64,000 nt of DNA, taken from the NCBI RefSeq assembly GCF_015773195.1, contig NZ_JADWYK010000004.1, positions 62,001-126,000 on the forward strand, in the 5' to 3' direction. Under the pieces are notes generated by a model. That model made no database searches. It saw nothing but the letters and a program-made list of their open reading frames with translations, and was not told the origin of the DNA. Shown here one piece after another: positions 1 through 64,000 of this stretch; the stretch's first letter is position 1, and every line of letters begins with the position of its first letter. This stretch comes from Hymenobacter guriensis (GTDB taxonomy: Bacteria > Bacteroidota > Bacteroidia > Cytophagales > Hymenobacteraceae). Both the position numbers and the translations under genes were made by a program.

Positions 1-154
1 GGCCGTGGGTGGCCATAAAGTTGATGACCTCGGGCGTGGCGCAGCGAGCGGCGCAGATAAAATCGCCTTCGTTTTCGCGGTCCTCGTCGTCAACGACCAC
101 GACTACTTTGCCGGCCCGAATATCGGCAATGGCATCTTCAATGGAATCCAACAT
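1..154 (-). CDS. ribB: 3,4-dihydroxy-2-butanone-4-phosphate synthase, N-terminal part (cut by window edge)
   Basis: Only the first 51 codons lie in the window. The protein starts [20 protein letters not shown] and continues with the acidic [11 protein letters not shown] motif that binds ribulose-5-phosphate and Mg in this family, then a conserved ICAA segment. The enzyme makes the four-carbon precursor of riboflavin in the cytoplasm. In many Bacteroidota it is the N-terminal half of a RibBA fusion; the missing C-terminus prevents a decision. The stretch just upstream of the start (155-190) holds GGATTT-type repeats like those at 40021-40058. Family assignment is strong, the exact form (RibB or RibBA) is open. 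Confidence 0.9.
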
Positions 155-272
155 GGATTATGGATTTTACGAATTTCAAACGGATTTCGCGGATGGTGCG
201 GAGCCGCACAGCTCCCCACGAAATGCCCGCTGCCGCTACAAACCGCAACGGCGCCGCGAAGTTACGAAAGGC

Positions 273-401
273 AAGATGGTGAGCTGGTGAAATAGTGAGT
301 TTGTCTTGGCTGTTTCACCTCGCAATGACGGGAATATTCGCGCCTGCTCAAGCCAGCGGAACGTCAATCCCACCATTTCACCAGCTTACTAGTTCACTAC
401 T
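273..401. repeat. Octamer-array inverted repeat after proC
   Basis: The right arm (370-401) is four 8-mers; read on the minus strand they are AGTAGTGA, ACTAGTAA, GCTGGTGA and AATGGTGG. The left arm (275-298) is GATGGTGA, GCTGGTGA, AATAGTGA with a weaker fourth unit to 306. About 65 nt separate the arms. The proC stop codon (397-399) lies inside the outermost unit of the right arm. Member of the array family described in the findings. Confidence 0.75.
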
Positions 402-1209
402 CCCGGGCCAGCTCAGTGGCGCGCACCTGAGCAGCCTGAATGCCAGCAGCCAGGGTTTCGGCAAGGTGGCCGGCCTGAAACTGGCGCAGGGCAGCTTCGG
501 TGGTGCCGCCTTTGGACGCTACGTTGGCAATAAGCTCGGGCAGACTTTTCTCGGAGTTGTTGAGTAGGTGGTAGGCGCCCAGCATCGTCTGCTTCACCAG
601 CAAGGAAGCCACCGAATCGGAAAAACCGAGCTGGCGGCCCGCGTCAATCATGGCCTGCACAATGTAGAAAAAGTAAGCCGGGCCGCTGCCGCTCACGGCC
701 GTTACGGCGTCGAGCATGCTTTCATCTTCCAGAAACAGAGAGCGGCCAGTGGCATTCAGCAGGTTTTCTACCTGGTGCAGGCGCAGCCGGTCAATTTCCG
801 GGGCGGCCGAAAACCCGGTAATGCCCATGCCCAGCAGCGCGGGGGTGTTGGGCATAGCGCGCATCACGGCCTGCTGCTGCAGTTCCCGCTGGAGGCGGGC
901 AATGGGAATGCCGGCCATGATGGACAGCACGACCTGCTCCGGTTGCAGTACGTCCCGTAGCGCCTCGGCTACGCGGCTGAAATCCTGGGGCTTCACGGCC
1001 ACCAGCACTATATCGTAAGTGCCCACCTGGGCATCCAGCTCGCCGGTGGGCAGGCCGGGATGGGCGTCGCGCAGGCGCTGGCAGTGGTCGGCGTGGCGGC
1101 CTAGCAGCAGCAGGTCCTGGCGTTCTACCAGGTTGTAGTGCAGAAAGGATTTGGCGAAGGCCAGGCCCATATTGCCGCAGCCCAGAATAGCAATGCGTAG
1201 GTTTTTCAT
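397..1209 (-). CDS. proC: Pyrroline-5-carboxylate reductase
   Basis: 270 residues, the usual size for ProC. It catalyses the last step of proline synthesis, NAD(P)H-dependent reduction of pyrroline-5-carboxylate, in the cytoplasm. The N-terminus has the Rossmann motif ILGCGNMGLAFAKS; the middle has VLVAVKPQ and the family signature VMRAMPNTPALLGMG; the C-terminal dimerisation domain carries AVSGSGPAYFFY and the substrate-site segment ASKGGTTEAAL. The ATG start directly precedes the Rossmann strand, so the start is secure. It is a single gene; the neighbouring lipoprotein is divergent. The final codons run into an octamer array, which supplies the stop codon. Confidence 0.96.
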   Translation of the reverse strand: MKNLRIAILGCGNMGLAFAKSFLHYNLVERQDLLLLGRHADHCQRLRDAHPGLPTGELDAQVGTYDIVLVAVKPQDFSRVAEALRDVLQPEQVVLSIMAGIPIARLQRELQQQAVMRAMPNTPALLGMGITGFSAAPEIDRLRLHQVENLLNATGRSLFLEDESMLDAVTAVSGSGPAYFFYIVQAMIDAGRQLGFSDSVASLLVKQTMLGAYHLLNNSEKSLPELIANVASKGGTTEAALRQFQAGHLAETLAAGIQAAQVRATELARE

Positions 1210-1343
1210 TGGTAACTGAAAAGAATACGGCCGTCCCGCAAAGTGCTAGAGGTTGGCGGCCAACATAAGCAGGAAAGCCAAAATAGCCTCATCAGCTCTT
1301 AGGCAGGCTACTATTTCCAACCGCCGGGCTAAATATTCAAGCA

Positions 1344-1375
1344 TTGATATAGTTCGGAAATACCGGCTACTTTTG
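1344..1375 (+). promoter_or_regulatory. Bacteroidota-type promoter for the lipoprotein gene
   Basis: TACTTTTG at 1368-1375 matches the TAnnTTTG -7 element and a TTG lies 21 bases upstream (1344-1346), the usual -33 spacing for this phylum. The gene starts 26 bases downstream. No experimental support. Confidence 0.55.
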
Positions 1376-1401
1376 AGCCTGATCTTCTCTTTTCCTTTTC
1401 T

Positions 1402-2028
1402 ATGAAAAAACTTGCCTTTTTCCTGCTCGGCGGCGTGCTGCTGACTTCGGCCTGCGAACAAGCCCAGAAAACCAAGGAAACCTACGACAACCTGGCCAAG
1501 CTCAAAGACGCCGGCGAAAACATCGAACAGACCCTGGACGCGGCTAAGGCTCAGCGCGAGGAGCGCGAAAAGCGCGGCGACACCCTTTCCCTGCCCTACA
1601 AAGAGTTGCAGGGCTACCTGCCCGCCGAGATTAGCGGCTTTACCGCCGGCAACCCCGAAGGCCAGTCGACGAAGATGGGCGGCTTTGCGTTTTCTACTGC
1701 CAGCCGGGAGTTCACCAAGGACAGCGTAACCGTCAAAACCGAACTGATGGACTATAACGGTGCCCATGATATGTACCAGGGCGCGGCCGCCATGTTTGCG
1801 CTGGGCATGGAAAGCGAAAACGATGAAGAACTCGTAAAATCCACTTCCTTGGGCATTGAGGGCGCTTCGGGCATGGAAAACTTCCACAAGAAAGACGGCC
1901 GGGCCGAGCTTACGCTCACGCTGGGCGGGCGCTTTCTGGTAAAAGTGGAAGCCGATAAGCAAAAAGACCTGGCCCTGGTTGAGTCCGTAGCCAAGCAGAT
2001 AGCCCTGGAGAAACTGGCTAAGCTGTAA
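1402..2028 (+). CDS. Putative lipoprotein, unknown function
   Basis: 208 residues. A lipoprotein signal is clear: two lysines, a hydrophobic stretch and the lipobox TSAC with Cys18. The following 60 residues are charged and probably helical (many K/E/A, with TLDAAKAQREER). The remainder reads as a globular domain with repeated short strands, including a GFTAGNPEG segment and VKTELMDYNG. A promoter and a strong terminator bracket it, so it is probably monocistronic. Predicted to sit in the outer membrane facing the periplasm or the surface. I do not recognise a family and assign no function. Confidence 0.85.
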   Translation: MKKLAFFLLGGVLLTSACEQAQKTKETYDNLAKLKDAGENIEQTLDAAKAQREEREKRGDTLSLPYKELQGYLPAEISGFTAGNPEGQSTKMGGFAFSTASREFTKDSVTVKTELMDYNGAHDMYQGAAAMFALGMESENDEELVKSTSLGIEGASGMENFHKKDGRAELTLTLGGRFLVKVEADKQKDLALVESVAKQIALEKLAKL

Positions 2029-2046
2029 GCTTAGCCGCACACAAAT

Positions 2047-2092
2047 GAAGCGGGGCGCAGCCGGAAATCCGGACTGCGCCCCGCTTCCTTTT
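2047..2092 (+). terminator. Rho-independent terminator after the lipoprotein gene
   Basis: A perfect 14-bp stem, GAAGCGGGGCGCAG (2047-2060) with its complement at 2074-2087, closes a loop that itself contains CCGGAAATCCGG, and is followed by CTTTTTA. Confidence 0.9.
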
Positions 2093-2138
2093 TATGGTGA
2101 GTTTCTGGATTGCAAAAGAAGCAGGATGGTGCGCCGCT

Positions 2139-2250
2139 GAACGCTGTAGCGACGCGACGCTTCGCGTCTTGTCGTTGCTGATGTTATTTATCCGGCGAGA
2201 CCTTGGTCGTTCAACGTAGAGACGCGAAGTATCGCGTCTCTACAGCGTTC
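2139..2250. repeat. Dispersed palindrome, GTAGAGACGCG family
   Basis: Two imperfectly complementary 38-nt arms (2139-2176 and 2213-2250) bracket 36 nt. Each arm is itself nearly palindromic (GACGCGA next to TTCGCGTC). The core GTAGAGACGCG recurs at 14792-14814 inside another palindrome. It lies between the convergent ends of the lipoprotein and glycosyltransferase genes. REP-like; no transposase of the REP-associated type is present in the window. Confidence 0.75.
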
Positions 2251-2266
2251 TGCTGTGCGGTCAAAC

Positions 2267-3469
2267 TCACTTACCACCCGCCTGCTGGAAACGCTGCGTG
2301 GGCTGCCAGGTAGCGGGGCCGGCCCCGTGCAGGTAGCGCCAGAGGCCCACCAGCAGAGCCGCGTTCATGCTATAGAAGTGGGTGATGAAGCGCAGCAGCC
2401 GCGAATGACGGTTGCGGCGGCGCAGCCAAGCGTCGAGCAGCAGCAGCAGCGGCAGTCCTACCTGGCCCAGCAGCAACAGCTGGTAAAACCAGCCGGCCCC
2501 GCGCAGCACCAGCGCCGCGCTCGAAAGCAGCATGAGCAGCAACAGCAGGGGCGTGAGCCAGCGCAGCACCTTGTGCGACCAGAACGCGTAGCTCAGCCCC
2601 CGCCACGGCGGCCACAGCAGCTGCCGGAACTCCCGCAGGTTCTGAAAGTTGCCGGTGGAAATGCGGGCCTTGCGACGGAATTCCTCCGGCAGCCGGTCCG
2701 ACACGTCTTCGTAGCACACCGCGTCCAGCTCGTTCAGGGCCTGGTACCCGTCGCGCAGCACGGCTATAGAGGTATAGAAGTCATCTACCAGAAACGAGGC
2801 CGGGGCGGCATGAAAGCACCTGCGGCGCACCGCAAAGCAGCCTCCGAAGGCCCCAATCATAGCGCCCCATACCACGCCTTCCTGGTACTTGATGAGGTTT
2901 TCGCGCTCCAGGTACGCTTTTTCCTGGCCCGATATGCCTTCCTGCCGGTGCTCGGGGTTGAGGATATTGCCGCCTACCAAACCCACCTCTGGCGCCCGGA
3001 AGTGCTTTACCAGCTGGTAAATGGTATCGGGCACGAAGAATACGTTGGCATCCGTAAGCACCAGCACCGGCGCGGTGGTTTCCTGGGCCAGGGCTTCGAT
3101 AATACCAGGCTTTCCGGTACGCTGCGCAAATACGCGCAGACGCACGCCGGGGTACTGCGCTTGTAGCCTATCGATTAGCGCGTGGGTACGGTCAGTGGAG
3201 TTGTCAGAGCCGATGTGCAGGGTGAGCTTATCGAGAGGATAAGTCGTAGCGAAGGTGGAGCGGATTTTCTCCTCGATTACCTGCTCTTCGTTGTGGGCGG
3301 CTAGCAGGATATCTACCGGGGGCAGGTTGTCATCCTGAGGGGAATATACCTGCGTGTTGTGGTGCCGGCCCCGGGCCCGCCAGCTCAGCAGCGCCGGAAA
3401 CAGCACGTAGGTGTGCGCCACCAGCAGCAGCGCCAGCCAAAACGCACCGATGAGCACCATGTCTAGCAT
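2267..3469 (-). CDS. Family 2 glycosyltransferase, membrane bound
   Basis: 400 residues with the start chosen at an ATG (3467-3469) that overlaps the stop of the upstream glycosyltransferase by 7 bases. One transmembrane helix (about residues 4-24) is followed by a GT-A domain: VDILLAAHNEEQVIEEKI, a SDNSTDRT nucleotide-binding stretch, a DxD-like LTDANV, and an acceptor-site segment with ASFLVDDFY. FRRKARIS replaces the usual QxxRW-type motif. Two or three C-terminal helices follow (WLTPLLLLLMLL). It resembles processive cytoplasmic-face synthases of surface polysaccharides. Substrate unknown. It forms a two-gene operon with the GT4 gene upstream. Confidence 0.9.
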   Translation of the reverse strand: MLDMVLIGAFWLALLLVAHTYVLFPALLSWRARGRHHNTQVYSPQDDNLPPVDILLAAHNEEQVIEEKIRSTFATTYPLDKLTLHIGSDNSTDRTHALIDRLQAQYPGVRLRVFAQRTGKPGIIEALAQETTAPVLVLTDANVFFVPDTIYQLVKHFRAPEVGLVGGNILNPEHRQEGISGQEKAYLERENLIKYQEGVVWGAMIGAFGGCFAVRRRCFHAAPASFLVDDFYTSIAVLRDGYQALNELDAVCYEDVSDRLPEEFRRKARISTGNFQNLREFRQLLWPPWRGLSYAFWSHKVLRWLTPLLLLLMLLSSAALVLRGAGWFYQLLLLGQVGLPLLLLLDAWLRRRNRHSRLLRFITHFYSMNAALLVGLWRYLHGAGPATWQPTQRFQQAGGK

Positions 3470-4701
3470 GAAACCGGCCGCTGGGCGGCTACCTGCTGGT
3501 ACAGTTGCTCGAACCGTGCTACCACCCGGCGGTTGTCGTATAGCTCGGCGGCCGTCTGGGCGGCCTGGGCGCCAATGCCATTTACGTCGAGGCGGCCGTA
3601 GTAGTAATCCTCCAAGAGGCGCACCCATTCCTCGGGGTCGTCAGCCAGCAGGATGTCGTGACCGGGGCGGCAATGGATGCCTTCGGCGCCTAGGGCGGTG
3701 CTCAGAATGGCTTTGCCCAGGGCCATGCCCTCAATAATTTTCACCCGCATACCTCCACCCGAAAGCAGGGGCACCAGCATCAGTTCGTAAGCCCGCATAA
3801 AGTCGGCGGCGGACTCCACGAAGCCGTGCATAGTTACGCCGGGCAGGTGCAGCTGGCGCAAACGCTCGGGCATGCCCGTACCGGCCACGTGCAGTTCCAG
3901 CTCGGGCAGGCGCTCCGCGAGGCGGGGCCACACCTGAGTCAGAAACCAGTCGAGACCTTCGAGGTTGGGCAGCCAGTTGAGGGAGCCAATCATGCACAGG
4001 GTGCGCGACCGGGGCAGCACGGCGGGCTCGGGCCGGAAACGGGTCAGGTCGACGCCGGCGGGGATGAACACCACCGGCTCCTGGCAGCCTTGTTGGCGCA
4101 GGCGCTGCTGGTCGGCCTCGGTGATGGCGGCCACCGCGTCAAACCGGTGCATCATCCATTTTTCGAACAGCTTCAGTCGCTGCGCAAGCTTCTGCAAGTA
4201 CCATTTTTTGAGTGGATTGCCAGTATTGCGGGCCAACTGCTCCCAAATGGTATACTCTACGTTGTGGGCGCGCAACACCACGGGCGGCAGGTACCGCCAG
4301 CGACACAACCCGTTTTCAACCCAATATCCGGCGTACCAGGCCACGAAAGTGCCTTCCATTTGCACTATATCAAACTGCTCTCGGTCCAGCAGCTCGGCCA
4401 GCTTCGCCTTCACTTTTGCACTCACAAACCGCTCCACGTTATAGGGCAACTCACTAAAAAGGAAGTTGCGCAGCGCCTTGACGGGCGAAAGGTTGGTATC
4501 GACATCTACCGTCAACAGCCGCACGTTAGGGCCCAGGTGGTCGAGCACGGTAGCCGGTTGGTGGTGCTTGGGGGTGTTGATGGCCAGTACGGTTACCTCA
4601 TGTCCGGCCCGAGCGAGGCCCGCCGCCACGTCGTACATGGCAATGGCGCCCCCATCGTGGGGCGGGAACGGAACGCGCGGACAGAGCTGCAGGATACGCA
4701 C
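3463..4701 (-). CDS. Family 4 (group 1) glycosyltransferase
   Basis: 412 residues from a GTG start. The start follows from the protein beginning VRILQLCPRVPFPPHDGG, the canonical N-terminal strand and loop of GT-B enzymes, and from a TACCTTTG element ending only 4 bases upstream (4706-4713), which would give a near leaderless transcript. The N-terminal domain holds AHNVEYTIWEQL; the C-terminal donor-binding domain has FIPAGVDLTRF, MIGSLNWLPN, GTGMPERL, and a PLLSGGGMRVKIIEGMALGK stretch with the catalytic Glu region. It probably transfers an activated sugar during exopolysaccharide or lipid-linked glycan assembly. Substrate not deducible. Confidence 0.92.
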   Translation of the reverse strand: MRILQLCPRVPFPPHDGGAIAMYDVAAGLARAGHEVTVLAINTPKHHQPATVLDHLGPNVRLLTVDVDTNLSPVKALRNFLFSELPYNVERFVSAKVKAKLAELLDREQFDIVQMEGTFVAWYAGYWVENGLCRWRYLPPVVLRAHNVEYTIWEQLARNTGNPLKKWYLQKLAQRLKLFEKWMMHRFDAVAAITEADQQRLRQQGCQEPVVFIPAGVDLTRFRPEPAVLPRSRTLCMIGSLNWLPNLEGLDWFLTQVWPRLAERLPELELHVAGTGMPERLRQLHLPGVTMHGFVESAADFMRAYELMLVPLLSGGGMRVKIIEGMALGKAILSTALGAEGIHCRPGHDILLADDPEEWVRLLEDYYYGRLDVNGIGAQAAQTAAELYDNRRVVARFEQLYQQVAAQRPVSC

Positions 4702-4705
4702 GGGG

Positions 4706-4713
4706 CAAAGGTA
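4706..4713 (-). promoter_or_regulatory. TACCTTTG -7 element, near-leaderless start
   Basis: The minus strand reads TACCTTTG, then four bases, then the GTG start of the GT4 glycosyltransferase. A transcript starting about 7 nt after the element would begin at or beside the start codon. Confidence 0.6.
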
Positions 4714-4828
4714 AGGGGCCGGCAAAGCTAGTAGATATGTCGCAACGACCGACTTTAGTCTTGCCACACCAGAACCGGCAGTCTGCGCGTTACCGTTTCC
4801 TTTACGCTCATATCTCCCACCAAACGTT

Positions 4829-5563
4829 ATGCGGTTTGCTGCTTCCCTCCTGCTGTTCGCGCTGCTGAGCTTTACGGGCTGTGAGCCGGAGTTCCGCCAG
4901 TGCCCTACTACCCACACCGACCCTACCAAGCAACTGTATAATGATGTGCTGATTGAGCTGATCGAGCACGGGCTATATCGGGCTTATCTGCCGAAAACGA
5001 ATAACGACTATATCCAACGGCATTTCGAGGAAGTGTACGCAGGAACCTGGCCCATTGAGTCTTCGCACACCGATTCGGTGTGGCTACGCACGCAGGAAGC
5101 TATTTTTCAGAACCAGCTTTTTCAGGATTCAGCCCGATTTCAGACATTCTATTTAAATGTCGCCCTCAGTCGATATACGCATTTGGCGCAGCTGCCCAAC
5201 CAGATAGGCAATTTGCAGTCTTCTTATAAGCAGATAGCTGATTTAGTGTATCAACTTGCTCCTGGGCTGGAGCAGGCCACGCTGGATAGCCTCAACAGTT
5301 TACAGAATCTCATGCAGCCAAGCGACTTCCAACTTTGCACTGCTAGGCTATTGCCCACACCAACCCGTTATATGGGAAGTCAAGACAAAGCGGCAGGACT
5401 TATTACACTATCTAGAATAGCCTTTAATCCAGCCAAAACGCAGGCACTACTGGCATATGGCTGGCAGTGTGGCGGGAAGTGCGGCTATGGGGAAGTACTG
5501 TTGGTCGAGAAAGTAGCCGGCCGTTGGCGCATCAGGCAGGCCGTTGAGACTTGGATATCTTAA
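4829..5563 (+). CDS. Putative lipoprotein, unknown function
   Basis: 244 residues, divergent from the glycosyltransferase pair. The N-terminus is a lipoprotein signal (hydrophobic stretch then FTGC, Cys18). The mature part is mostly helical, with many Leu/Gln residues and aromatic-rich LYRAYLPK. The C-terminal third has YGWQCGGKCGYGEVLLVEK and GRWRIRQAVETWIS, a pattern seen in small beta folds with paired cysteines. Base composition is somewhat richer in A+T than the flanking genes. No family recognised. Confidence 0.82.
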   Translation: MRFAASLLLFALLSFTGCEPEFRQCPTTHTDPTKQLYNDVLIELIEHGLYRAYLPKTNNDYIQRHFEEVYAGTWPIESSHTDSVWLRTQEAIFQNQLFQDSARFQTFYLNVALSRYTHLAQLPNQIGNLQSSYKQIADLVYQLAPGLEQATLDSLNSLQNLMQPSDFQLCTARLLPTPTRYMGSQDKAAGLITLSRIAFNPAKTQALLAYGWQCGGKCGYGEVLLVEKVAGRWRIRQAVETWIS

Positions 5564-5598
5564 CAGTATAGTTTCTGGCGGCGTCTGATGCTAGATTC

Positions 5599-6618
5599 CT
5601 ACGCCCGGAACTGCCCGATCAGCGTGCGGATCTGCTCCTCGGTGCCCAGCAGCAGCAGCACGTCACCCAAGGCGGGGCGGATGTCGGCGTTGGGGCTCAC
5701 CAGCAGTTCCCCTGTGCCTTGCTTCAGGCCAATGACGGTGGCCCCGCTGCGGGAGCGGATATCCAGCTCCCGGATGCTGCGGCCCTGAAACTCACTTCGG
5801 ATTTCGTCGAAGCGCATTTCTTCCAGCCGCAGCTTGTCGGGCCCCAGGCCGGAAATCATGTCCAGGAAGCGGATAACCTCAGGGCGCACCACCAGGTTGG
5901 CCATGTGCGAGCCCCCGATTTCGTCGGGCATCACCACCGAGTCGGCGCCGGCGCGCAGGAGCTTGGCCTCGCTGGTTTTAAGGGAGGCGCGGGCAATGAT
6001 TTTGATGCTGGGGTTCAGCTCCCGGGCCGTGAGGGCCACGAATACGTTGTCGGCATCCTTGGGCAGGGCCGTGATGAGGGCGCGGGCGCGACCAATGCCG
6101 GCGGCGCGCAGGGTCTCGTCGGCGGTAGCGTCGCCAAACACGGCCGGAATGGCTTCCTGACTGGTTTCCGCGGCGGCTTTCAGCAGCGACTCATCCTGCT
6201 CCACTATCACCACCCGCGCGCCGTTGGCCCGCAAATCGTGATAGGCCTTGCTGCCGTTGCGCCCGAAGCCACACACGATGATATGGCCGCTGTACCCGCG
6301 GATTTCCTGGTCGGTTTTAAACATCTTGAAAAGGTTGCGCAGCTCGCCGTCAAAGATATAGGTAGTCAGCACCGACACGAGGTAGGCTATGACCAGCAGG
6401 TTAAAGAAAATGTACACCGACACAAAGGCCCGCCCTGCCGGCGAAAACGGATGAATTTCGCCGTAGCCCACCGTTGAAATGGTGGTCATCGTCATGTACA
6501 CCGCATCGATGAACCCATAGTCCTCAATCAGCATAAACCCCACCACGCCGCTGGCCAGGCTGAACATCGACAGCGCCAGGGCCAGCACAAACCGACTCAG
6601 GTTAAACCGCTTCCACAT
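5599..6618 (-). CDS. Potassium channel protein with TrkA-N (RCK) domain
   Basis: 339 residues in the MthK/Kch arrangement: helix 1 (about 10-32), pore loop with selectivity filter TISTVGYGEIHPF, helix 2 (about 67-90), then a cytoplasmic RCK domain beginning HIIVCGFGRNGSKAYHDL (Rossmann GxGxxG) and a C-terminal TrkA-C-like segment. It should be a tetrameric K+ channel gated by a ligand at the RCK ring. An array of about 8-nt units (6627-6667) lies immediately upstream of the start, so its promoter may sit in or beyond that repeat. Fold assignment is firm; ion and ligand are inferred from the filter and the family. Confidence 0.95.
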   Translation of the reverse strand: MWKRFNLSRFVLALALSMFSLASGVVGFMLIEDYGFIDAVYMTMTTISTVGYGEIHPFSPAGRAFVSVYIFFNLLVIAYLVSVLTTYIFDGELRNLFKMFKTDQEIRGYSGHIIVCGFGRNGSKAYHDLRANGARVVIVEQDESLLKAAAETSQEAIPAVFGDATADETLRAAGIGRARALITALPKDADNVFVALTARELNPSIKIIARASLKTSEAKLLRAGADSVVMPDEIGGSHMANLVVRPEVIRFLDMISGLGPDKLRLEEMRFDEIRSEFQGRSIRELDIRSRSGATVIGLKQGTGELLVSPNADIRPALGDVLLLLGTEEQIRTLIGQFRA

Positions 6619-6626
6619 GTAGTCAA

Positions 6627-6716
6627 TGTGCTAAGGTGAGGAATGTGCTGAAGTGCTGATAGGTGAATAGAGGCAGGTAAATAACGCCTGTCATGCTGAG
6701 CTTGGCGAAGCATGAC
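6627..6716. repeat. Single 8-nt-type array plus short GTCATGCT hairpin
   Basis: Positions 6627-6667 contain TGTGCTAA, GGTGAGGAA, TGTGCTGA, AGTGCTGA, TAGGTGAA: units of 8 with one of 9. No inverted partner is visible. A small hairpin, GTCATGCT (6690-6697) with AGCATGAC (6709-6716), follows and belongs to the repeat family seen at 9062 and 31944. Confidence 0.5.
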
Positions 6717-6757
6717 ATTCTACTTAGCTGCTGTTCCCTGCAATTACTCCTTCACCG

Positions 6758-8833
6758 CTACCCCACGTTGCGCGGGATGACGGTGCCAAGGTGGGCAGCC
6801 AGCTCGTTGTCGAGGCGCTTGTAGAGCATCAGGGCTTCCAGTATTTTGTCCACGGCGGCCGGGTCGCGGGCATCGCGCAACTCCTTTTGCAGCTGGTTTA
6901 GCTCGCGCTGCACAATCTCCTTTTTCAGGCGCAGGATGGCGTTGTCGCAGGCTTCCTGAATCAGATCCAGCTCCCGGGGCACGTAAATCTGGTGGGTAGT
7001 CCAGTTGGGGCTGAGCTCGTAGCGCTCCGTAGCCAGGTCGCCGATAAGGGCGCGGATATCGGAGCGGCCGTGCTGGATGAGGGTGCGCACCTCGGGCCAG
7101 CGGCCCTGCTCCATTTCCTGCTGGCACACGTGCAGCACGTCGGCATAGAGCGGGGTGCGCAGGGGCGTTTCTTCCAGCTGGGCCAGCAGGTACTGAGCCA
7201 CGGCCACGTCGGGCGAGAGGGGCTGCGAGGCGTAGAGCACCAGCAGGCGCACCAGTTCCCGCTCGCACTGCTGCAGCACGTCGGGCATGGGCTCCAGCTC
7301 CTCCTTTTCCTCGGTGGCAAACGCACTGCTACCGCCCAGGTCCTCCGGCGAGGCGCCGTACATCAGGGCTTCAGCTTCTTCCTCGGGCGAAAGGCTTCGG
7401 GTGGCTGATTGCTGGTTTCGGGTTGCTGGTTGGCCGGTGCTATTAGCTCCACTCCCCTCGCTGCTCTGGCCGCCAGCTGCTTTACCGGAGGCGTTGCGCA
7501 CCAGCTTGTTGTACTCGGTGATGAGCACCTGCTCGTCGATGCCGAAGGCCTGGGACGTCTGCTGCAGAAACACCTGCCGCTTGATGGGGTCGGGCACCTT
7601 GGCAATGCTTTGCAGCACCTCCCGGATGGCCTCGGCCTTCTTCACCGGGTCGTGGGCGGCCTCGCGGCTCACCAGATCGGTTTTAAACTGGATGAAGTCC
7701 TGGCTGGCGCCCTCCAGGTGCTCCACGAAGCGCTGGTCGCCTACTTTGCGGATGTAGGAGTCGGGGTCGTTGCCGTCTGGGAACAGCACCACGCGCACGT
7801 TCAGCCCGCCTTCCAGCAGCATGTCAATGCCGCGCAGGGAGGCCCGGATGCCGGCCGCGTCGCCGTCGTAAAGCACCGTCACGTTGTCGGTGTAGCGCTT
7901 GAGCAGGCGGATCTGGCCGTCGGTAAGAGACGTGCCCGAGGAAGCCACCACGTTTTTGATGCCGCCCTGGTGCAAGCTCAGCACATCCAAGTAGCCCTCT
8001 ACCAGGTAGCACAGCTCCTCGGTGCGGATGGCCTGCCGCCCCTGGTAGAGGCCGTAGAGCACGTCGGACTTATGGTAGATGTCCGACTCCGGCGAGTTCA
8101 GGTACTTGGCCGTTTTGTCGTTGGGCTTGAGCGTGCGCGCCCCGAAGCCAATCACGCGGCCCGACACGTTGTGAATCGGGAACATCACGCGGCCCCGGAA
8201 CCGGTCGTAGCGGCGGCCGGTGTCCTGGCCCTGGTCGTCTTCGCGCCGGATGATGAGGCCGGTTTTCTCCAGGTACTTCTGCTCGAAGCCCGCCGCCGTG
8301 GCCGATTTCAGCAGGTCGTCCCACTGGTCGAGGGAGTAGCCCAGCTCGAAGGTTTTGATGGTAGTCTGGTTGAGGCCCCGCTGGCGCAGGTAGCTCAGCC
8401 CGATGCCCTGGCCCTCGTCGGTGCTGAGCAGCAGGCGGTGGTAGTGGTCCTTGGCCCAGTTGGAGATGATGAACTGGGAGTCCTTGTCGTTCTGGGCCAG
8501 CTGCTGCTCGGGGGTCTTTTCTTCCTCCTCTACATCAATGCCGTACTTCTTGGCCAGGTACTTCAGGGCCTCCACGTAGCTGGTGCCCTCAATGTCCATG
8601 ATGAACTGCACCACGCCGCCGGCCTTGCCGCACCCGAAGCACTTGTAGAGCCCCTTGGCTGGGGCCACCGAGAAGCTCGGCGACTTTTCGTGGTGAAATG
8701 GGCAGCAGGCCCACATATTCTGCCCCTTGCGCTTGAGGCTTACAAAGTCGCCCACCACTTCCACGATGTCGGCGTGGTGGATAATCTGATCAACGGTTTC
8801 TTTGGGGATGCGAGCCAAGGCAGTGCGGGGCAA
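6758..8833 (-). CDS. dnaG: DNA primase
   Basis: 691 residues; it makes RNA primers at the replication fork. The N-terminal CHC2 zinc finger is complete (CCPFHHEKSPSF, later KCFGCGKAGG). The catalytic core shows YHKSDVLYGL and the TOPRIM motifs LVEGYLDVLSLHQ, ASSGTSLT and VLYDGDAAGIRA. The C-terminal region (about 530-691) should contact the replicative helicase. The protein is longer than E. coli DnaG mainly because of a low-complexity linker (about residues 455-495, with ANSTGQPATRNQQSATRS). Part of that linker is encoded by an exact five-unit heptamer array at 7401-7435. A TATCTTCG element (8858-8865, minus strand) may be the promoter. Confidence 0.97.
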   Translation of the reverse strand: MPRTALARIPKETVDQIIHHADIVEVVGDFVSLKRKGQNMWACCPFHHEKSPSFSVAPAKGLYKCFGCGKAGGVVQFIMDIEGTSYVEALKYLAKKYGIDVEEEEKTPEQQLAQNDKDSQFIISNWAKDHYHRLLLSTDEGQGIGLSYLRQRGLNQTTIKTFELGYSLDQWDDLLKSATAAGFEQKYLEKTGLIIRREDDQGQDTGRRYDRFRGRVMFPIHNVSGRVIGFGARTLKPNDKTAKYLNSPESDIYHKSDVLYGLYQGRQAIRTEELCYLVEGYLDVLSLHQGGIKNVVASSGTSLTDGQIRLLKRYTDNVTVLYDGDAAGIRASLRGIDMLLEGGLNVRVVLFPDGNDPDSYIRKVGDQRFVEHLEGASQDFIQFKTDLVSREAAHDPVKKAEAIREVLQSIAKVPDPIKRQVFLQQTSQAFGIDEQVLITEYNKLVRNASGKAAGGQSSEGSGANSTGQPATRNQQSATRSLSPEEEAEALMYGASPEDLGGSSAFATEEKEELEPMPDVLQQCERELVRLLVLYASQPLSPDVAVAQYLLAQLEETPLRTPLYADVLHVCQQEMEQGRWPEVRTLIQHGRSDIRALIGDLATERYELSPNWTTHQIYVPRELDLIQEACDNAILRLKKEIVQRELNQLQKELRDARDPAAVDKILEALMLYKRLDNELAAHLGTVIPRNVG
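7401..7435. repeat. Five-heptamer array inside dnaG
   Basis: Plus-strand units GTGGCTG, ATTGCTG, GTTTCGG, GTTGCTG, GTTGGCC make exactly 35 nt; the flanking 7-mers on both sides do not fit. The units resemble the GTTGCTG/GTTTCTG arms at 51916-51996. No inverted partner is nearby. Being 35 nt, the array keeps a readable frame and encodes part of the primase linker. Confidence 0.65.
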
Positions 8834-9192
8834 CAGGTAAGCAGCAGAACGGGACGCCGAAGATACAAGGAACCCGCGGGCAGGCTGGCAACCACCCTGC
8901 TATTTCCCCGGCTCAGGGCAGCTAACAGTTGCACTTTAGTTATATGGTGCCCCTAGGCTGCTTCTCGACTGCCTCTAGACTGCTTCTAGACTTTGCTCAG
9001 GGAAAGCCCCTGCCAAGTGGCTGACAGAATAGAAGTATACCAGGAGCTGGGCCGGCTAACTGTCATGCTTCATCTGGCGTCCGCTTTTCGAAGCATCTTG
9101 GTAGTGTAGTAAACCCAACGAAGCGGTAGAGATGCTTCGGCTATGCGGACGCCAGATGAAGCATGACGTTCTGTTTATGTCCAAAGCGTACT
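8834..9192. other. Gene-free interval with an 11-bp tandem repeat and a long palindrome
   Basis: Between the starts/ends of dnaG and the luciferase-like gene there is no plausible coding sequence. It holds the dnaG upstream region, three 11-bp units (GGCTGCTTCTC, GACTGCCTCTA, GACTGCTTCTA at 8956-8988), and the long palindrome at 9062-9167. Confidence 0.7.
9062..9167. repeat. Long palindrome, GTCATGCT / CGAAGCGGTAG family
   Basis: A perfect 23-bp stem pairs 9062-9084 with 9145-9167 (outer end GTCATGCTTCATC). A second, imperfect inner stem involves the core CGAAGCGGTAGAGATGCTTC at 9119-9138. The same core is present, base for base, in the palindrome at 31944-32032. REP-like intergenic element. 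Confidence 0.85.
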
Positions 9193-10206
9193 TCACCCCA
9201 GCAGCGGCTTCACCTGCTCGCCCAGCAGCTCAATGGCGCGGAGCAGCTTTTCGGGGGTCAGGTCGGCGTTGTCCATCTGGAAGGTGACGCGGCTTACCCC
9301 GCCCAGCGCCTCGGCGTGGCGCAGAATCTTGGCGGCTACTTCCTCGGGGTTGCCCACCAGCAGTGCCCCGCGGGGGCCGCGCTGGGCCTCGAAGTGGCCG
9401 GGCGTGACGGGCGGCCAGCCCCGCTCCCGCCCGATGCGGGTGAAGGTGCGGGCGTAGCCGGGGTAGTAGTCGGCTATGGCCTGCTCGGTGGTTTCAGCCA
9501 CGTAGCCCAGGGAGTGCAGGCCCACCTGCAGCTGCTCGGGGGCGAAGCCGGCTTGCTTGCCGGCCTCCCGGTAAAGGTCGATGAGGGGGCGGAAGCGGTG
9601 GGTTTCGCCCCCGATGATGGCCACCATCAGCGGCAGGCCCATAGCTCCGGCCCGCACAAACGACTCGGGCGTGCCGCCCACCCCGCGCCAGATAGGCAGC
9701 TGCGCCTGCAGGGGACGCGGATACACCGCCTGCCCCGTGAGGGCCGGCCGGAACCGCCCCGACCAGCGTACCTGCTCCTGGTCGCGGATCTGCAGCAGCA
9801 AAGCCAGCTTTTCCTCGAACAGGGCGTCGTAATCGTGCAGATTTAGGCCGAATAGTGGGAAGGCTTCGGTGAAGGAGCCGCGGCCCACCACGAGCTCGGC
9901 GCGGCCGTTGCTGAGCAGATCGAGGGTAGAAAACTCCTGAAACACACGCACCGGGTCGGCGGCACTGAGCACGGTTACGGCGCTTCCCAGTCGGATGCGC
10001 TGAGTAAGCGAGGCTGCCGCGCCCAGAATCACGGCCGTGGCCGAGTCGAGGAACTCGCGGCGGTGGTGCTCCCCAATGCCGAAGAAGTCAAGCCCAACCT
10101 GGTCAGCCCGCTCAATGCGCCCGAGGAGCTGGCGCAGGGCTGTGGCGTTGTCGGAGGCGGTGCCACCCGTGGGGGCCGCGGCAAAACTATCAATGCCAAG
10201 CTGCAT
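9193..10206 (-). CDS. Luciferase-like (LLM class) flavin-dependent oxidoreductase
   Basis: 337 residues from an ATG giving MQLGIDSFAAAPTGG, the typical beta-1 start of the bacterial-luciferase TIM barrel. Motifs include FFGIGEHHRREFLDSATAVI, IRLGSAVTVLSAADPVR, GRAELVVGRGSF and YPGYARTFTRIGRERGW. Such enzymes use reduced FMN (or F420) to oxidise a small substrate in the cytoplasm. The closest match by motif is the group annotated as MsnO8-like or CE1758-family oxidoreductases; the substrate is unknown. The 46 bases upstream carry a heptamer array. Confidence 0.92.
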   Translation of the reverse strand: MQLGIDSFAAAPTGGTASDNATALRQLLGRIERADQVGLDFFGIGEHHRREFLDSATAVILGAAASLTQRIRLGSAVTVLSAADPVRVFQEFSTLDLLSNGRAELVVGRGSFTEAFPLFGLNLHDYDALFEEKLALLLQIRDQEQVRWSGRFRPALTGQAVYPRPLQAQLPIWRGVGGTPESFVRAGAMGLPLMVAIIGGETHRFRPLIDLYREAGKQAGFAPEQLQVGLHSLGYVAETTEQAIADYYPGYARTFTRIGRERGWPPVTPGHFEAQRGPRGALLVGNPEEVAAKILRHAEALGGVSRVTFQMDNADLTPEKLLRAIELLGEQVKPLLG

Positions 10207-10248
10207 AATCTTCAGGAGAGAAGGTGAGTTGCTACAACCGGCGCGGGC

Positions 10249-10337
10249 GTTGTTGGTTCTCAGTTGCCAGTTACCAGTTGCCAGACTCGAAGTACTCCGA
10301 CCTGACAACCGGCAACTGAGAACGGGCAACTCAATAA
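10249..10337. repeat. Heptamer-array inverted repeat, GTTGCCA type
   Basis: Left arm 10249-10283: GTTGTTG, GTTCTCA, GTTGCCA, GTTACCA, GTTGCCA (five units, 35 nt). Right arm read on the minus strand from 10337: TTATTGA, GTTGCCC, GTTCTCA, GTTGCCG, GTTGTCA. Nineteen bases separate the arms. The stop codon of the downstream minus-strand gene (10331-10333) lies in the outermost unit. Confidence 0.85.
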
Positions 10338-11614
10338 TTCCGGCTGGCGGTGGTTTCGGGGATGATAACCACGTAGTCGTAGCCCAGGATGGTGGCCTGC
10401 AGCTCCTGATCGGCTACGGGCATATTCTGGCGGAGCATGGCGCGGCGCAGGGGGCGCAGGTCGAACACCTGCCAGGCAGTGCCGGCGGGCGTGGCGGCCA
10501 TAAAGGGCTTTACCATGGCCTCATCGGTGTGCGAGTACTGGGCTACGTTCTTGCTGAAGTCGTCGGGGTTGGCGCCGCCTACCTGGGTGCCCTGCTTGCC
10601 GATGACGAAGATGTGCAGGGTTTTCTGGTCGTGCATGTCGGCCAGGTTCACGGCCAAGTTGCCCACGTCGTAGATGTCGCCCCAGATGCTGCGGCCGCGC
10701 CCCAGGTGGTAGGCCCCGAACTTGAAGAGCATAGCGGGCAAGGGCTGGCCGACCGTCTGGTAGGGCTGCAGCTCCTGCAGCAGGTTGCGCTTCATGAGGT
10801 TGATGCGGGTTTGGTGGGCCCCGGGCTTGCCAGCGTAGTTGAGTTGGAAGATGGCCACGCTGGCTTCAAAGTCCTGTAGCATCCGGCGCACCTCGGGGCT
10901 TTCTTTTTGGGTGGCGGCACGCAGACTATCCAGGGTGGCGGGGCGCAGCGTGTTCACCGTGGAGCGGTTGTAGGTACCGGCCACCATGTCGGCGCGGTCC
11001 TGGGCCTGGAAGGTGGCGGCCGTTTTGCGCAGGTAGGCCTTGGCCGTTTTGCTTTTCGTTTGATCGGCCATCAGGCCCAGCAGCCGGCCCGGGGTGGCGG
11101 CACCCACCTGCTCTATGCCCACTAGGGCGGTGCCCTGAGCCCGGAGGCTACGCACCAGCTCAAATTCCTCGACCCAGCTATAAAACGACAGATTCATCGG
11201 GTACTGCCGGCTGAAGGCCGTGGGCAAACCGGGCTGACTGGCCAGCTGGCTCAGGTCGCGGGCCTGGTACCGGTCTATTTCGGCCACGTACACCTTGGGC
11301 TTCAGCACCTCGGCCACAGCCGTGGCAAACGCCGGAATCTGGGCCATACCGTGGTCTTCGCCCAGCAGCACAAGCTGGCTTTTCTGGATATCCTGCCGGA
11401 GCTTGTCCCAACCCGCACCGCTGAATTGGGTGCCGCTCTGGGTGAGGGCAAACTGATGCTTATGCAGCAGGCGCTGGAACGTGGTATCGGAAGCCGGGGC
11501 CGGGCGCTGGGCCTGGGCGGCGGGGCTGGATGCCAGGGCAAAACCCAGGGAAGCCAGGCCGGTGAGGCGGCGGGCGAAAGTGCGCAGGGCAGAAGGCAGA
11601 AACGTGCGGGGCAT
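10331..11614 (-). CDS. Secreted protein with erythromycin-esterase/ChaN-like features
   Basis: 427 residues from an ATG giving MPRTFLPSALRTFARR, followed by a signal peptide (about 1-35, ending SSPAAQAQ). The mature part contains LVLLGEDHGMAQIPAFATAV and later GIEQVGAATPG, MLFKFGAYHLGRG. The GE-x-HG motif and the distal GAYH resemble the metal-site motifs of the erythromycin esterase/ChaN/TraB superfamily, so a periplasmic hydrolase is plausible but only by motif. The start is preceded by no recognisable TAnnTTTG. The last codons run into the heptamer array at 10249-10337. Function not proven. Confidence 0.8.
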   Translation of the reverse strand: MPRTFLPSALRTFARRLTGLASLGFALASSPAAQAQRPAPASDTTFQRLLHKHQFALTQSGTQFSGAGWDKLRQDIQKSQLVLLGEDHGMAQIPAFATAVAEVLKPKVYVAEIDRYQARDLSQLASQPGLPTAFSRQYPMNLSFYSWVEEFELVRSLRAQGTALVGIEQVGAATPGRLLGLMADQTKSKTAKAYLRKTAATFQAQDRADMVAGTYNRSTVNTLRPATLDSLRAATQKESPEVRRMLQDFEASVAIFQLNYAGKPGAHQTRINLMKRNLLQELQPYQTVGQPLPAMLFKFGAYHLGRGRSIWGDIYDVGNLAVNLADMHDQKTLHIFVIGKQGTQVGGANPDDFSKNVAQYSHTDEAMVKPFMAATPAGTAWQVFDLRPLRRAMLRQNMPVADQELQATILGYDYVVIIPETTASRNY

Positions 11615-11754
11615 GGCGGAGGGCTGGAAGGAAAGATTCGAGGGAGAGAAAGAAGAACTGACCCAAAGAAATTGCAGAGCTTTAGGCTCCCGAAAAGTAT
11701 TCGACCAAGTAGCGGCCCCACACCACCAAAGCTTGAGTTGTCCTCCCATTTTTG

Positions 11755-12852
11755 ATGCCTCTCCCCCGCGCGCTATCGTTCTTCCGCTGGCAACAGCTTA
11801 GCGCCCGCACCACCACGCTGCTGCTGCAAGGGCTGCTGTGGGCGCTGCTGGCGGGATTCTACTTTGCGTGGAACAACCGCCCCAACTTTCACTTCGACGG
11901 GCCGGTGTGCCCGCTGGTAGCTCTGCAGATGGGCTTTGCCATTCTGCTTTTCAATAGCCTGGTCTACCTCATTATTCCGCGCTGGCTGCTGCAGGGGCAG
12001 CACTGGCGGGCACTGGCGGGCGGCGTGGCCCTGCTCTACGCCTTTCAGCTCTGGATGTATGCGGGCTCCCGCCTGGCCGAAGCCTATTTGCCGCTGGCCC
12101 CCGACCTGCGCCAGTTGCTGCACACGTTCTACGTAGCCGATTTCTGGCCCAGCCTGCTGAGTCCGTTCCGGCAGCTGAGCATGGGGATGCACCTGCTGGC
12201 CGTGCTACTGTTTCCGGTGCTCATCAGCTTTCTGGCGTACGCGCTGGTGGTGGACCGGCGGCGGCTGGCTTTGGAGCGCGACCATCTGCGCCTGGAGCTC
12301 AGCTACCTCAAGTCTCAGATCAACCCGCAGTTCCTGTTCAATACCCTCGGGAGCCTGCACCAGCTCACCCGCACCCGCGATGCCCGCGCCCCCGACGTAG
12401 TACTGCACCTGGCCGACCTGATGCGCTACACCCTCTACGAAACCGATACGGAGCGGGTGTTGCTCAGCCGGGAGCTGGAATTCCTGGACGACTACCTGGC
12501 CCTGGAGCGCCTGCGCCACCCCGAGGTAGCCGTAAGCCACGAAGTGCGGGGCGCGGCCACCACCCAGCAGCTGGCACCCCTGCTGCTGCACCCGTTTCTG
12601 GAGCGGCTGTTTGCCGGGCTGAATGCTTCGGCGACGGCCGCGCATATTTCCAGCCAGGTAGACGTGCAGCCGCAGGAAGTTACGCTCACCCTCACGCGGG
12701 CTACCGCCGCGCCCCTGCCCCTCACCTACCGCCTCGATACTTCTGTGCAGGCCGCCCTGCGCCGCCTGGCGCTGCAGTACCCCGGCCGCCACACCGCCAC
12801 CCTCACCGAAGACGGCCGGCACGTTCACGTTCACCTGCACATTCAGCTCTGA
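11755..12852 (+). CDS. LytS-family histidine kinase homologue, apparently catalytically degenerate
   Basis: 365 residues, first gene of a three-gene LytS/LytS/LytTR operon (1 base before the next ATG). Four or five transmembrane helices span about residues 20-155, followed by a coiled-coil (VVDRRRLALERDHLRLEL) and the His_kinase domain. The phospho-acceptor motif reads SQINPQFLFNTLG: the expected His is Gln192. The N-box normally reading PFVENAFKHG is HPFLERLFAGL, and no glycine-rich G-box is visible. It should therefore neither autophosphorylate nor bind ATP normally, and may act as a sensor or allosteric partner of the intact kinase that follows. An in-frame TTG lies just before the ATG. 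Confidence 0.88.
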   Translation: MPLPRALSFFRWQQLSARTTTLLLQGLLWALLAGFYFAWNNRPNFHFDGPVCPLVALQMGFAILLFNSLVYLIIPRWLLQGQHWRALAGGVALLYAFQLWMYAGSRLAEAYLPLAPDLRQLLHTFYVADFWPSLLSPFRQLSMGMHLLAVLLFPVLISFLAYALVVDRRRLALERDHLRLELSYLKSQINPQFLFNTLGSLHQLTRTRDARAPDVVLHLADLMRYTLYETDTERVLLSRELEFLDDYLALERLRHPEVAVSHEVRGAATTQQLAPLLLHPFLERLFAGLNASATAAHISSQVDVQPQEVTLTLTRATAAPLPLTYRLDTSVQAALRRLALQYPGRHTATLTEDGRHVHVHLHIQL

Positions 12853-12853
12853 T

Positions 12854-14002
12854 ATGACCCTGGCTGGTTTTCCTGTTCGGCAATATCTGAGTGCTCGGGC
12901 TGGCCGCGTGCTCCGGCACCTGGTGCTCTGGGGCCTGTTTGTGGGCTACGAGTACGCCGTGTTCAGCCAGTGGCAGGAAAGCCCGTTGGTTACTTGGGGG
13001 TTTGTGGTGAAGGACACGCTGGCTACGGTGGCGGGGTTCTACTTTTTCTCTCTGGTGATGCTGCCGCGCTGGCTGCTGGGGCGGCGCTGGGGGCTCACGC
13101 TGCTGGGTATCCTCGGCATTTACTACGGCTGGGCGCTGCTTTCCTACGCCTACTACGCCCTGCTCGACGCCCACGGCCTCATTTCCAAGGATGCCTACAG
13201 CTACATGCACCGCTTTCTGGATGGCAGCCTGTGGCAGGGCGTGTTTTCCTGGCGCAGCGTGAGCATGGGCCTGAGCGACTTCGTGGTGACGGTGGTGCCG
13301 CCCATTCTGCTGCGCTTTATTCAGTTTCTGCTGCGCAGCAGCAACCGCAGCCTGCACCTGCAGCGCGAAAACCTCCACCTGGAAGTCAACTTTCTGAAGG
13401 CCCAGGTGAATCCGCATTTTCTCTTCAACACCCTCAACAACCTGTACCTGATGGTGGTGAAGCAGGACGAGCGCGCCCCCGACATGGTGCAGCACCTCGC
13501 CCATCTGATGCACTACACCGTGTATGAGGCTGAGGCGGCCCTGGTGCCACTAAGCCAGGAGCTGGGGTTTCTGGAGGCGTACCTGGAGCTGGAGCGCCTG
13601 CGCTACGGCCAGAAGGTGAGCATCCGCTACCAGTCGCCTACTGCGGGAACTCACTTGCTCCTCACGCCCCTGCTGTTCTTTCCATTCGTGGAAAACGCCT
13701 TCAAGCACGGCGTCGACAGCAGCCTGGATGCTTCCTGGGTAGCTATTACGCTGGACGTGGTGGGTCAGGAGCTGCGTTTTGCGGTGCAAAACAGCTTCAG
13801 CCCCGGGGCGTCTGATCGGGCGTTTGGGGGCGTGGGCATTGCCAACGTGCGCAAGCGCCTGGCTTTGCACTACGCGCCTCAGGACTACCAGCTGACCATT
13901 ACCCAAGACCCCGACGCCCACACCTACGCCGTAAACCTCACCCTGCGCCTAGCTCCGGCGCCCGCGCCTGCCGCACTGCTTACTCCTGTTTCTGCCTCAT
14001 GA
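12854..14002 (+). CDS. LytS-family sensor histidine kinase
   Basis: 382 residues. Four membrane helices occupy about residues 15-165. The kinase domain is intact: phospho-acceptor His188 in KAQVNPHFLFNTLNNLY, N-box FPFVENAFKHGVDSS, and G-box GGVGIANVRKRLALHY. It overlaps the response regulator gene by ATGA (13999-14002), so translation is probably coupled. Expected to phosphorylate that LytTR regulator in response to an unknown envelope signal. The degenerate kinase homologue encoded one base upstream suggests a heterodimer. Confidence 0.94.
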   Translation: MTLAGFPVRQYLSARAGRVLRHLVLWGLFVGYEYAVFSQWQESPLVTWGFVVKDTLATVAGFYFFSLVMLPRWLLGRRWGLTLLGILGIYYGWALLSYAYYALLDAHGLISKDAYSYMHRFLDGSLWQGVFSWRSVSMGLSDFVVTVVPPILLRFIQFLLRSSNRSLHLQRENLHLEVNFLKAQVNPHFLFNTLNNLYLMVVKQDERAPDMVQHLAHLMHYTVYEAEAALVPLSQELGFLEAYLELERLRYGQKVSIRYQSPTAGTHLLLTPLLFFPFVENAFKHGVDSSLDASWVAITLDVVGQELRFAVQNSFSPGASDRAFGGVGIANVRKRLALHYAPQDYQLTITQDPDAHTYAVNLTLRLAPAPAPAALLTPVSAS

Positions 14003-14697
14003 TCAACTGCCTGATAATCGACGACGAGCCGTTTGCCCGCGAGCTGCTGCAAAGCTACGTGGCCCAGATGCCCAGCCTGAACCTGGTGGCCAGCTGCGAG
14101 CATGTGTTCGAGGCTCTGGAGGTGCTCCAGCAGCAGCGCATCGACCTGCTGTTCTCCGACATCAACATGCCCCAGGTGAACGGACTGGAGTTTATTCGCT
14201 CGCTGCACAACGCGCCCTACGTCATCTTCGTCACGGCCTCGCCCCACCACGCGCTGGAAGGCTACGAGCTCGACGCGCTGGACTATGTGGTGAAGCCCGT
14301 ATCATTCCCGCGCTTTATGAAGGCCGTGAACAAAGCCCTGACGGTAGTCAACAGCCGGCCGGCAGCCGTGGCCGCGCCGGAGCCGCAGTTTCTGTTCGTG
14401 AAGGAAGGTCACTCCCTGCGGCGGGTACTGTTCGATGAAATCTACTACATCGAGGGCATGAAGGACTACATCCGCATCGTGCTCAAAAACCAGATGATTA
14501 TCACCTACCTGCGCATGAGCCGGGTGGAAGATCAGCTGCCCGCCGCGCGTTTCATCCGCATCCAGAAGTCCTACATCGTGCGCCTCGACGCCATCCGGGC
14601 CATCAGCGGCAACGAGGTAGAGCTCTACGACCTGCCCGAGAAGCTGCCCATCGGCAAGCAGCACAAGGAAGCCCTGCTGGCCCAGTTCGGGTTGTAA
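13999..14697 (+). CDS. LytTR-family response regulator
   Basis: 232 residues. The receiver domain (about 1-118) has the acidic IIDDEP, phospho-acceptor Asp54 in LLFSDINMPQVNG, the conserved Thr in VIFVTAS and Lys in YVVKPVSFPRF. The C-terminal LytTR DNA-binding domain (about 130-230) shows FVKEGHSLRRVLFDEIYYIE, YLRMSRVEDQL and FIRIQKSYIVRLDAI. It is the output of the LytS-type kinase pair encoded directly upstream. Target promoters usually carry two short direct repeats; I could not identify one with confidence. Confidence 0.96.
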   Translation: MINCLIIDDEPFARELLQSYVAQMPSLNLVASCEHVFEALEVLQQQRIDLLFSDINMPQVNGLEFIRSLHNAPYVIFVTASPHHALEGYELDALDYVVKPVSFPRFMKAVNKALTVVNSRPAAVAAPEPQFLFVKEGHSLRRVLFDEIYYIEGMKDYIRIVLKNQMIITYLRMSRVEDQLPAARFIRIQKSYIVRLDAIRAISGNEVELYDLPEKLPIGKQHKEALLAQFGL

Positions 14698-14728
14698 CCT
14701 ATTTGTTTAAAGGTCATTATGCGCCAAT

Positions 14729-14969
14729 AGCACGTCATTCCGAGCAAAGTCGAGGAATCTCGCGTGCTGACGTTGTGGGAGTATGAACGGTGTAGAGACG
14801 CGTATTCGCGTCTCATCGTTGAACAACCGGTACCGCGCCATTCGCTTAAACACTGTCAGCACCCAAAGGCTAGAGGAGCTAACGACGAGACTGTTCTGGG
14901 CCATATGGCCCAAGTAGCACTACAACGTCAGCACGCAAGATTCCTCAGCTTCACTCGGAATGACGTGCT
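14729..14969. repeat. Long palindrome with a nested GTAGAGACGCG repeat
   Basis: Arms of 48 nt (14729-14776 and 14922-14969) pair almost throughout, with outer ends AGCACGTCATTCCGAG and CTCGGAATGACGTGCT. The 145-nt loop contains GTAGAGACGCG and CGCGTCTC (14792-14814), the core of the repeat at 2139-2250. It therefore looks like one dispersed repeat inserted in another. Confidence 0.8.
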
Positions 14970-15018
14970 ATGGAGCCGTCGTTCTACGCCGCTGCAACCG
15001 CCGCCCCGGTTTCCGGGT

Positions 15019-15026
15019 TATCTTTG
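15019..15026 (+). promoter_or_regulatory. TATCTTTG -7 element for mrp
   Basis: Exact match to TAnnTTTG, 29 bases before the mrp ATG. Confidence 0.7.
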
Positions 15027-15055
15027 CATCCGTATTCCCCCGATTGACTTATCGA

Positions 15056-16159
15056 ATGGCAACCATAACCAAAGAAGACGTCCTCAAGGCCCTGAGCTAC
15101 GTGGAGGAGCCCGACCTGGGCAAAGACCTCGTGACGCTCAACATGATTGAGGACGTGCAGATCAACGGCCGCACCATCTCCTTCACGGTAGTACTGACCA
15201 CGCCCGCCTGCCCCCTCAAGCAGCTTATTCACGATGCCTGCGTGCGCGCCATTCACACGATGGTAGACGCCGAAGCCGAGGTGGTAGTGGTGATGACCTC
15301 ACGCGTGACGACTATGCGCCAGAACCGCGACCTGCTGCCCGGCGTGAAGAACATCATTGCCATTGCCTCGGGCAAGGGCGGTGTGGGTAAGAGCACCGTC
15401 ACGGCCAACCTGGCCATTGCCCTGGCCAAATCAGGCGCCAAAGTGGGCCTCGTGGACGCCGATATTTCCGGCCCCTCCATGCCCCTTATGTTTGGGGTGA
15501 TGGACGAGCGGCCCCACGTGTTCCAGGGCCCGGACGGCAAAAACCTCATCCAGCCCGTTGTAGCGCATGGCGTGAAGCTGATGAGCATTGGCTTCCTGGC
15601 TCCGGCCGAGTCGGCCATTGTGTGGCGCGGCCCTATGGCCTCTTCGGCCCTCAAGCAGTTTATTACGGAGGTAGACTGGGGCGAGCTGGACTACCTGCTC
15701 CTCGACATGCCCCCTGGCACTTCCGACATCCACCTCACCATGGTGCAGACGGTGCCCGTGACTGGCTCGCTCATCGTGACCACGCCCCAGAAAGTAGCCC
15801 TGGCCGACGCTGAGAAGGGGTTGCAGATGTTCCGCCTGCCCCAGATTAACGTGCCGGTGCTGGGTATTGTGGAGAACATGGCCTGGTTTACGCCGGCCGA
15901 GCTGCCCGACAACAAGTACTTCATCTTCGGGGAAGGCGGCGGCGTGGCGCTGGCCGAAAAGCACCAGGTGCCGCTGCTGGGCCAGATTCCGCTGGTGCAG
16001 AGCATCCGCGAGAACGGCGACCTGGGCACACCCGCCATCCTGCAGGAAAACACGCCTTCTGCTGCCGTTTTCGCGCAGCTGGCAGAAGAGCTGGCCCGCC
16101 AGGTGAGCATCCGCAACGCCGTGGCGCCCAAAACCAACATCGTGGAAATGAAATCGTAG
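15056..16159 (+). CDS. mrp: Mrp/NBP35-family Fe-S carrier ATPase
   Basis: 367 residues. The N-terminal MIP18-like domain (about 1-85) has ALSYVEEPDLGKDLVTLNMI and TTPACPLKQ. The P-loop domain starts with IAIASGKGGVGKSTVTANLA, a deviant Walker A, followed by GLVDADISGPSMPLMFG and LDYLLLDMPPGTSDIHLT. The CxxC usually found near the C-terminus of ApbC proteins is not visible; the segment reads VENMAWFTPAELPDNKY. It probably moves Fe-S clusters to apoproteins in the cytoplasm. The NifU-like scaffold gene follows at 165 bp, a functional match. The start is fixed by homology at MATITKEDV and by the promoter. Confidence 0.95.
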   Translation: MATITKEDVLKALSYVEEPDLGKDLVTLNMIEDVQINGRTISFTVVLTTPACPLKQLIHDACVRAIHTMVDAEAEVVVVMTSRVTTMRQNRDLLPGVKNIIAIASGKGGVGKSTVTANLAIALAKSGAKVGLVDADISGPSMPLMFGVMDERPHVFQGPDGKNLIQPVVAHGVKLMSIGFLAPAESAIVWRGPMASSALKQFITEVDWGELDYLLLDMPPGTSDIHLTMVQTVPVTGSLIVTTPQKVALADAEKGLQMFRLPQINVPVLGIVENMAWFTPAELPDNKYFIFGEGGGVALAEKHQVPLLGQIPLVQSIRENGDLGTPAILQENTPSAAVFAQLAEELARQVSIRNAVAPKTNIVEMKS

Positions 16160-16254
16160 CATTTCCATCGTTTTCAGCTGGTTAAGCTGTCTGCAAGCTC
16201 GTCGGGCAACTTTGCGGCTGGTCGGTTTGTTGCTTCCATACGCGCCAAAAGCGC

Positions 16255-16262
16255 TACCTTTG
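16255..16262 (+). promoter_or_regulatory. TACCTTTG -7 element for the NifU-like gene
   Basis: Exact TAnnTTTG match, 62 bases before the ATG. Confidence 0.6.
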
Positions 16263-16324
16263 ACCAAGTAATTTGCTGCTCACGGTGTCTTTCCTGGCCC
16301 GGTCTGCAGCTCAATCTTAGATTC

Positions 16325-16660
16325 ATGACGCATTCCGCTGCCGTAGAAAACCATCCGCTCCTGCCTCGTATTGAGCAGGCCCTGGATACCATCCGGCCCT
16401 ATCTGGCTGCCGACGGGGGCAACGTGCGCGTGCTGGGCATCTCCGACGATATGGTGCTGCAGCTGGAGTTGCTGGGCGCCTGTGGCACCTGCCCCATGTC
16501 GCCGATGACGCTGAAAGCCGGCGTGGAAGAATCGGTGAAGAAAGCCGTGCCCGAAATCCGCGCCGTGGAAGCCATCAACCTCACGCCTATGTCGGCCCAG
16601 CCCGCCGGCCAGACCGGCCACCCCGTGTCGCCCGCCCCAGTACCAACGCCCAATTTTTAA
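16325..16660 (+). CDS. NifU-like Fe-S scaffold protein
   Basis: 111 residues, consisting of one NifU C-terminal domain. Diagnostic features are ALDTIRPYLAADGGNVRVLG and the cluster-binding LLGACGTCPMSPMTLKAGVE (CxxC). The C-terminal 20 residues are a Pro/Gln-rich tail with no domain. It assembles or carries [4Fe-4S] clusters; the neighbouring Mrp protein is a likely partner. It ends just before a terminator. Confidence 0.95.
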   Translation: MTHSAAVENHPLLPRIEQALDTIRPYLAADGGNVRVLGISDDMVLQLELLGACGTCPMSPMTLKAGVEESVKKAVPEIRAVEAINLTPMSAQPAGQTGHPVSPAPVPTPNF

Positions 16661-16680
16661 GCGTACTTCGATTTATACAG

Positions 16681-16730
16681 CGCGCCCCGCTCCTGCCGGT
16701 TTTCCGGTCGGGGGCGGGGCGCGGTGTTTC
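16681..16730 (+). terminator. Terminator after the NifU-like gene
   Basis: CGCGCCCCGC (16681-16690) pairs with GCGGGGCGCG (16714-16723) and is followed by GTGTTTCTTC; an inner CCGGTTTTCCGG strengthens the hairpin. Confidence 0.7.
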
Positions 16731-16756
16731 TTCAGCATTGATAATTCAGCACACAA

Positions 16757-17575
16757 CTATTTGTAGCCAAGATTTATTTCTTTCATCTCAAAATAGCATT
16801 TCTCACAAACCACTCTAATATCAGCAAACTCCATCGACTTTTTATTCCATCCATCCTCTCTCCGCCTTATCTTTTCACATTCATTACACCATGCCTGATA
16901 GTCATCATCGTATAATTCCATATTCTCATATGTATCGAATGCTTCTTCAAATCCAACTTCCTCACGAGCCATTAGATGACTACACACAAATGCCCTTCTT
17001 CTATATTCATGCTTATCACACTCCACATACAAATCTTTTATATCCTTAGCAGTTTCATTGTCAACAAATTCGGTAAGTACCATAAAAATCAATAGGTGCT
17101 CAGAGGTTGGCCTGTACGCCCCGATACCTTTCATCAGCTTAGCAGTAATAGCCGTAAATTCCCAGGCTTCATGTTCACTGCTGGCAAAATATCCTCCTGT
17201 TAGCTTTTCGTAGCCGTGCTTTTCGCCAAATTCTTTAACATGTAGGATATCATCCTTGACCTTGGATAAAGTATGCTCGTTATCCCACGACCACTTCCAC
17301 GTATTAAACTTCTTAGAGAAACTACCTACATTAACATATTTAAAATTCAATTCATCATCACCGGTTGAGAAAGTTAGCAAACCTGTAGCTTGGTTGTAAA
17401 ACCAATTTTCATATTCATGAATAGGGTAAATAGATTCCAATTCGTTTTGCGTATCCATTAAATCCGTAACACAATTTTTAGCAAATTTGATATATGGCAC
17501 TTTTCCCATTTGAGTGAAAATACATTTTAGAGAGTAGATTCCCAAGTCTTGTGCTAAAGTTACTGCTTCTGGCAT
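16757..17575 (-). CDS. Hypothetical protein, AT-rich, DUF6882-like
   Basis: 272 residues. The gene is far richer in A+T than its neighbours and uses codons (AAA, ATA, TTT) that they avoid. The central part reads FSTGDDELNFKYVNVGSFSK, then KFNTWKWSWDNEHTLSKV; the W-x-W-x-WxN pattern is typical of the DUF6882 group, whose role is unknown. The C-terminus has two Cys pairs (CNECEKI and VCEKCYF) that could bind zinc. No partner is encoded beside it; fah is divergent. Likely a recent acquisition. Some members of this group occur near immunity or toxin loci, but nothing here shows that. Confidence 0.75.
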   Translation of the reverse strand: MPEAVTLAQDLGIYSLKCIFTQMGKVPYIKFAKNCVTDLMDTQNELESIYPIHEYENWFYNQATGLLTFSTGDDELNFKYVNVGSFSKKFNTWKWSWDNEHTLSKVKDDILHVKEFGEKHGYEKLTGGYFASSEHEAWEFTAITAKLMKGIGAYRPTSEHLLIFMVLTEFVDNETAKDIKDLYVECDKHEYRRRAFVCSHLMAREEVGFEEAFDTYENMELYDDDYQAWCNECEKIRRREDGWNKKSMEFADIRVVCEKCYFEMKEINLGYK

Positions 17576-17612
17576 AAAAAATTGAGCTTGATTCTCATTC
17601 CCTCGCCCCCGC

Positions 17613-17620
17613 TACCTTTG
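17613..17620 (+). promoter_or_regulatory. TACCTTTG -7 element for fah
   Basis: Exact TAnnTTTG match, 27 bases before the chosen ATG; it rules out the longer upstream reading frame as the start. Confidence 0.7.
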
Positions 17621-17647
17621 CCGCTTCTACCACCAACCATCCGCCCG

Positions 17648-18931
17648 ATGCCAAATCCGAACGACCCCGCCCTGCACTCCTGGATTGATATTACTCCCGG
17701 CAGCGACTTTCCGATTCAGAACCTGCCCTTTGGCGTGTTTGAGACGGAGGAGCGCGGGCCGCGGCTGGGCGTGGCCATCGGCGAGTACGTGCTGGATCTG
17801 TACGCCGTGGCGCAGTTCGGCTTTTTTGAGGACCTGGAGCTGGGGCCGAAGATGCCGAAGATTTTCCGGCGCCGTACCCTCAACCAGTTTATAGCCCTGG
17901 GCCGCCCGGCATGGCGGGCCGTGCGCCAGCGTGTATCAGAGCTGCTGCGCCACGACAACGTCTCTCTCCGCTCGGATGAGGTGATGCGCACGTGCCTGCT
18001 GCGCCAGCGCGAGGTGCGGATGCTGCGCCCCGTGAAGCCTCACAACTACACCGATTTCTACAGCAGCATCGAGCACGCCACCAACGTGGGCATCATGTTC
18101 CGCGACCCGGCCAACGCCCTGCTGCCCAACTGGCGCCACATTCCCATCGGCTACCACGGCCGGGCCAGCAGCATTGTGGTGAGCGGCACCGACGTGCGCC
18201 GGCCCAACGGGCAGCGCAAAGCCCCCGATGCCGCCGCGCCTTCCTTCGGCCCCTCCCAACAATTGGATTTTGAGCTGGAAATGGCCTTCGTGGTGGGCAA
18301 AGGCACACACCTGGGCGACACGGTGCCGGTGCAGCACGCCGAGGAGTACATCTTCGGGCTGGTGCTGTTCAATGACTGGAGCGCGCGCGATATCCAGAGC
18401 TGGGAATACGTGCCACTGGGGCCGTTTCTGGGCAAGAGCTTCGGCAGTAGCGTGTCACCGTGGGTAGTAACGCTCGATGCGCTGGAGCCATTCCGGGTGG
18501 CCGGCCCCGTGCAGGAGCCCGAGCCCCTGCTTTACCTGCGCCAGCTCGACCAGCACAACTTCGACATCAACCTAGAAGTGACCATCCAGCCCGAAGCCGG
18601 CCCCGAAACCACCGTGTCGCGCTCCAACTTTGGGCTGATGTACTGGAGCATGGCCCAGCAGCTGGCTCACCACAGCTCCAACGGCTGCAACCTGGAAGTC
18701 GGCGACCTGTACGCCTCGGGCACCATATCCGGCCCCACGCCCGATTCGCTCGGCTCGATGCTGGAGCTGGCCTGGCGCGGCACCCGCCCGGTGCCCTTGG
18801 CCGACGGCTCGGAGCGCAAGTTCCTACAGGACGGTGACCGGGTGACTATGCGCGGCTACTGCGAGCGGAACGGCCTGCGCATCGGCTTCGGGGAGGTAAC
18901 GGGCAAAGTGCTGCCGGCCCCGCAGCTATAA
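17648..18931 (+). CDS. fahA: Fumarylacetoacetase
   Basis: 427 residues, the normal length. It hydrolyses fumarylacetoacetate to fumarate and acetoacetate, the last step of tyrosine breakdown. An N-terminal SH3-like domain contains IQNLPFGVFET; the catalytic FAH domain has YTDFYSSIEHATNVG, the catalytic His in GYHGRASSIVVSG, metal ligands in LDFELEMAFVVGKG and VLFNDWSARDIQSWEY, and GKSFGSSVSPWVV. No other tyrosine-degradation gene is nearby. The start was chosen downstream of the TACCTTTG element. Confidence 0.97.
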   Translation: MPNPNDPALHSWIDITPGSDFPIQNLPFGVFETEERGPRLGVAIGEYVLDLYAVAQFGFFEDLELGPKMPKIFRRRTLNQFIALGRPAWRAVRQRVSELLRHDNVSLRSDEVMRTCLLRQREVRMLRPVKPHNYTDFYSSIEHATNVGIMFRDPANALLPNWRHIPIGYHGRASSIVVSGTDVRRPNGQRKAPDAAAPSFGPSQQLDFELEMAFVVGKGTHLGDTVPVQHAEEYIFGLVLFNDWSARDIQSWEYVPLGPFLGKSFGSSVSPWVVTLDALEPFRVAGPVQEPEPLLYLRQLDQHNFDINLEVTIQPEAGPETTVSRSNFGLMYWSMAQQLAHHSSNGCNLEVGDLYASGTISGPTPDSLGSMLELAWRGTRPVPLADGSERKFLQDGDRVTMRGYCERNGLRIGFGEVTGKVLPAPQL

Positions 18932-19234
18932 AATCAGTCTGGCTTTTACTTTCTCCAGCATGTCCGACTTCCTCCCCGAAGTCGGACATGCTGCTGTAAT
19001 ATGTTATGTTACAACGAAGTACTCTTCGATTGGCCGACGTACGTGTTTATCCGGAGTTCTGCGGGCGAAGTACGTATTTCCGGCTTATTACCAATTTCCT
19101 GTAACCCTACGGATAGCAGGGAGTACAATTTACTACCACTCAGCCCTTGTTTTTTCCAGTCTTTACTTGGGAAAAGCCTACGTGCAAGCGGCCTGAAGGA
19201 AAAACCTCTACTCTCACTACAAAACAGGAATTGT
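18932..19234. other. Gene-free interval between fah and the alcohol dehydrogenase
   Basis: About 300 bases without a credible gene. It contains the hairpin at 18957-18992 and an AT-richer stretch upstream of the dehydrogenase with no clear TAnnTTTG element. Confidence 0.6.
18957..18992. terminator. Perfect 15-bp hairpin after fah
   Basis: AGCATGTCCGACTTC (18957-18971) pairs fully with 18978-18992 around a 6-base CTCCCC loop. No T-run follows, so it is either a Rho-dependent pause/mRNA 3' stabiliser or a regulator site rather than a standard terminator. Confidence 0.5.
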
Positions 19235-20374
19235 ATGCTCGCAATGGACTACCGAGGCCCGAAAAGGGTCCGTGCCGTGCAGAAACCGATGCCGGAAATC
19301 AAGCACCCGCAGGATGCTATTGTGCGGGTGCTGCGTACCTGCATCTGCGGCTCCGACTTGCACCTTTACAACGGTAACGTGCCCGATACCCGCGTGGGCA
19401 CCACCTTCGGCCACGAGTTTGTGGGGGAAGTGGTGGAAATCGGCTCGGAAGTAACCAAGCTGAAAACCGGCGACCGGGTACTAGTGCCCTTCAACATTGC
19501 CTGCGGGGAGTGTCACTTCTGCCGTCAGGGCATGTATGGCAACTGCCACGAGTCGAATACTGAAGCTACGGCCGTAGGTGCCATCTTCGGGTACTCGCAC
19601 ACGGCTGGTGGCTACGACGGCGGCCAGGCTGAGTATGCCCGGGTGCCCTACGCTAACGTGGGCCCCACCATCATCCCCGAGGGCATGGACCTCGACGATG
19701 CTGTACTGCTGACCGACGTGGTGCCTACCGGCTATCAGGCCGCCGAAATGGCGGGTATCCAGACCGGCGACACCGTAGTAGTGTTCGGTGCAGGGCCGGT
19801 TGGTATTATGGCTGCCCGCTGCGCCTGGCTGTTCGGCGCGGGCCGCGTCATCATCATCGACAAAGAAGAGTACCGCCTCGACTTTGCCCGTAACTACTCC
19901 TATTGCGAGGCTTACAACTTCGAGGAAATCGGCGACCCGGTGGTGTTCATTAAGAAGATTACTGATTGGATTGGGGCCGACTGCGTGATTGACGCCGTGG
20001 GCGCCGAAGCTGCTGGCAACGCCATGCAGACAATCACGGGCCGTAAGCTGCTGCTGCAGGCCGGCTCGGCTACGGCGGTGCACTGGGCTATCAACTCGGT
20101 GAAGAAAGGCGGCGTGGTGTCCATCGTGGGGGTATACGGCCCGACCGACAACCTTATCCCGATTGGCAACGTGCTGAACAAAGGATTGACCATCCGCGCC
20201 AACCAGGCGTCGGTGAAGCGTCTGCTGCCCCGTCTGATCCAGCACGTGCAAAACGGTACGCTCAACCCCAAAGGGTTGATTACTCACCGCATTCCGCTGG
20301 CGGAAGTGGCCGACGGCTACCGCATGTTCTCGGCCAAGCTCGACAACTGCATCAAGCCTGTGTTGATTCCCTAA
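19235..20374 (+). CDS. Zinc-dependent alcohol dehydrogenase (MDR family)
   Basis: 379 residues. The catalytic zinc site is visible in TCICGSDLHLYNG and TFGHEFVGEVVE; the structural zinc loop is CGECHFCRQGMYGNC; the Rossmann fold shows VVVFGAGPVGIMAARCAW and VIIIDKEEYRLDFA. It matches the group annotated as zinc-dependent alcohol dehydrogenase or glutathione-dependent formaldehyde dehydrogenase-like; the exact substrate is unclear. The start was chosen at MLAMDYRG because AGGA lies 5 bases upstream; a second ATG three codons later is possible. The 180-residue partner follows after 27 bases, probably as an operon. Confidence 0.93.
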   Translation: MLAMDYRGPKRVRAVQKPMPEIKHPQDAIVRVLRTCICGSDLHLYNGNVPDTRVGTTFGHEFVGEVVEIGSEVTKLKTGDRVLVPFNIACGECHFCRQGMYGNCHESNTEATAVGAIFGYSHTAGGYDGGQAEYARVPYANVGPTIIPEGMDLDDAVLLTDVVPTGYQAAEMAGIQTGDTVVVFGAGPVGIMAARCAWLFGAGRVIIIDKEEYRLDFARNYSYCEAYNFEEIGDPVVFIKKITDWIGADCVIDAVGAEAAGNAMQTITGRKLLLQAGSATAVHWAINSVKKGGVVSIVGVYGPTDNLIPIGNVLNKGLTIRANQASVKRLLPRLIQHVQNGTLNPKGLITHRIPLAEVADGYRMFSAKLDNCIKPVLIP

Positions 20375-20401
20375 TCTGCCACCCCGAAACGCTGACTTAC
20401 C

Positions 20402-20944
20402 ATGGAAAACAACGTGATAAATACGCCCATCGACCCCAAGCAGATTCCCGGCTGGGGCGTGGACGCAGACCCAAAGAACGACCCGACCTACCCGATGCGG
20501 TATCCGCGGATGAACGTAGGCCAGGACCCCGACAGCAAGCACCGCCCAGCTTCCCTGCAGCACGACGACACCGAGAAGCTGCGCTCCATTGAGCGGCCCA
20601 ACGTGTCGGCCGTGTATGGCACTACTGTGCCCCCAAGCGGGTTGAGCGGTATGATTCGGCGGGTAGCTTTCCGGTACAGCGAAAACCGCTACCGCCACTG
20701 GCTGCCCCTCGTTTTTGCTGACCGCGTGAACGTAGTCGAAGGTATCCTGGATGACTTTGCGCATGGCAAAGTGCCCAATATTTACGCCGAGAAAGGCTAC
20801 CCCGTGGAGTGGAAGCACAACCGCACCAGCCTGATTATCAAGCTGGCTACCGTGGCCGCAGTGGCCGCTGGCACCGTGGTATTGCTGAGCTCAGGCGGAA
20901 GCGAGAATAAAAAGGAAAAGCGCAGACCCCAGCGCCCTTACTAA
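20402..20944 (+). CDS. Hypothetical protein co-transcribed with the dehydrogenase
   Basis: 180 residues. The N-terminal two thirds are rich in Pro, Asp and Arg (GWGVDADPKNDPTYPM, then SIERPNVSAVYGTTVPP) and look soluble; a GMIRRVAFRYSENRYRHWLP segment is followed by FADRVNVVEGILDDFAHG. Near the C-terminus one hydrophobic helix (about 150-163, LATVAAVAAGTVVLL) precedes a basic tail. It may be a tail-anchored or peripheral membrane protein acting with the dehydrogenase. Family not recognised with certainty; function unknown. Confidence 0.85.
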   Translation: MENNVINTPIDPKQIPGWGVDADPKNDPTYPMRYPRMNVGQDPDSKHRPASLQHDDTEKLRSIERPNVSAVYGTTVPPSGLSGMIRRVAFRYSENRYRHWLPLVFADRVNVVEGILDDFAHGKVPNIYAEKGYPVEWKHNRTSLIIKLATVAAVAAGTVVLLSSGGSENKKEKRRPQRPY

Positions 20945-21053
20945 GCTGCCGACAGCGGGCCCAACAACCCGGGGGTACCTCATCAGCCGCTGTATGCAAG
21001 AGCAGCTGCAAGCTTTTGCCCAGCCCAAACACGTAGCGCCCCGCGCATAATCC

Positions 21054-21110
21054 TCTGTGAGCAACACGCCCACGGACGAGGTGAAAACACCTTGTTCGTG
21101 GGCGTTTTTT
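21054..21110 (+). terminator. Hairpin repeat, copy 1, with T-run
   Basis: ACGCCCACG and CGTGGGCGT close an imperfect stem containing GAGGTGAAAACACCTT, followed by TTTTTTG. It can serve as a terminator for the 20402 gene. Its sequence, including the flank TCTGTGAGCA, recurs in inverted orientation at 24352-24406. Confidence 0.7.
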
Positions 21111-21388
21111 GTTATGGCATGTCTGTAAGGGCTCAACGGGCCAGTGCGTACTACCGGTAAGCTCAGAGGCAATAAAAGCACTTAGATAAAATGGTCCTTC
21201 CTGACCTTTATCTGCTGACTGTTTCTATAGCGTTTCGCAGTGTTGGCTGGCATTTAGATGGAAGGAGCCACAGTTGAAAGGCAGCCACTTATTTATATAA
21301 GAGCTTATTATGCAATTCAATAATTAACGCAGCAGAGCAACCAGCAGCCGGGTAACGGCAAGGTAGCCAGGCGCCGGAACAGGCGTAG

Positions 21389-21396
21389 TATCTTTG
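21389..21396 (+). promoter_or_regulatory. TATCTTTG -7 element
   Basis: Exact TAnnTTTG match 18 bases before the ATG of the small membrane-associated protein. Confidence 0.6.
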
Positions 21397-21413
21397 CTGA
21401 TCTAACTTGCCTG

Positions 21414-21788
21414 ATGCCTCTTCTAGCCCACTTTTGGTTTTCGCTGCGCTTCGCAACCCTGGCGGTTTCGGTGATTATCGCGCTTGGCCTGAACCACCGG
21501 GAAGTGGAGATGCTGCATCTGCCGGCCATTCATGCCAAAGCCGGGACTTTGGCAGTGCCCCCTGAGGTATCGGTGGTGAAGCATAAAGTGGTACTGGAGG
21601 CAACGCATACGCACGGCCATTACGTGGCGCCCGCGGTGTTAGCCTGGCTCCCAGCCCCGGCGCTGGCTGCGTGCAGGAAGCCGCTGCTGCGCCGGGCACT
21701 TACGGTGCCCCGCCAACGGCCTTGCCGCTCCCCTGAGCGAGGCGCCCCGGCTGAGCTCCTCGCCCGTGTAACGGTTGTATGCGAGTAA
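21414..21788 (+). CDS. Small hypothetical protein with N-terminal hydrophobic segment
   Basis: 124 residues. A promoter element 18 bases upstream and a terminator overlapping the stop argue that it is real. Residues about 8-25 (FSLRFATLAVSVIIALGL) form a signal or membrane anchor. The middle contains ATHTHGHYVAPAVLAW, a His-rich patch that could bind metal. The C-terminal 35 residues are rich in Arg and Pro and may be less constrained. Resembles small periplasmic proteins annotated only as hypothetical in this group. No function assigned. Confidence 0.6.
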   Translation: MPLLAHFWFSLRFATLAVSVIIALGLNHREVEMLHLPAIHAKAGTLAVPPEVSVVKHKVVLEATHTHGHYVAPAVLAWLPAPALAACRKPLLRRALTVPRQRPCRSPERGAPAELLARVTVVCE

Positions 21789-21825
21789 AAAAGAAAGCCT
21801 GGCCTAGTGGCCGGGCTTTCTTTTT
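21788..21825. terminator. Bidirectional terminator
   Basis: AAAAAGAAAGCC (21788-21799) pairs with GGCTTTCTTTTT (21814-21825) around GGCC-TAGT-GGCC. A-run and T-run on opposite sides let it serve both the 21414 gene and the convergent yitT gene. Confidence 0.9.
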
Positions 21826-21866
21826 AGAGGTGCTTTTTCTAGGAGGTCGTGGCGGCCGAGCAGGCG

Positions 21867-22778
21867 CTAGTGCAGCGGGCGGCGCTTGAGCATACCGCCC
21901 ACGGCGTCGTCGACGCTGTGCTGCACGATAAACGCGTTGGGGTCCAGGCGCTTGATTTCCTCCCGCAGGCTGGGCAGCTCCAGGCGCGTAACCACCGTGA
22001 AAATGATTTTCCGCTCTTCGCGCTGCTCGCCCCGCTTGCCGAAGCCACTCTCGCCCTTGTATACCGTCACGCCCCGGCCCAGCTTGGTGGTAATGGCTTC
22101 CCGTACGGCCTCGCTGTGGTCGGAAATGATGGTAACGCCCGTGTACTGCTCAATGCCGGTAAGGATGAAATCAAGCGTCTTGGACGCCGCCACGTAGGTC
22201 AGAATGGAGTACAGCGCCTCGGTGACGCCCAGCACGAAGGCGGCCACCCCGAAGATGAAGATGTTGACAATCAGAATAATATCACTAACCTTTAGCAGGG
22301 CCGTGTTGCGGTTGATGAGCAGGGCCAGGATTTCGGTTCCGTCGAGCACGGCCCCGCCGCGCATAGCCAGCCCGATGCCCGCCCCGATGAATACTCCGCC
22401 GAACACGGCAGTAATGAGCAGGTCGGGGGTAACGTCGGGGTACGGCACCAGCACCAGGCAGGCGGCCAGGCCCGCAATGGCAGCCGCGCTTTTCAGGGCA
22501 AACTGTACGCCCATCTGCCGGTAGCCCAAAGCCAGAAAAGGCAGGTTGATGAGCAGCAGCCCCCAGGACAGCGGCAACCCCAGGACGTCAGACAGCAGCA
22601 TGGAAATACCGGTAGCCCCCCCGTCGATAAAGTGGCTCGACAATAGAAAGCCTTTAAGCCCCATGCCGGCCGACAGGATGCCAGCCACGATAAAGGCCAG
22701 GTTTTTCAGGCCGGTGCGGAAAGTAGACTTAACCGCGCTTTCTGGTGGTGTTGGGGCTAGTTCTCTGGGTGGGTGCAT
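21867..22778 (-). CDS. YitT family membrane protein
   Basis: 303 residues. Five transmembrane helices (about 25-190) include FIVAGILSAGMGLKGFLL and GGATGISMLLSDVLGL, the family N-terminal signature. The C-terminal cytoplasmic DUF2179 domain (about 215-290) shows GVTIISDHSEAVREAI, LGRGVTVYKGESGFG and KIIFTVVTRLELPSLREEI. Role unknown; proposed to be transporter-like. Convergent with the preceding small gene. The ATG is followed by an unusual Pro-rich 15-residue N-terminus. Confidence 0.94.
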   Translation of the reverse strand: MHPPRELAPTPPESAVKSTFRTGLKNLAFIVAGILSAGMGLKGFLLSSHFIDGGATGISMLLSDVLGLPLSWGLLLINLPFLALGYRQMGVQFALKSAAAIAGLAACLVLVPYPDVTPDLLITAVFGGVFIGAGIGLAMRGGAVLDGTEILALLINRNTALLKVSDIILIVNIFIFGVAAFVLGVTEALYSILTYVAASKTLDFILTGIEQYTGVTIISDHSEAVREAITTKLGRGVTVYKGESGFGKRGEQREERKIIFTVVTRLELPSLREEIKRLDPNAFIVQHSVDDAVGGMLKRRPLH

Positions 22779-22830
22779 GGAAATGAAACAAGTAAAAACA
22801 GCACCGGGCTAATGCCCGACGCCGCAAAGA

Positions 22831-23499
22831 TCAGTTCAGGCGGAAGTTCTTCAGGCTGCCGGGCAGGAGCGGGTGCTTGTCGAGCAGCAGAGCCCGGTAA
22901 ATGGCCAGCGTAAAAATCACCAGCAGCGCAATTTTCAGGTTGCTAAGCAGCGTGGCAGTGCCTTCGGTGACGACGGAGCCCCGGGAAAGCTCCTGCCCGA
23001 CCCGCTGCTGAATCAGGTTGAGGATCCTCAGGTCGCGGTGAATACGGTCGAACTCCTGCTCCAGCGCCTGGGTTGCAGGGCCGGGCAGCTGCGCCGCCAG
23101 CAGCTGCGCTTCCAGGACGTTATACCGGTTGAGGTGGGCCCGGAAATCATGGAACAACCGGGCTTCATCTGCCACCATGTACGTGGCCTGGTAGCCATCA
23201 ACCAGCACGCCTATAGCCTGATTGTGGCGGGCCAGCTGCCGTCGTACGTGCTCGAGCCGGACCCCGGCGGGGCTGCCAAGGTAGCCGGCCATCAGCTGCT
23301 GCTTGGCGTACATCAGGTCGTTGAGCTGAAACAAACCCGTGGCGGGCATCAATCTATCCTGGTACAGCGAAGAAACGGACGTGTTCAGGTCGCGCATCAG
23401 CCGCTTTTCCAGCACGCTACTGGCCAGGATGGTCAGCATCACGATCAGAAACAGGAAAACCGGCTTAGCCTTGTAGTGGATTCGGGACAGTAGAGGCAT
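22831..23499 (-). CDS. Membrane protein with a 4HB_MCP-like sensor domain
   Basis: 222 residues. A transmembrane helix (about 11-28, KPVFLFLIVMLTILASSVL) and a second one near the C-terminus (about 184-202, LKIALLVIFTLAIYRALLL) enclose a helical region of about 150 residues with LMPATGLFQLNDLMYAKQQL, matching four-helix-bundle ligand sensors of chemoreceptors. It has no HAMP, kinase or signalling domain, so it is a stand-alone periplasmic sensor or a truncated receptor. It lies divergent from a decayed two-component locus and may once have worked with it. Confidence 0.82.
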   Translation of the reverse strand: MPLLSRIHYKAKPVFLFLIVMLTILASSVLEKRLMRDLNTSVSSLYQDRLMPATGLFQLNDLMYAKQQLMAGYLGSPAGVRLEHVRRQLARHNQAIGVLVDGYQATYMVADEARLFHDFRAHLNRYNVLEAQLLAAQLPGPATQALEQEFDRIHRDLRILNLIQQRVGQELSRGSVVTEGTATLLSNLKIALLVIFTLAIYRALLLDKHPLLPGSLKNFRLN

Positions 23500-23679
23500 G
23501 ATGCAGGAGCTGGTGGTGACCGGAACAACCTAAATTGCAGATAAAAAACAGGAAAGTGGAAAAAGTCCCCTGAAGGTCGGCCAGCTTGACCTGCTTTTGC
23601 GCTGCCGGACGGGCAACCTGCATCGGTCCTGGCTGCTTACATTGCCCCGTTCACGAGTTCACGCGCATTCACTCCGGGT

Positions 23680-24000
23680 ATGAAAGTTCTGCGGGTGGAA
23701 GACGAGCCCCAACTAACTTCCTTTATCAAAAAGGGGTTTGAGCACGAAGGCTATGAGCTCACGGTAGCCTACGATAGGCGCACGGGCTGGTCGCTGTACC
23801 AGCAGCCCTACGACTCGGTGGTGCTCGACGTGCACCTCCCCTACCGCAACGGCGTGGAGCTGTGCCGGCACATCCGGGCGGCCCGGCGCCGGGTGCCGGT
23901 GCTCATGCTCACGGCCCTCGACAGCCTGGCCGACAAGGTAGCCAGCTTTGAGGCCGGTGCCGGCGACTACCTGGCCGAGCCCATGCCTTATAGAAGCTGA
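23680..24000 (+). pseudogene. Decaying OmpR-type response regulator (receiver only)
   Basis: 106 residues cover most of a receiver domain: VEDEPQLTSFIKKGFEHEGY, phospho-acceptor Asp in VVLDVHLPYRNG, and VLMLTALD. It then fails: the invariant Lys of the DYLxKPF motif is Glu (DYLAEPMPYRS) and a stop follows, with no winged-helix DNA-binding domain. Intact relatives (CusR/CopR type) have about 225 residues. A histidine-kinase fragment lies 50 bases downstream, so this is best read as the remnant of a two-component operon with an internal deletion. The ATG is intact and the short protein could still be made. Confidence 0.75.
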
Positions 24001-24049
24001 ACTTGTGTCCATTTCGGCCGAAAACCGGATGAGATGGTCACTATAAGGC

Positions 24050-24230
24050 CCCTGGCTATTGCCATTTTAGCCGCCCGCTGGTTTCTGTCAGTTCGGAACT
24101 GCAGCCAATTTCACACATCATCCGTCAGGCTCGAAGCATTCCCGCTGTCGGCCTGGAGCAGTACCTGTCCGAAGGTAACAGGCGTGATGATCTGAGCCAG
24201 TTGGGCTTAACTACTATTCCCCACCTTGCC
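24050..24230 (+). pseudogene. Histidine kinase fragment (TM2 plus HAMP)
   Basis: No start codon is available, but translation gives PLAIAILAARWFLS (end of a membrane helix), then after one frameshift ELQPISHIIRQARSIPAVGL and EQYLSEGNRRDDLSQL, the HAMP domain pattern of heavy-metal-type sensor kinases. Similarity stops after about 24225; the dimerisation and ATPase domains are absent. Its order and strand relative to the truncated receiver match an intact regulator-kinase operon. Recognised by eye only. Confidence 0.6.
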
Positions 24231-24589
24231 GTCGGCGCCCGGCCTGAACCGCTATTCACTTCTTTCCTGTCTTCAGGTTCAATTTCGCCGCTTTTGCTCA
24301 GCTCGAAATATGAGCTAACCTTCTCACCATGAGCCAACCAATATCCATAAAGTACGCCCACGAACAAGGCGTTTTTCACCTCACTCGTGGGCGTACTGCT
24401 CACAGATAATATACGCAGAAGGCAGCTACTACTACTCTCCTTCGAACCAAGCAGCCACTGTTCGTGACTGGCGGCCAAATTATCTCTCTCTGATTTCTAA
24501 ACCACTGATTGAAAGCGGAATTCAGACTGAGTACCCGCGCACGCAGATGCGCGGCCTGTTGTGTCTCAAATAGCTTAAGCGCCGCTCGT
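24231..24589. other. Gene-free interval between the kinase fragment and acs
   Basis: No credible gene. It contains the second copy of the hairpin repeat (24352-24406). A minus-strand frame of 117 codons exists at 24125-24478 but overlaps the kinase fragment and the repeat and looks accidental. Confidence 0.6.
24352..24406. repeat. Hairpin repeat, copy 2 (inverted relative to 21054)
   Basis: On the minus strand it reads TCTGTGAGCAGTACGCCCAC, then GAGTGAGGTGAAAAACGCC and TTGTTCGTGGGCG. It aligns with 21054-21104 with a handful of substitutions, mostly compensated in the stem, and one extra base. Confidence 0.75.
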
Positions 24590-26515
24590 TCACTTCTTTC
24601 CTTTGATAATCTCCTCCACCACGGCGGGGTCCAGCAGCGTGGAGGTGTCGCCGAGGTTGCTGGTGTCGCCTTCGGCTACTTTGCGCAGGATGCGGCGCAT
24701 GATTTTGCCCGAGCGGGTTTTGGGTAGCCCCGTTACCAGCTGAATCTTGTCGGGCTTGGCAATCTTGCCGATTTCGGCCACCACCGTTTCGATGATGCTG
24801 GCCTCAATATGCTGGCGGTCGGCTTCGCGCTCCGGCAGGGCCTCGCCCAGAATCACGTAGGCGTAGATGCCCTGGCCTTTCACATCGTGCGGGTAGCCCA
24901 CCACGGCCGACTCGATGACGTGGCTGTTCTGGTTGATGGCGTTTTCGATTTCGGCCGTGCCGAAGCGGTGGCCCGACACGTTGATAACATCATCCACCCG
25001 GCCGATGATGCGGTAAAGACCCTGTTCGTCGCGGCGGGCACCGTCGCCGGTGAAGTAGTAGCCGGGATACGGCGCAAAATACGTCTGGCGGGCGCGCTCA
25101 TGGTCGCCGTAAGTGGTGCGGATGATGCCGGGCCAGCTTTGTTTGATAGCCAGATAGCCTTCCTGGTCGTTGCCTTCGATTTCCTGGCCTTCCTGAGTGA
25201 GCAGCACGGGCAGCACCCCGGGCAGCGGCAGACCGGCGCGGGCCGGCACCGAGGGCGTGATGCCTGCCAGCGCCGAAATCATGATGCCGCTGGTTTCCGT
25301 CTGCCACCACGTATCTACGATGGGGCACCGCTCTTTGCCCACGTGGGTATGGTACCAGTGCCAGGCCTCCTCGTTGATGGGCTCCCCCACCGAGCCCAGC
25401 ACCCGCAGCGAGTCGAGCGAGTAGCTGAGCACGTTGTCCAGCGGCGCGGCCATCAGGCTTCGGATAGCGGTGGGCGCAGTATAGAAAATCGTGACGGAGT
25501 GCTTGTCAATTACCTCCCAGAAGCGGCCGGCATCGGGGTAGGTGGGAATGCCCTCGAACATGAGGGAGGTGCTGCCGGCCAGCAGCGGCCCGTAGAGCAG
25601 GTACGAGTGGCCCGTTACCCAGCCAATGTCGGCGGTGCACCAGTAGATGTCGTTTTCCTCTATCTGAAACACGTTGCGGAACGTGTAGTCCGTCCACACC
25701 ATGTAGCCGGCGGTGGTGTGCACTACGCCCTTGGGCTTGCCGGTGCTGCCCGAGGTGTAGAGAATAAACAGCGGGTCTTCGGCGTCCATTTCCTCGGCGG
25801 GGCAGGTTTTGGCCACGCCTTCGGCTTCTTCGTGGTACCACACGTCGCGGCCTTCCTCCATCTGCACGGGCCAGCCCAGGTGCTCTACCACAATCACGCG
25901 GCGCACCGAGGGGCAGATTTCCAGGGCTTCATCTACCACCCGCTTCACCGGAATCTGCTTGGCGCCCCGGTTCAGGCCGTCGGCCGTAAGTACCACTGAG
26001 GCCTGAGCATCGTTTACGCGGTCGGCAATGGCGGTGGCCGAGAAGCCGGCGAAAATAACGGAGTGCACCGCCCCGATGCGGGCGCAGGCCAGCACCGCAA
26101 TAGCCAGCTCCGGAATCATGGGCATGTAGAGGCACACCCGGTCGCCTTTCTCCACGCCGTTGTTGTGCAGCACATTGGCGAATTGGCACACGCGCTGGTG
26201 CAGCTCCCGGTAGGTGAGGCGCAAGTGCCGCTCCTTGGAGTCATTGGGCTCCCATATCAGGGCCAGTTTGTTGCCGCGCGTGGCCAGGTGGCGGTCGAGG
26301 CAGTTTTCGGTAATGTTGAGGCGGGCGCCGGCAAACCACTCGTTTTTCCCGGCCGCCATATCAGAGCTAAGCACCTTGTCCCACTTGCGGCGCCAGGTAA
26401 AGGGCGCGGCCACCGAGGCCCAGAACTCCTCGGGGTGATGAATGCTAAGGTGGTAGGCTTCGTGGTAGCCTTCGATGCTACGGATGCGGGGGTGCTTGGT
26501 GGGCGTTTCGGGCAT
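24590..26515 (-). CDS. acs: Acetyl-CoA synthetase
   Basis: 641 residues from the chosen ATG (MPETPTKHPRIRS); an in-frame ATG 19 codons upstream (26572), 7 bases after the response-regulator stop, is an alternative. It activates acetate to acetyl-CoA through acetyl-AMP in the cytoplasm. Signature motifs: P-loop YTSGSTGKPKGVVHT, WWQTETSG, YFTGDGARRDEQGLYRIIGR, VSGHRFGTAEIE, and the regulatory acetylation-site segment PKTRSGKIMRRILRK. The three genes upstream (response regulator, SSS-histidine kinase, small membrane protein) point to regulation by external acetate or a related nutrient. Confidence 0.97.
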   Translation of the reverse strand: MPETPTKHPRIRSIEGYHEAYHLSIHHPEEFWASVAAPFTWRRKWDKVLSSDMAAGKNEWFAGARLNITENCLDRHLATRGNKLALIWEPNDSKERHLRLTYRELHQRVCQFANVLHNNGVEKGDRVCLYMPMIPELAIAVLACARIGAVHSVIFAGFSATAIADRVNDAQASVVLTADGLNRGAKQIPVKRVVDEALEICPSVRRVIVVEHLGWPVQMEEGRDVWYHEEAEGVAKTCPAEEMDAEDPLFILYTSGSTGKPKGVVHTTAGYMVWTDYTFRNVFQIEENDIYWCTADIGWVTGHSYLLYGPLLAGSTSLMFEGIPTYPDAGRFWEVIDKHSVTIFYTAPTAIRSLMAAPLDNVLSYSLDSLRVLGSVGEPINEEAWHWYHTHVGKERCPIVDTWWQTETSGIMISALAGITPSVPARAGLPLPGVLPVLLTQEGQEIEGNDQEGYLAIKQSWPGIIRTTYGDHERARQTYFAPYPGYYFTGDGARRDEQGLYRIIGRVDDVINVSGHRFGTAEIENAINQNSHVIESAVVGYPHDVKGQGIYAYVILGEALPEREADRQHIEASIIETVVAEIGKIAKPDKIQLVTGLPKTRSGKIMRRILRKVAEGDTSNLGDTSTLLDPAVVEEIIKGKK

Positions 26516-26579
26516 GGGAACGATGACGTTTTGAGGTGGTGAAGTTGTAAATAAAGTTTGATAATGGTGCATGGCAGCC

Positions 26580-26960
26580 CTACGAATGGCCGGCTGCCAG
26601 CAGTTCTTTCACCTTGTCCATGAGCTGACGGGTGCTGAAGGGCTTGGGCAGGTAGAGGTCGGCGCCGGCTTCGTAGCCTTTCTGAATGTCGGCCTCCTTG
26701 CTTTTGGCCGACAGAAAGATGACGCGGGCAGCAGCGCGGTCGGGGCGCAGGCGCAGGTGGCGGCACACCTGGTAACCATCCACGTCGGGCATCATGATAT
26801 CGAGCAGTACCACGTCGAAAGGAGTGCGGTCAATAGCTTCCAGTGCTTCGGTGCCGTTGCGGGCGATGGAGACGGAATAGCCGGCTTTGCGCATCAGAAA
26901 CTCCAGGGACATGACGATATTCGGCTCGTCGTCGACAATAAGAATGTGAGGAGGCATCAT
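26580..26960 (-). CDS. Single-domain response regulator
   Basis: 126 residues, only a receiver domain: ILIVDDEPNIVMSLEFLM, phospho-acceptor in FDVVLLDIMMPDVDGYQV, RVIFLSAKSKEADIQ and the Lys of DLYLPKPFSTRQL. There is no output domain, so it must act by protein contact or as a phosphate relay. It lies between the SSS-histidine kinase gene and acs, and is the probable phosphorylation target of that kinase. A heptamer array occupies the whole gap to the kinase gene. Confidence 0.95.
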   Translation of the reverse strand: MMPPHILIVDDEPNIVMSLEFLMRKAGYSVSIARNGTEALEAIDRTPFDVVLLDIMMPDVDGYQVCRHLRLRPDRAAARVIFLSAKSKEADIQKGYEAGADLYLPKPFSTRQLMDKVKELLAAGHS

Positions 26961-26962
26961 TT

Positions 26963-27121
26963 CAATTAGTAATTAAGAATTAGTAATGAATAATTACTGA
27001 CAAGGACACGTATTCCAGGCCCAACTATTTATCAATCCGACAATCGAACAAATAGAACCAGTTGACAAAAGCGCACGACTGCTTAAATAATCACTCATTT
27101 TTAATTATCAATTATTAATTA
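26963..27121. repeat. Heptamer-array inverted repeat, TAATTAR type
   Basis: Left arm 26963-26997: CAATTAG, TAATTAA, GAATTAG, TAATGAA, TAATTAC. Right arm 27087-27121, read on the minus strand: TAATTAA, TAATTGA, TAATTAA, AAATGAG, TGATTAT. Both are exactly five units. The loop is 89 nt. The stop codon of the histidine kinase (27115-27117) is inside the outermost right unit. Confidence 0.9.
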
Positions 27122-29862
27122 ACCAGCGGCAGCTCCACCGAGAAGCAGGCGCCGTGGCCGGGCTGACTTTCCACCCAGATGCGGCCGGCGTGCAGCTCCA
27201 CTATCTTTTTGGTGATGGCCAAACCCAGCCCCGAGCCTTCGGGCTTGCGCATCGTCTGGTGGCGGGCCTGGAAGAACTTGTCGAAAATAAGCTGGTGAAA
27301 TTCCGGGTCGATGCCTTTGCCATTGTCCTGCACCGAGAGGCGCAGCAGGTTAGGCGTGGCCTCCACGCCTACCGCAATGTGGCCGGAGCCATCGGCGCGG
27401 CAGGATTTCACGGCGTTGGAGAGCAGGTTCACCAGCACCTGCATCAGCCGGTCCCGGTCGCCGGGCAGGCGCGGCAGGCCGGGCGGCACGGCCAGGTCCA
27501 GCCGGATGTGCTTGTCACGCAGCAGCTGACCCACAGCTTCCAGCGCGTCGGTTACCACATCGGCCACGTCTACCGGCATTAGGTCCAATACGGCCTTGCC
27601 CGACTCGTACTTTTCCAGGTCCAGCACCAGCGTAATCAGCCGCCCCAGCCGTTCCGATTCCCGGGTGATGGTGAGCAGAAACCGTTGCCGCTCCTCTTCT
27701 TCCAGGTCGGGGTTGTCGGTCAGGATTTCGGCCAGGGCCCGGATGCTGGTAAGCGGGGTGCGCAGCTCGTGCGTGACGGTGTACAGAAACTCATCCTTGT
27801 GCTGATCCAGCTCCTGCAGCTGGTCGTAGGCGGCCTGTAGTTCCTGGGTGAGGCGCTGGAGCTGGCGCTGCTGCTTCTGGAGCTGGCGGTTGGCTTCGAG
27901 CAGCTGCTGGCTTTCCTTCAGAATGCCCACTACATTGTCGAAGCTGATGTCCTCCACTCCCACTGAGGAGCGCAGCAGCAGCCGGGCCGAGGCGGGCCCG
28001 ATGGAGCCGGCCAGCAGCTTTTCGGCGTAAGCCAGCAGGTGCGGGTCGGCCTGGGGCGGGGTTGCGGAGTCCGTCAGGTGAGCTTCGGGGAATTGTTCCT
28101 GAAAAGCCCGCAGGGCCTGGGTGGTGCGTTTTTTCCCGAGGAAGCCGGTGAGCAGGGCGCGTACGTCGGGCAAAGGCGCGGCGCTATGCCAGCCGGCCGG
28201 CCCCTCGAAGCCGGTGCCGTGCCGGAACACGTCCACGAACACCTCGGCCTGTCGCTGCTCCAGGGCCGTAGGCTGCCGCCCGAGCGAGACGCCCACGTAC
28301 AAGCCCAAGTTGAAAAACCAGCTCCAGAACAGGCCGTGCGAAAGATAATCCAGCCCGTCGAGACCAAACAGGGCAAATGGCCGCAGCCAGCTTTGGCCGA
28401 GCAGTCCGTGGGTGAGCAGGTCGGCGGGCAGCATATTGGGGCCCACTAGCGTGGGCAAGACCAGCGTGAAAAACCACACCACGAACCCGGCCAGAATGCC
28501 GGCCGTGGCGCCCTGGCGGGTGCCGCCCTTCCAGTAAAGCCCACCCAGCACCACCGGCACAAACTGCGCCACCGCCGCAAACGACACCAGCCCGATGTTG
28601 ACCAGCGGCAGCAAATGGCCCACCACGGCGTAGTAGCCGTAGGCCAGCAGCAGCACCAGCACCACGGCCAGGCGGCGGCTGTGCAGGGCTACCTGCCCCA
28701 GGTAGGCAAACCACCGGGCACCCTCGGCCCGGGCGGCGGGCACGCGCACCAGCAGGGGCATCAGCAGGTGGTTGCTCATCATCACGCTCAGGGCAATGGT
28801 TTCCACGATAATCATGCTGCTGGCCGCCGACAGCCCGCCCAGGTAAATGAGCAGCGCCAGCCACGGATGGCCCGCCTGCAGGGGCAGCGCCAGCACAAAG
28901 GTGTCGGCATCGAAGCGCCCGTTGCCGTCGAGCAGGCGGCCGCCAAAGGCCAGGGGCAGCACAAACAGGTTGATAATGATGAGGTAGAGCGGAAACAGCC
29001 ACATAGCTTTGCGCAGGTGGTCCTCGTTCACGTTCTCCACCACCGAAACCTGAAACTGGCGCGGCAGCAGCAGGATGGCGGCCATGCTCAGCAACAGCAG
29101 CGTAAACCACTGCCCCGGCGTGGTGCCGGCCCCGTCCAGCGTAAACAGGCGGCGCAGCTCCGGCAGGGCGGCAGCCCGCTCAAATACATCGGCAAAGCCT
29201 CCAAACAACCCGTAGGTGACGAACAGACCCGCCGCCAGAAAAGCCACCAGCTTCACCAGGCTTTCCAGGGCCACAGCCAGCACCATGCCTTCGTGCCGCT
29301 CTGTAGCCTCGATGGAGCGCACCCCGAAGATGATGGTAAAAAACGCCAGCGCCACCGTGGTATAAAAGGCCGAGCCCACCCCGGCCGAGGCCGCTTGCGC
29401 CGGTAGGGCCACGCTGACCGGCCGCGTCAGAATATCAAAGGAAGCCGCAATGGCCTTGATCTGCAGGGCAATGTAGGGCACCACGCCCAGCACGCACACC
29501 ACCGTAACCAGCGCGCCGAGGGAGGCACTTTTGCCGTAGCGGGCCGAAATGAAATCGGCAATGGAAGTAAGGCGCTGCCGGCGGCAGATGCGGATAATCT
29601 TGCGCATGACCAGCCAATTGGTCGGGGCCATAAGCGTAGGCCCTAAGTAGATACCCACAAACTCCAGCCCGAAGTGCGCCGCCCGGCCCACGGAGCCGTA
29701 GTACGTCCAGGCGGTGCAGTACACGGCCATGCTCAGGGCATACACGTAGGGGTTGCTCACCAGGCTCCGCCGGGCCGCCGACCGGCGCTCCGCCGCGTAC
29801 GCCACCCCAAACAGCAGGGCGAGGTAGCCGAAGGAAAAGCCAAGAACCAGCAGCGTGGGCAT
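27115..29862 (-). CDS. Sodium:solute symporter-like sensor histidine kinase
   Basis: 915 residues. The N-terminal 560 or so form an SSS-type transporter with about 13 membrane helices (VYALSMAVYCTAWTYYGSVG, GLSAASSMIIVETIALSVMM). A linker and a Gln-rich coiled coil follow (QLQKQQRQLQRLTQELQ), then HisKA with His698 in YTVTHELRTPLTSI and HATPase_c with NLLSNAVKSC and GSGLGLAITKKIVELHAG. This CbrA-like design couples sensing to a transporter fold. Adjacent genes for a response regulator and acs suggest control of acetate or related carbon use. The final codons (LVN, stop) come from a heptamer array. Confidence 0.94.
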   Translation of the reverse strand: MPTLLVLGFSFGYLALLFGVAYAAERRSAARRSLVSNPYVYALSMAVYCTAWTYYGSVGRAAHFGLEFVGIYLGPTLMAPTNWLVMRKIIRICRRQRLTSIADFISARYGKSASLGALVTVVCVLGVVPYIALQIKAIAASFDILTRPVSVALPAQAASAGVGSAFYTTVALAFFTIIFGVRSIEATERHEGMVLAVALESLVKLVAFLAAGLFVTYGLFGGFADVFERAAALPELRRLFTLDGAGTTPGQWFTLLLLSMAAILLLPRQFQVSVVENVNEDHLRKAMWLFPLYLIIINLFVLPLAFGGRLLDGNGRFDADTFVLALPLQAGHPWLALLIYLGGLSAASSMIIVETIALSVMMSNHLLMPLLVRVPAARAEGARWFAYLGQVALHSRRLAVVLVLLLAYGYYAVVGHLLPLVNIGLVSFAAVAQFVPVVLGGLYWKGGTRQGATAGILAGFVVWFFTLVLPTLVGPNMLPADLLTHGLLGQSWLRPFALFGLDGLDYLSHGLFWSWFFNLGLYVGVSLGRQPTALEQRQAEVFVDVFRHGTGFEGPAGWHSAAPLPDVRALLTGFLGKKRTTQALRAFQEQFPEAHLTDSATPPQADPHLLAYAEKLLAGSIGPASARLLLRSSVGVEDISFDNVVGILKESQQLLEANRQLQKQQRQLQRLTQELQAAYDQLQELDQHKDEFLYTVTHELRTPLTSIRALAEILTDNPDLEEEERQRFLLTITRESERLGRLITLVLDLEKYESGKAVLDLMPVDVADVVTDALEAVGQLLRDKHIRLDLAVPPGLPRLPGDRDRLMQVLVNLLSNAVKSCRADGSGHIAVGVEATPNLLRLSVQDNGKGIDPEFHQLIFDKFFQARHQTMRKPEGSGLGLAITKKIVELHAGRIWVESQPGHGACFSVELPLVN

Positions 29863-29871
29863 TTATTTTGA

Positions 29872-29980
29872 CAATTAGTAATTAATATCTCAGGAGAGGC
29901 CGAAGCCAATCAGGAGCACGAAAACCCTGCGTTACAACCGAATACCCAATTCCTCATTACTGATTATCAAGTACTAATTT
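29872..29980. repeat. Heptamer-array inverted repeat, TAATTAR type, left arm eroded
   Basis: Right arm 29946-29980, read on the minus strand: AAATTAG, TACTTGA, TAATCAG, TAATGAG, GAATTGG (five units). The left arm retains only CAATTAG and TAATTAA (29872-29885). The stop codon of the small membrane protein gene (29974-29976) lies in the outermost right unit. Confidence 0.8.
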
Positions 29981-30195
29981 TTCGTTGATTTTACCAGCCA
30001 GCCGGTGGCCAGCACCAGCGCCCCCCAGGCCAGGAGCACGTAGAGGTAAAGCACCGGAATTCCCGCCAGCCGCGCATCGTGGTTGAAGACCCCCAGAAAC
30101 GGGAAGTTGAGCAGCACGGCAAACAGCAGCCCCACGAACAGCAGCCGCTGTCCGCGCCGCTGCTCCGGGCGCTCCTGAGGAGAAATGGGGGACAT
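29974..30195 (-). CDS. Small inner-membrane protein, DUF3311-like
   Basis: 73 residues from MSPISPQERPEQ. Two hydrophobic helices (LLFVGLLFAVLLNFPFLGVF and GIPVLYLYVLLAWGALVLA) flank an FNHDARLAGIP loop, the pattern of DUF3311/DUF485-type partners of SSS symporters. It lies directly upstream of the SSS-histidine kinase gene on the same strand, so it is probably its membrane partner. An 8-bp inverted repeat (ATAGTACA with TGTACTAT, 30239-30263) upstream could be a regulator site. A longer start 18 codons upstream is possible but lacks support. Confidence 0.75.
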   Translation of the reverse strand: MSPISPQERPEQRRGQRLLFVGLLFAVLLNFPFLGVFNHDARLAGIPVLYLYVLLAWGALVLATGWLVKSTKN

Positions 30196-30357
30196 ACATG
30201 CGTTGGTTGAAAGTTGCTGACTCGCGGGTTGGGAGGCTATAGTACACAATCATCCTGTACTATCGGGTTCGGGCAAATGATAACTCCGGTTCATGCGAAG
30301 TCCGCCGGGCTTGCGGCCCGACGGACTTGCACTATTGCACAAATTCAGTTTTCACCG

Positions 30358-31863
30358 CTAGTCCATGATGCGCACGTTGCGCACATCCCGCATGTAGATG
30401 ACCCCAATCACGAAGCAGACGAAAGCCACCAGCACCGGGTAAGCCAGCCCGATCAGGCTACTATGGTCCTTGGCGAAAGTACCCTCGGGCTGGGTGGCGG
30501 CCCACACGCCTATCCAGGTAGCCACCAGCGGCACAAAGCCCCCGAATACGCCATTGCCAATATGGTAGGGCACCGAGAGGCTGGTGTAGCGCACTTTGGT
30601 AGGAAACAGCTCCACGAGGTAAGCCGCAATGGGTCCGTACACCATCGTCACGAACAGCACTAGGATAAACGTCAGGGCAATCATGGCGGGGATATTGGGC
30701 GTGAGGGCCTTCATGACGGCGGGCACGGCTTTGCCGGCGGCATCCACGGTGGCAGGGGTAATTTCGGTGAGCGGCCCGGCAAAGGCCTTAATGCCGTAGA
30801 ACAGCGGAATGGTGAACAAGGCCCCGCAGATCATGCCCGTCATGATGATGCGCTTGCGGCCGATGCGGTCCGAAAGGCTGCCGAAATACACGAACAGCGG
30901 CGTGGCCAGTAGCATGGCCACTACCAGAATGGTGCTGGAATCCACGAGGTCTATTTTCAGGGTGTTGTTCATGAAGGAATAGGCCTGAAACTGGCTGGTG
31001 TAGAAGATAACGCCCTGGCCCATCGTCACGCCAAACAGGGCAATGAGCACCAGGCGGCGGTTTACGGGGTTCACGAAGGAGTCGCGCAGGGGGTTGGTGC
31101 TGGTGGTGCCGGCCGCCTTGGCCTTGGCAAACAGCGGCGACTCGTGCAGCTTGCGCCGGATATAGTAGGAGGCTATAACCAGCAGGCCCGAGAGTAGGAA
31201 CGGCACGCGCCAGCCCCACTCCTTGAAGGCTTCCTCGCCCAGAATCTTGCGCGTAATCACAATCACCGAAATGCTCAGGATGAGTCCGCCGGTGGCCGTA
31301 ATCTGGATGAAGCTGGTGAAGTAGCCGCGCTTTTTGTCGGGGGCGTGCTCAGCTACGTAGGTAGCGGCCCCGCCGTACTCCCCGCCCAGGGCCAGGCCCT
31401 GCAGCAGGCGCAGCACCACCACAATCAGTGGCGCCGCAATACCGATTTTATCGTAGCCCGGCACCAGACCCGTTACAAACGTGGCCCCGCCCATAATCAG
31501 CAGCGTGACCAGGAAAGTGTACTTGCGACCGATCATGTCGCCGATGCGGCCGAAGAACAACGCTCCGAACGGCCGCACCACAAAGCCCGCCCCAAACACG
31601 GCCAGCGCCCCCAGCAGGGAGTCTTCCAGTTTGCCCGTGGCCCCAAACAGCACCGGCCCGATAATGGCGGCCAGCGACCCGAAAATGTAGAAGTCGTACC
31701 ACTCAATGACAGTGCCCACTGAAGAAGCGGTAATCACCTGCCAGATTTTGCTGGACGAAACGGCGTTGTTGTCGTGGGTTACGGCCTCGTCGGCAGCGGG
31801 GCTGCCCACGGGCGCGGCACCGGCGTAGGCGGCCGCGTCGCGCTGGGGTAAGTGCTGGTTCAT
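30358..31863 (-). CDS. MFS transporter, metabolite:H+ symporter (MHS) family
   Basis: 501 residues with 12 predicted helices. The MHS hallmarks are present: SVGTVIEWYDFYIFGSLAA in helix 1, FGRIGDMIGRKYTFLVTLL (loop 2-3 motif), LLQGLALGGEYGGAATYVAE, and a repeated loop in the second half (SLSDRIGRKRIIMTGMICG). Relatives carry proline, betaine, citrate or ketoglutarate; the substrate is not evident. The insertion before helix 10 (EITPATVDAAGKAVPA) is typical of a Bacteroidota subgroup. The start was chosen at MNQHLPQR. A hairpin without T-run lies downstream (30298-30328). Confidence 0.93.
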   Translation of the reverse strand: MNQHLPQRDAAAYAGAAPVGSPAADEAVTHDNNAVSSSKIWQVITASSVGTVIEWYDFYIFGSLAAIIGPVLFGATGKLEDSLLGALAVFGAGFVVRPFGALFFGRIGDMIGRKYTFLVTLLIMGGATFVTGLVPGYDKIGIAAPLIVVVLRLLQGLALGGEYGGAATYVAEHAPDKKRGYFTSFIQITATGGLILSISVIVITRKILGEEAFKEWGWRVPFLLSGLLVIASYYIRRKLHESPLFAKAKAAGTTSTNPLRDSFVNPVNRRLVLIALFGVTMGQGVIFYTSQFQAYSFMNNTLKIDLVDSSTILVVAMLLATPLFVYFGSLSDRIGRKRIIMTGMICGALFTIPLFYGIKAFAGPLTEITPATVDAAGKAVPAVMKALTPNIPAMIALTFILVLFVTMVYGPIAAYLVELFPTKVRYTSLSVPYHIGNGVFGGFVPLVATWIGVWAATQPEGTFAKDHSSLIGLAYPVLVAFVCFVIGVIYMRDVRNVRIMD

Positions 31864-31943
31864 GGGAATTGCTGGTTGGAGTAGAAGGTTCGTTTTGTAG
31901 GGCGTTTGGCTGGTTTTTAGCAAACCGTCACGCTGAATTCAGT

Positions 31944-32032
31944 GTCATGCTGAGCTTGTCGAAGCATGTCTACCGCTTCGTTGAATCATTGCAGACGAAG
32001 CGGTAGAGATGCTTCGACAAGCTCAGCATGAC
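31944..32032. repeat. Long palindrome, GTCATGCTGAGC / CGAAGCGGTAG family
   Basis: Two 38-nt arms (31944-31981 and 31995-32032) pair with one mismatch around a 13-nt loop. Outer end GTCATGCTGAGCTTGTCGAA; inner end CTACCGCTTCGT. The right arm shares a 21-nt stretch exactly with the palindrome at 9119-9139. Located between the MHS transporter and porin genes. Confidence 0.9.
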
Positions 32033-32062
32033 CATTGATTTTTGAATCAACTAGCCTGCTTC

Positions 32063-33586
32063 TTACAGGAAAATCTGGGTTTGGAGGGTTATTTCCGGCT
32101 TGTAGTCCACGTCGGTAATGGTACCGGTGGTGGGTGCGTAGCCCTGAAAATCGGGGCGGGCGCGGTAGTTGAGCGTCACCTTGGCGTTGTGGCCATCGAG
32201 CAGCAGATTCACGCCGGCGTCGTACACATTGGCGCTCTGCGTGTCGCCGTTGCTGGTGCGCAGGCCCTCGTAGCGGCTATGCAGGTAGGCCACGTAGGGC
32301 TGCAGACGGGCCTTGGGACCGAGCAGCTTCTGGGGCAGCAGGTAGCCGGCCTGCCCGTAGAACGAGTTGCCGGTGCCCGACTGCGGCACGGCGTTGCCGC
32401 GGGTCGGGGCCGTACCGTAGCCGGGGTTTTCGGGCCCCACGAAGCGCACGTGGTTCGGGCCCATGTCGTAGTTGTAATACACGCCGTACAGCGTAATAGC
32501 GGTGCGCGCGGCCGTGTCCAGGGGCACGTCATAGAAGGCATCCACCCCGAACAGCTTCAGATCGTGCTTGCGGGTGGCTACCTGCCCGAAGGGGTCAGCG
32601 GCTACGGCGGGCGTCACCGGCACGGCGCTGGAAGTCGCCCGCGAGTACATGGCGTCCTTGTTGTAGAGGAAGCCCGCGCCCACGGAGAACACGCGCTTGG
32701 TGCCCAGGTAGGTACCGGTAAAGTAGGGCAGCAGGTTGGCTTCGGGCTCCAGGAAGTTGTAGCTCACGTAGCCCTGGTACACGTGGCCGGTATTCTGCGG
32801 GTTGTAGGCAGCAATGCCGGTGCCGGTGCTGGTGACTAGGCCATCGGTAGTGGTGTTGGTGCCCAGGCTCAGGGGCGTGCTGGCCTGGTTGGTCAGGAAG
32901 GCGTCGCTCACGGAAAATCGGTAGTCCAACTTCTGAATCCGGCCCTTGGCATACACTCCAAACCAGCGCGCAAACTGGTCGGTCTGCTCAATGGTGGGGA
33001 AGTTGGTCAGCGGCAGGTCCATCGTCAGGATGCTGGTGGTGCTGGCGCTGGTGAGGCGGGAAATGCCGTTGAAGTAGTGCAGGCCACCGCCCAGGCTCAG
33101 GTACTTGTTTACCTTATACTCCGTCACGGCCTCGTGAATGAAGAACTGCGGCTTCTTGCCGTCGGTGGTTGGCGCTACGCCCCCGCTCACGGCATTCTGG
33201 TTATTGATGCCCAGGTGGGTGTAGATAAGAAAGCGCGGGTTCAGCTGGGCAATGATCATGAAGCGCGAGCGGCGCAGGCCGAAGTCTACCTGGCCTTTCT
33301 GCGGCTTGCCGGGAGCCCGCAGCGTGCCCGTGTTGTTCTCGGTGTAGCGCGAGTACACCTGATGCCAGGTCATAAAGCGCAGGTACTTTGAGCCGTCGGG
33401 CGAAATATTCACCTTCATACCGCCCCCATACGGCGCCGATTTGGCGGGTGCCGCCGGCGTGGGCGGCGCGGCCGGCGCGGCAGGTGGCGGTGCCGGCTGG
33501 GCCGGGGGTGCGGGCTGCACCTGGGCCGTGGTGGCCGTAGCCGTGAGCAGGGCACTCAGAGCCAGCGCATAACGAGCATTTTGCAT
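32063..33586 (-). CDS. Outer-membrane porin
   Basis: 507 residues. Signal peptide (about 1-21, TATATTAQ), then a Pro/Ala linker of about 30 residues, then a beta barrel with alternating aromatic strands (YLRFMTWHQVYSRYTEN, FLIYTHLGINNQNAVSGG, YLSLGGGLHYFNGISR) ending PEITLQTQIFL with the C-terminal Phe-x signature of outer-membrane barrels. It belongs to the Porin_O_P/DcaP-like type. It follows the same orientation as the MHS transporter downstream, suggesting passage of the same solute, though a palindrome separates them. Confidence 0.9.
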   Translation of the reverse strand: MQNARYALALSALLTATATTAQVQPAPPAQPAPPPAAPAAPPTPAAPAKSAPYGGGMKVNISPDGSKYLRFMTWHQVYSRYTENNTGTLRAPGKPQKGQVDFGLRRSRFMIIAQLNPRFLIYTHLGINNQNAVSGGVAPTTDGKKPQFFIHEAVTEYKVNKYLSLGGGLHYFNGISRLTSASTTSILTMDLPLTNFPTIEQTDQFARWFGVYAKGRIQKLDYRFSVSDAFLTNQASTPLSLGTNTTTDGLVTSTGTGIAAYNPQNTGHVYQGYVSYNFLEPEANLLPYFTGTYLGTKRVFSVGAGFLYNKDAMYSRATSSAVPVTPAVAADPFGQVATRKHDLKLFGVDAFYDVPLDTAARTAITLYGVYYNYDMGPNHVRFVGPENPGYGTAPTRGNAVPQSGTGNSFYGQAGYLLPQKLLGPKARLQPYVAYLHSRYEGLRTSNGDTQSANVYDAGVNLLLDGHNAKVTLNYRARPDFQGYAPTTGTITDVDYKPEITLQTQIFL

Positions 33587-33726
33587 GATTGCGGGGAATT
33601 ACGGTTAGGGGAAACTCAGCGCGGAAGTCCGCCACCGCATCAGGGTGCCGGACTGGTACCGCCAAGTAGGAGAATCCCCCGTTGGAACCCACACGCCAGC
33701 TATATTTCCGCTAATCCACTATAGTT

Positions 33727-34149
33727 CTAAGCCTGTTTGAACCGCTCCCACCGAATCATCATGTACTTGTCGCCCAGTTCCGTTACCATCAGGCCGGCAC
33801 TTTTCAGGTTTTCGGGCTTCTGAAAAAACTCCGCCAGCTCTTTCTGGTTGAGAATTTTGTAGGTGGGATGGTAGTCGGTCTGGCGTGGGGCCTTCACGCC
33901 GTACTTCTTCACCCAGTTCATCACCGACACGTGGCTCACGCCCAGCAGCCGCTCAATCTCGCGGTAGCTCACGCCCTCCATAAAGAGCTGCAGGGCCTTG
34001 ATGACGTAGTATGGATTGGTTTCCTTACCCGCTTTGGCCACGGAGTAGTGGTAGCCGCAGTTTTTGCACTTATAGCGCTGCCGCCCGCCCACTACGCCGC
34101 TTTTGGTAGCTTCCAGGGATTCGCATTTGGGGCAACGCAGCTGAGACAT
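33727..34149 (-). CDS. IS1 InsA-like zinc-ribbon/HTH protein, stand-alone
   Basis: 140 residues. An N-terminal zinc ribbon (CPKCESLEATKSGVVGGRQR, then YKCKNCGYHYSV) and a helix-turn-helix (GVSYREIERLLGVSHVSVMN, then WVKKYG) match the InsA half of IS1 transposases. A 40-residue C-terminal domain (ELAEFFQKPENLKSAGLMVT) is not found in InsA. No InsB catalytic frame, terminal inverted repeats or target duplication are visible. It is probably a transcription factor derived from, or ancestral to, the transposase module. Confidence 0.85.
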   Translation of the reverse strand: MSQLRCPKCESLEATKSGVVGGRQRYKCKNCGYHYSVAKAGKETNPYYVIKALQLFMEGVSYREIERLLGVSHVSVMNWVKKYGVKAPRQTDYHPTYKILNQKELAEFFQKPENLKSAGLMVTELGDKYMMIRWERFKQA

Positions 34150-34237
34150 GGGCAGAGTAAGTGAGGACTTACCTACAAGCTATAGGTAGTTAGTAAAGAT
34201 ATAGTATTTTAGCAAATAACTCACAGTATCCTCCCCT

Positions 34238-34828
34238 ATGCCGTCTCCCAAAAAGATTCGTGGCCAGCGCCGCCGCTTTGCCTGGCTCCGGCAACGCTAC
34301 CAGCACTGCGCCGCCGAGCTGAACCATGCCACGCTCCAGCACTGGCACTACGACCATGATAAACTAGGCCTCGGCCCCTGGCACTGGCACCAGCGGCAGC
34401 CGCCCCAAGTAGTACGTCAGGTGGCTGCGCAATACTTACTCAACTCCTTCCTGTCTTGGGAGCAACAGCTGCAAAATCAACCTGAGCCCTATTATCTAGC
34501 CATTTGGCTCGTTTCGCCCGATTTTGCCCACAGCTCCCAGGTAGTGGCCGGCGTGCAGGAGCGGATTGGCTGGTACGCTACCGGTTTCAACGAGGCTGTG
34601 CCGGATGGCCCTCCCCTGCCGCCGGAGTACCAACAGCTTCCCGGGGCCGGTCAGCTTATCTGGCGCACTCACCGCTGGGAAGCCATGCTCGACCGATTCG
34701 ATTATCCCAATAGCTGGCCCGCCTGGGCGCTACGCAAGCCACACCGTCCTTATCAGGCCTCTGATGGAGAAGAATACTTATTGGTGCAAACCGGCTGGGT
34801 GTGGGTAGGTCAGCGGGCTGATGCATGA
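34238..34828 (+). CDS. Hypothetical protein
   Basis: 196 residues, divergent from the InsA-like gene. The N-terminus is basic (KKIRGQRRRFAWLRQRYQ); the body is rich in Trp, His and Tyr (LQHWHYDHDKLGLGPWHWHQ) and contains YLAIWLVSPDFAHSSQVVAG. No signal peptide or membrane segment. Composition and length are coherent with a real gene, but I recognise no family. The end is 3 bases from the convergent peptidase gene. Confidence 0.78.
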   Translation: MPSPKKIRGQRRRFAWLRQRYQHCAAELNHATLQHWHYDHDKLGLGPWHWHQRQPPQVVRQVAAQYLLNSFLSWEQQLQNQPEPYYLAIWLVSPDFAHSSQVVAGVQERIGWYATGFNEAVPDGPPLPPEYQQLPGAGQLIWRTHRWEAMLDRFDYPNSWPAWALRKPHRPYQASDGEEYLLVQTGWVWVGQRADA

Positions 34829-34831
34829 ATA

Positions 34832-35761
34832 CTACCGTTCCAGCACCACGGCCATCAGCGCATCCACGGTCAGGCCCAGGCGACGCATATCCAGCCGATC
34901 AAGGGTATCGGTGGGCTGATGGTAGTGCTTGTTGCGGTAGAAGGCTGTGTCGGTGAGCAGCACGGCTGGGTAGCCAAAGTGCCAATAGTTGAGGTGGTCG
35001 GAGAAGTCGATGCCGGGCAGCCAGGCTGGGGCCTTGAAGCGTTTCACGGGTAGTGCGGCCACAGCTCGGAAGCGGCGCGCAAACTGTCGTCCAAACTGGC
35101 CATTGCCGAATTTCTGCGCCACTGTCACGTAGTTACCGCGGTTGCCATACACCCATTTCAGCGGGGCCAAGGGATAATCCTGGGTGTGCTTCCGGTCATC
35201 GTAGTAGCCCAGGGTTTCCAGGGCCACCATGCCACGCACCGCTACGCCTGCCTCGTGCAGGGCCTTCGCGTGCACGTAGCTGCCCATATTCTTGGTGCGG
35301 AAAAACGGCGGCTCTTCCAGGGTATAGGCCACCACGTCTACGCGGTAGGGCAACGCCGGCTGCCGGCCCAGCAGCCGCGCCACTTCCAGCAGGGCCGCCA
35401 CGCCGCTGCCGTTGTCGTCGGCACCGGGCTGCTCCCCATACACGTCGTAATGGGCCCCGAGGATGAGGCGCGGCCCATCTGCTGGCCCAAAAGAGCCCAG
35501 AATGTTGCGGTACTCACGTCCTTCCACGGTGTAGGTTTGCTCGATCGGCCGGGCCCCGGCGGCGGCCAGCTCGGCTTTGATGTAGTCGGCGGCTTGGTTG
35601 AGGCTAGCCAGGTGCAGATAGTTGCGCGGCTCGGGCGTAGAAGTAAGCGCTACGATGTGGCGGCGCAACTGGGCTGTATCAGCCTCCGCTGCGGCAGAAG
35701 GCTGGGCCATTGCCGGAGCCGCCACTATACATAGCAAGGCTAACGTCACTAGCCGCTTCAT
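34832..35761 (-). CDS. M28 family zinc aminopeptidase, exported
   Basis: 309 residues from MKRLVTLALLCIVAA, a signal peptide cut after PAMAQ. The two-zinc catalytic site is visible: LGAHYDVYGEQPGADDNGSG (His, Asp), EEPPFF (Glu), and DFSDHLNYWHFG near the C-terminal ligand. It should act on peptides in the periplasm or outside. The ATG overlaps the stop of kptA by ATGA, so translation is coupled; it is the last gene of a four-gene minus-strand run. Confidence 0.93.
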   Translation of the reverse strand: MKRLVTLALLCIVAAPAMAQPSAAAEADTAQLRRHIVALTSTPEPRNYLHLASLNQAADYIKAELAAAGARPIEQTYTVEGREYRNILGSFGPADGPRLILGAHYDVYGEQPGADDNGSGVAALLEVARLLGRQPALPYRVDVVAYTLEEPPFFRTKNMGSYVHAKALHEAGVAVRGMVALETLGYYDDRKHTQDYPLAPLKWVYGNRGNYVTVAQKFGNGQFGRQFARRFRAVAALPVKRFKAPAWLPGIDFSDHLNYWHFGYPAVLLTDTAFYRNKHYHQPTDTLDRLDMRRLGLTVDALMAVVLER

Positions 35762-36309
35762 ACGCCTTCGAGCGGCTCCGGCTGCAGGTACTGCGGCGGC
35801 ACGGCGGCCACCAGCCACACCCCGTTGGCCGACTGATAGAACGTCATTCCTGCCTCGTGCATGGCCCCGGCTGCTACCAGCAAAATGGCGGGCTTACCGT
35901 GCCGCCGGCCTACTGTTTCGGCCGTGGTGCGGTCGGGAGAGAGGTGCACGTGCTGGCGGCTGCCCGGCCGCAGCCCCTCGGCCAGAATGCTGGCCACAAA
36001 CCGGGTGGCCGTGCCGTGGTACAGGGTTGCGGGTGGCACTATGGGCTCTAGCCCTAGATCCACTTCCACGGAGTGCCCCTGGCTGGCCCGCAGTTGCTGA
36101 CCATCTTCGGAAAAGGCAAACCGCTTTTTGTCGTTGGAGACCACAACTTCCTTCAGCTGGGCAAGGGAAATGCTGGCGTCGCGGGTTTGCAGGGTGGCCA
36201 GCAGGTCGGTTACCGGCACCCAACCCTGGGCATCAAGGGTGATGCCTAGCTCGTCGGGGCGGTGGCGCAGGGCATAGCTCAGGAGTTTGCTTAGCTGGGT
36301 ATTCTGCAT
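35758..36309 (-). CDS. kptA: RNA 2'-phosphotransferase
   Basis: 183 residues, standard length for Tpt1/KptA, which transfers the 2'-phosphate from spliced or repaired RNA to NAD. Motifs: LSKLLSYALRHRPDELGIT at the start, GWVPVTDLLATL, RFAFSEDGQQLRASQGHS, and the NAD-binding half with LYHGTATRF and HVHLSPDRTTAE. Bacterial substrates are uncertain; no RNA ligase is encoded nearby. Part of a run with SPFH, NAD-kinase-like and M28 genes; the 33-bp gap to the upstream gene permits co-transcription. Confidence 0.95.
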   Translation of the reverse strand: MQNTQLSKLLSYALRHRPDELGITLDAQGWVPVTDLLATLQTRDASISLAQLKEVVVSNDKKRFAFSEDGQQLRASQGHSVEVDLGLEPIVPPATLYHGTATRFVASILAEGLRPGSRQHVHLSPDRTTAETVGRRHGKPAILLVAAGAMHEAGMTFYQSANGVWLVAAVPPQYLQPEPLEGV

Positions 36310-36342
36310 AACGAGGGGAAGTACATAAGCAATTGGGAATAG

Positions 36343-37269
36343 TTAGCCTTTCAAAACCAGCCGCGCTTTTTCCGGGGCCAGCCCGATAGTGGCCATAGCG
36401 CCAGAATTAAACTGCAAAAAGTCGGTTTCTACGCCATCGGAGAAGATTACGCCGTTCGTCGGCATCATCGACTCTACTTGCAAGGGCACCTGCTTGTTTA
36501 GCAGGCCCGCCGTCAGGCTGCTCTGGGTACGCTTGCTCTGAAACGACTCCCGCACCACAAACAGCAATTCGTCTTCCCGCAGCACGGGCCGGGGCGGGGC
36601 TGCGGCAGTGTCATCCAGAAACCGGCTCATGCCGGCCGTCATGTTCACGATGGAACTGAGCCAGCCCGTGGCTCCAGATTTGGTCGAGACGATGATGCCC
36701 GACGAAGAATGGTGCTCCTGAATTTGCCGATACGCTACGCGGTAGCGCGCCGACACGTGCGAGGCGGCGCCAATGAACAGGTCGTTGAACGCCAGCAGGC
36801 GTTGGCCGTCGTGGAGGCGGGCTTCGGCCAGGGTGGCTTCCCGCACTTGAAAACGGCCGGCCATGACGCGCTCTACGGCCGGGAGAAAGTCCTGGGGCGT
36901 AAAGGGCAGCAGCACGCCGTCGTTGCGCTCCTGGTCGGGGTTGACGGCAATGATGGGGATGCCGCCCACGTACTTGGCCGTGTTGGCCACCAGCCCATCC
37001 TGCCCTACCACTACCACCAGCTGCTTGGGGTTGAACAAAAACGAAGGTAGATAGGCGCGCTCCACCACCTTGTTCTTGATAACCGACGACAGGCGGCGCT
37101 GCACCAAGGAAAACGACTCCTGGAAACGGGCATTTTCGGCCTCATACTCGGCAAACTCGCCGCCCACGCTTTCGATGTAGAACCTGGCCTGCGCCTTGGT
37201 ATTGAAACGCTCCATGAGCTGCTCCAGGCGCGTTTTGTTGCGCACCAGGATGGCATAATCGAGGCTCAT
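36343..37269 (-). CDS. NAD kinase-like protein
   Basis: 308 residues. The core resembles the diacylglycerol/NAD-kinase fold: VVVVGQDGLVANTAKYVGGI corresponds to the GGDG nucleotide loop (here GQDG) and PIIAVNPDQERNDGVLLPF to the next conserved loop; STKSGATGWLSSI matches the STxSGSTA substrate motif. The substitution of GGDG by GQDG makes classic NAD kinase activity uncertain. An N-terminal 90 residues are extra. The start codon overlaps the stop of the SPFH gene by ATGA, a strong sign of joint function. Confidence 0.82.
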   Translation of the reverse strand: MSLDYAILVRNKTRLEQLMERFNTKAQARFYIESVGGEFAEYEAENARFQESFSLVQRRLSSVIKNKVVERAYLPSFLFNPKQLVVVVGQDGLVANTAKYVGGIPIIAVNPDQERNDGVLLPFTPQDFLPAVERVMAGRFQVREATLAEARLHDGQRLLAFNDLFIGAASHVSARYRVAYRQIQEHHSSSGIIVSTKSGATGWLSSIVNMTAGMSRFLDDTAAAPPRPVLREDELLFVVRESFQSKRTQSSLTAGLLNKQVPLQVESMMPTNGVIFSDGVETDFLQFNSGAMATIGLAPEKARLVLKG

Positions 37270-38342
37270 CGGCGGCCGGGCTGGGGCTTATCAGAATCGT
37301 TCAGCAGCGTATCGAGCAAATCGGGGGATATGTTGAGGTTGCCAATTTTGCCCGCGTTTTCGGCTAGTTCCCGGAAGGCCAGGGCAATGTTGAATTTAGG
37401 GTCGGGGTTGTTGCTGAGGGCCACCAGCAGCTTCCAGTCCATATCCTTGTAGGGCCGCAGCGTCGTTTCCAGCACGTAGCCCCGGGTTTCGGCTTCCTTA
37501 CGCTGGTTTTCTGCGTTCTGCTCAATCAGGAGCTTGCGCTGCTCTTCCACCGATATGTCGGCCTGCACCTGCATTTCGCGCAGCTTGCGGGTGCTTTCGG
37601 CCTTCTGCATCTCGCCTTCGGTTTTCTTCTCGGCAATCTGCTTGTTCTTTTCCTCCACCGCTATTTCGGTGTTCAGCTCACTTTCCCGGATTTTGCGCTC
37701 CTGCTCCACAGCAAAGTTGCGGCGCTCAAACACGGCCTGGTCGGCTTCCTGCTGGATTTTCTCGCGGGTTTCGGTTTCCAGGGCGCGGCCCATTTCCGGC
37801 GTGGCTTTCACGGCCAGAATGTTTACGCTCAGCACCTCAATGCCCAGCAGCATAATGGCCTTGGACGCAGCCAGCCCCTCGGCAATATTTACCTCAATAG
37901 CTTTGGCGGCGCGCATGGCGTCCTTCAGTCCCAGGCTGTGCACGAAGGTGGCGGTAGCCGTCTGGGCCTCGTTGATGATGCGCTGGTGCAGCTTTTCCAG
38001 TTCGTTTTTCTTGTACACGCCGCGGCTATCTACCGTAAAGTCGAGCTGCTCGGCCAGCTGCTTGGGGTTGCCGGCTTTGTAGGTAATCTGCCCCTGGATG
38101 GAAACCGTCTGGTAGTCGTGGGTGGTTTCGTTGAAGATAAAGGGCAGGTCGTTGCTGCCCATCGGAATAGCCACGATGGAGCTATTCGGCCCGAAATAGT
38201 AGAACGACAGGCCCCGCCCTTCTTTCGCAATGCGGCCATTCTTATAGTGAATGGCGTAGGTCATCGAATCGAACTGAATGTGGTTTATTCCGAACATAGC
38301 GAGGCTGATTGAAGTAGGAGGCGCAGCGGTAAAAGTATCCAT
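37266..38342 (-). CDS. SPFH/band 7 domain protein
   Basis: 358 residues; a second ATG 15 codons on (38297, MFGINHIQFDSM) is an alternative start. It has an SPFH domain (about 25-210, TVSIQGQITYKAGNPKQLAE, then GIEVLSVNILAVKATPEM), a long charged coiled coil (about 205-285, EEKNKQIAEKKTEGEMQKAE) and a C-terminal LLVALSNNPDPKFNIALAF segment. No clear transmembrane helix. Such proteins form oligomeric scaffolds. It heads the operon with the NAD-kinase-like gene, kptA and an M28 peptidase. Confidence 0.9.
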   Translation of the reverse strand: MDTFTAAPPTSISLAMFGINHIQFDSMTYAIHYKNGRIAKEGRGLSFYYFGPNSSIVAIPMGSNDLPFIFNETTHDYQTVSIQGQITYKAGNPKQLAEQLDFTVDSRGVYKKNELEKLHQRIINEAQTATATFVHSLGLKDAMRAAKAIEVNIAEGLAASKAIMLLGIEVLSVNILAVKATPEMGRALETETREKIQQEADQAVFERRNFAVEQERKIRESELNTEIAVEEKNKQIAEKKTEGEMQKAESTRKLREMQVQADISVEEQRKLLIEQNAENQRKEAETRGYVLETTLRPYKDMDWKLLVALSNNPDPKFNIALAFRELAENAGKIGNLNISPDLLDTLLNDSDKPQPGRR

Positions 38343-38375
38343 AGTTCAGAATTCTTCTGTTCTTATCTTGCCATA

Positions 38376-38924
38376 ATGCCTGATACACCTGATGCGCATT
38401 GGCCCCGGCCACAGACAGCGCCGCGCTGGATTTTTGGTCTGGGCCTGTTGGCATTGCTGCTGGTAGTGCAGCTGGAAACAAATTCCTGGCTTTTCCCGCC
38501 GGTTATAGTGCTGACCGCGGTGAGTTTACTGGTCATCCTGGTTGGCTTGCTACTGAGCAAACCGCCCCGGCGCGCCTACTGGCTGATTGTGGCAAGCGCA
38601 ATGGCGCTACAGCTGCCTCTGTTCCCGCTCATCCACCAGTGGCAGGATGCTGTTTCTCAACGCCGAGCCGCCGTCATCATTCAAGCCCTGACAGCCTACC
38701 GCCACGACCAGCACAAACTGCCCGATTCGCTGGCGCAGTTGACGCCCCGGTATCTGCCTCACCTGCCGGGCACGGGCTTCGGCACCTTCTCCCACATACC
38801 TTTCGTCTACTATCCGCCCCTCCTCATAGAGGACTCCACGCAGTATATGCTTGGGTATGGCGCGGGCCTTTTTGCAGGCGCTACCTACAACAGCCACAGT
38901 CGGCGCTGGCACTACGATGATTAA
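38376..38924 (+). CDS. Hypothetical membrane protein
   Basis: 182 residues. Three hydrophobic stretches (about 18-36, 41-60, 67-84) precede a soluble C-terminal part with AVIIQALTAYRHDQHKLPDS followed by LAQLTPRYLPHLPG. That spacing is common to the ends of type II secretion pseudopilin-like proteins and is found in many small Bacteroidota membrane proteins. Divergent from the SPFH gene by 33 bases; the flavin reductase gene follows after 27 bases. Family not recognised. Confidence 0.8.
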   Translation: MPDTPDAHWPRPQTAPRWIFGLGLLALLLVVQLETNSWLFPPVIVLTAVSLLVILVGLLLSKPPRRAYWLIVASAMALQLPLFPLIHQWQDAVSQRRAAVIIQALTAYRHDQHKLPDSLAQLTPRYLPHLPGTGFGTFSHIPFVYYPPLLIEDSTQYMLGYGAGLFAGATYNSHSRRWHYDD

Positions 38925-38951
38925 TTGCCCGGCAACGGCGAACTTCGCCCC

Positions 38952-39866
38952 ATGCCCGCTCCCACCCTATTCCGCAGCATCACCCCCTCCGACTTATCTC
39001 CTTCTGACTGGCACCCGTTTATGGTGGGGGCCGTGGCCCCGCGCCCGGTGGCGTTTGTAAGTACGGTGGATGAAGGCCGCGTGAACCTGAGCCCCTACAG
39101 TTTCTTCAACTGCTTTGGCTCCAACCCGCCCATCCTGGCGTTTTCACCCGCCAACCGCGTGCGCGACAACTCCCAGAAGCACACCCTGCAGAACGTGCGC
39201 GAAGTACCTGAATGTGTGGTGCACATCTGCGACTACGCTATGGTCGAGCAGATGTCGTTGGCCAGCACGGAGTATGCCAAGGGCGTAAATGAGTTTGTGA
39301 AGGCCGGTTTCACCGAAGTGCCGAGCCAGCGGGTGCGCCCGCCCCGCGTGCTGGAAGCCCCGGCCGCTTTTGAGTGCGTGGTAGAGCAGATAATTGAGCT
39401 GGGCCAGAACAACGGAGCCGGCAACCTGGTGCTGTGCCGGGTGGTGCTGGCCCACTTCCGCGAAGACATCATCCTGCCCTCCGGCATCGGCATCGACCCC
39501 AGGAAGCTCGACGCCGTGGCCCGCCTCGGTGGCGACTGGTACAGCCGGTCCGCCCAAACCCTGTTCGAAGTACCCAAGCCCAACCGCAACCTCGGCATCG
39601 GCTTCGACCAGCTCCCGGCCCACATCCGCCATTCCGACGTGCTGACCGGCAACAACCTGGGCCGCCTCGCCAACGTCGAAGCCCATGCACTGCCTACATC
39701 CGAGGAAGTAGCTGCCTACCGCCAGAAGCCCGCCGTGCAGGCCATTCTGCAACTAGGAGATGCTGCGCAACGGCAGGCCCTTATGCAACTCGGGAAGCAG
39801 CTGCTGGAGTCCGGACAGGTGCTGGACGCGTGGAAAGTACTGTTGCTGGCCTCACCGGAAGCATAA
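38952..39866 (+). CDS. Flavin reductase family protein (split-barrel FMN binding)
   Basis: 304 residues from an ATG giving MPAPTLFRSITPSDL. The FMN-binding split barrel (about 15-190) contains FMVGAVAPRPVAFVSTVDEG, VNLSPYSFFNCFGSNPPILA and NSQKHTLQNVREVPECVVHI. The C-terminal 100 residues, with NNLGRLANVEAHALPTSEEV, are an extension common in this Bacteroidota subgroup. It may supply reduced flavin or act as an oxygenase component; partner unknown. Confidence 0.93.
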   Translation: MPAPTLFRSITPSDLSPSDWHPFMVGAVAPRPVAFVSTVDEGRVNLSPYSFFNCFGSNPPILAFSPANRVRDNSQKHTLQNVREVPECVVHICDYAMVEQMSLASTEYAKGVNEFVKAGFTEVPSQRVRPPRVLEAPAAFECVVEQIIELGQNNGAGNLVLCRVVLAHFREDIILPSGIGIDPRKLDAVARLGGDWYSRSAQTLFEVPKPNRNLGIGFDQLPAHIRHSDVLTGNNLGRLANVEAHALPTSEEVAAYRQKPAVQAILQLGDAAQRQALMQLGKQLLESGQVLDAWKVLLLASPEA

Positions 39867-40020
39867 GCAGGCTTACGCCACGCCACCTATTGCTTCGTCG
39901 CATCGGAAGCAATCAGGCACAAACACTCATTGCTCCTCTCAGGTCGTGCGCTTGCGCCGCTTGGCATGAGCGGAGCAACGGTGTAAGACACCTTATTACC
40001 CACTGCCGTGCCGTCCACAA

Positions 40021-40063
40021 AATCCGTGGAATCCGCTTCAATCCGCGCGAATCCGTGGTTCTA
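40021..40063. repeat. AATCCG array beside the alanine dehydrogenase stop
   Basis: Units AATCCGTGG, AATCCGCTTC, AATCCGCGCG, AATCCGTGG (9, 10, 10, 9 nt) run to 40058; the dehydrogenase stop codon (40061-40063) follows directly. The complementary CGGATT motif appears upstream of ribB at 155-190. No inverted partner nearby. Confidence 0.6.
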
Positions 40064-41287
40064 GTTCCGCACGGCAATCATCAACCCCAGCTCCTTGTAG
40101 CGCATGTTGAATTTCTTGGCAATGGCGGAGTTGGTGAGGGAGCCTTTGTAGGCGTACACGCCGGAGCGGAAATGCTCGTTGGTAAACAGCACCTCGTTGA
40201 TGCCGCCGTGCTGACTGATTTCCTGCAGAATGGGCGTGAAGATGTTACTCAGGGCGTTGGTAGCGGTGCGCGGCACGCGCGAGGCAATGTTAGGCACACA
40301 GTAGTGCACCACGTCGTACTTGCGGTACACCGGCTTGCTGTGGCTGGTCATTTCCGAGGTTTCAAAGCACCCGCCCTGGTCAATGCTGACATCGATGATG
40401 ACGGAGCCCGGCGACATACTGGCTACCACGTCTTCGGGCACCATGAAGGGAATACGGCCCTCCTCGGCATTCAGCGCCCCAATCACCACGTCGGCGCGAC
40501 GGATCTGCTGGTTCAGGGTGTAGGTATCCAGCGTGCTGGTGAAGAGCTGAATGCCCAGGTTTTGCTTGAGGCGACGCAGTTTGTAGAGGTGATTGTCGAA
40601 CACCTTCACCTCGGCGCCCAGCCCCGTAGCGGCGCGGGCGGCGTACTCGGCCACGGTGCCCGCCCCCAGAATCACCACCTGGGAGGGCGGCACGCCCGTA
40701 ATACCACCCAGAATCACGCCTTTGCCCTCGTTGGAGCGGGCCAGATATTCGGCGGCCACCAGCATCACGGTAGAGCCCGCAATTTCGGACATGGCCCGCA
40801 CTACCGGCCGCGCCCCCGAGGGGTCTTTTATCAGCTCAAAGCTGATGGCATTCACCTTTTTGCGCAGGATGCCCGTGATGTAGTCACTGGTGAGGGAGCC
40901 AAACTGTAGGGCCGAAATCAGGGTCTGGTTGGGCCGTAGCAAGTCGATTTCCTCGGCCGTGGGCGGGGCCACTTTCAGCACGATATCAGCCTGAAACACT
41001 TCCTTAGGCGTGTAGGCTATGCTGGCGCCGGCCTCGGAGTAGTTGTGGTCGGAGTACTTGCTGGGCTCCCCGGCCCCGCTTTCCATCACCACTTCGTGGC
41101 CTTCCTCTACCAGGTGCTTCACGGCCTCGGGCGTGAGGCAGATGCGGTTTTCCTGCAAGGAGGTTTCGCGGGGCAGCCCGATAAACAGCTTGCGCTTGCG
41201 CGTTTCCACGGCCAGCATGGATTCCTGCGTGAAGTACGCGCGGCTGGCAGCCAGCGCCTCAAATCCAGGGGGTACTGCTTCGGGCAT
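40061..41287 (-). CDS. ald: Alanine dehydrogenase
   Basis: 408 residues; interconverts alanine and pyruvate with NAD. Motifs: GLPRETSLQENRICLTPEAV (substrate loop with the catalytic Lys/Arg region), VLKVAPPTAEEIDLL, LGGITGVPPSQVVILGAGTV (Rossmann), NAEEGRIPFMV and DVSIDQGGCFETSE with the catalytic Asp. The first 30 residues before the conserved core (MPEAVPPGFEALAASRA) are slightly long but typical of the Bacteroidota form. Neighbouring tsaE lies downstream of the heptamer array, and this pair often sits near porX in the phylum. Confidence 0.96.
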   Translation of the reverse strand: MPEAVPPGFEALAASRAYFTQESMLAVETRKRKLFIGLPRETSLQENRICLTPEAVKHLVEEGHEVVMESGAGEPSKYSDHNYSEAGASIAYTPKEVFQADIVLKVAPPTAEEIDLLRPNQTLISALQFGSLTSDYITGILRKKVNAISFELIKDPSGARPVVRAMSEIAGSTVMLVAAEYLARSNEGKGVILGGITGVPPSQVVILGAGTVAEYAARAATGLGAEVKVFDNHLYKLRRLKQNLGIQLFTSTLDTYTLNQQIRRADVVIGALNAEEGRIPFMVPEDVVASMSPGSVIIDVSIDQGGCFETSEMTSHSKPVYRKYDVVHYCVPNIASRVPRTATNALSNIFTPILQEISQHGGINEVLFTNEHFRSGVYAYKGSLTNSAIAKKFNMRYKELGLMIAVRN

Positions 41288-41294
41288 CTTGGTT

Positions 41295-41394
41295 TAATTA
41301 GTAATTAATAATTAACAATTAGTAATGAGCTGATTCGATGGGCCTTGAGGCTGAAACACCGAATTCTTCATTATTAATTACTAATTATTAATTC
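41295..41394. repeat. Heptamer-array inverted repeat, TAATTAR type
   Basis: Left arm 41295-41329: TAATTAG, TAATTAA, TAATTAA, CAATTAG, TAATGAG. Right arm 41360-41394, read on the minus strand: GAATTAA, TAATTAG, TAATTAA, TAATGAA, GAATTCG. Exactly five units each, 30-nt loop. The outer right units encode the last six residues and stop of TsaE. Confidence 0.92.
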
Positions 41395-41793
41395 CCTCGC
41401 AGAGGGTCCGGTGACGGTGAGCGTGAGGAGTAGCCGATCAGGCGGCAGCAGGGCTTCGATGCGGCCGGGCCACTCTATCAGGCAAAGATAGCCAGAATCG
41501 AAGTACTCCAATGCGCCTATATCCAAGGCCTCCTGCGGAGAGTTGAGGCGGTAGAAGTCGAAGTGGTAGATGGGTTGGTCGCGGGCGTCGCGGTACTCAT
41601 TCACGAGCGAAAACGTGGGGCTGCTAACTTCCTCCGTCACGCCCAGGCTGGCACACAGCGCTTTGATGAAGGTGGTTTTGCCCGCCCCCATCTCGCCCTC
41701 GAAGCACACGAGGGAGTGGCCCGCCAGCGCCTCGCGCACCTGGGCTGCCGCCGCCGGCAGCGCCGCCAAATCAGGAATTTCAACTGTCTGCAT
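41374..41793 (-). CDS. tsaE: tRNA threonylcarbamoyladenosine biosynthesis ATPase TsaE
   Basis: 139 residues from an ATG giving MQTVEIPDLAALPAA. It is the ATPase that works with TsaB/TsaD in making t6A in tRNA. The Walker A CFEGEMGAGKTTFIKALC, the VTEEVSSPTFSLVNEY switch, YHFDFYRL and LCLIEWPGRIEALLP are all present. A TACCTTTG promoter (41799-41806, minus strand) fixes the start. The C-terminal residues ELIISN are translated from a heptamer array, so the native C-terminus has been replaced or extended. Confidence 0.95.
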   Translation of the reverse strand: MQTVEIPDLAALPAAAAQVREALAGHSLVCFEGEMGAGKTTFIKALCASLGVTEEVSSPTFSLVNEYRDARDQPIYHFDFYRLNSPQEALDIGALEYFDSGYLCLIEWPGRIEALLPPDRLLLTLTVTGPSARELIISN

Positions 41794-41798
41794 ACCGG

Positions 41799-41806
41799 CA
41801 AAGGTA
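41799..41806 (-). promoter_or_regulatory. TACCTTTG -7 element for tsaE
   Basis: Exact TAnnTTTG on the minus strand, 5 bases before the start codon, again implying a very short leader. An octamer arm begins directly upstream (41810). Confidence 0.65.
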
Positions 41807-41809
41807 AGG

Positions 41810-42032
41810 AGGTGATGAGGTAACACGTGACACGTAAGCCTGGAGGCAGGTTTAGCCATCGGAGATGGCGCGTCTGCCCGCCGACGGATAAAAGCAAGTC
41901 TCCTGACTTGCGGCTGCCCCAGCGGCCAGCCGGCGCCGCGCCGCCTGTGCCAGCTACCGGTTACCTGTCACGTGTCACGTGTCACCTGTCACGTGTCACC
42001 CCATCACCCTGTCACCTCAGCACCTATTACCT
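41810..42032. repeat. Composite array: heptamers nested within octamers
   Basis: Right side: five heptamers TGTCACG, TGTCACG, TGTCACC, TGTCACG, TGTCACC (41966-42000), then four octamers CCATCACC, CTGTCACC, TCAGCACC, TATTACCT (42001-42032). Left side: octamers AGGTGATG, AGGTAACA (41810-41825), then heptamers CGTGACA, CGTAAGC (41826-41839). The mirror order (octamer outside, heptamer inside) suggests one element inserted into another. The spacer between the arms is about 125 nt. Confidence 0.8.
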
Positions 42033-42058
42033 TTACCCGACCACAACCACACCGCACT

Positions 42059-43315
42059 ATGCAAGTTTCCCGGATGGCGGGCAGCCTTATCGGCTCCGAA
42101 ATCATTAAAATCGGCAATGAAGTAAACGATATGATCCGCCGGGGGGAGCAGATCTGCAACCTCACCATCGGCGACTTCGACCCCGGCATCTTCCCGATTC
42201 CCGACGAGCTGGCCACGGAAATCACCCAGGCCTACGCGGCGCACAACACCAACTACCCGCCCGCCAATGGCGTGGCCGAGCTGCGCCAGAGCGTGAGCAA
42301 GTTCCTGGCCGACCGCCTGGGCCTGCAGTACTCGCCCAACGACATTCTGGTGGCCGGCGGCTCCCGCCCGCTCATCTACGCCACCTACCTGGCCCTTATC
42401 GACCCCGGCGACAAAGTGGTGTTCCCGGTGCCGTCCTGGAACAACAACCACTACTGCCACCTTTCCGGCGCCGAGGGATTGATGGTGGCCACCACGCCCG
42501 AAAACAACTTCATGCCCTCGGCTGCCGACGTGGCACCCCACCTGGGCGGGGCTACGCTGCTGGCGCTCTGCTCCCCGCTCAACCCCACCGGCACTGTCTT
42601 CACCAAGGTTGATCTGGAGGAAATCTGCGACCTGGTCATTGCCGAAAACCGGCGCCGCGGCCCCGACGAAAAGCCGCTGTACATTATGTACGACCAGATT
42701 TACTGGCTGCTGACCTTCGGCAACACCGAGCACTACGACCCGGTGAACCTCCGCCCCGAGCTGCGCGACTACGTTATCTACATCGACGGCATTTCCAAGT
42801 GCCTAGCCGCTACCGGCGTGCGCGTGGGCTACGCGTTTGGCCCCAGCGTCATTATCGACAAGATGAAAGCCATTCTGGGCCACGTGGGGGCCTGGGCTCC
42901 TAAAGCCGAGCAGGTTGCCACTGCCGCCTACCTGCCCCGTCAAACCGATGTTGACGCCTTCCTTACGGATTTCCGCCACCGCGTGCAGACCAGCCTCAAC
43001 GCCCTCTACCAGGGCCTCACCGAGCTGCGCCAGCAGGGCTACCCCGTTCAGGCCGTCGTGCCAATGGGCGCCATTTACCTGACCATCAAGCTGGACGTGC
43101 TGGGCAAAACCACGCCCGCCGGCCAGCAACTCACGTCCACCAAAGAGCTGACATCGTACCTCATCAGTGAGGCGCGGCTGGCCCTGGTGCCCTTCAGCGC
43201 CTTCGGCTCGGCGCATTCTGAGCCCTGGTTCCGTGCCTCCGTGGGCGGTGCTTCCCTGGAGTCAATTCAGGCGGCTCTGCCCCGCCTGCGGGCCGCGCTG
43301 GACGCCCTGCGGTAA
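42059..43315 (+). CDS. Pyridoxal-phosphate aminotransferase, class I/II
   Basis: 418 residues from MQVSRMAGSLIGSE (MAGSLIG five codons later is possible). Fold type I features: ICNLTIGDFDPGIFPIP at the N-terminus, the PLP-binding LVAGGSRPLIYATYLALIDP, SPLNPTGTVFTKVDLEEICD, MYDQIYWLL and the Schiff-base Lys in IYIDGISKCLAATGVRVGYA. It is close to aspartate/aromatic aminotransferases; the amino donor is not deducible. A TACCTTTA sequence at 42029-42036, overlapping the end of an octamer arm, may be its promoter. Confidence 0.93.
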   Translation: MQVSRMAGSLIGSEIIKIGNEVNDMIRRGEQICNLTIGDFDPGIFPIPDELATEITQAYAAHNTNYPPANGVAELRQSVSKFLADRLGLQYSPNDILVAGGSRPLIYATYLALIDPGDKVVFPVPSWNNNHYCHLSGAEGLMVATTPENNFMPSAADVAPHLGGATLLALCSPLNPTGTVFTKVDLEEICDLVIAENRRRGPDEKPLYIMYDQIYWLLTFGNTEHYDPVNLRPELRDYVIYIDGISKCLAATGVRVGYAFGPSVIIDKMKAILGHVGAWAPKAEQVATAAYLPRQTDVDAFLTDFRHRVQTSLNALYQGLTELRQQGYPVQAVVPMGAIYLTIKLDVLGKTTPAGQQLTSTKELTSYLISEARLALVPFSAFGSAHSEPWFRASVGGASLESIQAALPRLRAALDALR

Positions 43316-43539
43316 CCGCTTCCGGTGCCTACCACCTGAGCCCGGAGCTGCGTTGCGGCTTCGGGCTTTTGCATTTTCTGGCCTGCTTGGTAGTTGACTA
43401 GATGTAAAATGCTCTACTGCGCTTGCTCTGCCTCACAGCTTGCTTTGGCGCTGCGCAAGCCGCACTTGCTGCTCTATTCCAAACCGTCAGAAAAATATTT
43501 TCCTGTTAATCAATCCATTATACTACCACAAGGTCGCTA

Positions 43540-43555
43540 TACGAAATTATTCGTG
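43540..43555. promoter_or_regulatory. MarR operator candidate upstream of marR
   Basis: TACGAA-ATTA-TTCGTG, one mismatch from the perfect palindromes TACGAA-N4-TTCGTA upstream of the receptor gene at 44104 and 44127. Confidence 0.7.
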
Positions 43556-43574
43556 TAGCGCAGGCAACCTCTAT

Positions 43575-43589
43575 GACATATCATATGTC
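43575..43589. promoter_or_regulatory. Second palindrome in front of marR
   Basis: GACATAT-C-ATATGTC is a perfect 15-bp palindrome 22 bases before the marR start; it differs from the TACGAA sites and may bind another regulator or be accidental. Confidence 0.4.
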
Positions 43590-43610
43590 TTTATGACAAA
43601 CTGATTCAGC

Positions 43611-44036
43611 ATGCTTTCCCGGATCATCTTCTACTCCATCGACAAGGCCATCCGAACCTACCGGAAGCTGGCCCAGACCAACATAGACCGGGCGGGCATT
43701 GCCATTACCATCGACCAGTGGCTGGTGCTGCGCGTGATTGAGGAAGACCAGAGCCTGACCCAGACTGAAATTGCTGAGCGGGTGCTGAAAGACCAGGCTT
43801 CCGTGGCCCGCATGATTGCGCTGCTGCTCAAGCACGGCCTGCTGGCCTCCGAGCCGGTCGCCCACGATGCCCGCCGTACCCGGCTGCAAGTGACGCCCCA
43901 GGGCCAGGCTACGCTGGCGGCCGTGGAGCCGGTAATACTGCGCAACCGCGCCCAGGCGCTGCAGGGCATTTCGGAGGAGGAACTGGCTACCCTGCGCCGC
44001 CTGCTGGAACGCATATACCTCAACTGTTCTACCTGA
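43611..44036 (+). CDS. MarR family transcriptional regulator
   Basis: 141 residues, typical MarR size. The winged helix-turn-helix is clear: IDQWLVLRVIEEDQSLTQTE, IAERVLKDQASVARMIALLL, then the wing HDARRTRLQVTPQGQATL. MarR proteins are dimers that release DNA on binding a small ligand. The same palindrome (TACGAA-N4-TTCGTA) lies in front of this gene and twice in front of the barrel receptor gene that follows, so it probably represses both itself and the receptor. Confidence 0.95.
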   Translation: MLSRIIFYSIDKAIRTYRKLAQTNIDRAGIAITIDQWLVLRVIEEDQSLTQTEIAERVLKDQASVARMIALLLKHGLLASEPVAHDARRTRLQVTPQGQATLAAVEPVILRNRAQALQGISEEELATLRRLLERIYLNCST

Positions 44037-44091
44037 GCCCTGCTCCTGCCGCCTGTCCATCGGCTCATCGGCTCATCGGCAGAAACAAAAA

Positions 44092-44099
44092 TAATTTTG
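44092..44099 (+). promoter_or_regulatory. TAATTTTG -7 element for the receptor gene
   Basis: Exact TAnnTTTG match. The two MarR palindromes begin 5 and 28 bases downstream, covering the predicted transcription start. Confidence 0.65.
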
Positions 44100-44103
44100 A
44101 ATA

Positions 44104-44142
44104 TACGAACACCTTCGTACATTTACTACGAAATCATTCGTA
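44104..44142. promoter_or_regulatory. Twin MarR operators
   Basis: Two perfect palindromes, TACGAA-CACC-TTCGTA (44104-44119) and TACGAA-ATCA-TTCGTA (44127-44142), with centres 23 bp apart, about two helical turns. They sit just after the -7 element, the expected place for repression. Confidence 0.8.
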
Positions 44143-44203
44143 TTAACTCTATACTGATTCGAATGCCCGCCTCTGCTTTCTCTCACCAACCTTCTTCTGA
44201 GCT

Positions 44204-46645
44204 ATGAAAACTCTTTCTCTTACCCTTATGAGCACGTTGCTGGCGCTGTCGGCCCGGGCTCAGGTTGCCCCCGTTACCGGCCAGGTGCGCGACGCCCAGG
44301 GCGCGGTCGTGGAGTTTGCCACCGTCACCCTGCACCGCGCCGCCGACTCATTGGTGGTGAAATCGGAATTCAGCGACGAGCGGGGCGCTTACCGGCTGGA
44401 GCCGGCCGCCGCTGGGCGATACCTGATTTCGGTGGCGCAGCTAGGTTTCCGGCGGGCCTGGACCGGGCCGCTGGAGGTAGCCGGCAGTCCGGTGGCAGCA
44501 CCTCTCATCACCCTGCAGACCAGCGGGGCTACTACTCTGAAGGAAGTGACGGTAACAGGCAGCAAGCCGCTGTATGAGCGCCAGGCCGACCGCACGGTGG
44601 TGAACGTGGAAGGCAGCACGCTGGCGGCGGGCAATACGAGCTTGGATGTGCTGCGCCGCTCGCCTGGCGTGACGGTGGATGGCAACGACAACCTGGCATT
44701 GCGCGGGCGGCAGGGCTTGCTGGTGCTCATCGATGGCAAGCGGCAGCCCATGTCGGGCGCCGAGCTGGCTGATTACCTGCGCGGGCTGCCCGCCGACCAG
44801 CTCAAAAGCATTGAGCTGATAACCAACCCACCGGCCAAGTACGACGCACAGGGCGGGGCAGGCATCATTGCCATCAACCTGAAGAAAGACCAGCGCCAGG
44901 GCACCAACGGCACCGCGCAGGCCAGCCTGGGCTACGGGCGCTACCACAAAGCCACCGCGGGCCTGACGCTGAACCACCGGCGCAAGCACTACAACGTGTT
45001 TGGCTCCTACACCTTGGCCGACCGCCGCAACTACAGCGCCCTCACCATCAACCGGGACTTTTTCGACTACGCGGACAACACCCAGACGCTGGTGGGAAAG
45101 TCGTTCCAGGACAATCAGAGCGTGGGACATGGCCTTTCGCACAGCTGGAAGGCCGGGCTGGACTATACACTTTCGGAGCGCACCATCATCGGGACGGTGT
45201 TCAACGGGCTGGCCCTCAAAACCGACAGCAAAGGCTCCAACTTCTCGGAGCAGTATACCGCCGGCGGGGAGCTGACGCGGCGCTACACCTCTGACAACCG
45301 CCGCAACGGCGACGTGCCCAACTTCTCAGGCAACGTGAACTTCCGGCATACTTTTGCCGACTCGCTGGGAGGCCACGAGCTGACCGCCGATGCCGACTAC
45401 GCCCGCTACGATACGCGCCGCAACCAACTGCTGGACACCCGCTTTTCGTTTCCGCGCGACTCGGCCGACCGGTTCACCAGCGACCAGCAAAGCCTGCTCA
45501 CCATTCAATCGGTGAAGGCGGACTACACTCGACCCTTGAGTAAGGCGCTGCGCCTGGAGGCCGGCGGCAAAGTCAGCTGGGTATACTCCGACAACGACCT
45601 GGCGTTCCGCATTCCGGCCGTGGGCGGCGATGTGAGCCAGCTGGTGCGCGACCCGCTCCGCTCCAACCGTTTCCGCTACGACGAGAACATTGTGGCCGGC
45701 TACGTCAACTTCAACCAGACGCTGCCGCAGTGGACGCTGCAGGCCGGCCTGCGCGGGGAGCAAACCAACGCCGAGGGTAAGCCGGAGGCTGATTCTTTGC
45801 GCTTCAGCCGGCACTACTTCCAGCTGTTTCCGAGTGCGGCCGTGAAGCACACGTTCTCCGACAAGCACGAGCTGGCGCTGTCGCTGAGCCGGCGCATCGA
45901 CCGGCCTTCGTACGGGCAGCTGAACCCGTTTCGCTCCTACATCGACGTGACGACGTACGGGGCCGGCAACCCCGAGCTGCTGCCGCAAACCAGCTACAAC
46001 ATGGAGCTGACGCACACCTTTCAGCAGAAATACAGCGTGGGCTTGAGCTACGCCGTCACCTCGGACCCAATTATTGGCACAGTGCAGCCGGCCAAGGACG
46101 GGGGCCGGGTGGTGGTTTCGACCAGCCAGAACCTGGAGCGGCAGTATAACTACTCACTCACCTTTACGGTGCCGGTGGAGCCGGCCAAGTGGTGGAGCGT
46201 GTACAACAACGCGGTGTTTTACTACAGCCGTTTCGTGGGCAACCTAGCCGGCACGGCCCTGAACGCAGGCAGCCCCGCCTTCAACCTGAGCAGCAACAGC
46301 ACCTTTACGCTGGGCCACGACTGGAAGGCCGACCTGAACGCCACGTATCAATCCAAAGAGCGGTACGGCTACTTCCTCTCCAAGCCGCAGGGCGAACTAT
46401 CGGTGGGCGTGCAGAAAGGCTTATGGAACAACAAAGCCACCGTGAAGCTCAACGCTACCGATTTGCTGTACACCAACAAGGGCCGGGCTACCACGTCCTT
46501 CAACAACTACACCGAGCGGTTTTACCAGCGGTTTGAGTCGCGGGTGGTTACCCTGTCACTCAACTACCGCTTCGGCAACGACAAGTTAGCGCCGAGCAAG
46601 CGCCGACAAGGCGGCGCCGAAGACGAAAAGCGCCGGGCGCAGTAA
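44204..46645 (+). CDS. TonB-dependent receptor-like outer-membrane barrel protein
   Basis: 813 residues. Signal peptide (about 1-20, LLALSARAQ); CarboxypepD_reg-like domain (about 22-105, GQVRDAQGAVVEFATVTLHR); plug domain with VLRRSPGVTVDGNDNLALRG and LRGLPADQLKSIELITNPPA, then KYDAQGGAGI; barrel of the outer-membrane beta-barrel family 3 type ending RVVTLSLNYRFGNDK. No canonical TonB box is visible. The charged tail after the barrel is typical of the subgroup. Under probable MarR control, so it may take up or respond to a small toxic or signal molecule. Confidence 0.92.
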   Translation: MKTLSLTLMSTLLALSARAQVAPVTGQVRDAQGAVVEFATVTLHRAADSLVVKSEFSDERGAYRLEPAAAGRYLISVAQLGFRRAWTGPLEVAGSPVAAPLITLQTSGATTLKEVTVTGSKPLYERQADRTVVNVEGSTLAAGNTSLDVLRRSPGVTVDGNDNLALRGRQGLLVLIDGKRQPMSGAELADYLRGLPADQLKSIELITNPPAKYDAQGGAGIIAINLKKDQRQGTNGTAQASLGYGRYHKATAGLTLNHRRKHYNVFGSYTLADRRNYSALTINRDFFDYADNTQTLVGKSFQDNQSVGHGLSHSWKAGLDYTLSERTIIGTVFNGLALKTDSKGSNFSEQYTAGGELTRRYTSDNRRNGDVPNFSGNVNFRHTFADSLGGHELTADADYARYDTRRNQLLDTRFSFPRDSADRFTSDQQSLLTIQSVKADYTRPLSKALRLEAGGKVSWVYSDNDLAFRIPAVGGDVSQLVRDPLRSNRFRYDENIVAGYVNFNQTLPQWTLQAGLRGEQTNAEGKPEADSLRFSRHYFQLFPSAAVKHTFSDKHELALSLSRRIDRPSYGQLNPFRSYIDVTTYGAGNPELLPQTSYNMELTHTFQQKYSVGLSYAVTSDPIIGTVQPAKDGGRVVVSTSQNLERQYNYSLTFTVPVEPAKWWSVYNNAVFYYSRFVGNLAGTALNAGSPAFNLSSNSTFTLGHDWKADLNATYQSKERYGYFLSKPQGELSVGVQKGLWNNKATVKLNATDLLYTNKGRATTSFNNYTERFYQRFESRVVTLSLNYRFGNDKLAPSKRRQGGAEDEKRRAQ

Positions 46646-46675
46646 AGCCAACGCGGCTTCCTAATAATGTGCGAA

Positions 46676-46738
46676 ACAGACCAGCTGCACGAGTCGGAGA
46701 CGTAAACCCCTCTCTTATGGCTCGTGCAGCTGGTCTGT
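46676..46738. repeat. Perfect 18-bp inverted repeat after the receptor gene
   Basis: ACAGACCAGCTGCACGAG (46676-46693) pairs with 46721-46738 around a 27-nt loop. No T-run follows. It could be a 3' mRNA stabiliser, a Rho-independent terminator of poor design, or part of a repeat family. Confidence 0.6.
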
Positions 46739-46860
46739 TACGCGGCTCGGTGTCGAGCCCGGAACAAGTACTATAAACAGGTAAAAGCCTTTTGCAGATG
46801 TGCTTACTTGTTACATTTAGCAAACGCTTTACTGCTACAGACAGTCATTAGTTTAACTTC

Positions 46861-47208
46861 ATGAAGTTGAAACATCCAATACGTGATTTGATACTAGTCA
46901 TATTGGCTTGCGGTGGCATATATGTGTTTATCTTTATAGTTATGGGCAACCGAGATATAGCAGGAGGAGTGCTACTTAGTTGGATGCCCCAGCTAGCGGC
47001 ATTAATGTGGGCCGTTAGCTCCCGAAGTAATGGCAAAACGATTAACTATGGGCAAAACGTATTGAAAGTAGGTTGCTTTGTTACCATTGGCTTCACAGCA
47101 GGTTTAGCCCTATTTTTTTTAGTTTCCCCTCTTGGGCTTGCCATCTTTTTGCCAACAGTCATCGGTTACTTAGTCGTCCAACATATTAATCCAACAACAC
47201 ATAAGTAG
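46861..47208 (+). CDS. Small AT-rich membrane protein
   Basis: 115 residues with three likely membrane helices (LILVILACGGIYVFIFIV, LLSWMPQLAALMWAV, TIGFTAGLALFFLVSPLGLA). Composition is much richer in A+T than the genes around it, and codon use differs, so it may be transferred. It is followed at once by a bidirectional terminator. The order of helices resembles the start of some CPBP-type membrane proteases, but the catalytic motifs are absent. Function unknown. Confidence 0.72.
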   Translation: MKLKHPIRDLILVILACGGIYVFIFIVMGNRDIAGGVLLSWMPQLAALMWAVSSRSNGKTINYGQNVLKVGCFVTIGFTAGLALFFLVSPLGLAIFLPTVIGYLVVQHINPTTHK

Positions 47209-47216
47209 GCATAAAC

Positions 47217-47246
47217 AAAAAGGCCGGTCAACTGACCGGCCTTTTT
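47217..47246. terminator. Bidirectional terminator between the small membrane gene and porX
   Basis: AAAAAGGCCGGTCA and TGACCGGCCTTTTT form a perfect stem with a 2-base loop; both strands carry a T-run. Confidence 0.95.
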
Positions 47247-47260
47247 GTTTTCGCAACTAC

Positions 47261-48826
47261 CTACCCCCGCGGGCTCAGCGTCACGTACGGGATGATGCAC
47301 TCTTCCAGGGAGATGCCGCCGTGCTGGAACGTGTCCTTGTAGTAGTTCACGTAGTAGTTGTAGTTGTTGGGGTAGGCGAAGAAATAGTCGCCGACGGTGA
47401 AGACGTAGGCCGTACTCACGTTTTCGCGGGGCAGGAATACGCGCTCCGGCTTGCGCACGGTGTATACGTCACGGGAATCGTCGAAGCCCAGGTTTTTACC
47501 GTGCTTGTAGCGCAGGTTGGTGTTGGTGTTCCGGTCGCCCACAATCTTGTAGGGGCGGCGCACCCGAATGGTGCCGTGGTCGGTAGTGATGATGAGCTTG
47601 CCTTTCTTCTCGGCAATAACCTGCAGCATCTCATACAAGGGCGAGTGCAGAAACCACGAACGGGTGATGCTGCGGTAGGCCGACTCATCAGCGGCCAGCT
47701 CCCGGATCATGGCCATGTCGGTGCGGGCGTGGGAAAGCATGTCCACAAAGTTATAGACGATGACGTTGCACTTGTAGTTGTTGTGCAGGTTGCTCATTTT
47801 GCCCAGCAAGTCCTTGCCCGCCTGCAGGTTGGTCACCTTGTTGTAGCTGAACTTGTGCTTCTGGTTGGCCTTCTGGAACATGATTTCCATGAACTCGGCC
47901 TCGTGCAGGTTCTTGCCCTCGTCGTCGTCGTCCCACACCCACAGGTTGGGGTATTTCTTTTGGATTTCGCCCGGCATCATGCCCGAGAAGATGGCGTTGC
48001 GGGCGTAGGCCGTGGTGGTGGGCAGAATGCTGTAGTAGGTTTCCTCGGAGTCGACGGTGAACAGCTCGGCAATAATGGGCTCCAGCACTTTCCACTGGTC
48101 GTAGCGCAGATTGTCGATGAGCACGAAGTACACGGGCTGGTCGCCGGTTTCCTTGAGCAAGGGGAACACGCGCTTCTGGAACAGCTCGTGCGACATGAGC
48201 GGGGCATCCTTGTCGTCGCCGTTCACCCAGTCCTCGTAGTTCTCCGTGATGAAGCGGCCGAAGTAGGTGTTGGCCTCGTCCTTCTGCATGTTGAAGACCT
48301 CGGCCATGCTCTTGCCTTCCGTCTCGTTGATTTCCAGCTCCCAGTACACCAGCTTCTTGTACACATCGGCCCACTCCGAGGGCGAGAGGCGGTCGGAGAG
48401 CTGCATGCCCAGCTGGCGGAAGTCGCGCTGGTAGCCGGAGTTGGTGGCTTCGCTGATAAGGCGCTTGTTGTCGAGCACCCGCTTCACCGACAGCAGAATC
48501 TGGTTGGGGTTGACGGGCTTGATGAGGTAGTCGGCAATTTTGGCGCCGATGGCCGACTCCATAATGTGCTCTTCCTCGCTCTTGGTAATCATGACCACGG
48601 GCACGGTAGGCCGCACAGCTTTGATTTCGGTGAGGGTTTCGAGACCCGTGAGGCCGGGCATATTCTCGTCCAGAAAAACGATATCGTAGGTTTTCTCCTG
48701 GATTTCCTCAATGGCATCGGCGCCGGAGTTCACGCCCGTCACGTCGTAGCCTTTTTCCTTGAGAAAGAGAATGTGGGGTTTCAGGAGGTCGATTTCGTCG
48801 TCGGCCCAGAGAATGGAGTATTGCAT
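47261..48826 (-). CDS. porX: PorX, response regulator with PglZ-like output domain
   Basis: 521 residues. The receiver (1-125) has ILWADDEIDLLKPHILFL, Asp in YDIVFLDENMPGLTGLETL, VVMITKSEEE and Lys in IADYLIKPVNPNQ. The rest is a PglZ/alkaline-phosphatase-superfamily domain with YFVLIDNLRYDQW, TTTAYARNAIFSGMMPGEI and KLIITTDHGTIRV. In Porphyromonas and Flavobacterium PorX with kinase PorY controls type IX secretion genes and cleaves oligoadenylates. No PorY gene is in the window. The start codon is 4 bases from an octamer arm, so the promoter must lie in or beyond the adjacent element. Confidence 0.96.
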   Translation of the reverse strand: MQYSILWADDEIDLLKPHILFLKEKGYDVTGVNSGADAIEEIQEKTYDIVFLDENMPGLTGLETLTEIKAVRPTVPVVMITKSEEEHIMESAIGAKIADYLIKPVNPNQILLSVKRVLDNKRLISEATNSGYQRDFRQLGMQLSDRLSPSEWADVYKKLVYWELEINETEGKSMAEVFNMQKDEANTYFGRFITENYEDWVNGDDKDAPLMSHELFQKRVFPLLKETGDQPVYFVLIDNLRYDQWKVLEPIIAELFTVDSEETYYSILPTTTAYARNAIFSGMMPGEIQKKYPNLWVWDDDDEGKNLHEAEFMEIMFQKANQKHKFSYNKVTNLQAGKDLLGKMSNLHNNYKCNVIVYNFVDMLSHARTDMAMIRELAADESAYRSITRSWFLHSPLYEMLQVIAEKKGKLIITTDHGTIRVRRPYKIVGDRNTNTNLRYKHGKNLGFDDSRDVYTVRKPERVFLPRENVSTAYVFTVGDYFFAYPNNYNYYVNYYKDTFQHGGISLEECIIPYVTLSPRG

Positions 48827-48830
48827 AGAA

Positions 48831-49494
48831 GGGACTTGGGGACTTAGGGGCTTAGGGACTTGGTTTGTTCTCTCGGCCCGGTCAGATTCAACTTGTGCGG
48901 AAAACAGCCGCCGGTTGGCGTTGCATACGTAAGAGCTTAACCAAACAGTGGCAAAAAATATTGTGCAAGGTAAATTCTTCGTGAAATTCAAGCTCAGTGT
49001 AGCCCTTTCTTATTCTGCCTTATGTTTGATTTTCGGAAGCTCATCGTTTGGCAGGAGGGCCATCAACTTACTTTAGCGGTTTATCAGGCCACTCGCCCCT
49101 TCCCTAAAGAAGAACTGTTCGGTCTCACCAGCCAAATGCGCCGCTCAGCCGCTTCTATTCCTCATAACATTGCCGAGGGCTGTGGCCGAAACAGCTATGC
49201 TGAACTTGCCCGCTTCGTTACCATCAGTATGGGTTCAGCAAGTGAGTTGGAAACTCAGTTACTGCTTGCTAAAGATCTGCTTTACCTTTCCGCTCCTGAA
49301 GCAGAGGTATTAACGCAACATTGCAGCCGTTTGCGCCGAATGCTGCAGGCTTTCCAGACCAAAATCAAGCAGTACGCTGACCGATAGAAGACACATTAAA
49401 CCTCTGCTACTACCAGCCTACACGGCCACAAAAACAAATCCCACGATGAGGACCGGACCAACCAAGTCCCGATGTCCCCAAGTCCCCAAGTCCC
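48831..49494. mobile_element. Octamer-array element carrying a four-helix-bundle gene
   Basis: Left arm 48831-48862: GGGACTTG, GGGACTTA, GGGGCTTA, GGGACTTG. Right arm 49463-49494, read on the minus strand: GGGACTTG, GGGACTTG, GGGACATC, GGGACTTG. Each arm is exactly four 8-mers. The 600-nt interior holds one gene, an IVP-type four-helix-bundle protein. The left end is 4 bases from the porX ATG and the right end is one base before the TTG start of the HD gene. No transposase or target duplication seen; mobility is inference. Confidence 0.7.
49022..49387 (+). CDS. Four-helix-bundle protein, 23S rRNA intervening-sequence (IVP/S23) family
   Basis: 121 residues, standard family length. It begins FDFRKLIVWQEGHQLTLAVY, then LFGLTSQMRRSAASIPHNIA and EGCGRNSYAELARFV, and ends with two more helices (LLLAKDLLYLSAPEAEVL, LRRMLQAFQTKIK). 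Relatives are encoded inside intervening sequences of 23S rRNA, and the related bAvd binds reverse transcriptase in diversity-generating retroelements; a basic concave surface suggests RNA or DNA binding. Here it lies in an element bounded by matching octamer arms, not in rRNA. No promoter of the TAnnTTTG type is obvious; ATG is preceded by TCTGCCTT. Confidence 0.93.
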   Translation: MFDFRKLIVWQEGHQLTLAVYQATRPFPKEELFGLTSQMRRSAASIPHNIAEGCGRNSYAELARFVTISMGSASELETQLLLAKDLLYLSAPEAEVLTQHCSRLRRMLQAFQTKIKQYADR

Positions 49495-50724
49495 TTGAAT
49501 AAGAAAAAAATCTTTAACGACCCCGTCTACGGCTTCGTGACCATCCCCACGGAGCTGCTGTTTGACCTGATTGAGCACTCGTACTTCCAGCGGCTGCGGC
49601 GCATTCAGCAGCTGGGACTCACCATGTTTGTGTACCCGGGGGCCCTGCACACGCGCTTTCACCACGCGCTGGGCGCCATGCACCTGATGACGCTGGCCCT
49701 GCGCACGCTCAAGGACAAGGGCGTGAAGATTTCGGCTAAGGAAGGCGAGGCCGCCATGGCCGCCATTCTGCTCCACGACATCGGCCACGGCCCCCTCTCC
49801 CACGCCCTGGAGCGCAGCATTTTCCACGATGTGCACCACGAGCAGGTGAGCTTGCACCTGATGAAAAAGCTGAACGCGCAGTTTGGCGGGGCGCTGGCGC
49901 TGGCCATTGAAATTTTTCAGGGCACCTACCACCGGCCGTTTTTCCACCAACTGGTGAGCAGTCAGCTGGATATGGACCGGCTCGACTACCTTAACCGGGA
50001 CTCGTTCTATACCGGCGTGCAGGAAGGCCGCCCCGGCGCCGACCGCCTCATCAAGATGCTCACGGTGGTGGATGAGCGGCTAGTGCTGGAGGAAAAAGCC
50101 GTGTACAGCATCGAGAACTTTCTGGTGAGCCGCCGGCTGATGTACTGGCAGGTGTACCTGCACAAAACCGTCACGTCGGCCGAGCAGATGGTGATTCGGA
50201 TTATGCAGCGGGCCCGGGATTTGGTGCGGGCCGGCGTGGCGGTACCGGCCTCGCCTAACCTGCACTTTTTCCTTTCGCGCAACGTCACCCAGCAGGAGTT
50301 TGAGGTCGACGACCAGATCCTGCGCCGCTTCACCCGCCTCGACGATACTGACGTGTGGGGGGCGGTGAAGCTCTGGGCCGACCACCCCGACAAAGTGCTG
50401 AACTACCTGGCCCAAAGCATGCTCGACCGGCACTTGTTCAAGATTCAGCTGCAGGCCGAGCCGTTTGAGGAAGACTTCCAGCTGGGCATCGTGGAGCTGA
50501 TTGCCGAGCATTTCCAACTGCCGCCCACCGATGCCGCCCAGCTGATGCTTACCGGCCGCATCAGCAACAACGCCTACGATGCCGACGGTCAGGACACCAT
50601 CGACGTGCTGACCAAGCGAGGCCGGGTAGTAAACGTGGCCGAAGCCTCTGACCTGCCCAACATCAAAGCCCTGGGCCAGCGCGTGGAAAAGCACTACATA
50701 TGCTACCCCAAGGAGATTCTGTAA
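49495..50724 (+). CDS. HD domain phosphohydrolase
   Basis: 409 residues from a TTG start. No in-frame ATG lies near, and the protein would begin NKKKIFNDPVYGFVTIPTEL, the normal N-terminus of this family. The HD site is visible: HTRFHHALGAMHLM, ILLHDIGHGPLSHALE and the Asp of QLDMDRLDYLNRDSF. It probably hydrolyses (d)NTPs or a nucleotide signal (dGTPase/SAMHD1-like). The right arm of the octamer element ends at 49494, so the element lies directly against the start and may have changed it. Octamer arrays flank the gene on both sides. Confidence 0.93.
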   Translation: MNKKKIFNDPVYGFVTIPTELLFDLIEHSYFQRLRRIQQLGLTMFVYPGALHTRFHHALGAMHLMTLALRTLKDKGVKISAKEGEAAMAAILLHDIGHGPLSHALERSIFHDVHHEQVSLHLMKKLNAQFGGALALAIEIFQGTYHRPFFHQLVSSQLDMDRLDYLNRDSFYTGVQEGRPGADRLIKMLTVVDERLVLEEKAVYSIENFLVSRRLMYWQVYLHKTVTSAEQMVIRIMQRARDLVRAGVAVPASPNLHFFLSRNVTQQEFEVDDQILRRFTRLDDTDVWGAVKLWADHPDKVLNYLAQSMLDRHLFKIQLQAEPFEEDFQLGIVELIAEHFQLPPTDAAQLMLTGRISNNAYDADGQDTIDVLTKRGRVVNVAEASDLPNIKALGQRVEKHYICYPKEIL

Positions 50725-50728
50725 ATCA

Positions 50729-50831
50729 GGGTCTTGAGGACTTAGGGGCTTGGATGATGGCCAACGATTTGACTGGCCGTTGTTTAGTGGAACATCAACC
50801 AAGACCCTAAGTCCCCAAGCCTCCAAGACCC
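50729..50831. repeat. Octamer-array inverted repeat, GGGACTTR type
   Basis: Left arm 50729-50760: GGGTCTTG, AGGACTTA, GGGGCTTG, GATGATGG. Right arm 50800-50831, read on the minus strand: GGGTCTTG, GAGGCTTG, GGGACTTA, GGGTCTTG. Four units each, 39-nt loop, no gene inside. Same unit family as the element at 48831-49494. Confidence 0.9.
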
Positions 50832-50842
50832 CAACAATTTCC

Positions 50843-50850
50843 TACTTTTG
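50843..50850 (+). promoter_or_regulatory. TACTTTTG -7 element for lpxD
   Basis: Exact TAnnTTTG match 7 bases before the lpxD ATG and 11 bases after the octamer arm; a -33 box would have to fall inside the arm. Confidence 0.65.
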
Positions 50851-50857
50851 TCCTCCT

Positions 50858-51898
50858 ATGGAATTTACGGTAGCCCAGGTAGCGGAAGTATTGCACGGCA
50901 CAGTCGAAGGCGACGCCGAGCTGCGCATTAATCGGCTGGCAAAAATCGAAGAGGCCCAGGCGGGCGCCATTACGTTTCTGGCCAACCCCAAGTACGAGCC
51001 CCAGCTTTATACCACCCACGCCACGGCCGTCATTGTGAGCCGCACGCTGGAGCTGCGCCAGCCAGTGGCGGCCACGCTTATCCGCGTAGATGACCCCTAT
51101 TCCTGCTTTACGGCTTTGCTGGAATTCTACCAGCAGAATGCCCGCACCGGCCGGCGCGGCGTGGAAGAGCCCGCCTTTATGGGCCCCGGCTCCACCATCG
51201 GCGACAACCCCTACCGCGGGGCCTTCTCCTACATCGGCGAGAACTGCGTGATTGGCCGCGACGTGCTGATTTTCCCCAACGCCACCATCGGCGACCGGTG
51301 CCGCATCGGCGACGGCACCGTGATTTACGCCGGCGCCAAGATTTACGCCGACACCGTTATCGGGGCCCGCTGCGTGGTGCACGCCGGCGCCGTTATCGGC
51401 TCCGATGGGTTTGGATTTGCCCCCCAGCCGGATGGCTCCTACCGTCCCATTCCGCAGATTGGCAACGTGGTGCTGGAAGACAACGTGAGCATTGGGGCCA
51501 ACGCTACTATCGACTGCGCTACGCTGGGGTCCACCATCATCCGGGAAGGCAGCAAAATCGATAACCTGGTGCAGATTGCTCACAACGTGGAAATCGGGCG
51601 CCATACCGTGGTGGCTTCGCAAACCGGTATTTCGGGCTCTACTAAAATCGGGGACTTCTGCGTGCTGGCCGGGCAGGCCGGGTTGGCCGGGCACCTCACG
51701 CTGGCCAACCGCACCACCGTTACGGCCCAGTCGGGTGTTGGCAAGTCCATCAAGGAGGAAGGCGTGCTGCTGCAAGGGTCCCCGGCCTTCGCCCTGCGCG
51801 ACAGTCTGCGGGCCAACGCCATCTTCCGGCACCTGCCCGAGCTGGAGCGCCGCGTTACTGCGCTGGAGCGCAACCAATCCGAACAGGAAAAGCCCTAG
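50858..51898 (+). CDS. lpxD: UDP-3-O-acylglucosamine N-acyltransferase
   Basis: 346 residues; adds the second acyl chain in lipid A synthesis. The N-terminal uridine-binding domain has FTVAQVAEVLHGTVEGDAEL and ITFLANPKYEPQLYTTHATA. The left-handed beta helix is built of hexapeptides (VIYAGAKIYADTVIGARCVV), with the catalytic His in NLVQIAHNVEIGRHTVVA. A C-terminal helix follows (LPELERRVTALERNQ). It starts the lipid A group lpxD, lpxC-fabZ, lpxA; arrays sit before and after it. Confidence 0.97.
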   Translation: MEFTVAQVAEVLHGTVEGDAELRINRLAKIEEAQAGAITFLANPKYEPQLYTTHATAVIVSRTLELRQPVAATLIRVDDPYSCFTALLEFYQQNARTGRRGVEEPAFMGPGSTIGDNPYRGAFSYIGENCVIGRDVLIFPNATIGDRCRIGDGTVIYAGAKIYADTVIGARCVVHAGAVIGSDGFGFAPQPDGSYRPIPQIGNVVLEDNVSIGANATIDCATLGSTIIREGSKIDNLVQIAHNVEIGRHTVVASQTGISGSTKIGDFCVLAGQAGLAGHLTLANRTTVTAQSGVGKSIKEEGVLLQGSPAFALRDSLRANAIFRHLPELERRVTALERNQSEQEKP

Positions 51899-51915
51899 CT
51901 TTGCAGCCGGTTTCT

Positions 51916-51996
51916 GTTTCTGGTTGCTCGTTTCTGGTTTTTAGTTGTCGTTCAACTAACGGAGAAACCAGCAACCAGAAACCAGAAACCAGAAAC
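51916..51996. repeat. Heptamer-array inverted repeat, GTTTCTG type
   Basis: Left arm 51916-51950: GTTTCTG, GTTGCTC, GTTTCTG, GTTTTTA, GTTGTCG (plus a 6-nt GTTTCT before it). Right arm 51962-51996, read on the minus strand: GTTTCTG, GTTTCTG, GTTTCTG, GTTGCTG, GTTTCTC. Five units each; loop 11 nt. Lies between lpxD and lpxC-fabZ. Confidence 0.92.
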
Positions 51997-52004
51997 TTAA
52001 CTAC

Positions 52005-53399
52005 ATGAACGACAAGCAACATACCATTAAGGCTCCGGTGACGGTAAGCGGCATTGGGCTGCACACCGGTGTGGTGGCCACCATGACTTTCTGCCCGGCC
52101 CCCATCAACCACGGCTACAAGTTTCAGCGCATCGATTTGCCCGGTCAGCCCCTCGTGGACGCCGACGTGGACAATGTGGTAGACCTGAGCCGCGGTACCA
52201 CCATCGAGCAGAACGGGGCCCGCGTAAATACCGTGGAGCACACGCTGGCCGCGCTGGTAGGGTTGCAGATTGACAACGTGCTGATTCAGCTGGATGGCCC
52301 CGAGCCGCCCATTATGGATGGCAGCAGCTACGAGTTCATTAAGCCCCTGCAGGAAGTGGGCCTGGAAGAGCAGAACGCCCTGCGCAACTACTTCGAAATC
52401 CCCGACGAGGTGCGGTTTGTGGACAATGCCCGCGCCGTGGAAATTGCCGGCCTTCCCCTGAACGACTACCGCGTGACGGTGATGGTGGACTACAATTCCC
52501 CGGTGCTCGGCTCCCAGCACGCGTCCCTTACCGACATCACCCAGTTTGCCTCCGAAATTGCTTCCTCGCGTACCTTCTGCTTTTTGCACGAGCTGGAAGC
52601 TCTCTACAAGCAGAACCTCATCAAAGGCGGCGACCTGAGCAATGCTATTGTGGTGGTAGACCGCGTGGTGAGCGAGGATGAGCTGAGCGAACTGGCCACT
52701 ATGCTGGGCAAGCCCAAAGTGGCCGTAAAAAAGGAAGGCATCCTCAACAACGTGGATTTGCGCCACAAAAACGAGCCCGCCCGCCACAAGCTCCTCGATT
52801 TGATTGGGGATTTGGCCCTGGTGGGGCGCCCGCTGAAAGGCCAGATTCTGGCTGCCCGGCCGGGCCACGCCGCCAACGTAGCCTTCGCCAAGAAAATCAA
52901 GAAGAAGATGCTGGAGGCCAACACCTCACCGGTGCCCACCTACGACCCTTCGCGGGAGCCGGTGATGGACATCAACCGCATCAGCCAGATTCTGCCCCAC
53001 CGCTACCCTTTCCTGCTCATCGACAAGATTATTCACCTGGATGCCAGCACGGTAACGGGCGTGAAGAACGTGACGATGAACGAGCCGTTCTTCCCCGGCC
53101 ACTTCCCCGGCAACCCCATTATGCCCGGCGTGCTGCAGATTGAAGCTATGGCCCAGACCGGCGGCATTCTGGTGCTGAACACGGTGCCTGACCCCGAGAA
53201 CTACTGGACGTACTTCATGGGCATTGAAAGCTGCCGCTTCCGCCGCAAAGTATTGCCCGGCGACACCATCATTTTCAAGTGCCATTTGTTAGCTCCTATC
53301 AAACGGGGCATTGCCAAGATGAGCGGCAAGGCTTTCGTGAATGGCAAAGTGGTGATGGAGGCCGAAATGACCGCCAGCATCGTCCGCAAAGACGCCTGA
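52005..53399 (+). CDS. lpxC-fabZ: Bifunctional LpxC-FabZ: deacetylase / hydroxyacyl-ACP dehydratase
   Basis: 464 residues. LpxC part (about 1-310): [15 protein letters not shown], zinc-ligand His in [24 protein letters not shown], the other ligands in [16 protein letters not shown] and [12 protein letters not shown]. FabZ part (about 325-464): [17 protein letters not shown], catalytic His in [20 protein letters not shown] and Glu in IEAMAQTGG. The first enzyme makes the committed step of lipid A; the second supplies hydroxyacyl chains for elongation. The fusion is a known hallmark of Bacteroidota. Confidence 0.98.
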
Positions 53400-53403
53400 T
53401 TTC

Positions 53404-53502
53404 CAATTAGTAATTAATAATTAAGAATGAATAATGCTCATACCACCCGTTGCGTGGCGTCGTTGAGGCAATTCTTAATTATTAATTCTTAATTACTAAT
53501 TA
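53404..53502. repeat. Heptamer-array inverted repeat, TAATTAR type
   Basis: Left arm 53404-53438: CAATTAG, TAATTAA, TAATTAA, GAATGAA, TAATGCT. Right arm 53468-53502, read on the minus strand: TAATTAG, TAATTAA, GAATTAA, TAATTAA, GAATTGC. Five units each; loop 29 nt. Fills the gap between lpxC-fabZ and lpxA. Confidence 0.93.
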
Positions 53503-53517
53503 CCCCCCTTCCCCCGA

Positions 53518-54318
53518 ATGAACCAGCCGCTCGCCTACATCCACCCCGAGGCCATTATTGCGCAGAACGTCGTAGTAGAGCCGTTTACCACGATTGACAA
53601 GGACGTGGAAATTGGGGAAGGCACCTGGATTGGCCCCAACGTAACCATTATGGCCGGGGCCCGCATTGGCAAAAACTGCAAGATCTTCCCCGGCGCGGTA
53701 ATTTCCGCCATGCCCCAGGACCTGAAGTTTGCCGGCGAGAAAACCACGGCCCATATAGGCGACAACACCGTGATTCGGGAGTGTGTGACGATAAACCGCG
53801 GCACCGTAGACAAGCTCAAGACCGTGGTAGGCGCCAACTGCCTGATTATGGCCTACGTGCACGTAGCCCACGACTGCGTAATCGGCAACAACTGTATTCT
53901 GGCCAATACGGTGCAGGTGGCCGGCCACGTCGAAATCGGCGACTACGCCATTATTGGTGGCTCCTCGTCTATCCATCAGTTCGTGCACATCGGGGCCCAC
54001 GCCATGATTTCGGGCGGCTCCCTGATTCGCAAGGACGTGCCACCGTTTGTAAAGGCCGGACGGGAGCCACTCAGCTACGCCGGCATCAACTCCATCGGGC
54101 TACGCCGCCGGGGCTTCTCCGATCAGAAGATTGCCGAAATCCAGCAGCTCTACCGCCTGCTGTTTCTGAGCGGCCTGAACAACAACGCCGCCCTCGACCA
54201 GATTGAGCTGGAGCTGGCGCCCTCGCCCGAGCGCGACGAAGTGGTGAACTTCATCCGCAACTCCGGCCGGGGCGTCATCAAAGGCTATTCGCGTAACGGC
54301 AACGGCAGCGGGGAGTAA
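53518..54318 (+). CDS. lpxA: UDP-N-acetylglucosamine acyltransferase
   Basis: 266 residues; first acyl transfer of lipid A synthesis. Left-handed beta-helix hexapeptides run from AYIHPEAIIAQNVVVEPFTT through EGTWIGPNVTIMAGARIGKN; the catalytic-His segment is MAYVHVAHDCVIGNNCILAN, and GGSSSIHQFVHIGAHAMISG follows. The C-terminal helical part has SIGLRRRGFSDQKIAEIQQL. Normal length. It follows lpxC-fabZ with only an array in between. Confidence 0.98.
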   Translation: MNQPLAYIHPEAIIAQNVVVEPFTTIDKDVEIGEGTWIGPNVTIMAGARIGKNCKIFPGAVISAMPQDLKFAGEKTTAHIGDNTVIRECVTINRGTVDKLKTVVGANCLIMAYVHVAHDCVIGNNCILANTVQVAGHVEIGDYAIIGGSSSIHQFVHIGAHAMISGGSLIRKDVPPFVKAGREPLSYAGINSIGLRRRGFSDQKIAEIQQLYRLLFLSGLNNNAALDQIELELAPSPERDEVVNFIRNSGRGVIKGYSRNGNGSGE

Positions 54319-54337
54319 TCGTCAGCAACCAACCGCT

Positions 54338-54970
54338 ATGCAGATTGAGGCCCACGGGCTGGGAAAGCGCTTCGTGCGCGAGTGGATTTTCCGGGGCCTG
54401 ACGCACACTTTCCGGCCGGGTACGGCCACGGCCATTCTGGGCCCGAACGGCGCGGGCAAAAGCACCCTGCTCAACACCTTATCGGGCCAGCTGCTGGCCT
54501 CGGAAGGCACGCTGGCGTACTCGCGGGATGGGCAGAAAGTGGCCGTGGAAAATGTACCACCATTGCTGGCCTACGCCGCGCCCTACCTGGAGCTGATTGA
54601 GGAATTGACGCTCACGGAGCTGCTGCAGTTTCACATCCGTTTTAAGCCGCTACGGCCCGGTTTTTCCCCGGCGCGGCTTATCGAGTTGATGTATCTGGAT
54701 AAGTCGCGCCACAAGCTGGTACGGGACTTTTCCTCCGGTATGAAGCAGCGCCTTAAGCTGGCGTTGGCGCTCTACTCCCACGCTCCGCTCCTGCTCCTGG
54801 ACGAGCCCACCACCAACCTCGACCGCGCCGGGGTGGCCTGGTACCAGGAGCACGTGCGCGCCACGCTGGCGGGCCGGCTGGTGCTGGTATCGAGCAACGT
54901 GCCGGAGGAGTATGACTTCTGCCAGGAACAACTCAATATCACCGATTTCGGGGCCCAGGCCGCCCGTTGA
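54338..54970 (+). CDS. ABC transporter ATP-binding protein
   Basis: 210 residues, 19 bases after lpxA. Walker A ILGPNGAGKSTLLNTLSG, signature DFSSGMKQRLKLALAL (FSSGM in place of LSGGQ) and Walker B APLLLLDEPTTNLDRAGVAW are present. No permease gene is adjacent. The closest pattern is the short ATPases of CcmA or gliding-type (GldA-like) exporters. Its partner must be encoded elsewhere; substrate unknown. The position suggests expression with the lipid A genes. Confidence 0.93.
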   Translation: MQIEAHGLGKRFVREWIFRGLTHTFRPGTATAILGPNGAGKSTLLNTLSGQLLASEGTLAYSRDGQKVAVENVPPLLAYAAPYLELIEELTLTELLQFHIRFKPLRPGFSPARLIELMYLDKSRHKLVRDFSSGMKQRLKLALALYSHAPLLLLDEPTTNLDRAGVAWYQEHVRATLAGRLVLVSSNVPEEYDFCQEQLNITDFGAQAAR

Positions 54971-55172
54971 GTTTCCAAGTACTCTCGTATTTTTGGGTAA
55001 ATGCCCCTTCGTCATGCCTGCCCAATCTCCGCTGTATGCCCAACTGGACATCAAGATTAGCTTACCGGAGTTGGCAACGACGATGCCATGAATTACCGGA
55101 AACACCGCGCTGATTTGCCCTGGCAACAGCTGACTTTGCTGGCCAACGCAACCTTCGCAACCCCTGCGCCCG

Positions 55173-55180
55173 TATCTTTG
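55173..55180 (+). promoter_or_regulatory. TATCTTTG -7 element
   Basis: Exact TAnnTTTG match, 59 bases before the ATG of the acidic protein gene. Confidence 0.6.
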
Positions 55181-55239
55181 CCGCCCGTGCACCGCATTTT
55201 CTTCTTCGATTTTTCACTCTTTACTGCCTTAGCAAGGCC

Positions 55240-55599
55240 ATGAGACAATACGACAACCTCGACGACGATTTCCTCGATGATGACGACGAGCTGGATAGCT
55301 TCGCCAAAACCGGCGGCAGTAAAACCCGCGGCTCCTCCGAGGACCAGCTTTCGGCCAAGTACGCCGACTACCTGATGTGGCGCGACACGGGCTCCTCCCA
55401 CGACGAGGCCCTGGACCTGGCCAGCATGACCGAAGAAGAATACACCGCCGCCGAAGCGGCCGAAGACCCCGACAGCAGCCGCGGCTTCAGCTCCTTGGAC
55501 GACGATGATGAAGATGCCTTTGACGACCTCGACGATGACGACAGCTTCGGCAGCAGCCGCAGCAAAAGCAAAGGTCGCTACGACGATGACGACTATTAG
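55240..55599 (+). CDS. Small, strongly acidic protein
   Basis: 119 residues dominated by Asp, Glu and Ser. Runs such as NLDDDFLDDDDELDSFAK at the N-terminus and SLDDDDEDAFDDLDDDDSFG at the C-terminus flank a central helical part (LSAKYADYLMWRDTGSSHDE, ALDLASMTEEEYTAAE). Promoter, ordered composition and a terminator support expression. Likely disordered outside the centre; could bind cations or basic proteins. No function assigned. The stop codon begins a five-unit TTAGAGC array. Confidence 0.82.
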   Translation: MRQYDNLDDDFLDDDDELDSFAKTGGSKTRGSSEDQLSAKYADYLMWRDTGSSHDEALDLASMTEEEYTAAEAAEDPDSSRGFSSLDDDDEDAFDDLDDDDSFGSSRSKSKGRYDDDDY

Positions 55600-55630
55600 A
55601 GCTTAGAGCTTAGAGCTTAGAGCTTAGAAT
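55596..55630. repeat. Five-heptamer array, TTAGAGC type, single arm
   Basis: TTAGAGC four times and then TTAGAAT, exactly five units (35 nt). The TAG of the first unit is the stop codon of the acidic protein gene. No inverted partner is found nearby. Confidence 0.9.
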
Positions 55631-55637
55631 GTATGAC

Positions 55638-55676
55638 AAAGGCCCCGCAACGGTTGTCGCGGGGCCTTTCTCTTTT
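55638..55676. terminator. Bidirectional terminator
   Basis: AAAGGCCCCGC (55638-55648) pairs with GCGGGGCCTTT (55659-55669), followed by CTCTTTT; serves the acidic protein gene and the convergent DUF4197 gene. Confidence 0.9.
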
Positions 55677-55736
55677 GTCTTTTTTTGGCTGCTTGTTGCT
55701 CACTTCAAGCATAAGCACGAGGCACTACCCCTATTT

Positions 55737-56480
55737 CTATTTGCGGCCGAACACGCGCTTGAGCAGCTCGGTGGTGCGGGCAATGGGGTTTTCGCGGATG
55801 TTGGCTTCTTCCTGGGCAATGAGCGTGAACAGCCCGTCGATGGCCTTGCCGGTAGCGTACTGGTTCAGGTCGGTTTGCACGGGTTTCACCAGCGGAATCT
55901 GGTTGTAGCGCGTGGTAAGACTGGTGTAGTAGCGGGTGGCCCCTACTTTATCGAGGCTCTGCTGGATGATGGGCTGGAAGGCCGTGGTGAGCTGCGCGGT
56001 GGTGGTGCGCTTGAGGTACTGCGTGGCCGCATCCTTCTCACCCGTGAGAATATTCCACACGTCGGAAAAGGTGAGGCTCTTGATGGCGGAAATGAAGATG
56101 GGCTTGGCACTCTTGGCCGCGTCTTCGGCGCCCCGGTTCAGGCTCAGCTCAAACTTGTCGACTTCCGCCCCCAGGCCAATTTTGCGGAGCGTGGTAGCCA
56201 CGCGCTGGGCATCGGCTGGGAAAGGAATACGAATCAGGTTGTTGAGGTAGAAGCCATCCTGCTGGGAGGCCTGGTCGGCGCCTTTGCTGATGCCCTGCAC
56301 CAACGCTTCCTTCAAGCCGCTGGCGGCTTCCTGCTGCGTAACGGCGCCGGTTTGGGTGGTGGAGGTTGGCTTGGGCAGGGTAATGCTGCCTACCCGGGGC
56401 AGCGTAATGGTTTGGGCGCAGGCCGTGAGGCTTAGGCTGGAACCCAGGGCCAAAATCAGCGAATAGCGAAAGTTTTTCAT
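55737..56480 (-). CDS. DUF4197 family lipoprotein
   Basis: 247 residues from MKNFRYSLILALGSS; lipobox LTAC with Cys21. After a Ser/Thr/Pro linker the DUF4197 domain (about 55-247) shows EAASGLKEALVQGISKGADQ, NLIRIPFPADAQRVATTLRK and YATGKAIDGLFTLIAQEEAN. These proteins are common in proteobacteria and Bacteroidota; function unknown. Upstream GACCTTTG is a weak promoter candidate. An inverted heptamer array (56556-56632) lies between it and the divergent cinA. Confidence 0.93.
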   Translation of the reverse strand: MKNFRYSLILALGSSLSLTACAQTITLPRVGSITLPKPTSTTQTGAVTQQEAASGLKEALVQGISKGADQASQQDGFYLNNLIRIPFPADAQRVATTLRKIGLGAEVDKFELSLNRGAEDAAKSAKPIFISAIKSLTFSDVWNILTGEKDAATQYLKRTTTAQLTTAFQPIIQQSLDKVGATRYYTSLTTRYNQIPLVKPVQTDLNQYATGKAIDGLFTLIAQEEANIRENPIARTTELLKRVFGRK

Positions 56481-56555
56481 AAATCGGAGCGGCAAAGGTC
56501 GGTTGGCTGTACGGCAGCCTCGGCCGCCCGTTCGCATAAACCGGACCAGTTTTTT

Positions 56556-56632
56556 GTTGTTTGCTGCTAGTTACGAGTTGCCAGTCGAAACCAGGCCCGG
56601 CAACCGACTACCGGCCGCTTACCGCCGACTAC
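56556..56632. repeat. Heptamer-array pair, degenerate
   Basis: Left arm 56556-56590: GTTGTTT, GCTGCTA, GTTACGA, GTTGCCA, GTCGAAA. Right arm 56598-56632, read on the minus strand: GTAGTCG, GCGGTAA, GCGGCCG, GTAGTCG, GTTGCCG. Five units each with G at the first position, 7-nt loop; complementarity between arms is only partial. Confidence 0.6.
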
Positions 56633-56681
56633 AAGCCCCGAAACCCCGACAACCTTTCCCCACACCCCACGTCACGTACTC

Positions 56682-57938
56682 ATGCAGTCAGTCCCCACGG
56701 CCGAAATCATTACCATCGGCGACGAACTTCTTTACGGCCAGGTTATCGACACCAACTCGGCCTTTCTGGGCCAGGAGCTGGGCAAGCTCGGCATCCGGGT
56801 GCGGCAGATTACCAGCGTCTCGGACCGCGCCGACGAAATCGTGACGGCGCTGGATCTGGCCCGCACCCGCGCCAACGTGGTGCTGACCACCGGCGGCCTC
56901 GGCCCCACCAAGGACGATCTGACCAAGCACATCCTCACCCGCTACTTCAACACCGAACTGGTCCTTGATGAGCCCTCCTTGCGCAATGTGGAGGCCATCT
57001 TCGCCCGCTTCAACCGGCCCGTCACGGAAGTCAACCGCCAGCAGGCGTTTCTGCCCGCTTCCTGCGTGCCCGTACCCAACGCTATGGGTACCGCGCCGGG
57101 CATGTGGTTCGAGGACCAGGGCACCGTGTTTGTGAGCATGCCCGGCGTACCGTTCGAGATGAAGCGCATGATGACCGACACCGTACTCCCGCGCCTGGCC
57201 GCGCACTTCCAGGTGCCGCCCATCGAGCACATCGTGGTGCAGACCGCCGGCTTGGGCGAGTCGATGCTGGCCGAGCAGATTGCCGACTGGGAAGATGCCC
57301 TACCGGCTAACGTGAAGCTGGCTTACCTGCCTTCGCTGGGAGCCGTGCGCCTGCGCCTCACCGGCACCGACGACGGCCAGCCCAACCTGCGCGGCCGCAT
57401 GGAAGCCTTGCTGCCGGCTTTGCGCGAGAAGCTCGGCCAGCACATCTTCGCCGAAACCGACATTCCGCTGGAGCAGGCCGTGGGCCAGCTCCTGGCGGCG
57501 CGCGGCCTCACGGTGGGCACCGCCGAGAGCTGCACAGGCGGCTATCTGGCCCACAAGCTCACCAGCGTGGCGGGCAGCTCCCGGTATTTCCGGGGCAGCT
57601 TTATTGCCTATCATAATGACATAAAAATCAACCAGCTGGGGGTGTTGCCTGAAACCCTGGCTGCACATGGGGCCGTGAGCGAGGAAGTGGTGCGCCAGAT
57701 GGCAGAAGGCGCGCGCCAGCGCCTGGGCACCGACGTGGCCCTGGCCACCAGTGGCATTGCCGGCCCCGACGGCGGCTCGGAGGAAAAGCCCGTGGGCACC
57801 TTCTGGCTGGCCTACGCCGACGCGCACCGGACGGTGGCCCGCAAAATCGTGTTCAACCGCAGCCGCCAGCTCAACATCGAGTACGTAACGCACGCCTTGC
57901 TCAACCTGCTGCGCCTCAGCGTACCCGCCGCCGAGTAG
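56682..57938 (+). CDS. cinA: CinA: nicotinamide-nucleotide amidohydrolase / MoCF-like protein
   Basis: 418 residues with both classic domains. N-terminal MoCF_biosynth-like (COG1058) part: IITIGDELLYGQVIDTNSAF, VVLTTGGLGPTKDDLTKHIL, MPGVPFEMKRMM. C-terminal CinA amidohydrolase (about 260-418): TVGTAESCTGGYLAHKLTSV and LATSGIAGPDGGSEEKPVGT. It hydrolyses NMN to nicotinic acid mononucleotide and probably ADP-ribose, for pyridine nucleotide repair. Separate from the E2 gene by about 150 bp with its own promoter there. Confidence 0.97.
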   Translation: MQSVPTAEIITIGDELLYGQVIDTNSAFLGQELGKLGIRVRQITSVSDRADEIVTALDLARTRANVVLTTGGLGPTKDDLTKHILTRYFNTELVLDEPSLRNVEAIFARFNRPVTEVNRQQAFLPASCVPVPNAMGTAPGMWFEDQGTVFVSMPGVPFEMKRMMTDTVLPRLAAHFQVPPIEHIVVQTAGLGESMLAEQIADWEDALPANVKLAYLPSLGAVRLRLTGTDDGQPNLRGRMEALLPALREKLGQHIFAETDIPLEQAVGQLLAARGLTVGTAESCTGGYLAHKLTSVAGSSRYFRGSFIAYHNDIKINQLGVLPETLAAHGAVSEEVVRQMAEGARQRLGTDVALATSGIAGPDGGSEEKPVGTFWLAYADAHRTVARKIVFNRSRQLNIEYVTHALLNLLRLSVPAAE

Positions 57939-57991
57939 CAGTCTGCCAAGGCTGGGTTGGAATCGGCATTGGCGTGCCCGGCCAAAAAGGC

Positions 57992-57999
57992 TACCTTTG
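57992..57999 (+). promoter_or_regulatory. TACCTTTG -7 element for the E2 gene
   Basis: Exact TAnnTTTG match 94 bases before the ATG, giving a leader of about 85 nt. Confidence 0.6.
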
Positions 58000-58093
58000 A
58001 CCGGTTTTTCGGCCCACCCACCCTGTTATAGTGGGCCGCAGCCGCTGATCTGCCCCCAACCCAATCCCCCAACTTTACATTTTCTGATTACGC

Positions 58094-59497
58094 ATGGCAC
58101 GAGTGGAAATGGTGATGCCCAAAATGGGCGAAAGCATTATGGAAGGCACCGTCCTGAAATGGCTCAAACAAGTAGGTGAAGCCATTGAGCAGGACGAGTC
58201 GGTGCTGGAAGTAGCTACCGACAAGGTAGATACCGAGGTACCCGCCATTCACGCCGGCGTGCTGCAGGAAATCCTGGTTCAGGAAGGCCAGGTAGTGGCT
58301 GTGGGCGCGCCCATTGCCATCATCGAAACCGACGCGGCCAGCGCCGGCGCAGTGGCACCCACCGCCGCGGCTCCCGCTGCCGAGCCTGCTGCCAGCACTG
58401 GCACATCCGCTCCCGAGGTACCTTACCTGCCCGAGCCGCACGACCCGCAGGCACAGCAGCAAACTGCTGCAGCCCAGCCCCAACCCGGCCGTTTCTACTC
58501 CCCGCTGGTGCTCAGCATTGCCCGCGAGGAAGGCATTTCGATGGCGGACCTGGAGTGCCTACCTGGCACCGGCTCAGAGGGCCGCGTCACGAAAAAAGAC
58601 ATCCTCGACTACGTAGCTGGTGGTAAAAAGCCCCTGGCCGCTGCACCTGCGCCCACCGCAGCCTCCACGGCAGCTTCGGCCCCCGTTGCTGCCTCGGCAC
58701 CAGCACCACAAGCGGCTCCTGCAGCACCCGCTGCTAAGCCTGCTGCTTCCCCAGCCCCCGCTAGCAAACCTGTGCCTTCTGTGAGCGGCGGGCAGGAGCT
58801 GGTGGAAATGGACCGCATGCGCAAGATGATTGCCCAGCGCATGGTGGATTCTAAGCGCATTTCGCCCCACGTGACGAGCTTCGTAGAGGCCGACGTGACG
58901 GAAATCGTGAACTGGCGCAACAAGCACAAGGATGCTTACAAAAAGCGCGAGGGCGAAAACCTCACCTTCACGCCCATCTTCGTGCAGGCCATTGCCCGCG
59001 CCATTCAAGACTTCCCCAACATCAACGTATCGGTGGATGGGGACTACATCATCAAGAAGCGCGACATCAACGTGGGCGTGGCTGTGGCGCTGCCCTCCGG
59101 CAACCTCATTGTGCCGGTGATTCACAACGCCGACCAGCTGAACCTGAACGGCCTGACCAAGCGCGTGAACGACCTGGCCGCCCGCGCCCGGGCCAATAAG
59201 CTCAAGCCCGAAGACCTGGAAGGTGGCACCTATACCCTTTCCAATGTGGGCTCCTTCGGCAATGTGATGGGCACGCCAATCATCATGCAGCCCCAGGTGG
59301 CCATCATGGCCGTGGGTGCCATCAAGAAGAAGCCGGCCGTGATAGAAACGCCTCAGGGTGACCTGATTGGCATTCGCCACTTCATGTTCCTCTCGCACTC
59401 CTACGACCACCGTGTGGTTGATGGTTCGCTGGGTGGCATGTTCGTGCGCAAGGTGGCCGACTACCTTGAGCAGTTCGACCCCAACACGGCTATCTAG
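58094..59497 (+). CDS. 2-oxo acid dehydrogenase E2 component (dihydrolipoyl acyltransferase)
   Basis: 467 residues in the classic order: lipoyl domain (1-78) with the lipoylated Lys in LEVATDKVDTEVPAIH; Pro/Ala linker; E1/E3-binding domain (about 135-172, SPLVLSIAREEGISMADLEC); second Ala/Pro linker; catalytic domain (about 235-467) with RMRKMIAQRMVDSKRISPHV and the active site SHSYDHRVVDGSLGG. The substrate (branched-chain or 2-oxoglutarate/pyruvate) cannot be told from the sequence; the SRRISPHV-like SKRISPHV suggests the branched-chain/BCKDH-like group. E1 and E3 genes are not adjacent. Confidence 0.95.
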   Translation: MARVEMVMPKMGESIMEGTVLKWLKQVGEAIEQDESVLEVATDKVDTEVPAIHAGVLQEILVQEGQVVAVGAPIAIIETDAASAGAVAPTAAAPAAEPAASTGTSAPEVPYLPEPHDPQAQQQTAAAQPQPGRFYSPLVLSIAREEGISMADLECLPGTGSEGRVTKKDILDYVAGGKKPLAAAPAPTAASTAASAPVAASAPAPQAAPAAPAAKPAASPAPASKPVPSVSGGQELVEMDRMRKMIAQRMVDSKRISPHVTSFVEADVTEIVNWRNKHKDAYKKREGENLTFTPIFVQAIARAIQDFPNINVSVDGDYIIKKRDINVGVAVALPSGNLIVPVIHNADQLNLNGLTKRVNDLAARARANKLKPEDLEGGTYTLSNVGSFGNVMGTPIIMQPQVAIMAVGAIKKKPAVIETPQGDLIGIRHFMFLSHSYDHRVVDGSLGGMFVRKVADYLEQFDPNTAI

Positions 59498-59546
59498 TAG
59501 CTTTGCGAGCCGTCACGCCAAGATGACGCATCACTAACTTACCAAA

Positions 59547-59578
59547 CAGGGCGAGGCAACTGCTTCGCCCTGCTTTTT
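59547..59578 (+). terminator. Terminator after the E2 gene
   Basis: CAGGGCGA (59547-59554) pairs with TCGCCCTG (59565-59572), followed by CTTTTTG. Confidence 0.85.
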
Positions 59579-59582
59579 GCCC

Positions 59583-59789
59583 ATGAACAAAGTACTTTCC
59601 CTGGCCGCCCTGCTCATTGCCCTCGGCCTGATCCTGTATCTGTATCAGCAGCTTAACGCCACCGAAAAGGCCTTGCAGCTGGCCGAAAAGCGGTTTGCCG
59701 ATTGTGAACAAGTCAATTTCCAACTGCAGAACCAACTCACGCTGGTGAAACGCGGGGACATACCTGACAGTCTGAAGGTGAAGCAGTAA
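59583..59789 (+). CDS. Small membrane-anchored coiled-coil protein
   Basis: 68 residues from ATG. One membrane helix (about 4-22, VLSLAALLIALGLILYLY) and then a short coiled coil (NATEKALQLAEKRFADCEQV, NFQLQNQLTLVK). The start lies 5 bases after the T-run of a terminator, so it needs either readthrough or its own promoter, which I do not see. A strong terminator follows. Coding status is probable, function unknown. Confidence 0.6.
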   Translation: MNKVLSLAALLIALGLILYLYQQLNATEKALQLAEKRFADCEQVNFQLQNQLTLVKRGDIPDSLKVKQ

Positions 59790-59850
59790 CAAGTGCTTAG
59801 TTCCTGGTGCTTACATTGCTGGAGCCACCGGCCTATCTGCTCATATAATA

Positions 59851-59894
59851 ACAGAACGCCCCACCGACATACATCGGTGGGGCGTTCTGTTTTA
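59851..59894. terminator. Strong terminator hairpin
   Basis: A 17-bp perfect stem pairs 59851-59867 (ACAGAACGCCCCACCGA) with 59874-59890, followed by TTTAAG. Confidence 0.85.
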
Positions 59895-60061
59895 AGTCTT
59901 CTGCGGATTGGTGAGGCAGGTAGTAGCGGCACGACATGGGGTGGGTATTGCCTTGGCCCGGGCACCTGCGCCGCCGCCAGTCTGCGCAACGGCGGGCGGG
60001 GGCAAGCCCCGCCCCTACAATTGCCGGCCCGTTACCTGTGCCAAGCACGAAGCTCCAACCT

Positions 60062-62656
60062 CTACGGGCGGCCGCCGCTTTGCTGGGCTGGCGCTTCAGT
60101 GGGGGCACCGCCGCCGTCCTTCAGGTCGTCGTTGTTTACGGATTTCTTGCGGCGCTGCGGGGCCATGCTCATCTTGCCGATGCGGTAGCTGAGGGTAGCC
60201 CGCACGCTGGTGCGGTGCAGTACGTTCAGGCTGTTCTGATCGAGCAGCGGGGAGTTTACCTCACTGCGGATACGCCACTTCGGTGTGAAGAAGTTGTCAG
60301 CACCAATGCCGAAGGAGCCTTTCTTGTCGGCAAAGTCCTTTTTCAGGCTGAGGCTGTACACGCCGATGCCGCCCTGGTAGCCCTGGAGCTGCACCTGCCG
60401 GCCCCGGTAGAAGGAAAAGAACTGCAGGCCCCAGCCCTTGGTGAAGTTGTAGCTACCCATGAGTCGGCCACTGGCCACCCAACCCTTGTTGCTTGCGGAA
60501 AAGCGCACGTCCTCCGTATTGTTGTTGTCGAGCACGGCGTAGTACACATCCACACCACCCCCTACAGTGAGCTTGTTGTTCAGGTTCACGTTGGCAAACA
60601 CGCTGGTGCCGTAGGCGTTTTCGGTGCCGATGTTGCCGTAGCTGGTCCGGATGGTGTCGCCGTTGGCGCTGGCCGTGCGGATGGGCTGGATGGACTTGTT
60701 GGTGTTGCGGGCGAAGGCCGTGAAGTTGAGCGAGGTCTGCTTGATGAAGGTGTTGTAGCCTAGCTCGAAGTTGTTGGTGTACTCCGGGTCCAGCTTCGGG
60801 TTCCCCTCGGTAATGTTGACCGGGTTCTGGGCCTGGCGGTTGGGGTTCAGAAACTGCAACGACGGGCGCTGGATACGCTTATTGTAGGCCGCCTTCACGG
60901 TGTTGCCGTTCTTGAGCTTCTTCGACAAGTTCAGGCTAGGCACCAGCACCCCGTAGCTCGGAATCTTATCCACCTCCGAGGTTTCAAAGTCGGCGTCGAT
61001 GGTGGTGTACTCGTAGCGGGTGCCGGCCTTCAGGGTGTAGTTCTCCCCGAAGCCTAGGGTATAGGACGCGTAGGCCGCCGACACGTTCTGCCGGTAGGTG
61101 AACACGTTGGACAGGCCCAGGCCCGGCTGCGGCTGGCCGTTGATGAGGGTGGTGTAGTCACTCTCCACTTGGCGGGAAATATTCTTGCCGCCCAGCTCCA
61201 ATAACTGCTTGTCGCCCAGCGGAGTCTGGTAGTCAGCTTGTACCGTTACTTCCTGGTTGTAGCTGTCGTTGAGGTTGCGCAATTCGGTACCAGCTTGGGC
61301 GCCTTCCAGGATGTCGTTGGTGAAGTCGTTCTGGCGATTGTTGCGGCTATACTGGGTTTGCAAACTTAGCTCACGCTGGGGCAAGGCAAAGTTGTGGGTG
61401 TAGCCCAGGCTGAGGTCCAGCGTGTTGGCCTTGTCGAGCACCTTCACGTCGCGCACGGTGGCGGCGGGGTTGGCCGTGCCATCGAAGCGCTGGATGCTAG
61501 TGGTGAGGCCATCCTGGTAGGTGGTCCCGTTGCGCATGCCCAACTGGGCCGAGGCCGTGAGGAAGTTCTGCTTGTTGATGTCGTAGTCCCAGCCCAGGGA
61601 GTAGCGCCCCCCAAACTGGTTGTTGCGCGTTTCGGCCGACTGCGTGGTGGTGCTGAGCTTGGTGCGGGAACTCAGGTCGTTGCCGGTGATGCTGTAGGTG
61701 GTTTGCTCGTTTTCGAAGGAGCCCGGCGTGTTGTAGCCGCCGCGGCCGCCCGCGTTCAAGGAGAAGCCCATCTTGCCGGCGCGGTACGAAGCCGAAACGC
61801 CCGCGTCGGCGGCGCGTAGGCCCCCACTCACGCGCCCATCCAGCGTGAAGCCTTGCAGGTTGTTTTGCTTGGTGACGATGTTGATGATGCCGCCGGAGCC
61901 TTCGGCGTCGTACTTGGCCGAGGGCGCGGTAATCACCTCCACGCTCTTAATCTGGTCGGCCGGAATCTGCTTGAGGGCGTCGGCAATGGAGTTGGCGGCA
62001 ATGGTGCTGGGGCGGTTGTTGATGAGTACCCGGATGTTCTGGGACCCGCGCAGGGTCACGTTGCCGTCGAGGTCTACAGAGAGGCTGGGCACGCGGCGCA
62101 GCACGTCGGTGGCGTCGCCACCCCGGGTGGTTTCGTCCTTCTCGGCGTTGTACACGGTGCGGTCTACCTTCTCCTCAATCAGGCTGCGCTGGCCTTCCAC
62201 TACCACTTCGCCCAGCTTTTGGGCCGTGGAGGCCAGCGTGACCGTACCCAGGGCTACGGTATTGCCATCCTCGGTGATGACCACCCCTGGCTTTTCAATC
62301 TGCTGGTAGCCAATAAAGCTGATCTGCACGGTGTAGGTGCCGGCGGCTACGCGCGTGAGGGCGAACTTGCCATTGTCGTCGGCAGCGGTGCCATCTACGG
62401 GCTTGTTGGTGGCGGGGTCGAAGAGGGCAATGGTAGCAAAGGGAACCGGCTGCTTGCTGGTGGCATCGAGTACGGTGCCGGTGATGCGGCCGGTGCCTTC
62501 GCGGGGCTGGGCGGCGGGACCAGCTGGTGCGCCGACAGGCCTTCCGGCACCGGTCGGGCGGGTGGCACCAGCGGGGCGCTCAGGGGCAGCAGGTTGTTGG
62601 GCAAAGGCCGCCGTACCCCCGGCGGTGAGTAAAATCAACAGAACAATTCGTTTCAT
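60062..62656 (-). CDS. TonB-dependent receptor-like outer-membrane barrel protein
   Basis: 864 residues. Signal peptide (about 1-20, LLTAGGTAAFAQQ), a Pro/Ala/Gly linker, CarboxypepD_reg-like domain (about 55-140, GRITGTVLDATSKQPVPFAT), plug (VLRRVPSLSVDLDGNVTLRG, ALKQIPADQIKSVEVITAPS) and a barrel of the outer-membrane family 3 type ending SVRATLSYRIGKMSMA. A 30-residue tail (APQRRKKSVNNDDLKDGGGA) extends past the final strand. No SusD partner is adjacent. It is paralogous in layout to the 44204 receptor but lacks the MarR sites. No promoter element recognised. Confidence 0.92.
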   Translation of the reverse strand: MKRIVLLILLTAGGTAAFAQQPAAPERPAGATRPTGAGRPVGAPAGPAAQPREGTGRITGTVLDATSKQPVPFATIALFDPATNKPVDGTAADDNGKFALTRVAAGTYTVQISFIGYQQIEKPGVVITEDGNTVALGTVTLASTAQKLGEVVVEGQRSLIEEKVDRTVYNAEKDETTRGGDATDVLRRVPSLSVDLDGNVTLRGSQNIRVLINNRPSTIAANSIADALKQIPADQIKSVEVITAPSAKYDAEGSGGIINIVTKQNNLQGFTLDGRVSGGLRAADAGVSASYRAGKMGFSLNAGGRGGYNTPGSFENEQTTYSITGNDLSSRTKLSTTTQSAETRNNQFGGRYSLGWDYDINKQNFLTASAQLGMRNGTTYQDGLTTSIQRFDGTANPAATVRDVKVLDKANTLDLSLGYTHNFALPQRELSLQTQYSRNNRQNDFTNDILEGAQAGTELRNLNDSYNQEVTVQADYQTPLGDKQLLELGGKNISRQVESDYTTLINGQPQPGLGLSNVFTYRQNVSAAYASYTLGFGENYTLKAGTRYEYTTIDADFETSEVDKIPSYGVLVPSLNLSKKLKNGNTVKAAYNKRIQRPSLQFLNPNRQAQNPVNITEGNPKLDPEYTNNFELGYNTFIKQTSLNFTAFARNTNKSIQPIRTASANGDTIRTSYGNIGTENAYGTSVFANVNLNNKLTVGGGVDVYYAVLDNNNTEDVRFSASNKGWVASGRLMGSYNFTKGWGLQFFSFYRGRQVQLQGYQGGIGVYSLSLKKDFADKKGSFGIGADNFFTPKWRIRSEVNSPLLDQNSLNVLHRTSVRATLSYRIGKMSMAPQRRKKSVNNDDLKDGGGAPTEAPAQQSGGRP

Positions 62657-63192
62657 ATCAGAGAAAAACAGCCCCGGAGCTGGCTTTGTCAGCCGTCCAG
62701 TGCCTCAAAAATACGCGCCCTACGAAGGGCCTCCGCCGGATATCGACCAACCCTTGGCTTCTGACGACTGACGCCGCTAAAGCCTCGCGCCAACCAAAGA
62801 GGCAGCGCGCCACAGACACTAGTTTGGTGAAGAGGTGGCACGCACCGCTAAAAAACCGCCACAACTGGCTAATGTTCTTTCTCACCACTCGTTTACCGGT
62901 CTTCCACGGCAACTTTTGCAAGACCTCAGCTGCCGTTTTTCCTTCTTCACCTCCCATTTCGGATGCGGGCGAAACTCTGTCCAACGCATTATAAACACAG
63001 CCGGCTACTTTCGCGAGTAAGCGTCAACACAGCAACGCCCCCGCGTGGCGCACTTGGTTTGAAACCAAGAGGCGCCACGCGGGGGCGTTGCTATACGGAA
63101 CAGGCAGAGGTTACCGGGCAACAGCAGCCAGAACTTTCAAGAAGACATTAAGATGTCCTTGCTAGTAGTTACATCGGTCGCCTTCGTGCTGT
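62657..63192. other. Gene-free interval with a very long hairpin
   Basis: No convincing gene in about 540 bases; short frames overlap one another and lack start or composition support. It contains the upstream region of the barrel gene and the hairpin at 63031-63092. Confidence 0.6.
63031..63092. terminator. 20-bp hairpin with inner stem
   Basis: AGCAACGCCCCCGCGTGGCG (63031-63050) pairs fully with 63073-63092; inside, CTTGGTTT pairs with AAACCAAG. No T-run, and it sits between the start of a minus-strand gene and the end of another, so it may terminate the 63193 gene on the minus strand. Confidence 0.5.
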
Positions 63193-63696
63193 TTAATAGC
63201 AATAAAAATCGAGGTAGCCATTACACGCCATCGGGTCGCCCTGCTCTTGGTTGAATTGCCACTGTTTGTCGTTGCTAAATCCCCAAATGAAATAACCAAA
63301 AAACCGCTGACGGCCATTATCAATGGTGTAATGGCGAAGCTGATCATGATCAAACGTCAGAGTGACTTTCTTGAAGCCAGTGGGCACCAACAAGGGAAGT
63401 GGCAAGATTGCATATATCTCTATACCTCGCCAAGACACTTGACGCGAACGATAAACCCATCTTTGTTCCGCACCTAAGGTATCACGGCGAATCGGCTTAC
63501 CCCACAAACGTAGAGCGTCTGCTGTCGTCACCCCGCCCGCACGGCCACCGTCTTTACCAATCCGCGAACCTATAGTTGCCCTTGATCTACTAACAGGCAG
63601 TTGTCTTGTGTCCGTAACCAAGGTAAACCCGATACAGTTGGAAAGCCCTAAGCATACCAAGGGCAGGAAAAAACCCACCGAAAAAGGCCTACTCAT
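63193..63696 (-). CDS. Hypothetical lipoprotein
   Basis: 167 residues. Hydrophobic N-terminus with a probable lipobox (LSNC, Cys21). The remainder contains SRATIGSRIGKDGGRAGGVT and ADALRLWGKPIRRDTLGAEQ followed by RWVYRSRQVSWRGIEIYAIL, the pattern of small periplasmic domains of the SmpA/OmlA-BamE type (DAxxLxGxP then a W-containing strand). Assignment to that fold is a guess. Composition is AT-richer than its neighbours. Confidence 0.75.
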   Translation of the reverse strand: MSRPFSVGFFLPLVCLGLSNCIGFTLVTDTRQLPVSRSRATIGSRIGKDGGRAGGVTTADALRLWGKPIRRDTLGAEQRWVYRSRQVSWRGIEIYAILPLPLLVPTGFKKVTLTFDHDQLRHYTIDNGRQRFFGYFIWGFSNDKQWQFNQEQGDPMACNGYLDFYCY

Positions 63697-63739
63697 AAGC
63701 CAAACAACACTAATATCATAAATCTGTAAGCTACGACCC

Positions 63740-64000
63740 CTACGACTTCACGCCCAGCAACATCAGCATAAAGGCAAACTGCCTGGCCGTATCGTGGATG
63801 GACTTGAAGCGGCCGGATGCGCCCCCGTGGCCGGCGGCCATGTCGGTGTGCAGCAGCAGCAGGTTCTGGTCGGTTTTTACGGTGCGCAGCTTGGCTACCC
63901 ACTTGGCGGGCTCGAAGTACTGCACCTGGGAGTCGTGCAGGCCGGTGGTTACGAGCATGTTCGGGTACTGCTGGGCCTTCACTTGGTCGTAGGGAGAGTA
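63740..64000 (-). CDS. S9 family (oligopeptidase B-like) peptidase, C-terminal end
   Basis: The last 86 codons of a gene cut by the window edge. The sequence [20 protein letters not shown], then [19 protein letters not shown], matches the segment of prolyl oligopeptidases that carries the catalytic Asp (HDSQV), and [16 protein letters not shown] holds the catalytic His. The nucleophile Ser is outside the window. It hydrolyses peptides after basic residues or proline in the cytoplasm or periplasm. Confidence 0.9.

Follow-up and report, generated by a model that had tools for sequence, protein, structure and literature searches.

A small gene lies between two inverted octamer arrays in the spacer separating porX from an HD gene of Hymenobacter guriensis, which raises the question of whether the segment is an element with its own gene, a hairpin serving the host or a chance neighborhood of gene and repeats. 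The initial annotation, made from the sequence alone, had read it as a candidate coding-competent element whose protein, a member of the family of intervening-sequence proteins of 23S rRNA (hereafter IVP), acts on hairpin DNA or RNA. The window denotes here the whole stretch of 64,000 nucleotides that was analyzed (C24:62001-126000, contig NZ_JADWYK010000004.1) in this genome of 5.3 Mb, and coordinates are those of the window unless another contig is named.

The divergent porX/HD spacer and its IVP gene

The porX-type and HD domains of the two neighbors were confirmed by profile search. Since porX starts at 48826 on the minus strand (read from its ATG) and the HD gene at 49495 on the plus strand, the spacer, which measures about 670 nt with its IVP gene, is divergent and the arms lie within a few nucleotides of both start codons, the left one stopping just short of that of porX (table 1). 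The inverted arms of four GGGACTTR units around a single gene, as described in the initial annotation, are real: they are 40 nt long each, 88% complementary and 588 nt apart, with exact fit to GGGACTTR in six of the eight units. The left arm consists of GGGACTTG GGGACTTA GGGGCTTA GGGACTTG and the right arm, read inward, of GGGACTTG GGGACTTG GGGACATC GGGACTTG; alignment of the left flank with the reverse-complemented right flank gives an arm score of 30. No Rfam match was found at gathering scores within window positions 44000-57000. A tandem repeat of a different kind (TGCCTCTAGAC, 4.1 copies) is present at 8948-8992.

Table 1. Positions of the cassette between porX and the HD gene and of gene-less inverted pairs in the window
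Feature	Position	Strand	Description and evidence
Left arm	48829..48868	+	Four 8-nt GGGACTTR-type units, G-rich strand inward; inverted-pair search; period 8, 4.0 copies
Right arm	49457..49496	-	Inverted copy of left arm; period 8, 4.1 copies; touches TTG start codon of HD gene (49495)
IVP gene	49022..49387	+	121 aa, four-helix-bundle protein, PF05635/TIGR02436
Block conserved in close IVP-less relatives	48920..48988		Inside the arms; by eye against G072, G073 and G055
Gene-less pair, same octamer family as the arms	50729..50834	+	Between HD gene and next gene
Gene-less heptamer pair, AATTAGT type	53403..53504	+	Spacer read as lpxC-lpxA; fold and scan
Gene-less heptamer pair, GTTTCTG/AGAAACC	51905..51998	+	Tandem-repeat search, scan and fold
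Gene-less heptamer pair, AATTAGT type	41295..41393	+	Scan and fold
Gene-less heptamer pair, AATTAGT type	26964..27120	+	95-nt loop; scan
Gene-less heptamer pair, AGTTGCC type	10249..10330	+	17-nt loop; scan

The layout of inverted ends with a reading frame in the loop thus stands, with the amendment that, by eye, the loop also holds native spacer DNA beside the IVP gene. Part of this DNA is a conserved block that is probably the promoter region of porX; because the arms enclose this block as well, the copy at this site does not have the form of a clean insertion terminated by its arms. Target-site duplications were not seen by eye in spacer comparisons at the porX site or in the lpxC-lpxA and pepA spacers. 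(The names fadJ, thiolase, pepA, pdxA, lpxC, lpxA, MFP and RND are those we take the respective genes to have, as recognized from their sequences).

The product of the enclosed gene belongs, as initially annotated, to the family of 23S rRNA intervening-sequence proteins, with 129 bits for PF05635 (cut-off 33.8) and 125 for TIGR02436 (cut-off 24), and no other Pfam family was found on this gene. Its monomer model (pLDDT 97) has its best fold matches in 2gsc (TM 0.91), an entry with five chains that was compared with the monomer model, and in 2rld, followed by the Avd proteins of diversity-generating retroelements (TM 0.76-0.77 for the chains of 4dwl), so that profile scores and predicted fold agree on membership in the four-helix family. 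The conserved polar residues Q38, R41, S45, N49 and E52 are spaced by three or four along the helix formed by residues 35-55 of the model and may have a nucleic-acid or active-site role; no catalytic motif was recognized in the protein. The IVP gene is under purifying selection: dS could be computed for 10 of 15 pairs, which gave dN/dS values of 0.009-0.079 that are rough in the five pairs with dS above 1. For loci L001 and L018, the arms are identical in 34/34 and 33/34 positions at an IVP dS of 0.46.

Inverted arrays with and without small genes

Arms were scored by local comparison of the left flank with the reverse-complemented right flank over 350 nt, with a cut-off of at least 16. A profile search found five PF05635 genes in the H. 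guriensis genome, all of which lie between inverted 7- or 8-nt arrays with a unit different in each (TGAGTAG-like, GGGACTTR, GTGCTTA, AATTAGTA-like and GGTGAAAT-like); by eye, the left array overruns the stop codon of the preceding gene in four of them. The cut-off is reached by 5/5 loci of this genome, 29/29 of the genus and 22/30 of the phylum, hence 56 of 64 IVP loci, eight phylum loci falling below it, and by none of 30 loci of the HxlR regulators taken as the control family. Inverted orientation gives the higher score in 55 of the 56 passing loci, and the remaining one is a tie; in direct orientation 7/64 loci reach 16. Shuffled flanks reach the cut-off in 0 to 1.3% of cases, depending on the group, and mismatched pairs of IVP loci in 9.3% of 1,500 draws, matches that we ascribe to loci sharing the same site. 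The IVP, control and other-family loci in these counts are the best-scoring matches, mostly one per genome, rather than a random sample, and those at contig ends (L079, L097, L115 and L154) were counted with corrected flanks.

A wider scan with one genome per species kept 80 IVP loci, of which 78 were scored after omission of L267 and L290 (left flank of about 100 nt or less). The cut-off is reached by 58 of these 78, with 20 below it, and 49 of the 58 score higher in the inverted than in the direct orientation. Sorted by record title, the passing loci comprise 47/62 from Bacteroidota (one titled merely 'bacterium') and 11/16 others, including Geobacter, Desulfosarcina and a Clostridiales record, even if several of the other-titled records are metagenome bins that may be misnamed. 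The initial annotation had considered its element family undermined if four-helix genes elsewhere lacked paired arms; the counts refute such a lack, support the reading as an element family and widen the family beyond the window. Chance or a general repeat background as the source of the arms is ruled out by the HxlR control, the shuffles and the same-site comparison. Arm similarity correlates with IVP similarity (Mantel rho 0.25, none of 300 permutations as high), a correlation confounded by host relatedness.

By eye, the arm units consist mostly of RG followed by five or six bases, (RG N5-6)n. The best period among 27 IVP elements is 7 in 16, 8 in 9 and 14 in 2, and the G-rich strand points inward in 55 of 56 IVP elements as well as in all 18 hand-picked left arms of gene-less pairs. 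Three further families of small genes have repeats on both sides with a grammar of their own. Among GxxExxY loci, 25/30 reach 16, with inverted above direct scores in 18 of those 25 and a CACAGAG-like grammar. The respective figures are 18/30 and 7/18 for DUF559, in a set that includes weak matches and matches within long reading frames, and 14/24 and 3/14 for GIY-YIG, six of 30 loci being omitted as truncated; their repeats, CCCTCTCC-like and GTCATCCTGAG-like respectively, are not clearly inverted. Since palindromic repeats or repeated DNA surround the genes of these three families, inverted enclosure is evident with IVP genes, likely with GxxExxY genes and possible with those of DUF559 and GIY-YIG. 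When loci are assigned to the family of their nearest neighbour by nothing but the sequence of their arms, the assignment is correct in 74 of 82 cases (permuted labels: mean 21, maximum 38 in 5,000 permutations). Two loci of the H. guriensis genome deserve separate mention: the GIY-YIG gene at C11:245229-245453 (L394) has long inverted arms, CGTCATGCCGAGCGTAGCCGAGGCATCTCGCGTGCTGACGTTG, scoring 53 against 17 in direct orientation, and the GxxExxY gene at C5:67685-68026 (L119) has an internal TAG and arms scoring 84, perhaps as a decaying copy.

Inverted pairs without a gene are frequent in the same genome. In 464 kb, 27 pairs were called automatically, of which we counted 18 as clean gene-less 7/8-mer pairs; the other nine comprise the IVP pair, seven matches of coding-like DNA over long distances and one pair that is unclear. 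Partners at score 16 numbered 28 in inverted against 11 in direct orientation. Extrapolated from these 464 kb, gene-less arrays would outnumber IVP genes in the genome more than ten times. The pair downstream of the HD gene, which in the initial annotation looked like a non-coding relative, is real, with a single-strand fold z of -5.8 and none of 200 shuffles as stable, but the 39 nt given for its empty loop vary with the cut of the arms, of which the best-paired lie 33 nt apart. By eye, the loops of gene-less pairs are unrelated even where the unit is shared, so that copying of whole elements is unsupported as their source. Gene-less arms match the genome's own IVP arms with a mean best score of 13.0, against 11.1 for random other-species sets (0/300 as high; hand-picked arms, pool of 10), a result only suggestive of trans-mobilization by the genome's own IVPs.

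Of the gene-less sites, the lpxC-lpxA spacer can be followed across 20 relatives. By eye it holds an inverted pair in all of them, with about seven unit types; within-genome arm scores range from 11 to 31, and 15 of the 20 reach 16. Among nine representatives picked by eye, arms match better within (18.4) than between genomes (12.5; 1 of 20,000 permutations as high), so both arms tend to change together, with right arms fairly alike across types (15.6).

Two other arrays of the window were seen outside these sets. A perfect TTAGAGC array (55596-55628, 4.7 copies) directly follows a stop codon and precedes, by eye, a terminator-like GC hairpin; no partner was seen for it and it resembles a one-sided arm. 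A TGTCACG array (41966-42024, 4.9 copies), for which a weak match in inverted orientation exists near 41818, was left out of the clean-pair count.

Occupancy and apparent exchange at shared sites

The porX spacer contains an IVP gene in 7 of 68 scored genomes, and all seven have matched arms with a score of at least 18; none of the 61 genomes without IVP reaches 15. (The sample, 70 of 101 genomes, combines the 30 best matches with 40 hand-picked genomes, including three known IVP carriers; the partner gene was not found in two of the 70, and 7/68 is thus not a frequency). A segment present and identical in all relatives, which would have spoken against an element, is contradicted by these 61 of 68 genomes that have neither the gene nor matched arms. 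The promoter-like block is present both with and without IVP, and in some IVP-less spacers, by eye, units persist singly or on one side close to the start of porX, suggesting that the arms decayed once the cassette was lost. In the tree, the IVPs from the porX spacer group in a single clade (fork 91/91, not starred, with three genes entered twice under another label), a topology more in keeping with long-standing residence and losses than with frequent jumps.

Similar comparisons were made in the spacers of pepA (18 of 20 genomes scored) and of MFP-RND (17 of 18 scored, two of 20 having been dropped earlier for want of a close match). Four of the 17 scored MFP-RND spacers hold an IVP gene, each with arms scoring 24-28, and the IVP-bearing spacers of the two comparisons measure 431-579 nt. 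At both sites several other species have, where the IVP cassette would lie, hairpins that are similar to those of the other gene families, and in some species there is no hairpin. The pepA-pdxA spacer is a hot spot for several hairpin classes; its 20 loci (L325-L344) differ by species, some having an IVP cassette, others a hairpin of the GTCATCCTGAG or the CCCCTC type and others neither cassette nor hairpin. By eye, the empty pepA spacer of genome G003 cannot be recovered around the element of G000, the spacer having been replaced. At four MFP-RND loci (L365, L366, L373 and L374), the IVP cassette lies between apparently co-directional efflux genes and its stem could form within one mRNA.

Two sites allow gene, arms and neighborhood to be compared. 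By eye, IVP subclade and arm unit go together at the fadJ-thiolase site (10 loci) and at a second site (11 loci). Trees of the left and of the right flank reject the IVP/arm groups as clades, with p-AU values of 6.7e-42 and 1.2e-5 at the fadJ-thiolase site and, on both sides of the second site, 2.7e-4 and 3.5e-4. Loci L018 and L033 have 60-nt flanks that are 98% identical on each side and yet IVP proteins of 69% identity and different units; L024/L027 and L025/L029 resemble this pattern with 83-94% in the outer 60 nt. In L020/L016 the outer 60 nt are 81% identical on the left and 98% on the right, and in L026/L030 those on the left are merely 63% alike. In the clearest pairs, in which flanks are alike but IVPs and units differ, the limits of what was exchanged thus coincide with the arm edges or lie close to them. 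Gene and arms thus look, on sequence comparison, as if they had been exchanged together between species at the two sites, in the manner of a mobile cassette; short-tract homologous recombination could also yield the conflict with the flanks. The DNA identity profile of L001 and L018, which are of the same type with 99% identical IVP proteins, has no sharp boundary. At the fadJ site, the identity profile does not support a transfer between G000 and G092 that would be both recent and sharply bounded.

Relation to known elements and the most probable reading

Intervening sequences of rRNA were discovered over 25 years ago, with function and origin described as still unclear (PMC4990558). The same article presents a Coxiella 23S insert that is excised by RNase III and has a 28-bp terminal stem with tandem GACAGAT heptamers before the start of S23p, cites an older idea that such inserts were once mobile elements with an ORF serving mobility, and considers the S23p ORF to be undergoing reductive evolution. 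The cassettes share with these sequences the protein family, its position in the loop of a hairpin and the inverted ends, as at the porX/HD locus, and the tandem heptamers that adjoin the Coxiella gene follow the same grammar, strengthening the rRNA analogy first proposed for this locus; the available excerpts of PMC4990558 mention no inverted partner array for them. GACAGAT is also found in the IVP arms of L292. Unlike rRNA intervening sequences, the cassettes considered here lie between protein genes (porX and HD in the window) and not in an rRNA gene, their unit differs among the copies, purifying selection acts on the gene and gene-less relatives are abundant.

REPINs, as portrayed in PMC3116915, are the closest mechanistic analogue, as they too combine few gene copies near repeats with many gene-less extragenic hairpins per genome; the doublets of our scan (18 in 464 kb) correspond to the latter. 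Contrary to RAYTs, the arm-enclosed IVP is no Y1/HUH tyrosine transposase, and contrary to REP sequences the arms are short tandem units that vary freely. Intergenic heptamer arrays have also been reported for Xanthomonas (GGGAATC), Beggiatoaceae (TAACTGA) and Geobacter (GGGACCG), with mostly four units in Xanthomonas and 70 and 75 inverted pairs in two of its strains (PMC4692102; PMC4679880; PMC2700814). They resemble IVP arms in being short tandem heptamers between genes but, in the excerpts of their descriptions, are not tied to an IVP gene or cassette; the TAACTGA repeats are presented as direct ones, and members of the GGGACCG family occur inside genes as well (PMC4692102; PMC4679880; PMC2700814). 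In the open-access literature, outside of which most subscription papers lie, our search recognized no paper on IVP genes in intergenic 7/8-mer arms.

With a probability of roughly 0.6, we consider the segment between porX and the HD gene to belong, as one of its copies, to a widely distributed family of intergenic cassettes, in which an IVP gene lies between inverted (RG N5-6)n arrays and which would spread in a homing-like manner. The IVP cassette is best read as a relative of rRNA intervening sequences that resides between genes and whose action resembles, to some degree, that of REPINs with their RAYT genes. Arms and gene appear to behave as one unit, since at two sites one type seems to have replaced another with the neighbors keeping their own history. 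A pentamer of IVP would bind the arm hairpin in single-stranded or cruciform form and promote hairpin copying or strand exchange; its target would be a spacer already holding a related hairpin, resulting in homing-like re-entry to the same spacers. By analogy with REPINs and RAYT genes, the gene-less inverted arrays are probably derivatives or trans-mobilized relatives of the cassette, and the 23S rRNA intervening sequences with IVP genes most likely constitute a branch of the family that entered rRNA helices. More tentatively, we would extend this to a superclass of single-gene hairpin elements from several unrelated small-protein families, clearly with IVP and GxxExxY and perhaps with DUF559 and GIY-YIG, each traveling with repeats of its own grammar, leaving gene-less hairpins and competing with the others for the same spacers; the IVP branch would move without a nuclease or transposase of any known kind, and would have entered ribosomal genes in the form of rRNA intervening sequences.

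The arms could instead be regulatory hairpins of the host, namely stems for processing or expression tuning under selection for pairing, and IVP a host RNA-binding protein encoded next to some of these stems. This accords with the lpxC-lpxA spacer, where by eye a pair is present in all 20 relatives despite differing units and both arms change together, and with the strong single-strand folds. We nevertheless regard it as unlikely, for in the divergent porX/HD spacer each arm belongs to a transcript of its own, arm units change jointly with IVP types against the flanks and other small-gene families have repeats with a grammar of their own. The same dependence of grammar on gene family also weighs against the idea that the hairpin came first, slippage-prone inverted arrays arising by themselves and the IVP gene merely landing in their loops, as do the tracking of IVP subclade by arm unit at two sites, seen by eye, and the lack of matched arms in all 61 IVP-less relatives at the porX site. 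Such an origin would suit the excess of gene-less pairs over genes, their unrelated loops even for the same unit and the different hairpins that other species have in the pepA and MFP spacers; on balance it seems improbable to us.

Inverted ends, intergenic location and multiple copies are also what an ordinary transposon, or a MITE mobilized by a transposase in trans, would display. The terminal repeats of such elements are fixed, and the five copies of the H. guriensis genome differ in theirs; IVP spacers of 431-579 nt, or about 670 nt here, are too short for an additional transposase gene, no target duplication is seen by eye and gene-less copies have arms but not loops in common, all of which makes this alternative very unlikely. 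Least credible is retro-copying, in which a reverse transcriptase would take part as it does with the Avd proteins, whose fold IVP shares. A study of diversity-generating retroelements, as far as its excerpts go, found PF05635 to be the commonest family in its data and noted its likeness to Avd (PMC10053308). The H. guriensis genome has five IVPs and no RVT_1 match, and within the genus RVT_1 is found in 18 of 101 genomes against 83 of 101 for IVP, counts that, for the RVT_1 family, rule out dependence on reverse transcriptase as a general need.

Under the cassette reading, a gene known from rRNA intervening sequences is found outside rRNA, within matching arms and apparently exchanged with them, which suggests a substrate for its protein. 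IVP cassettes would also offer one way to explain the heptamer arrays that have been reported here and there from bacterial spacers, and the rule by which arms sort with gene families may tie abundant anonymous hairpins to specific small genes.
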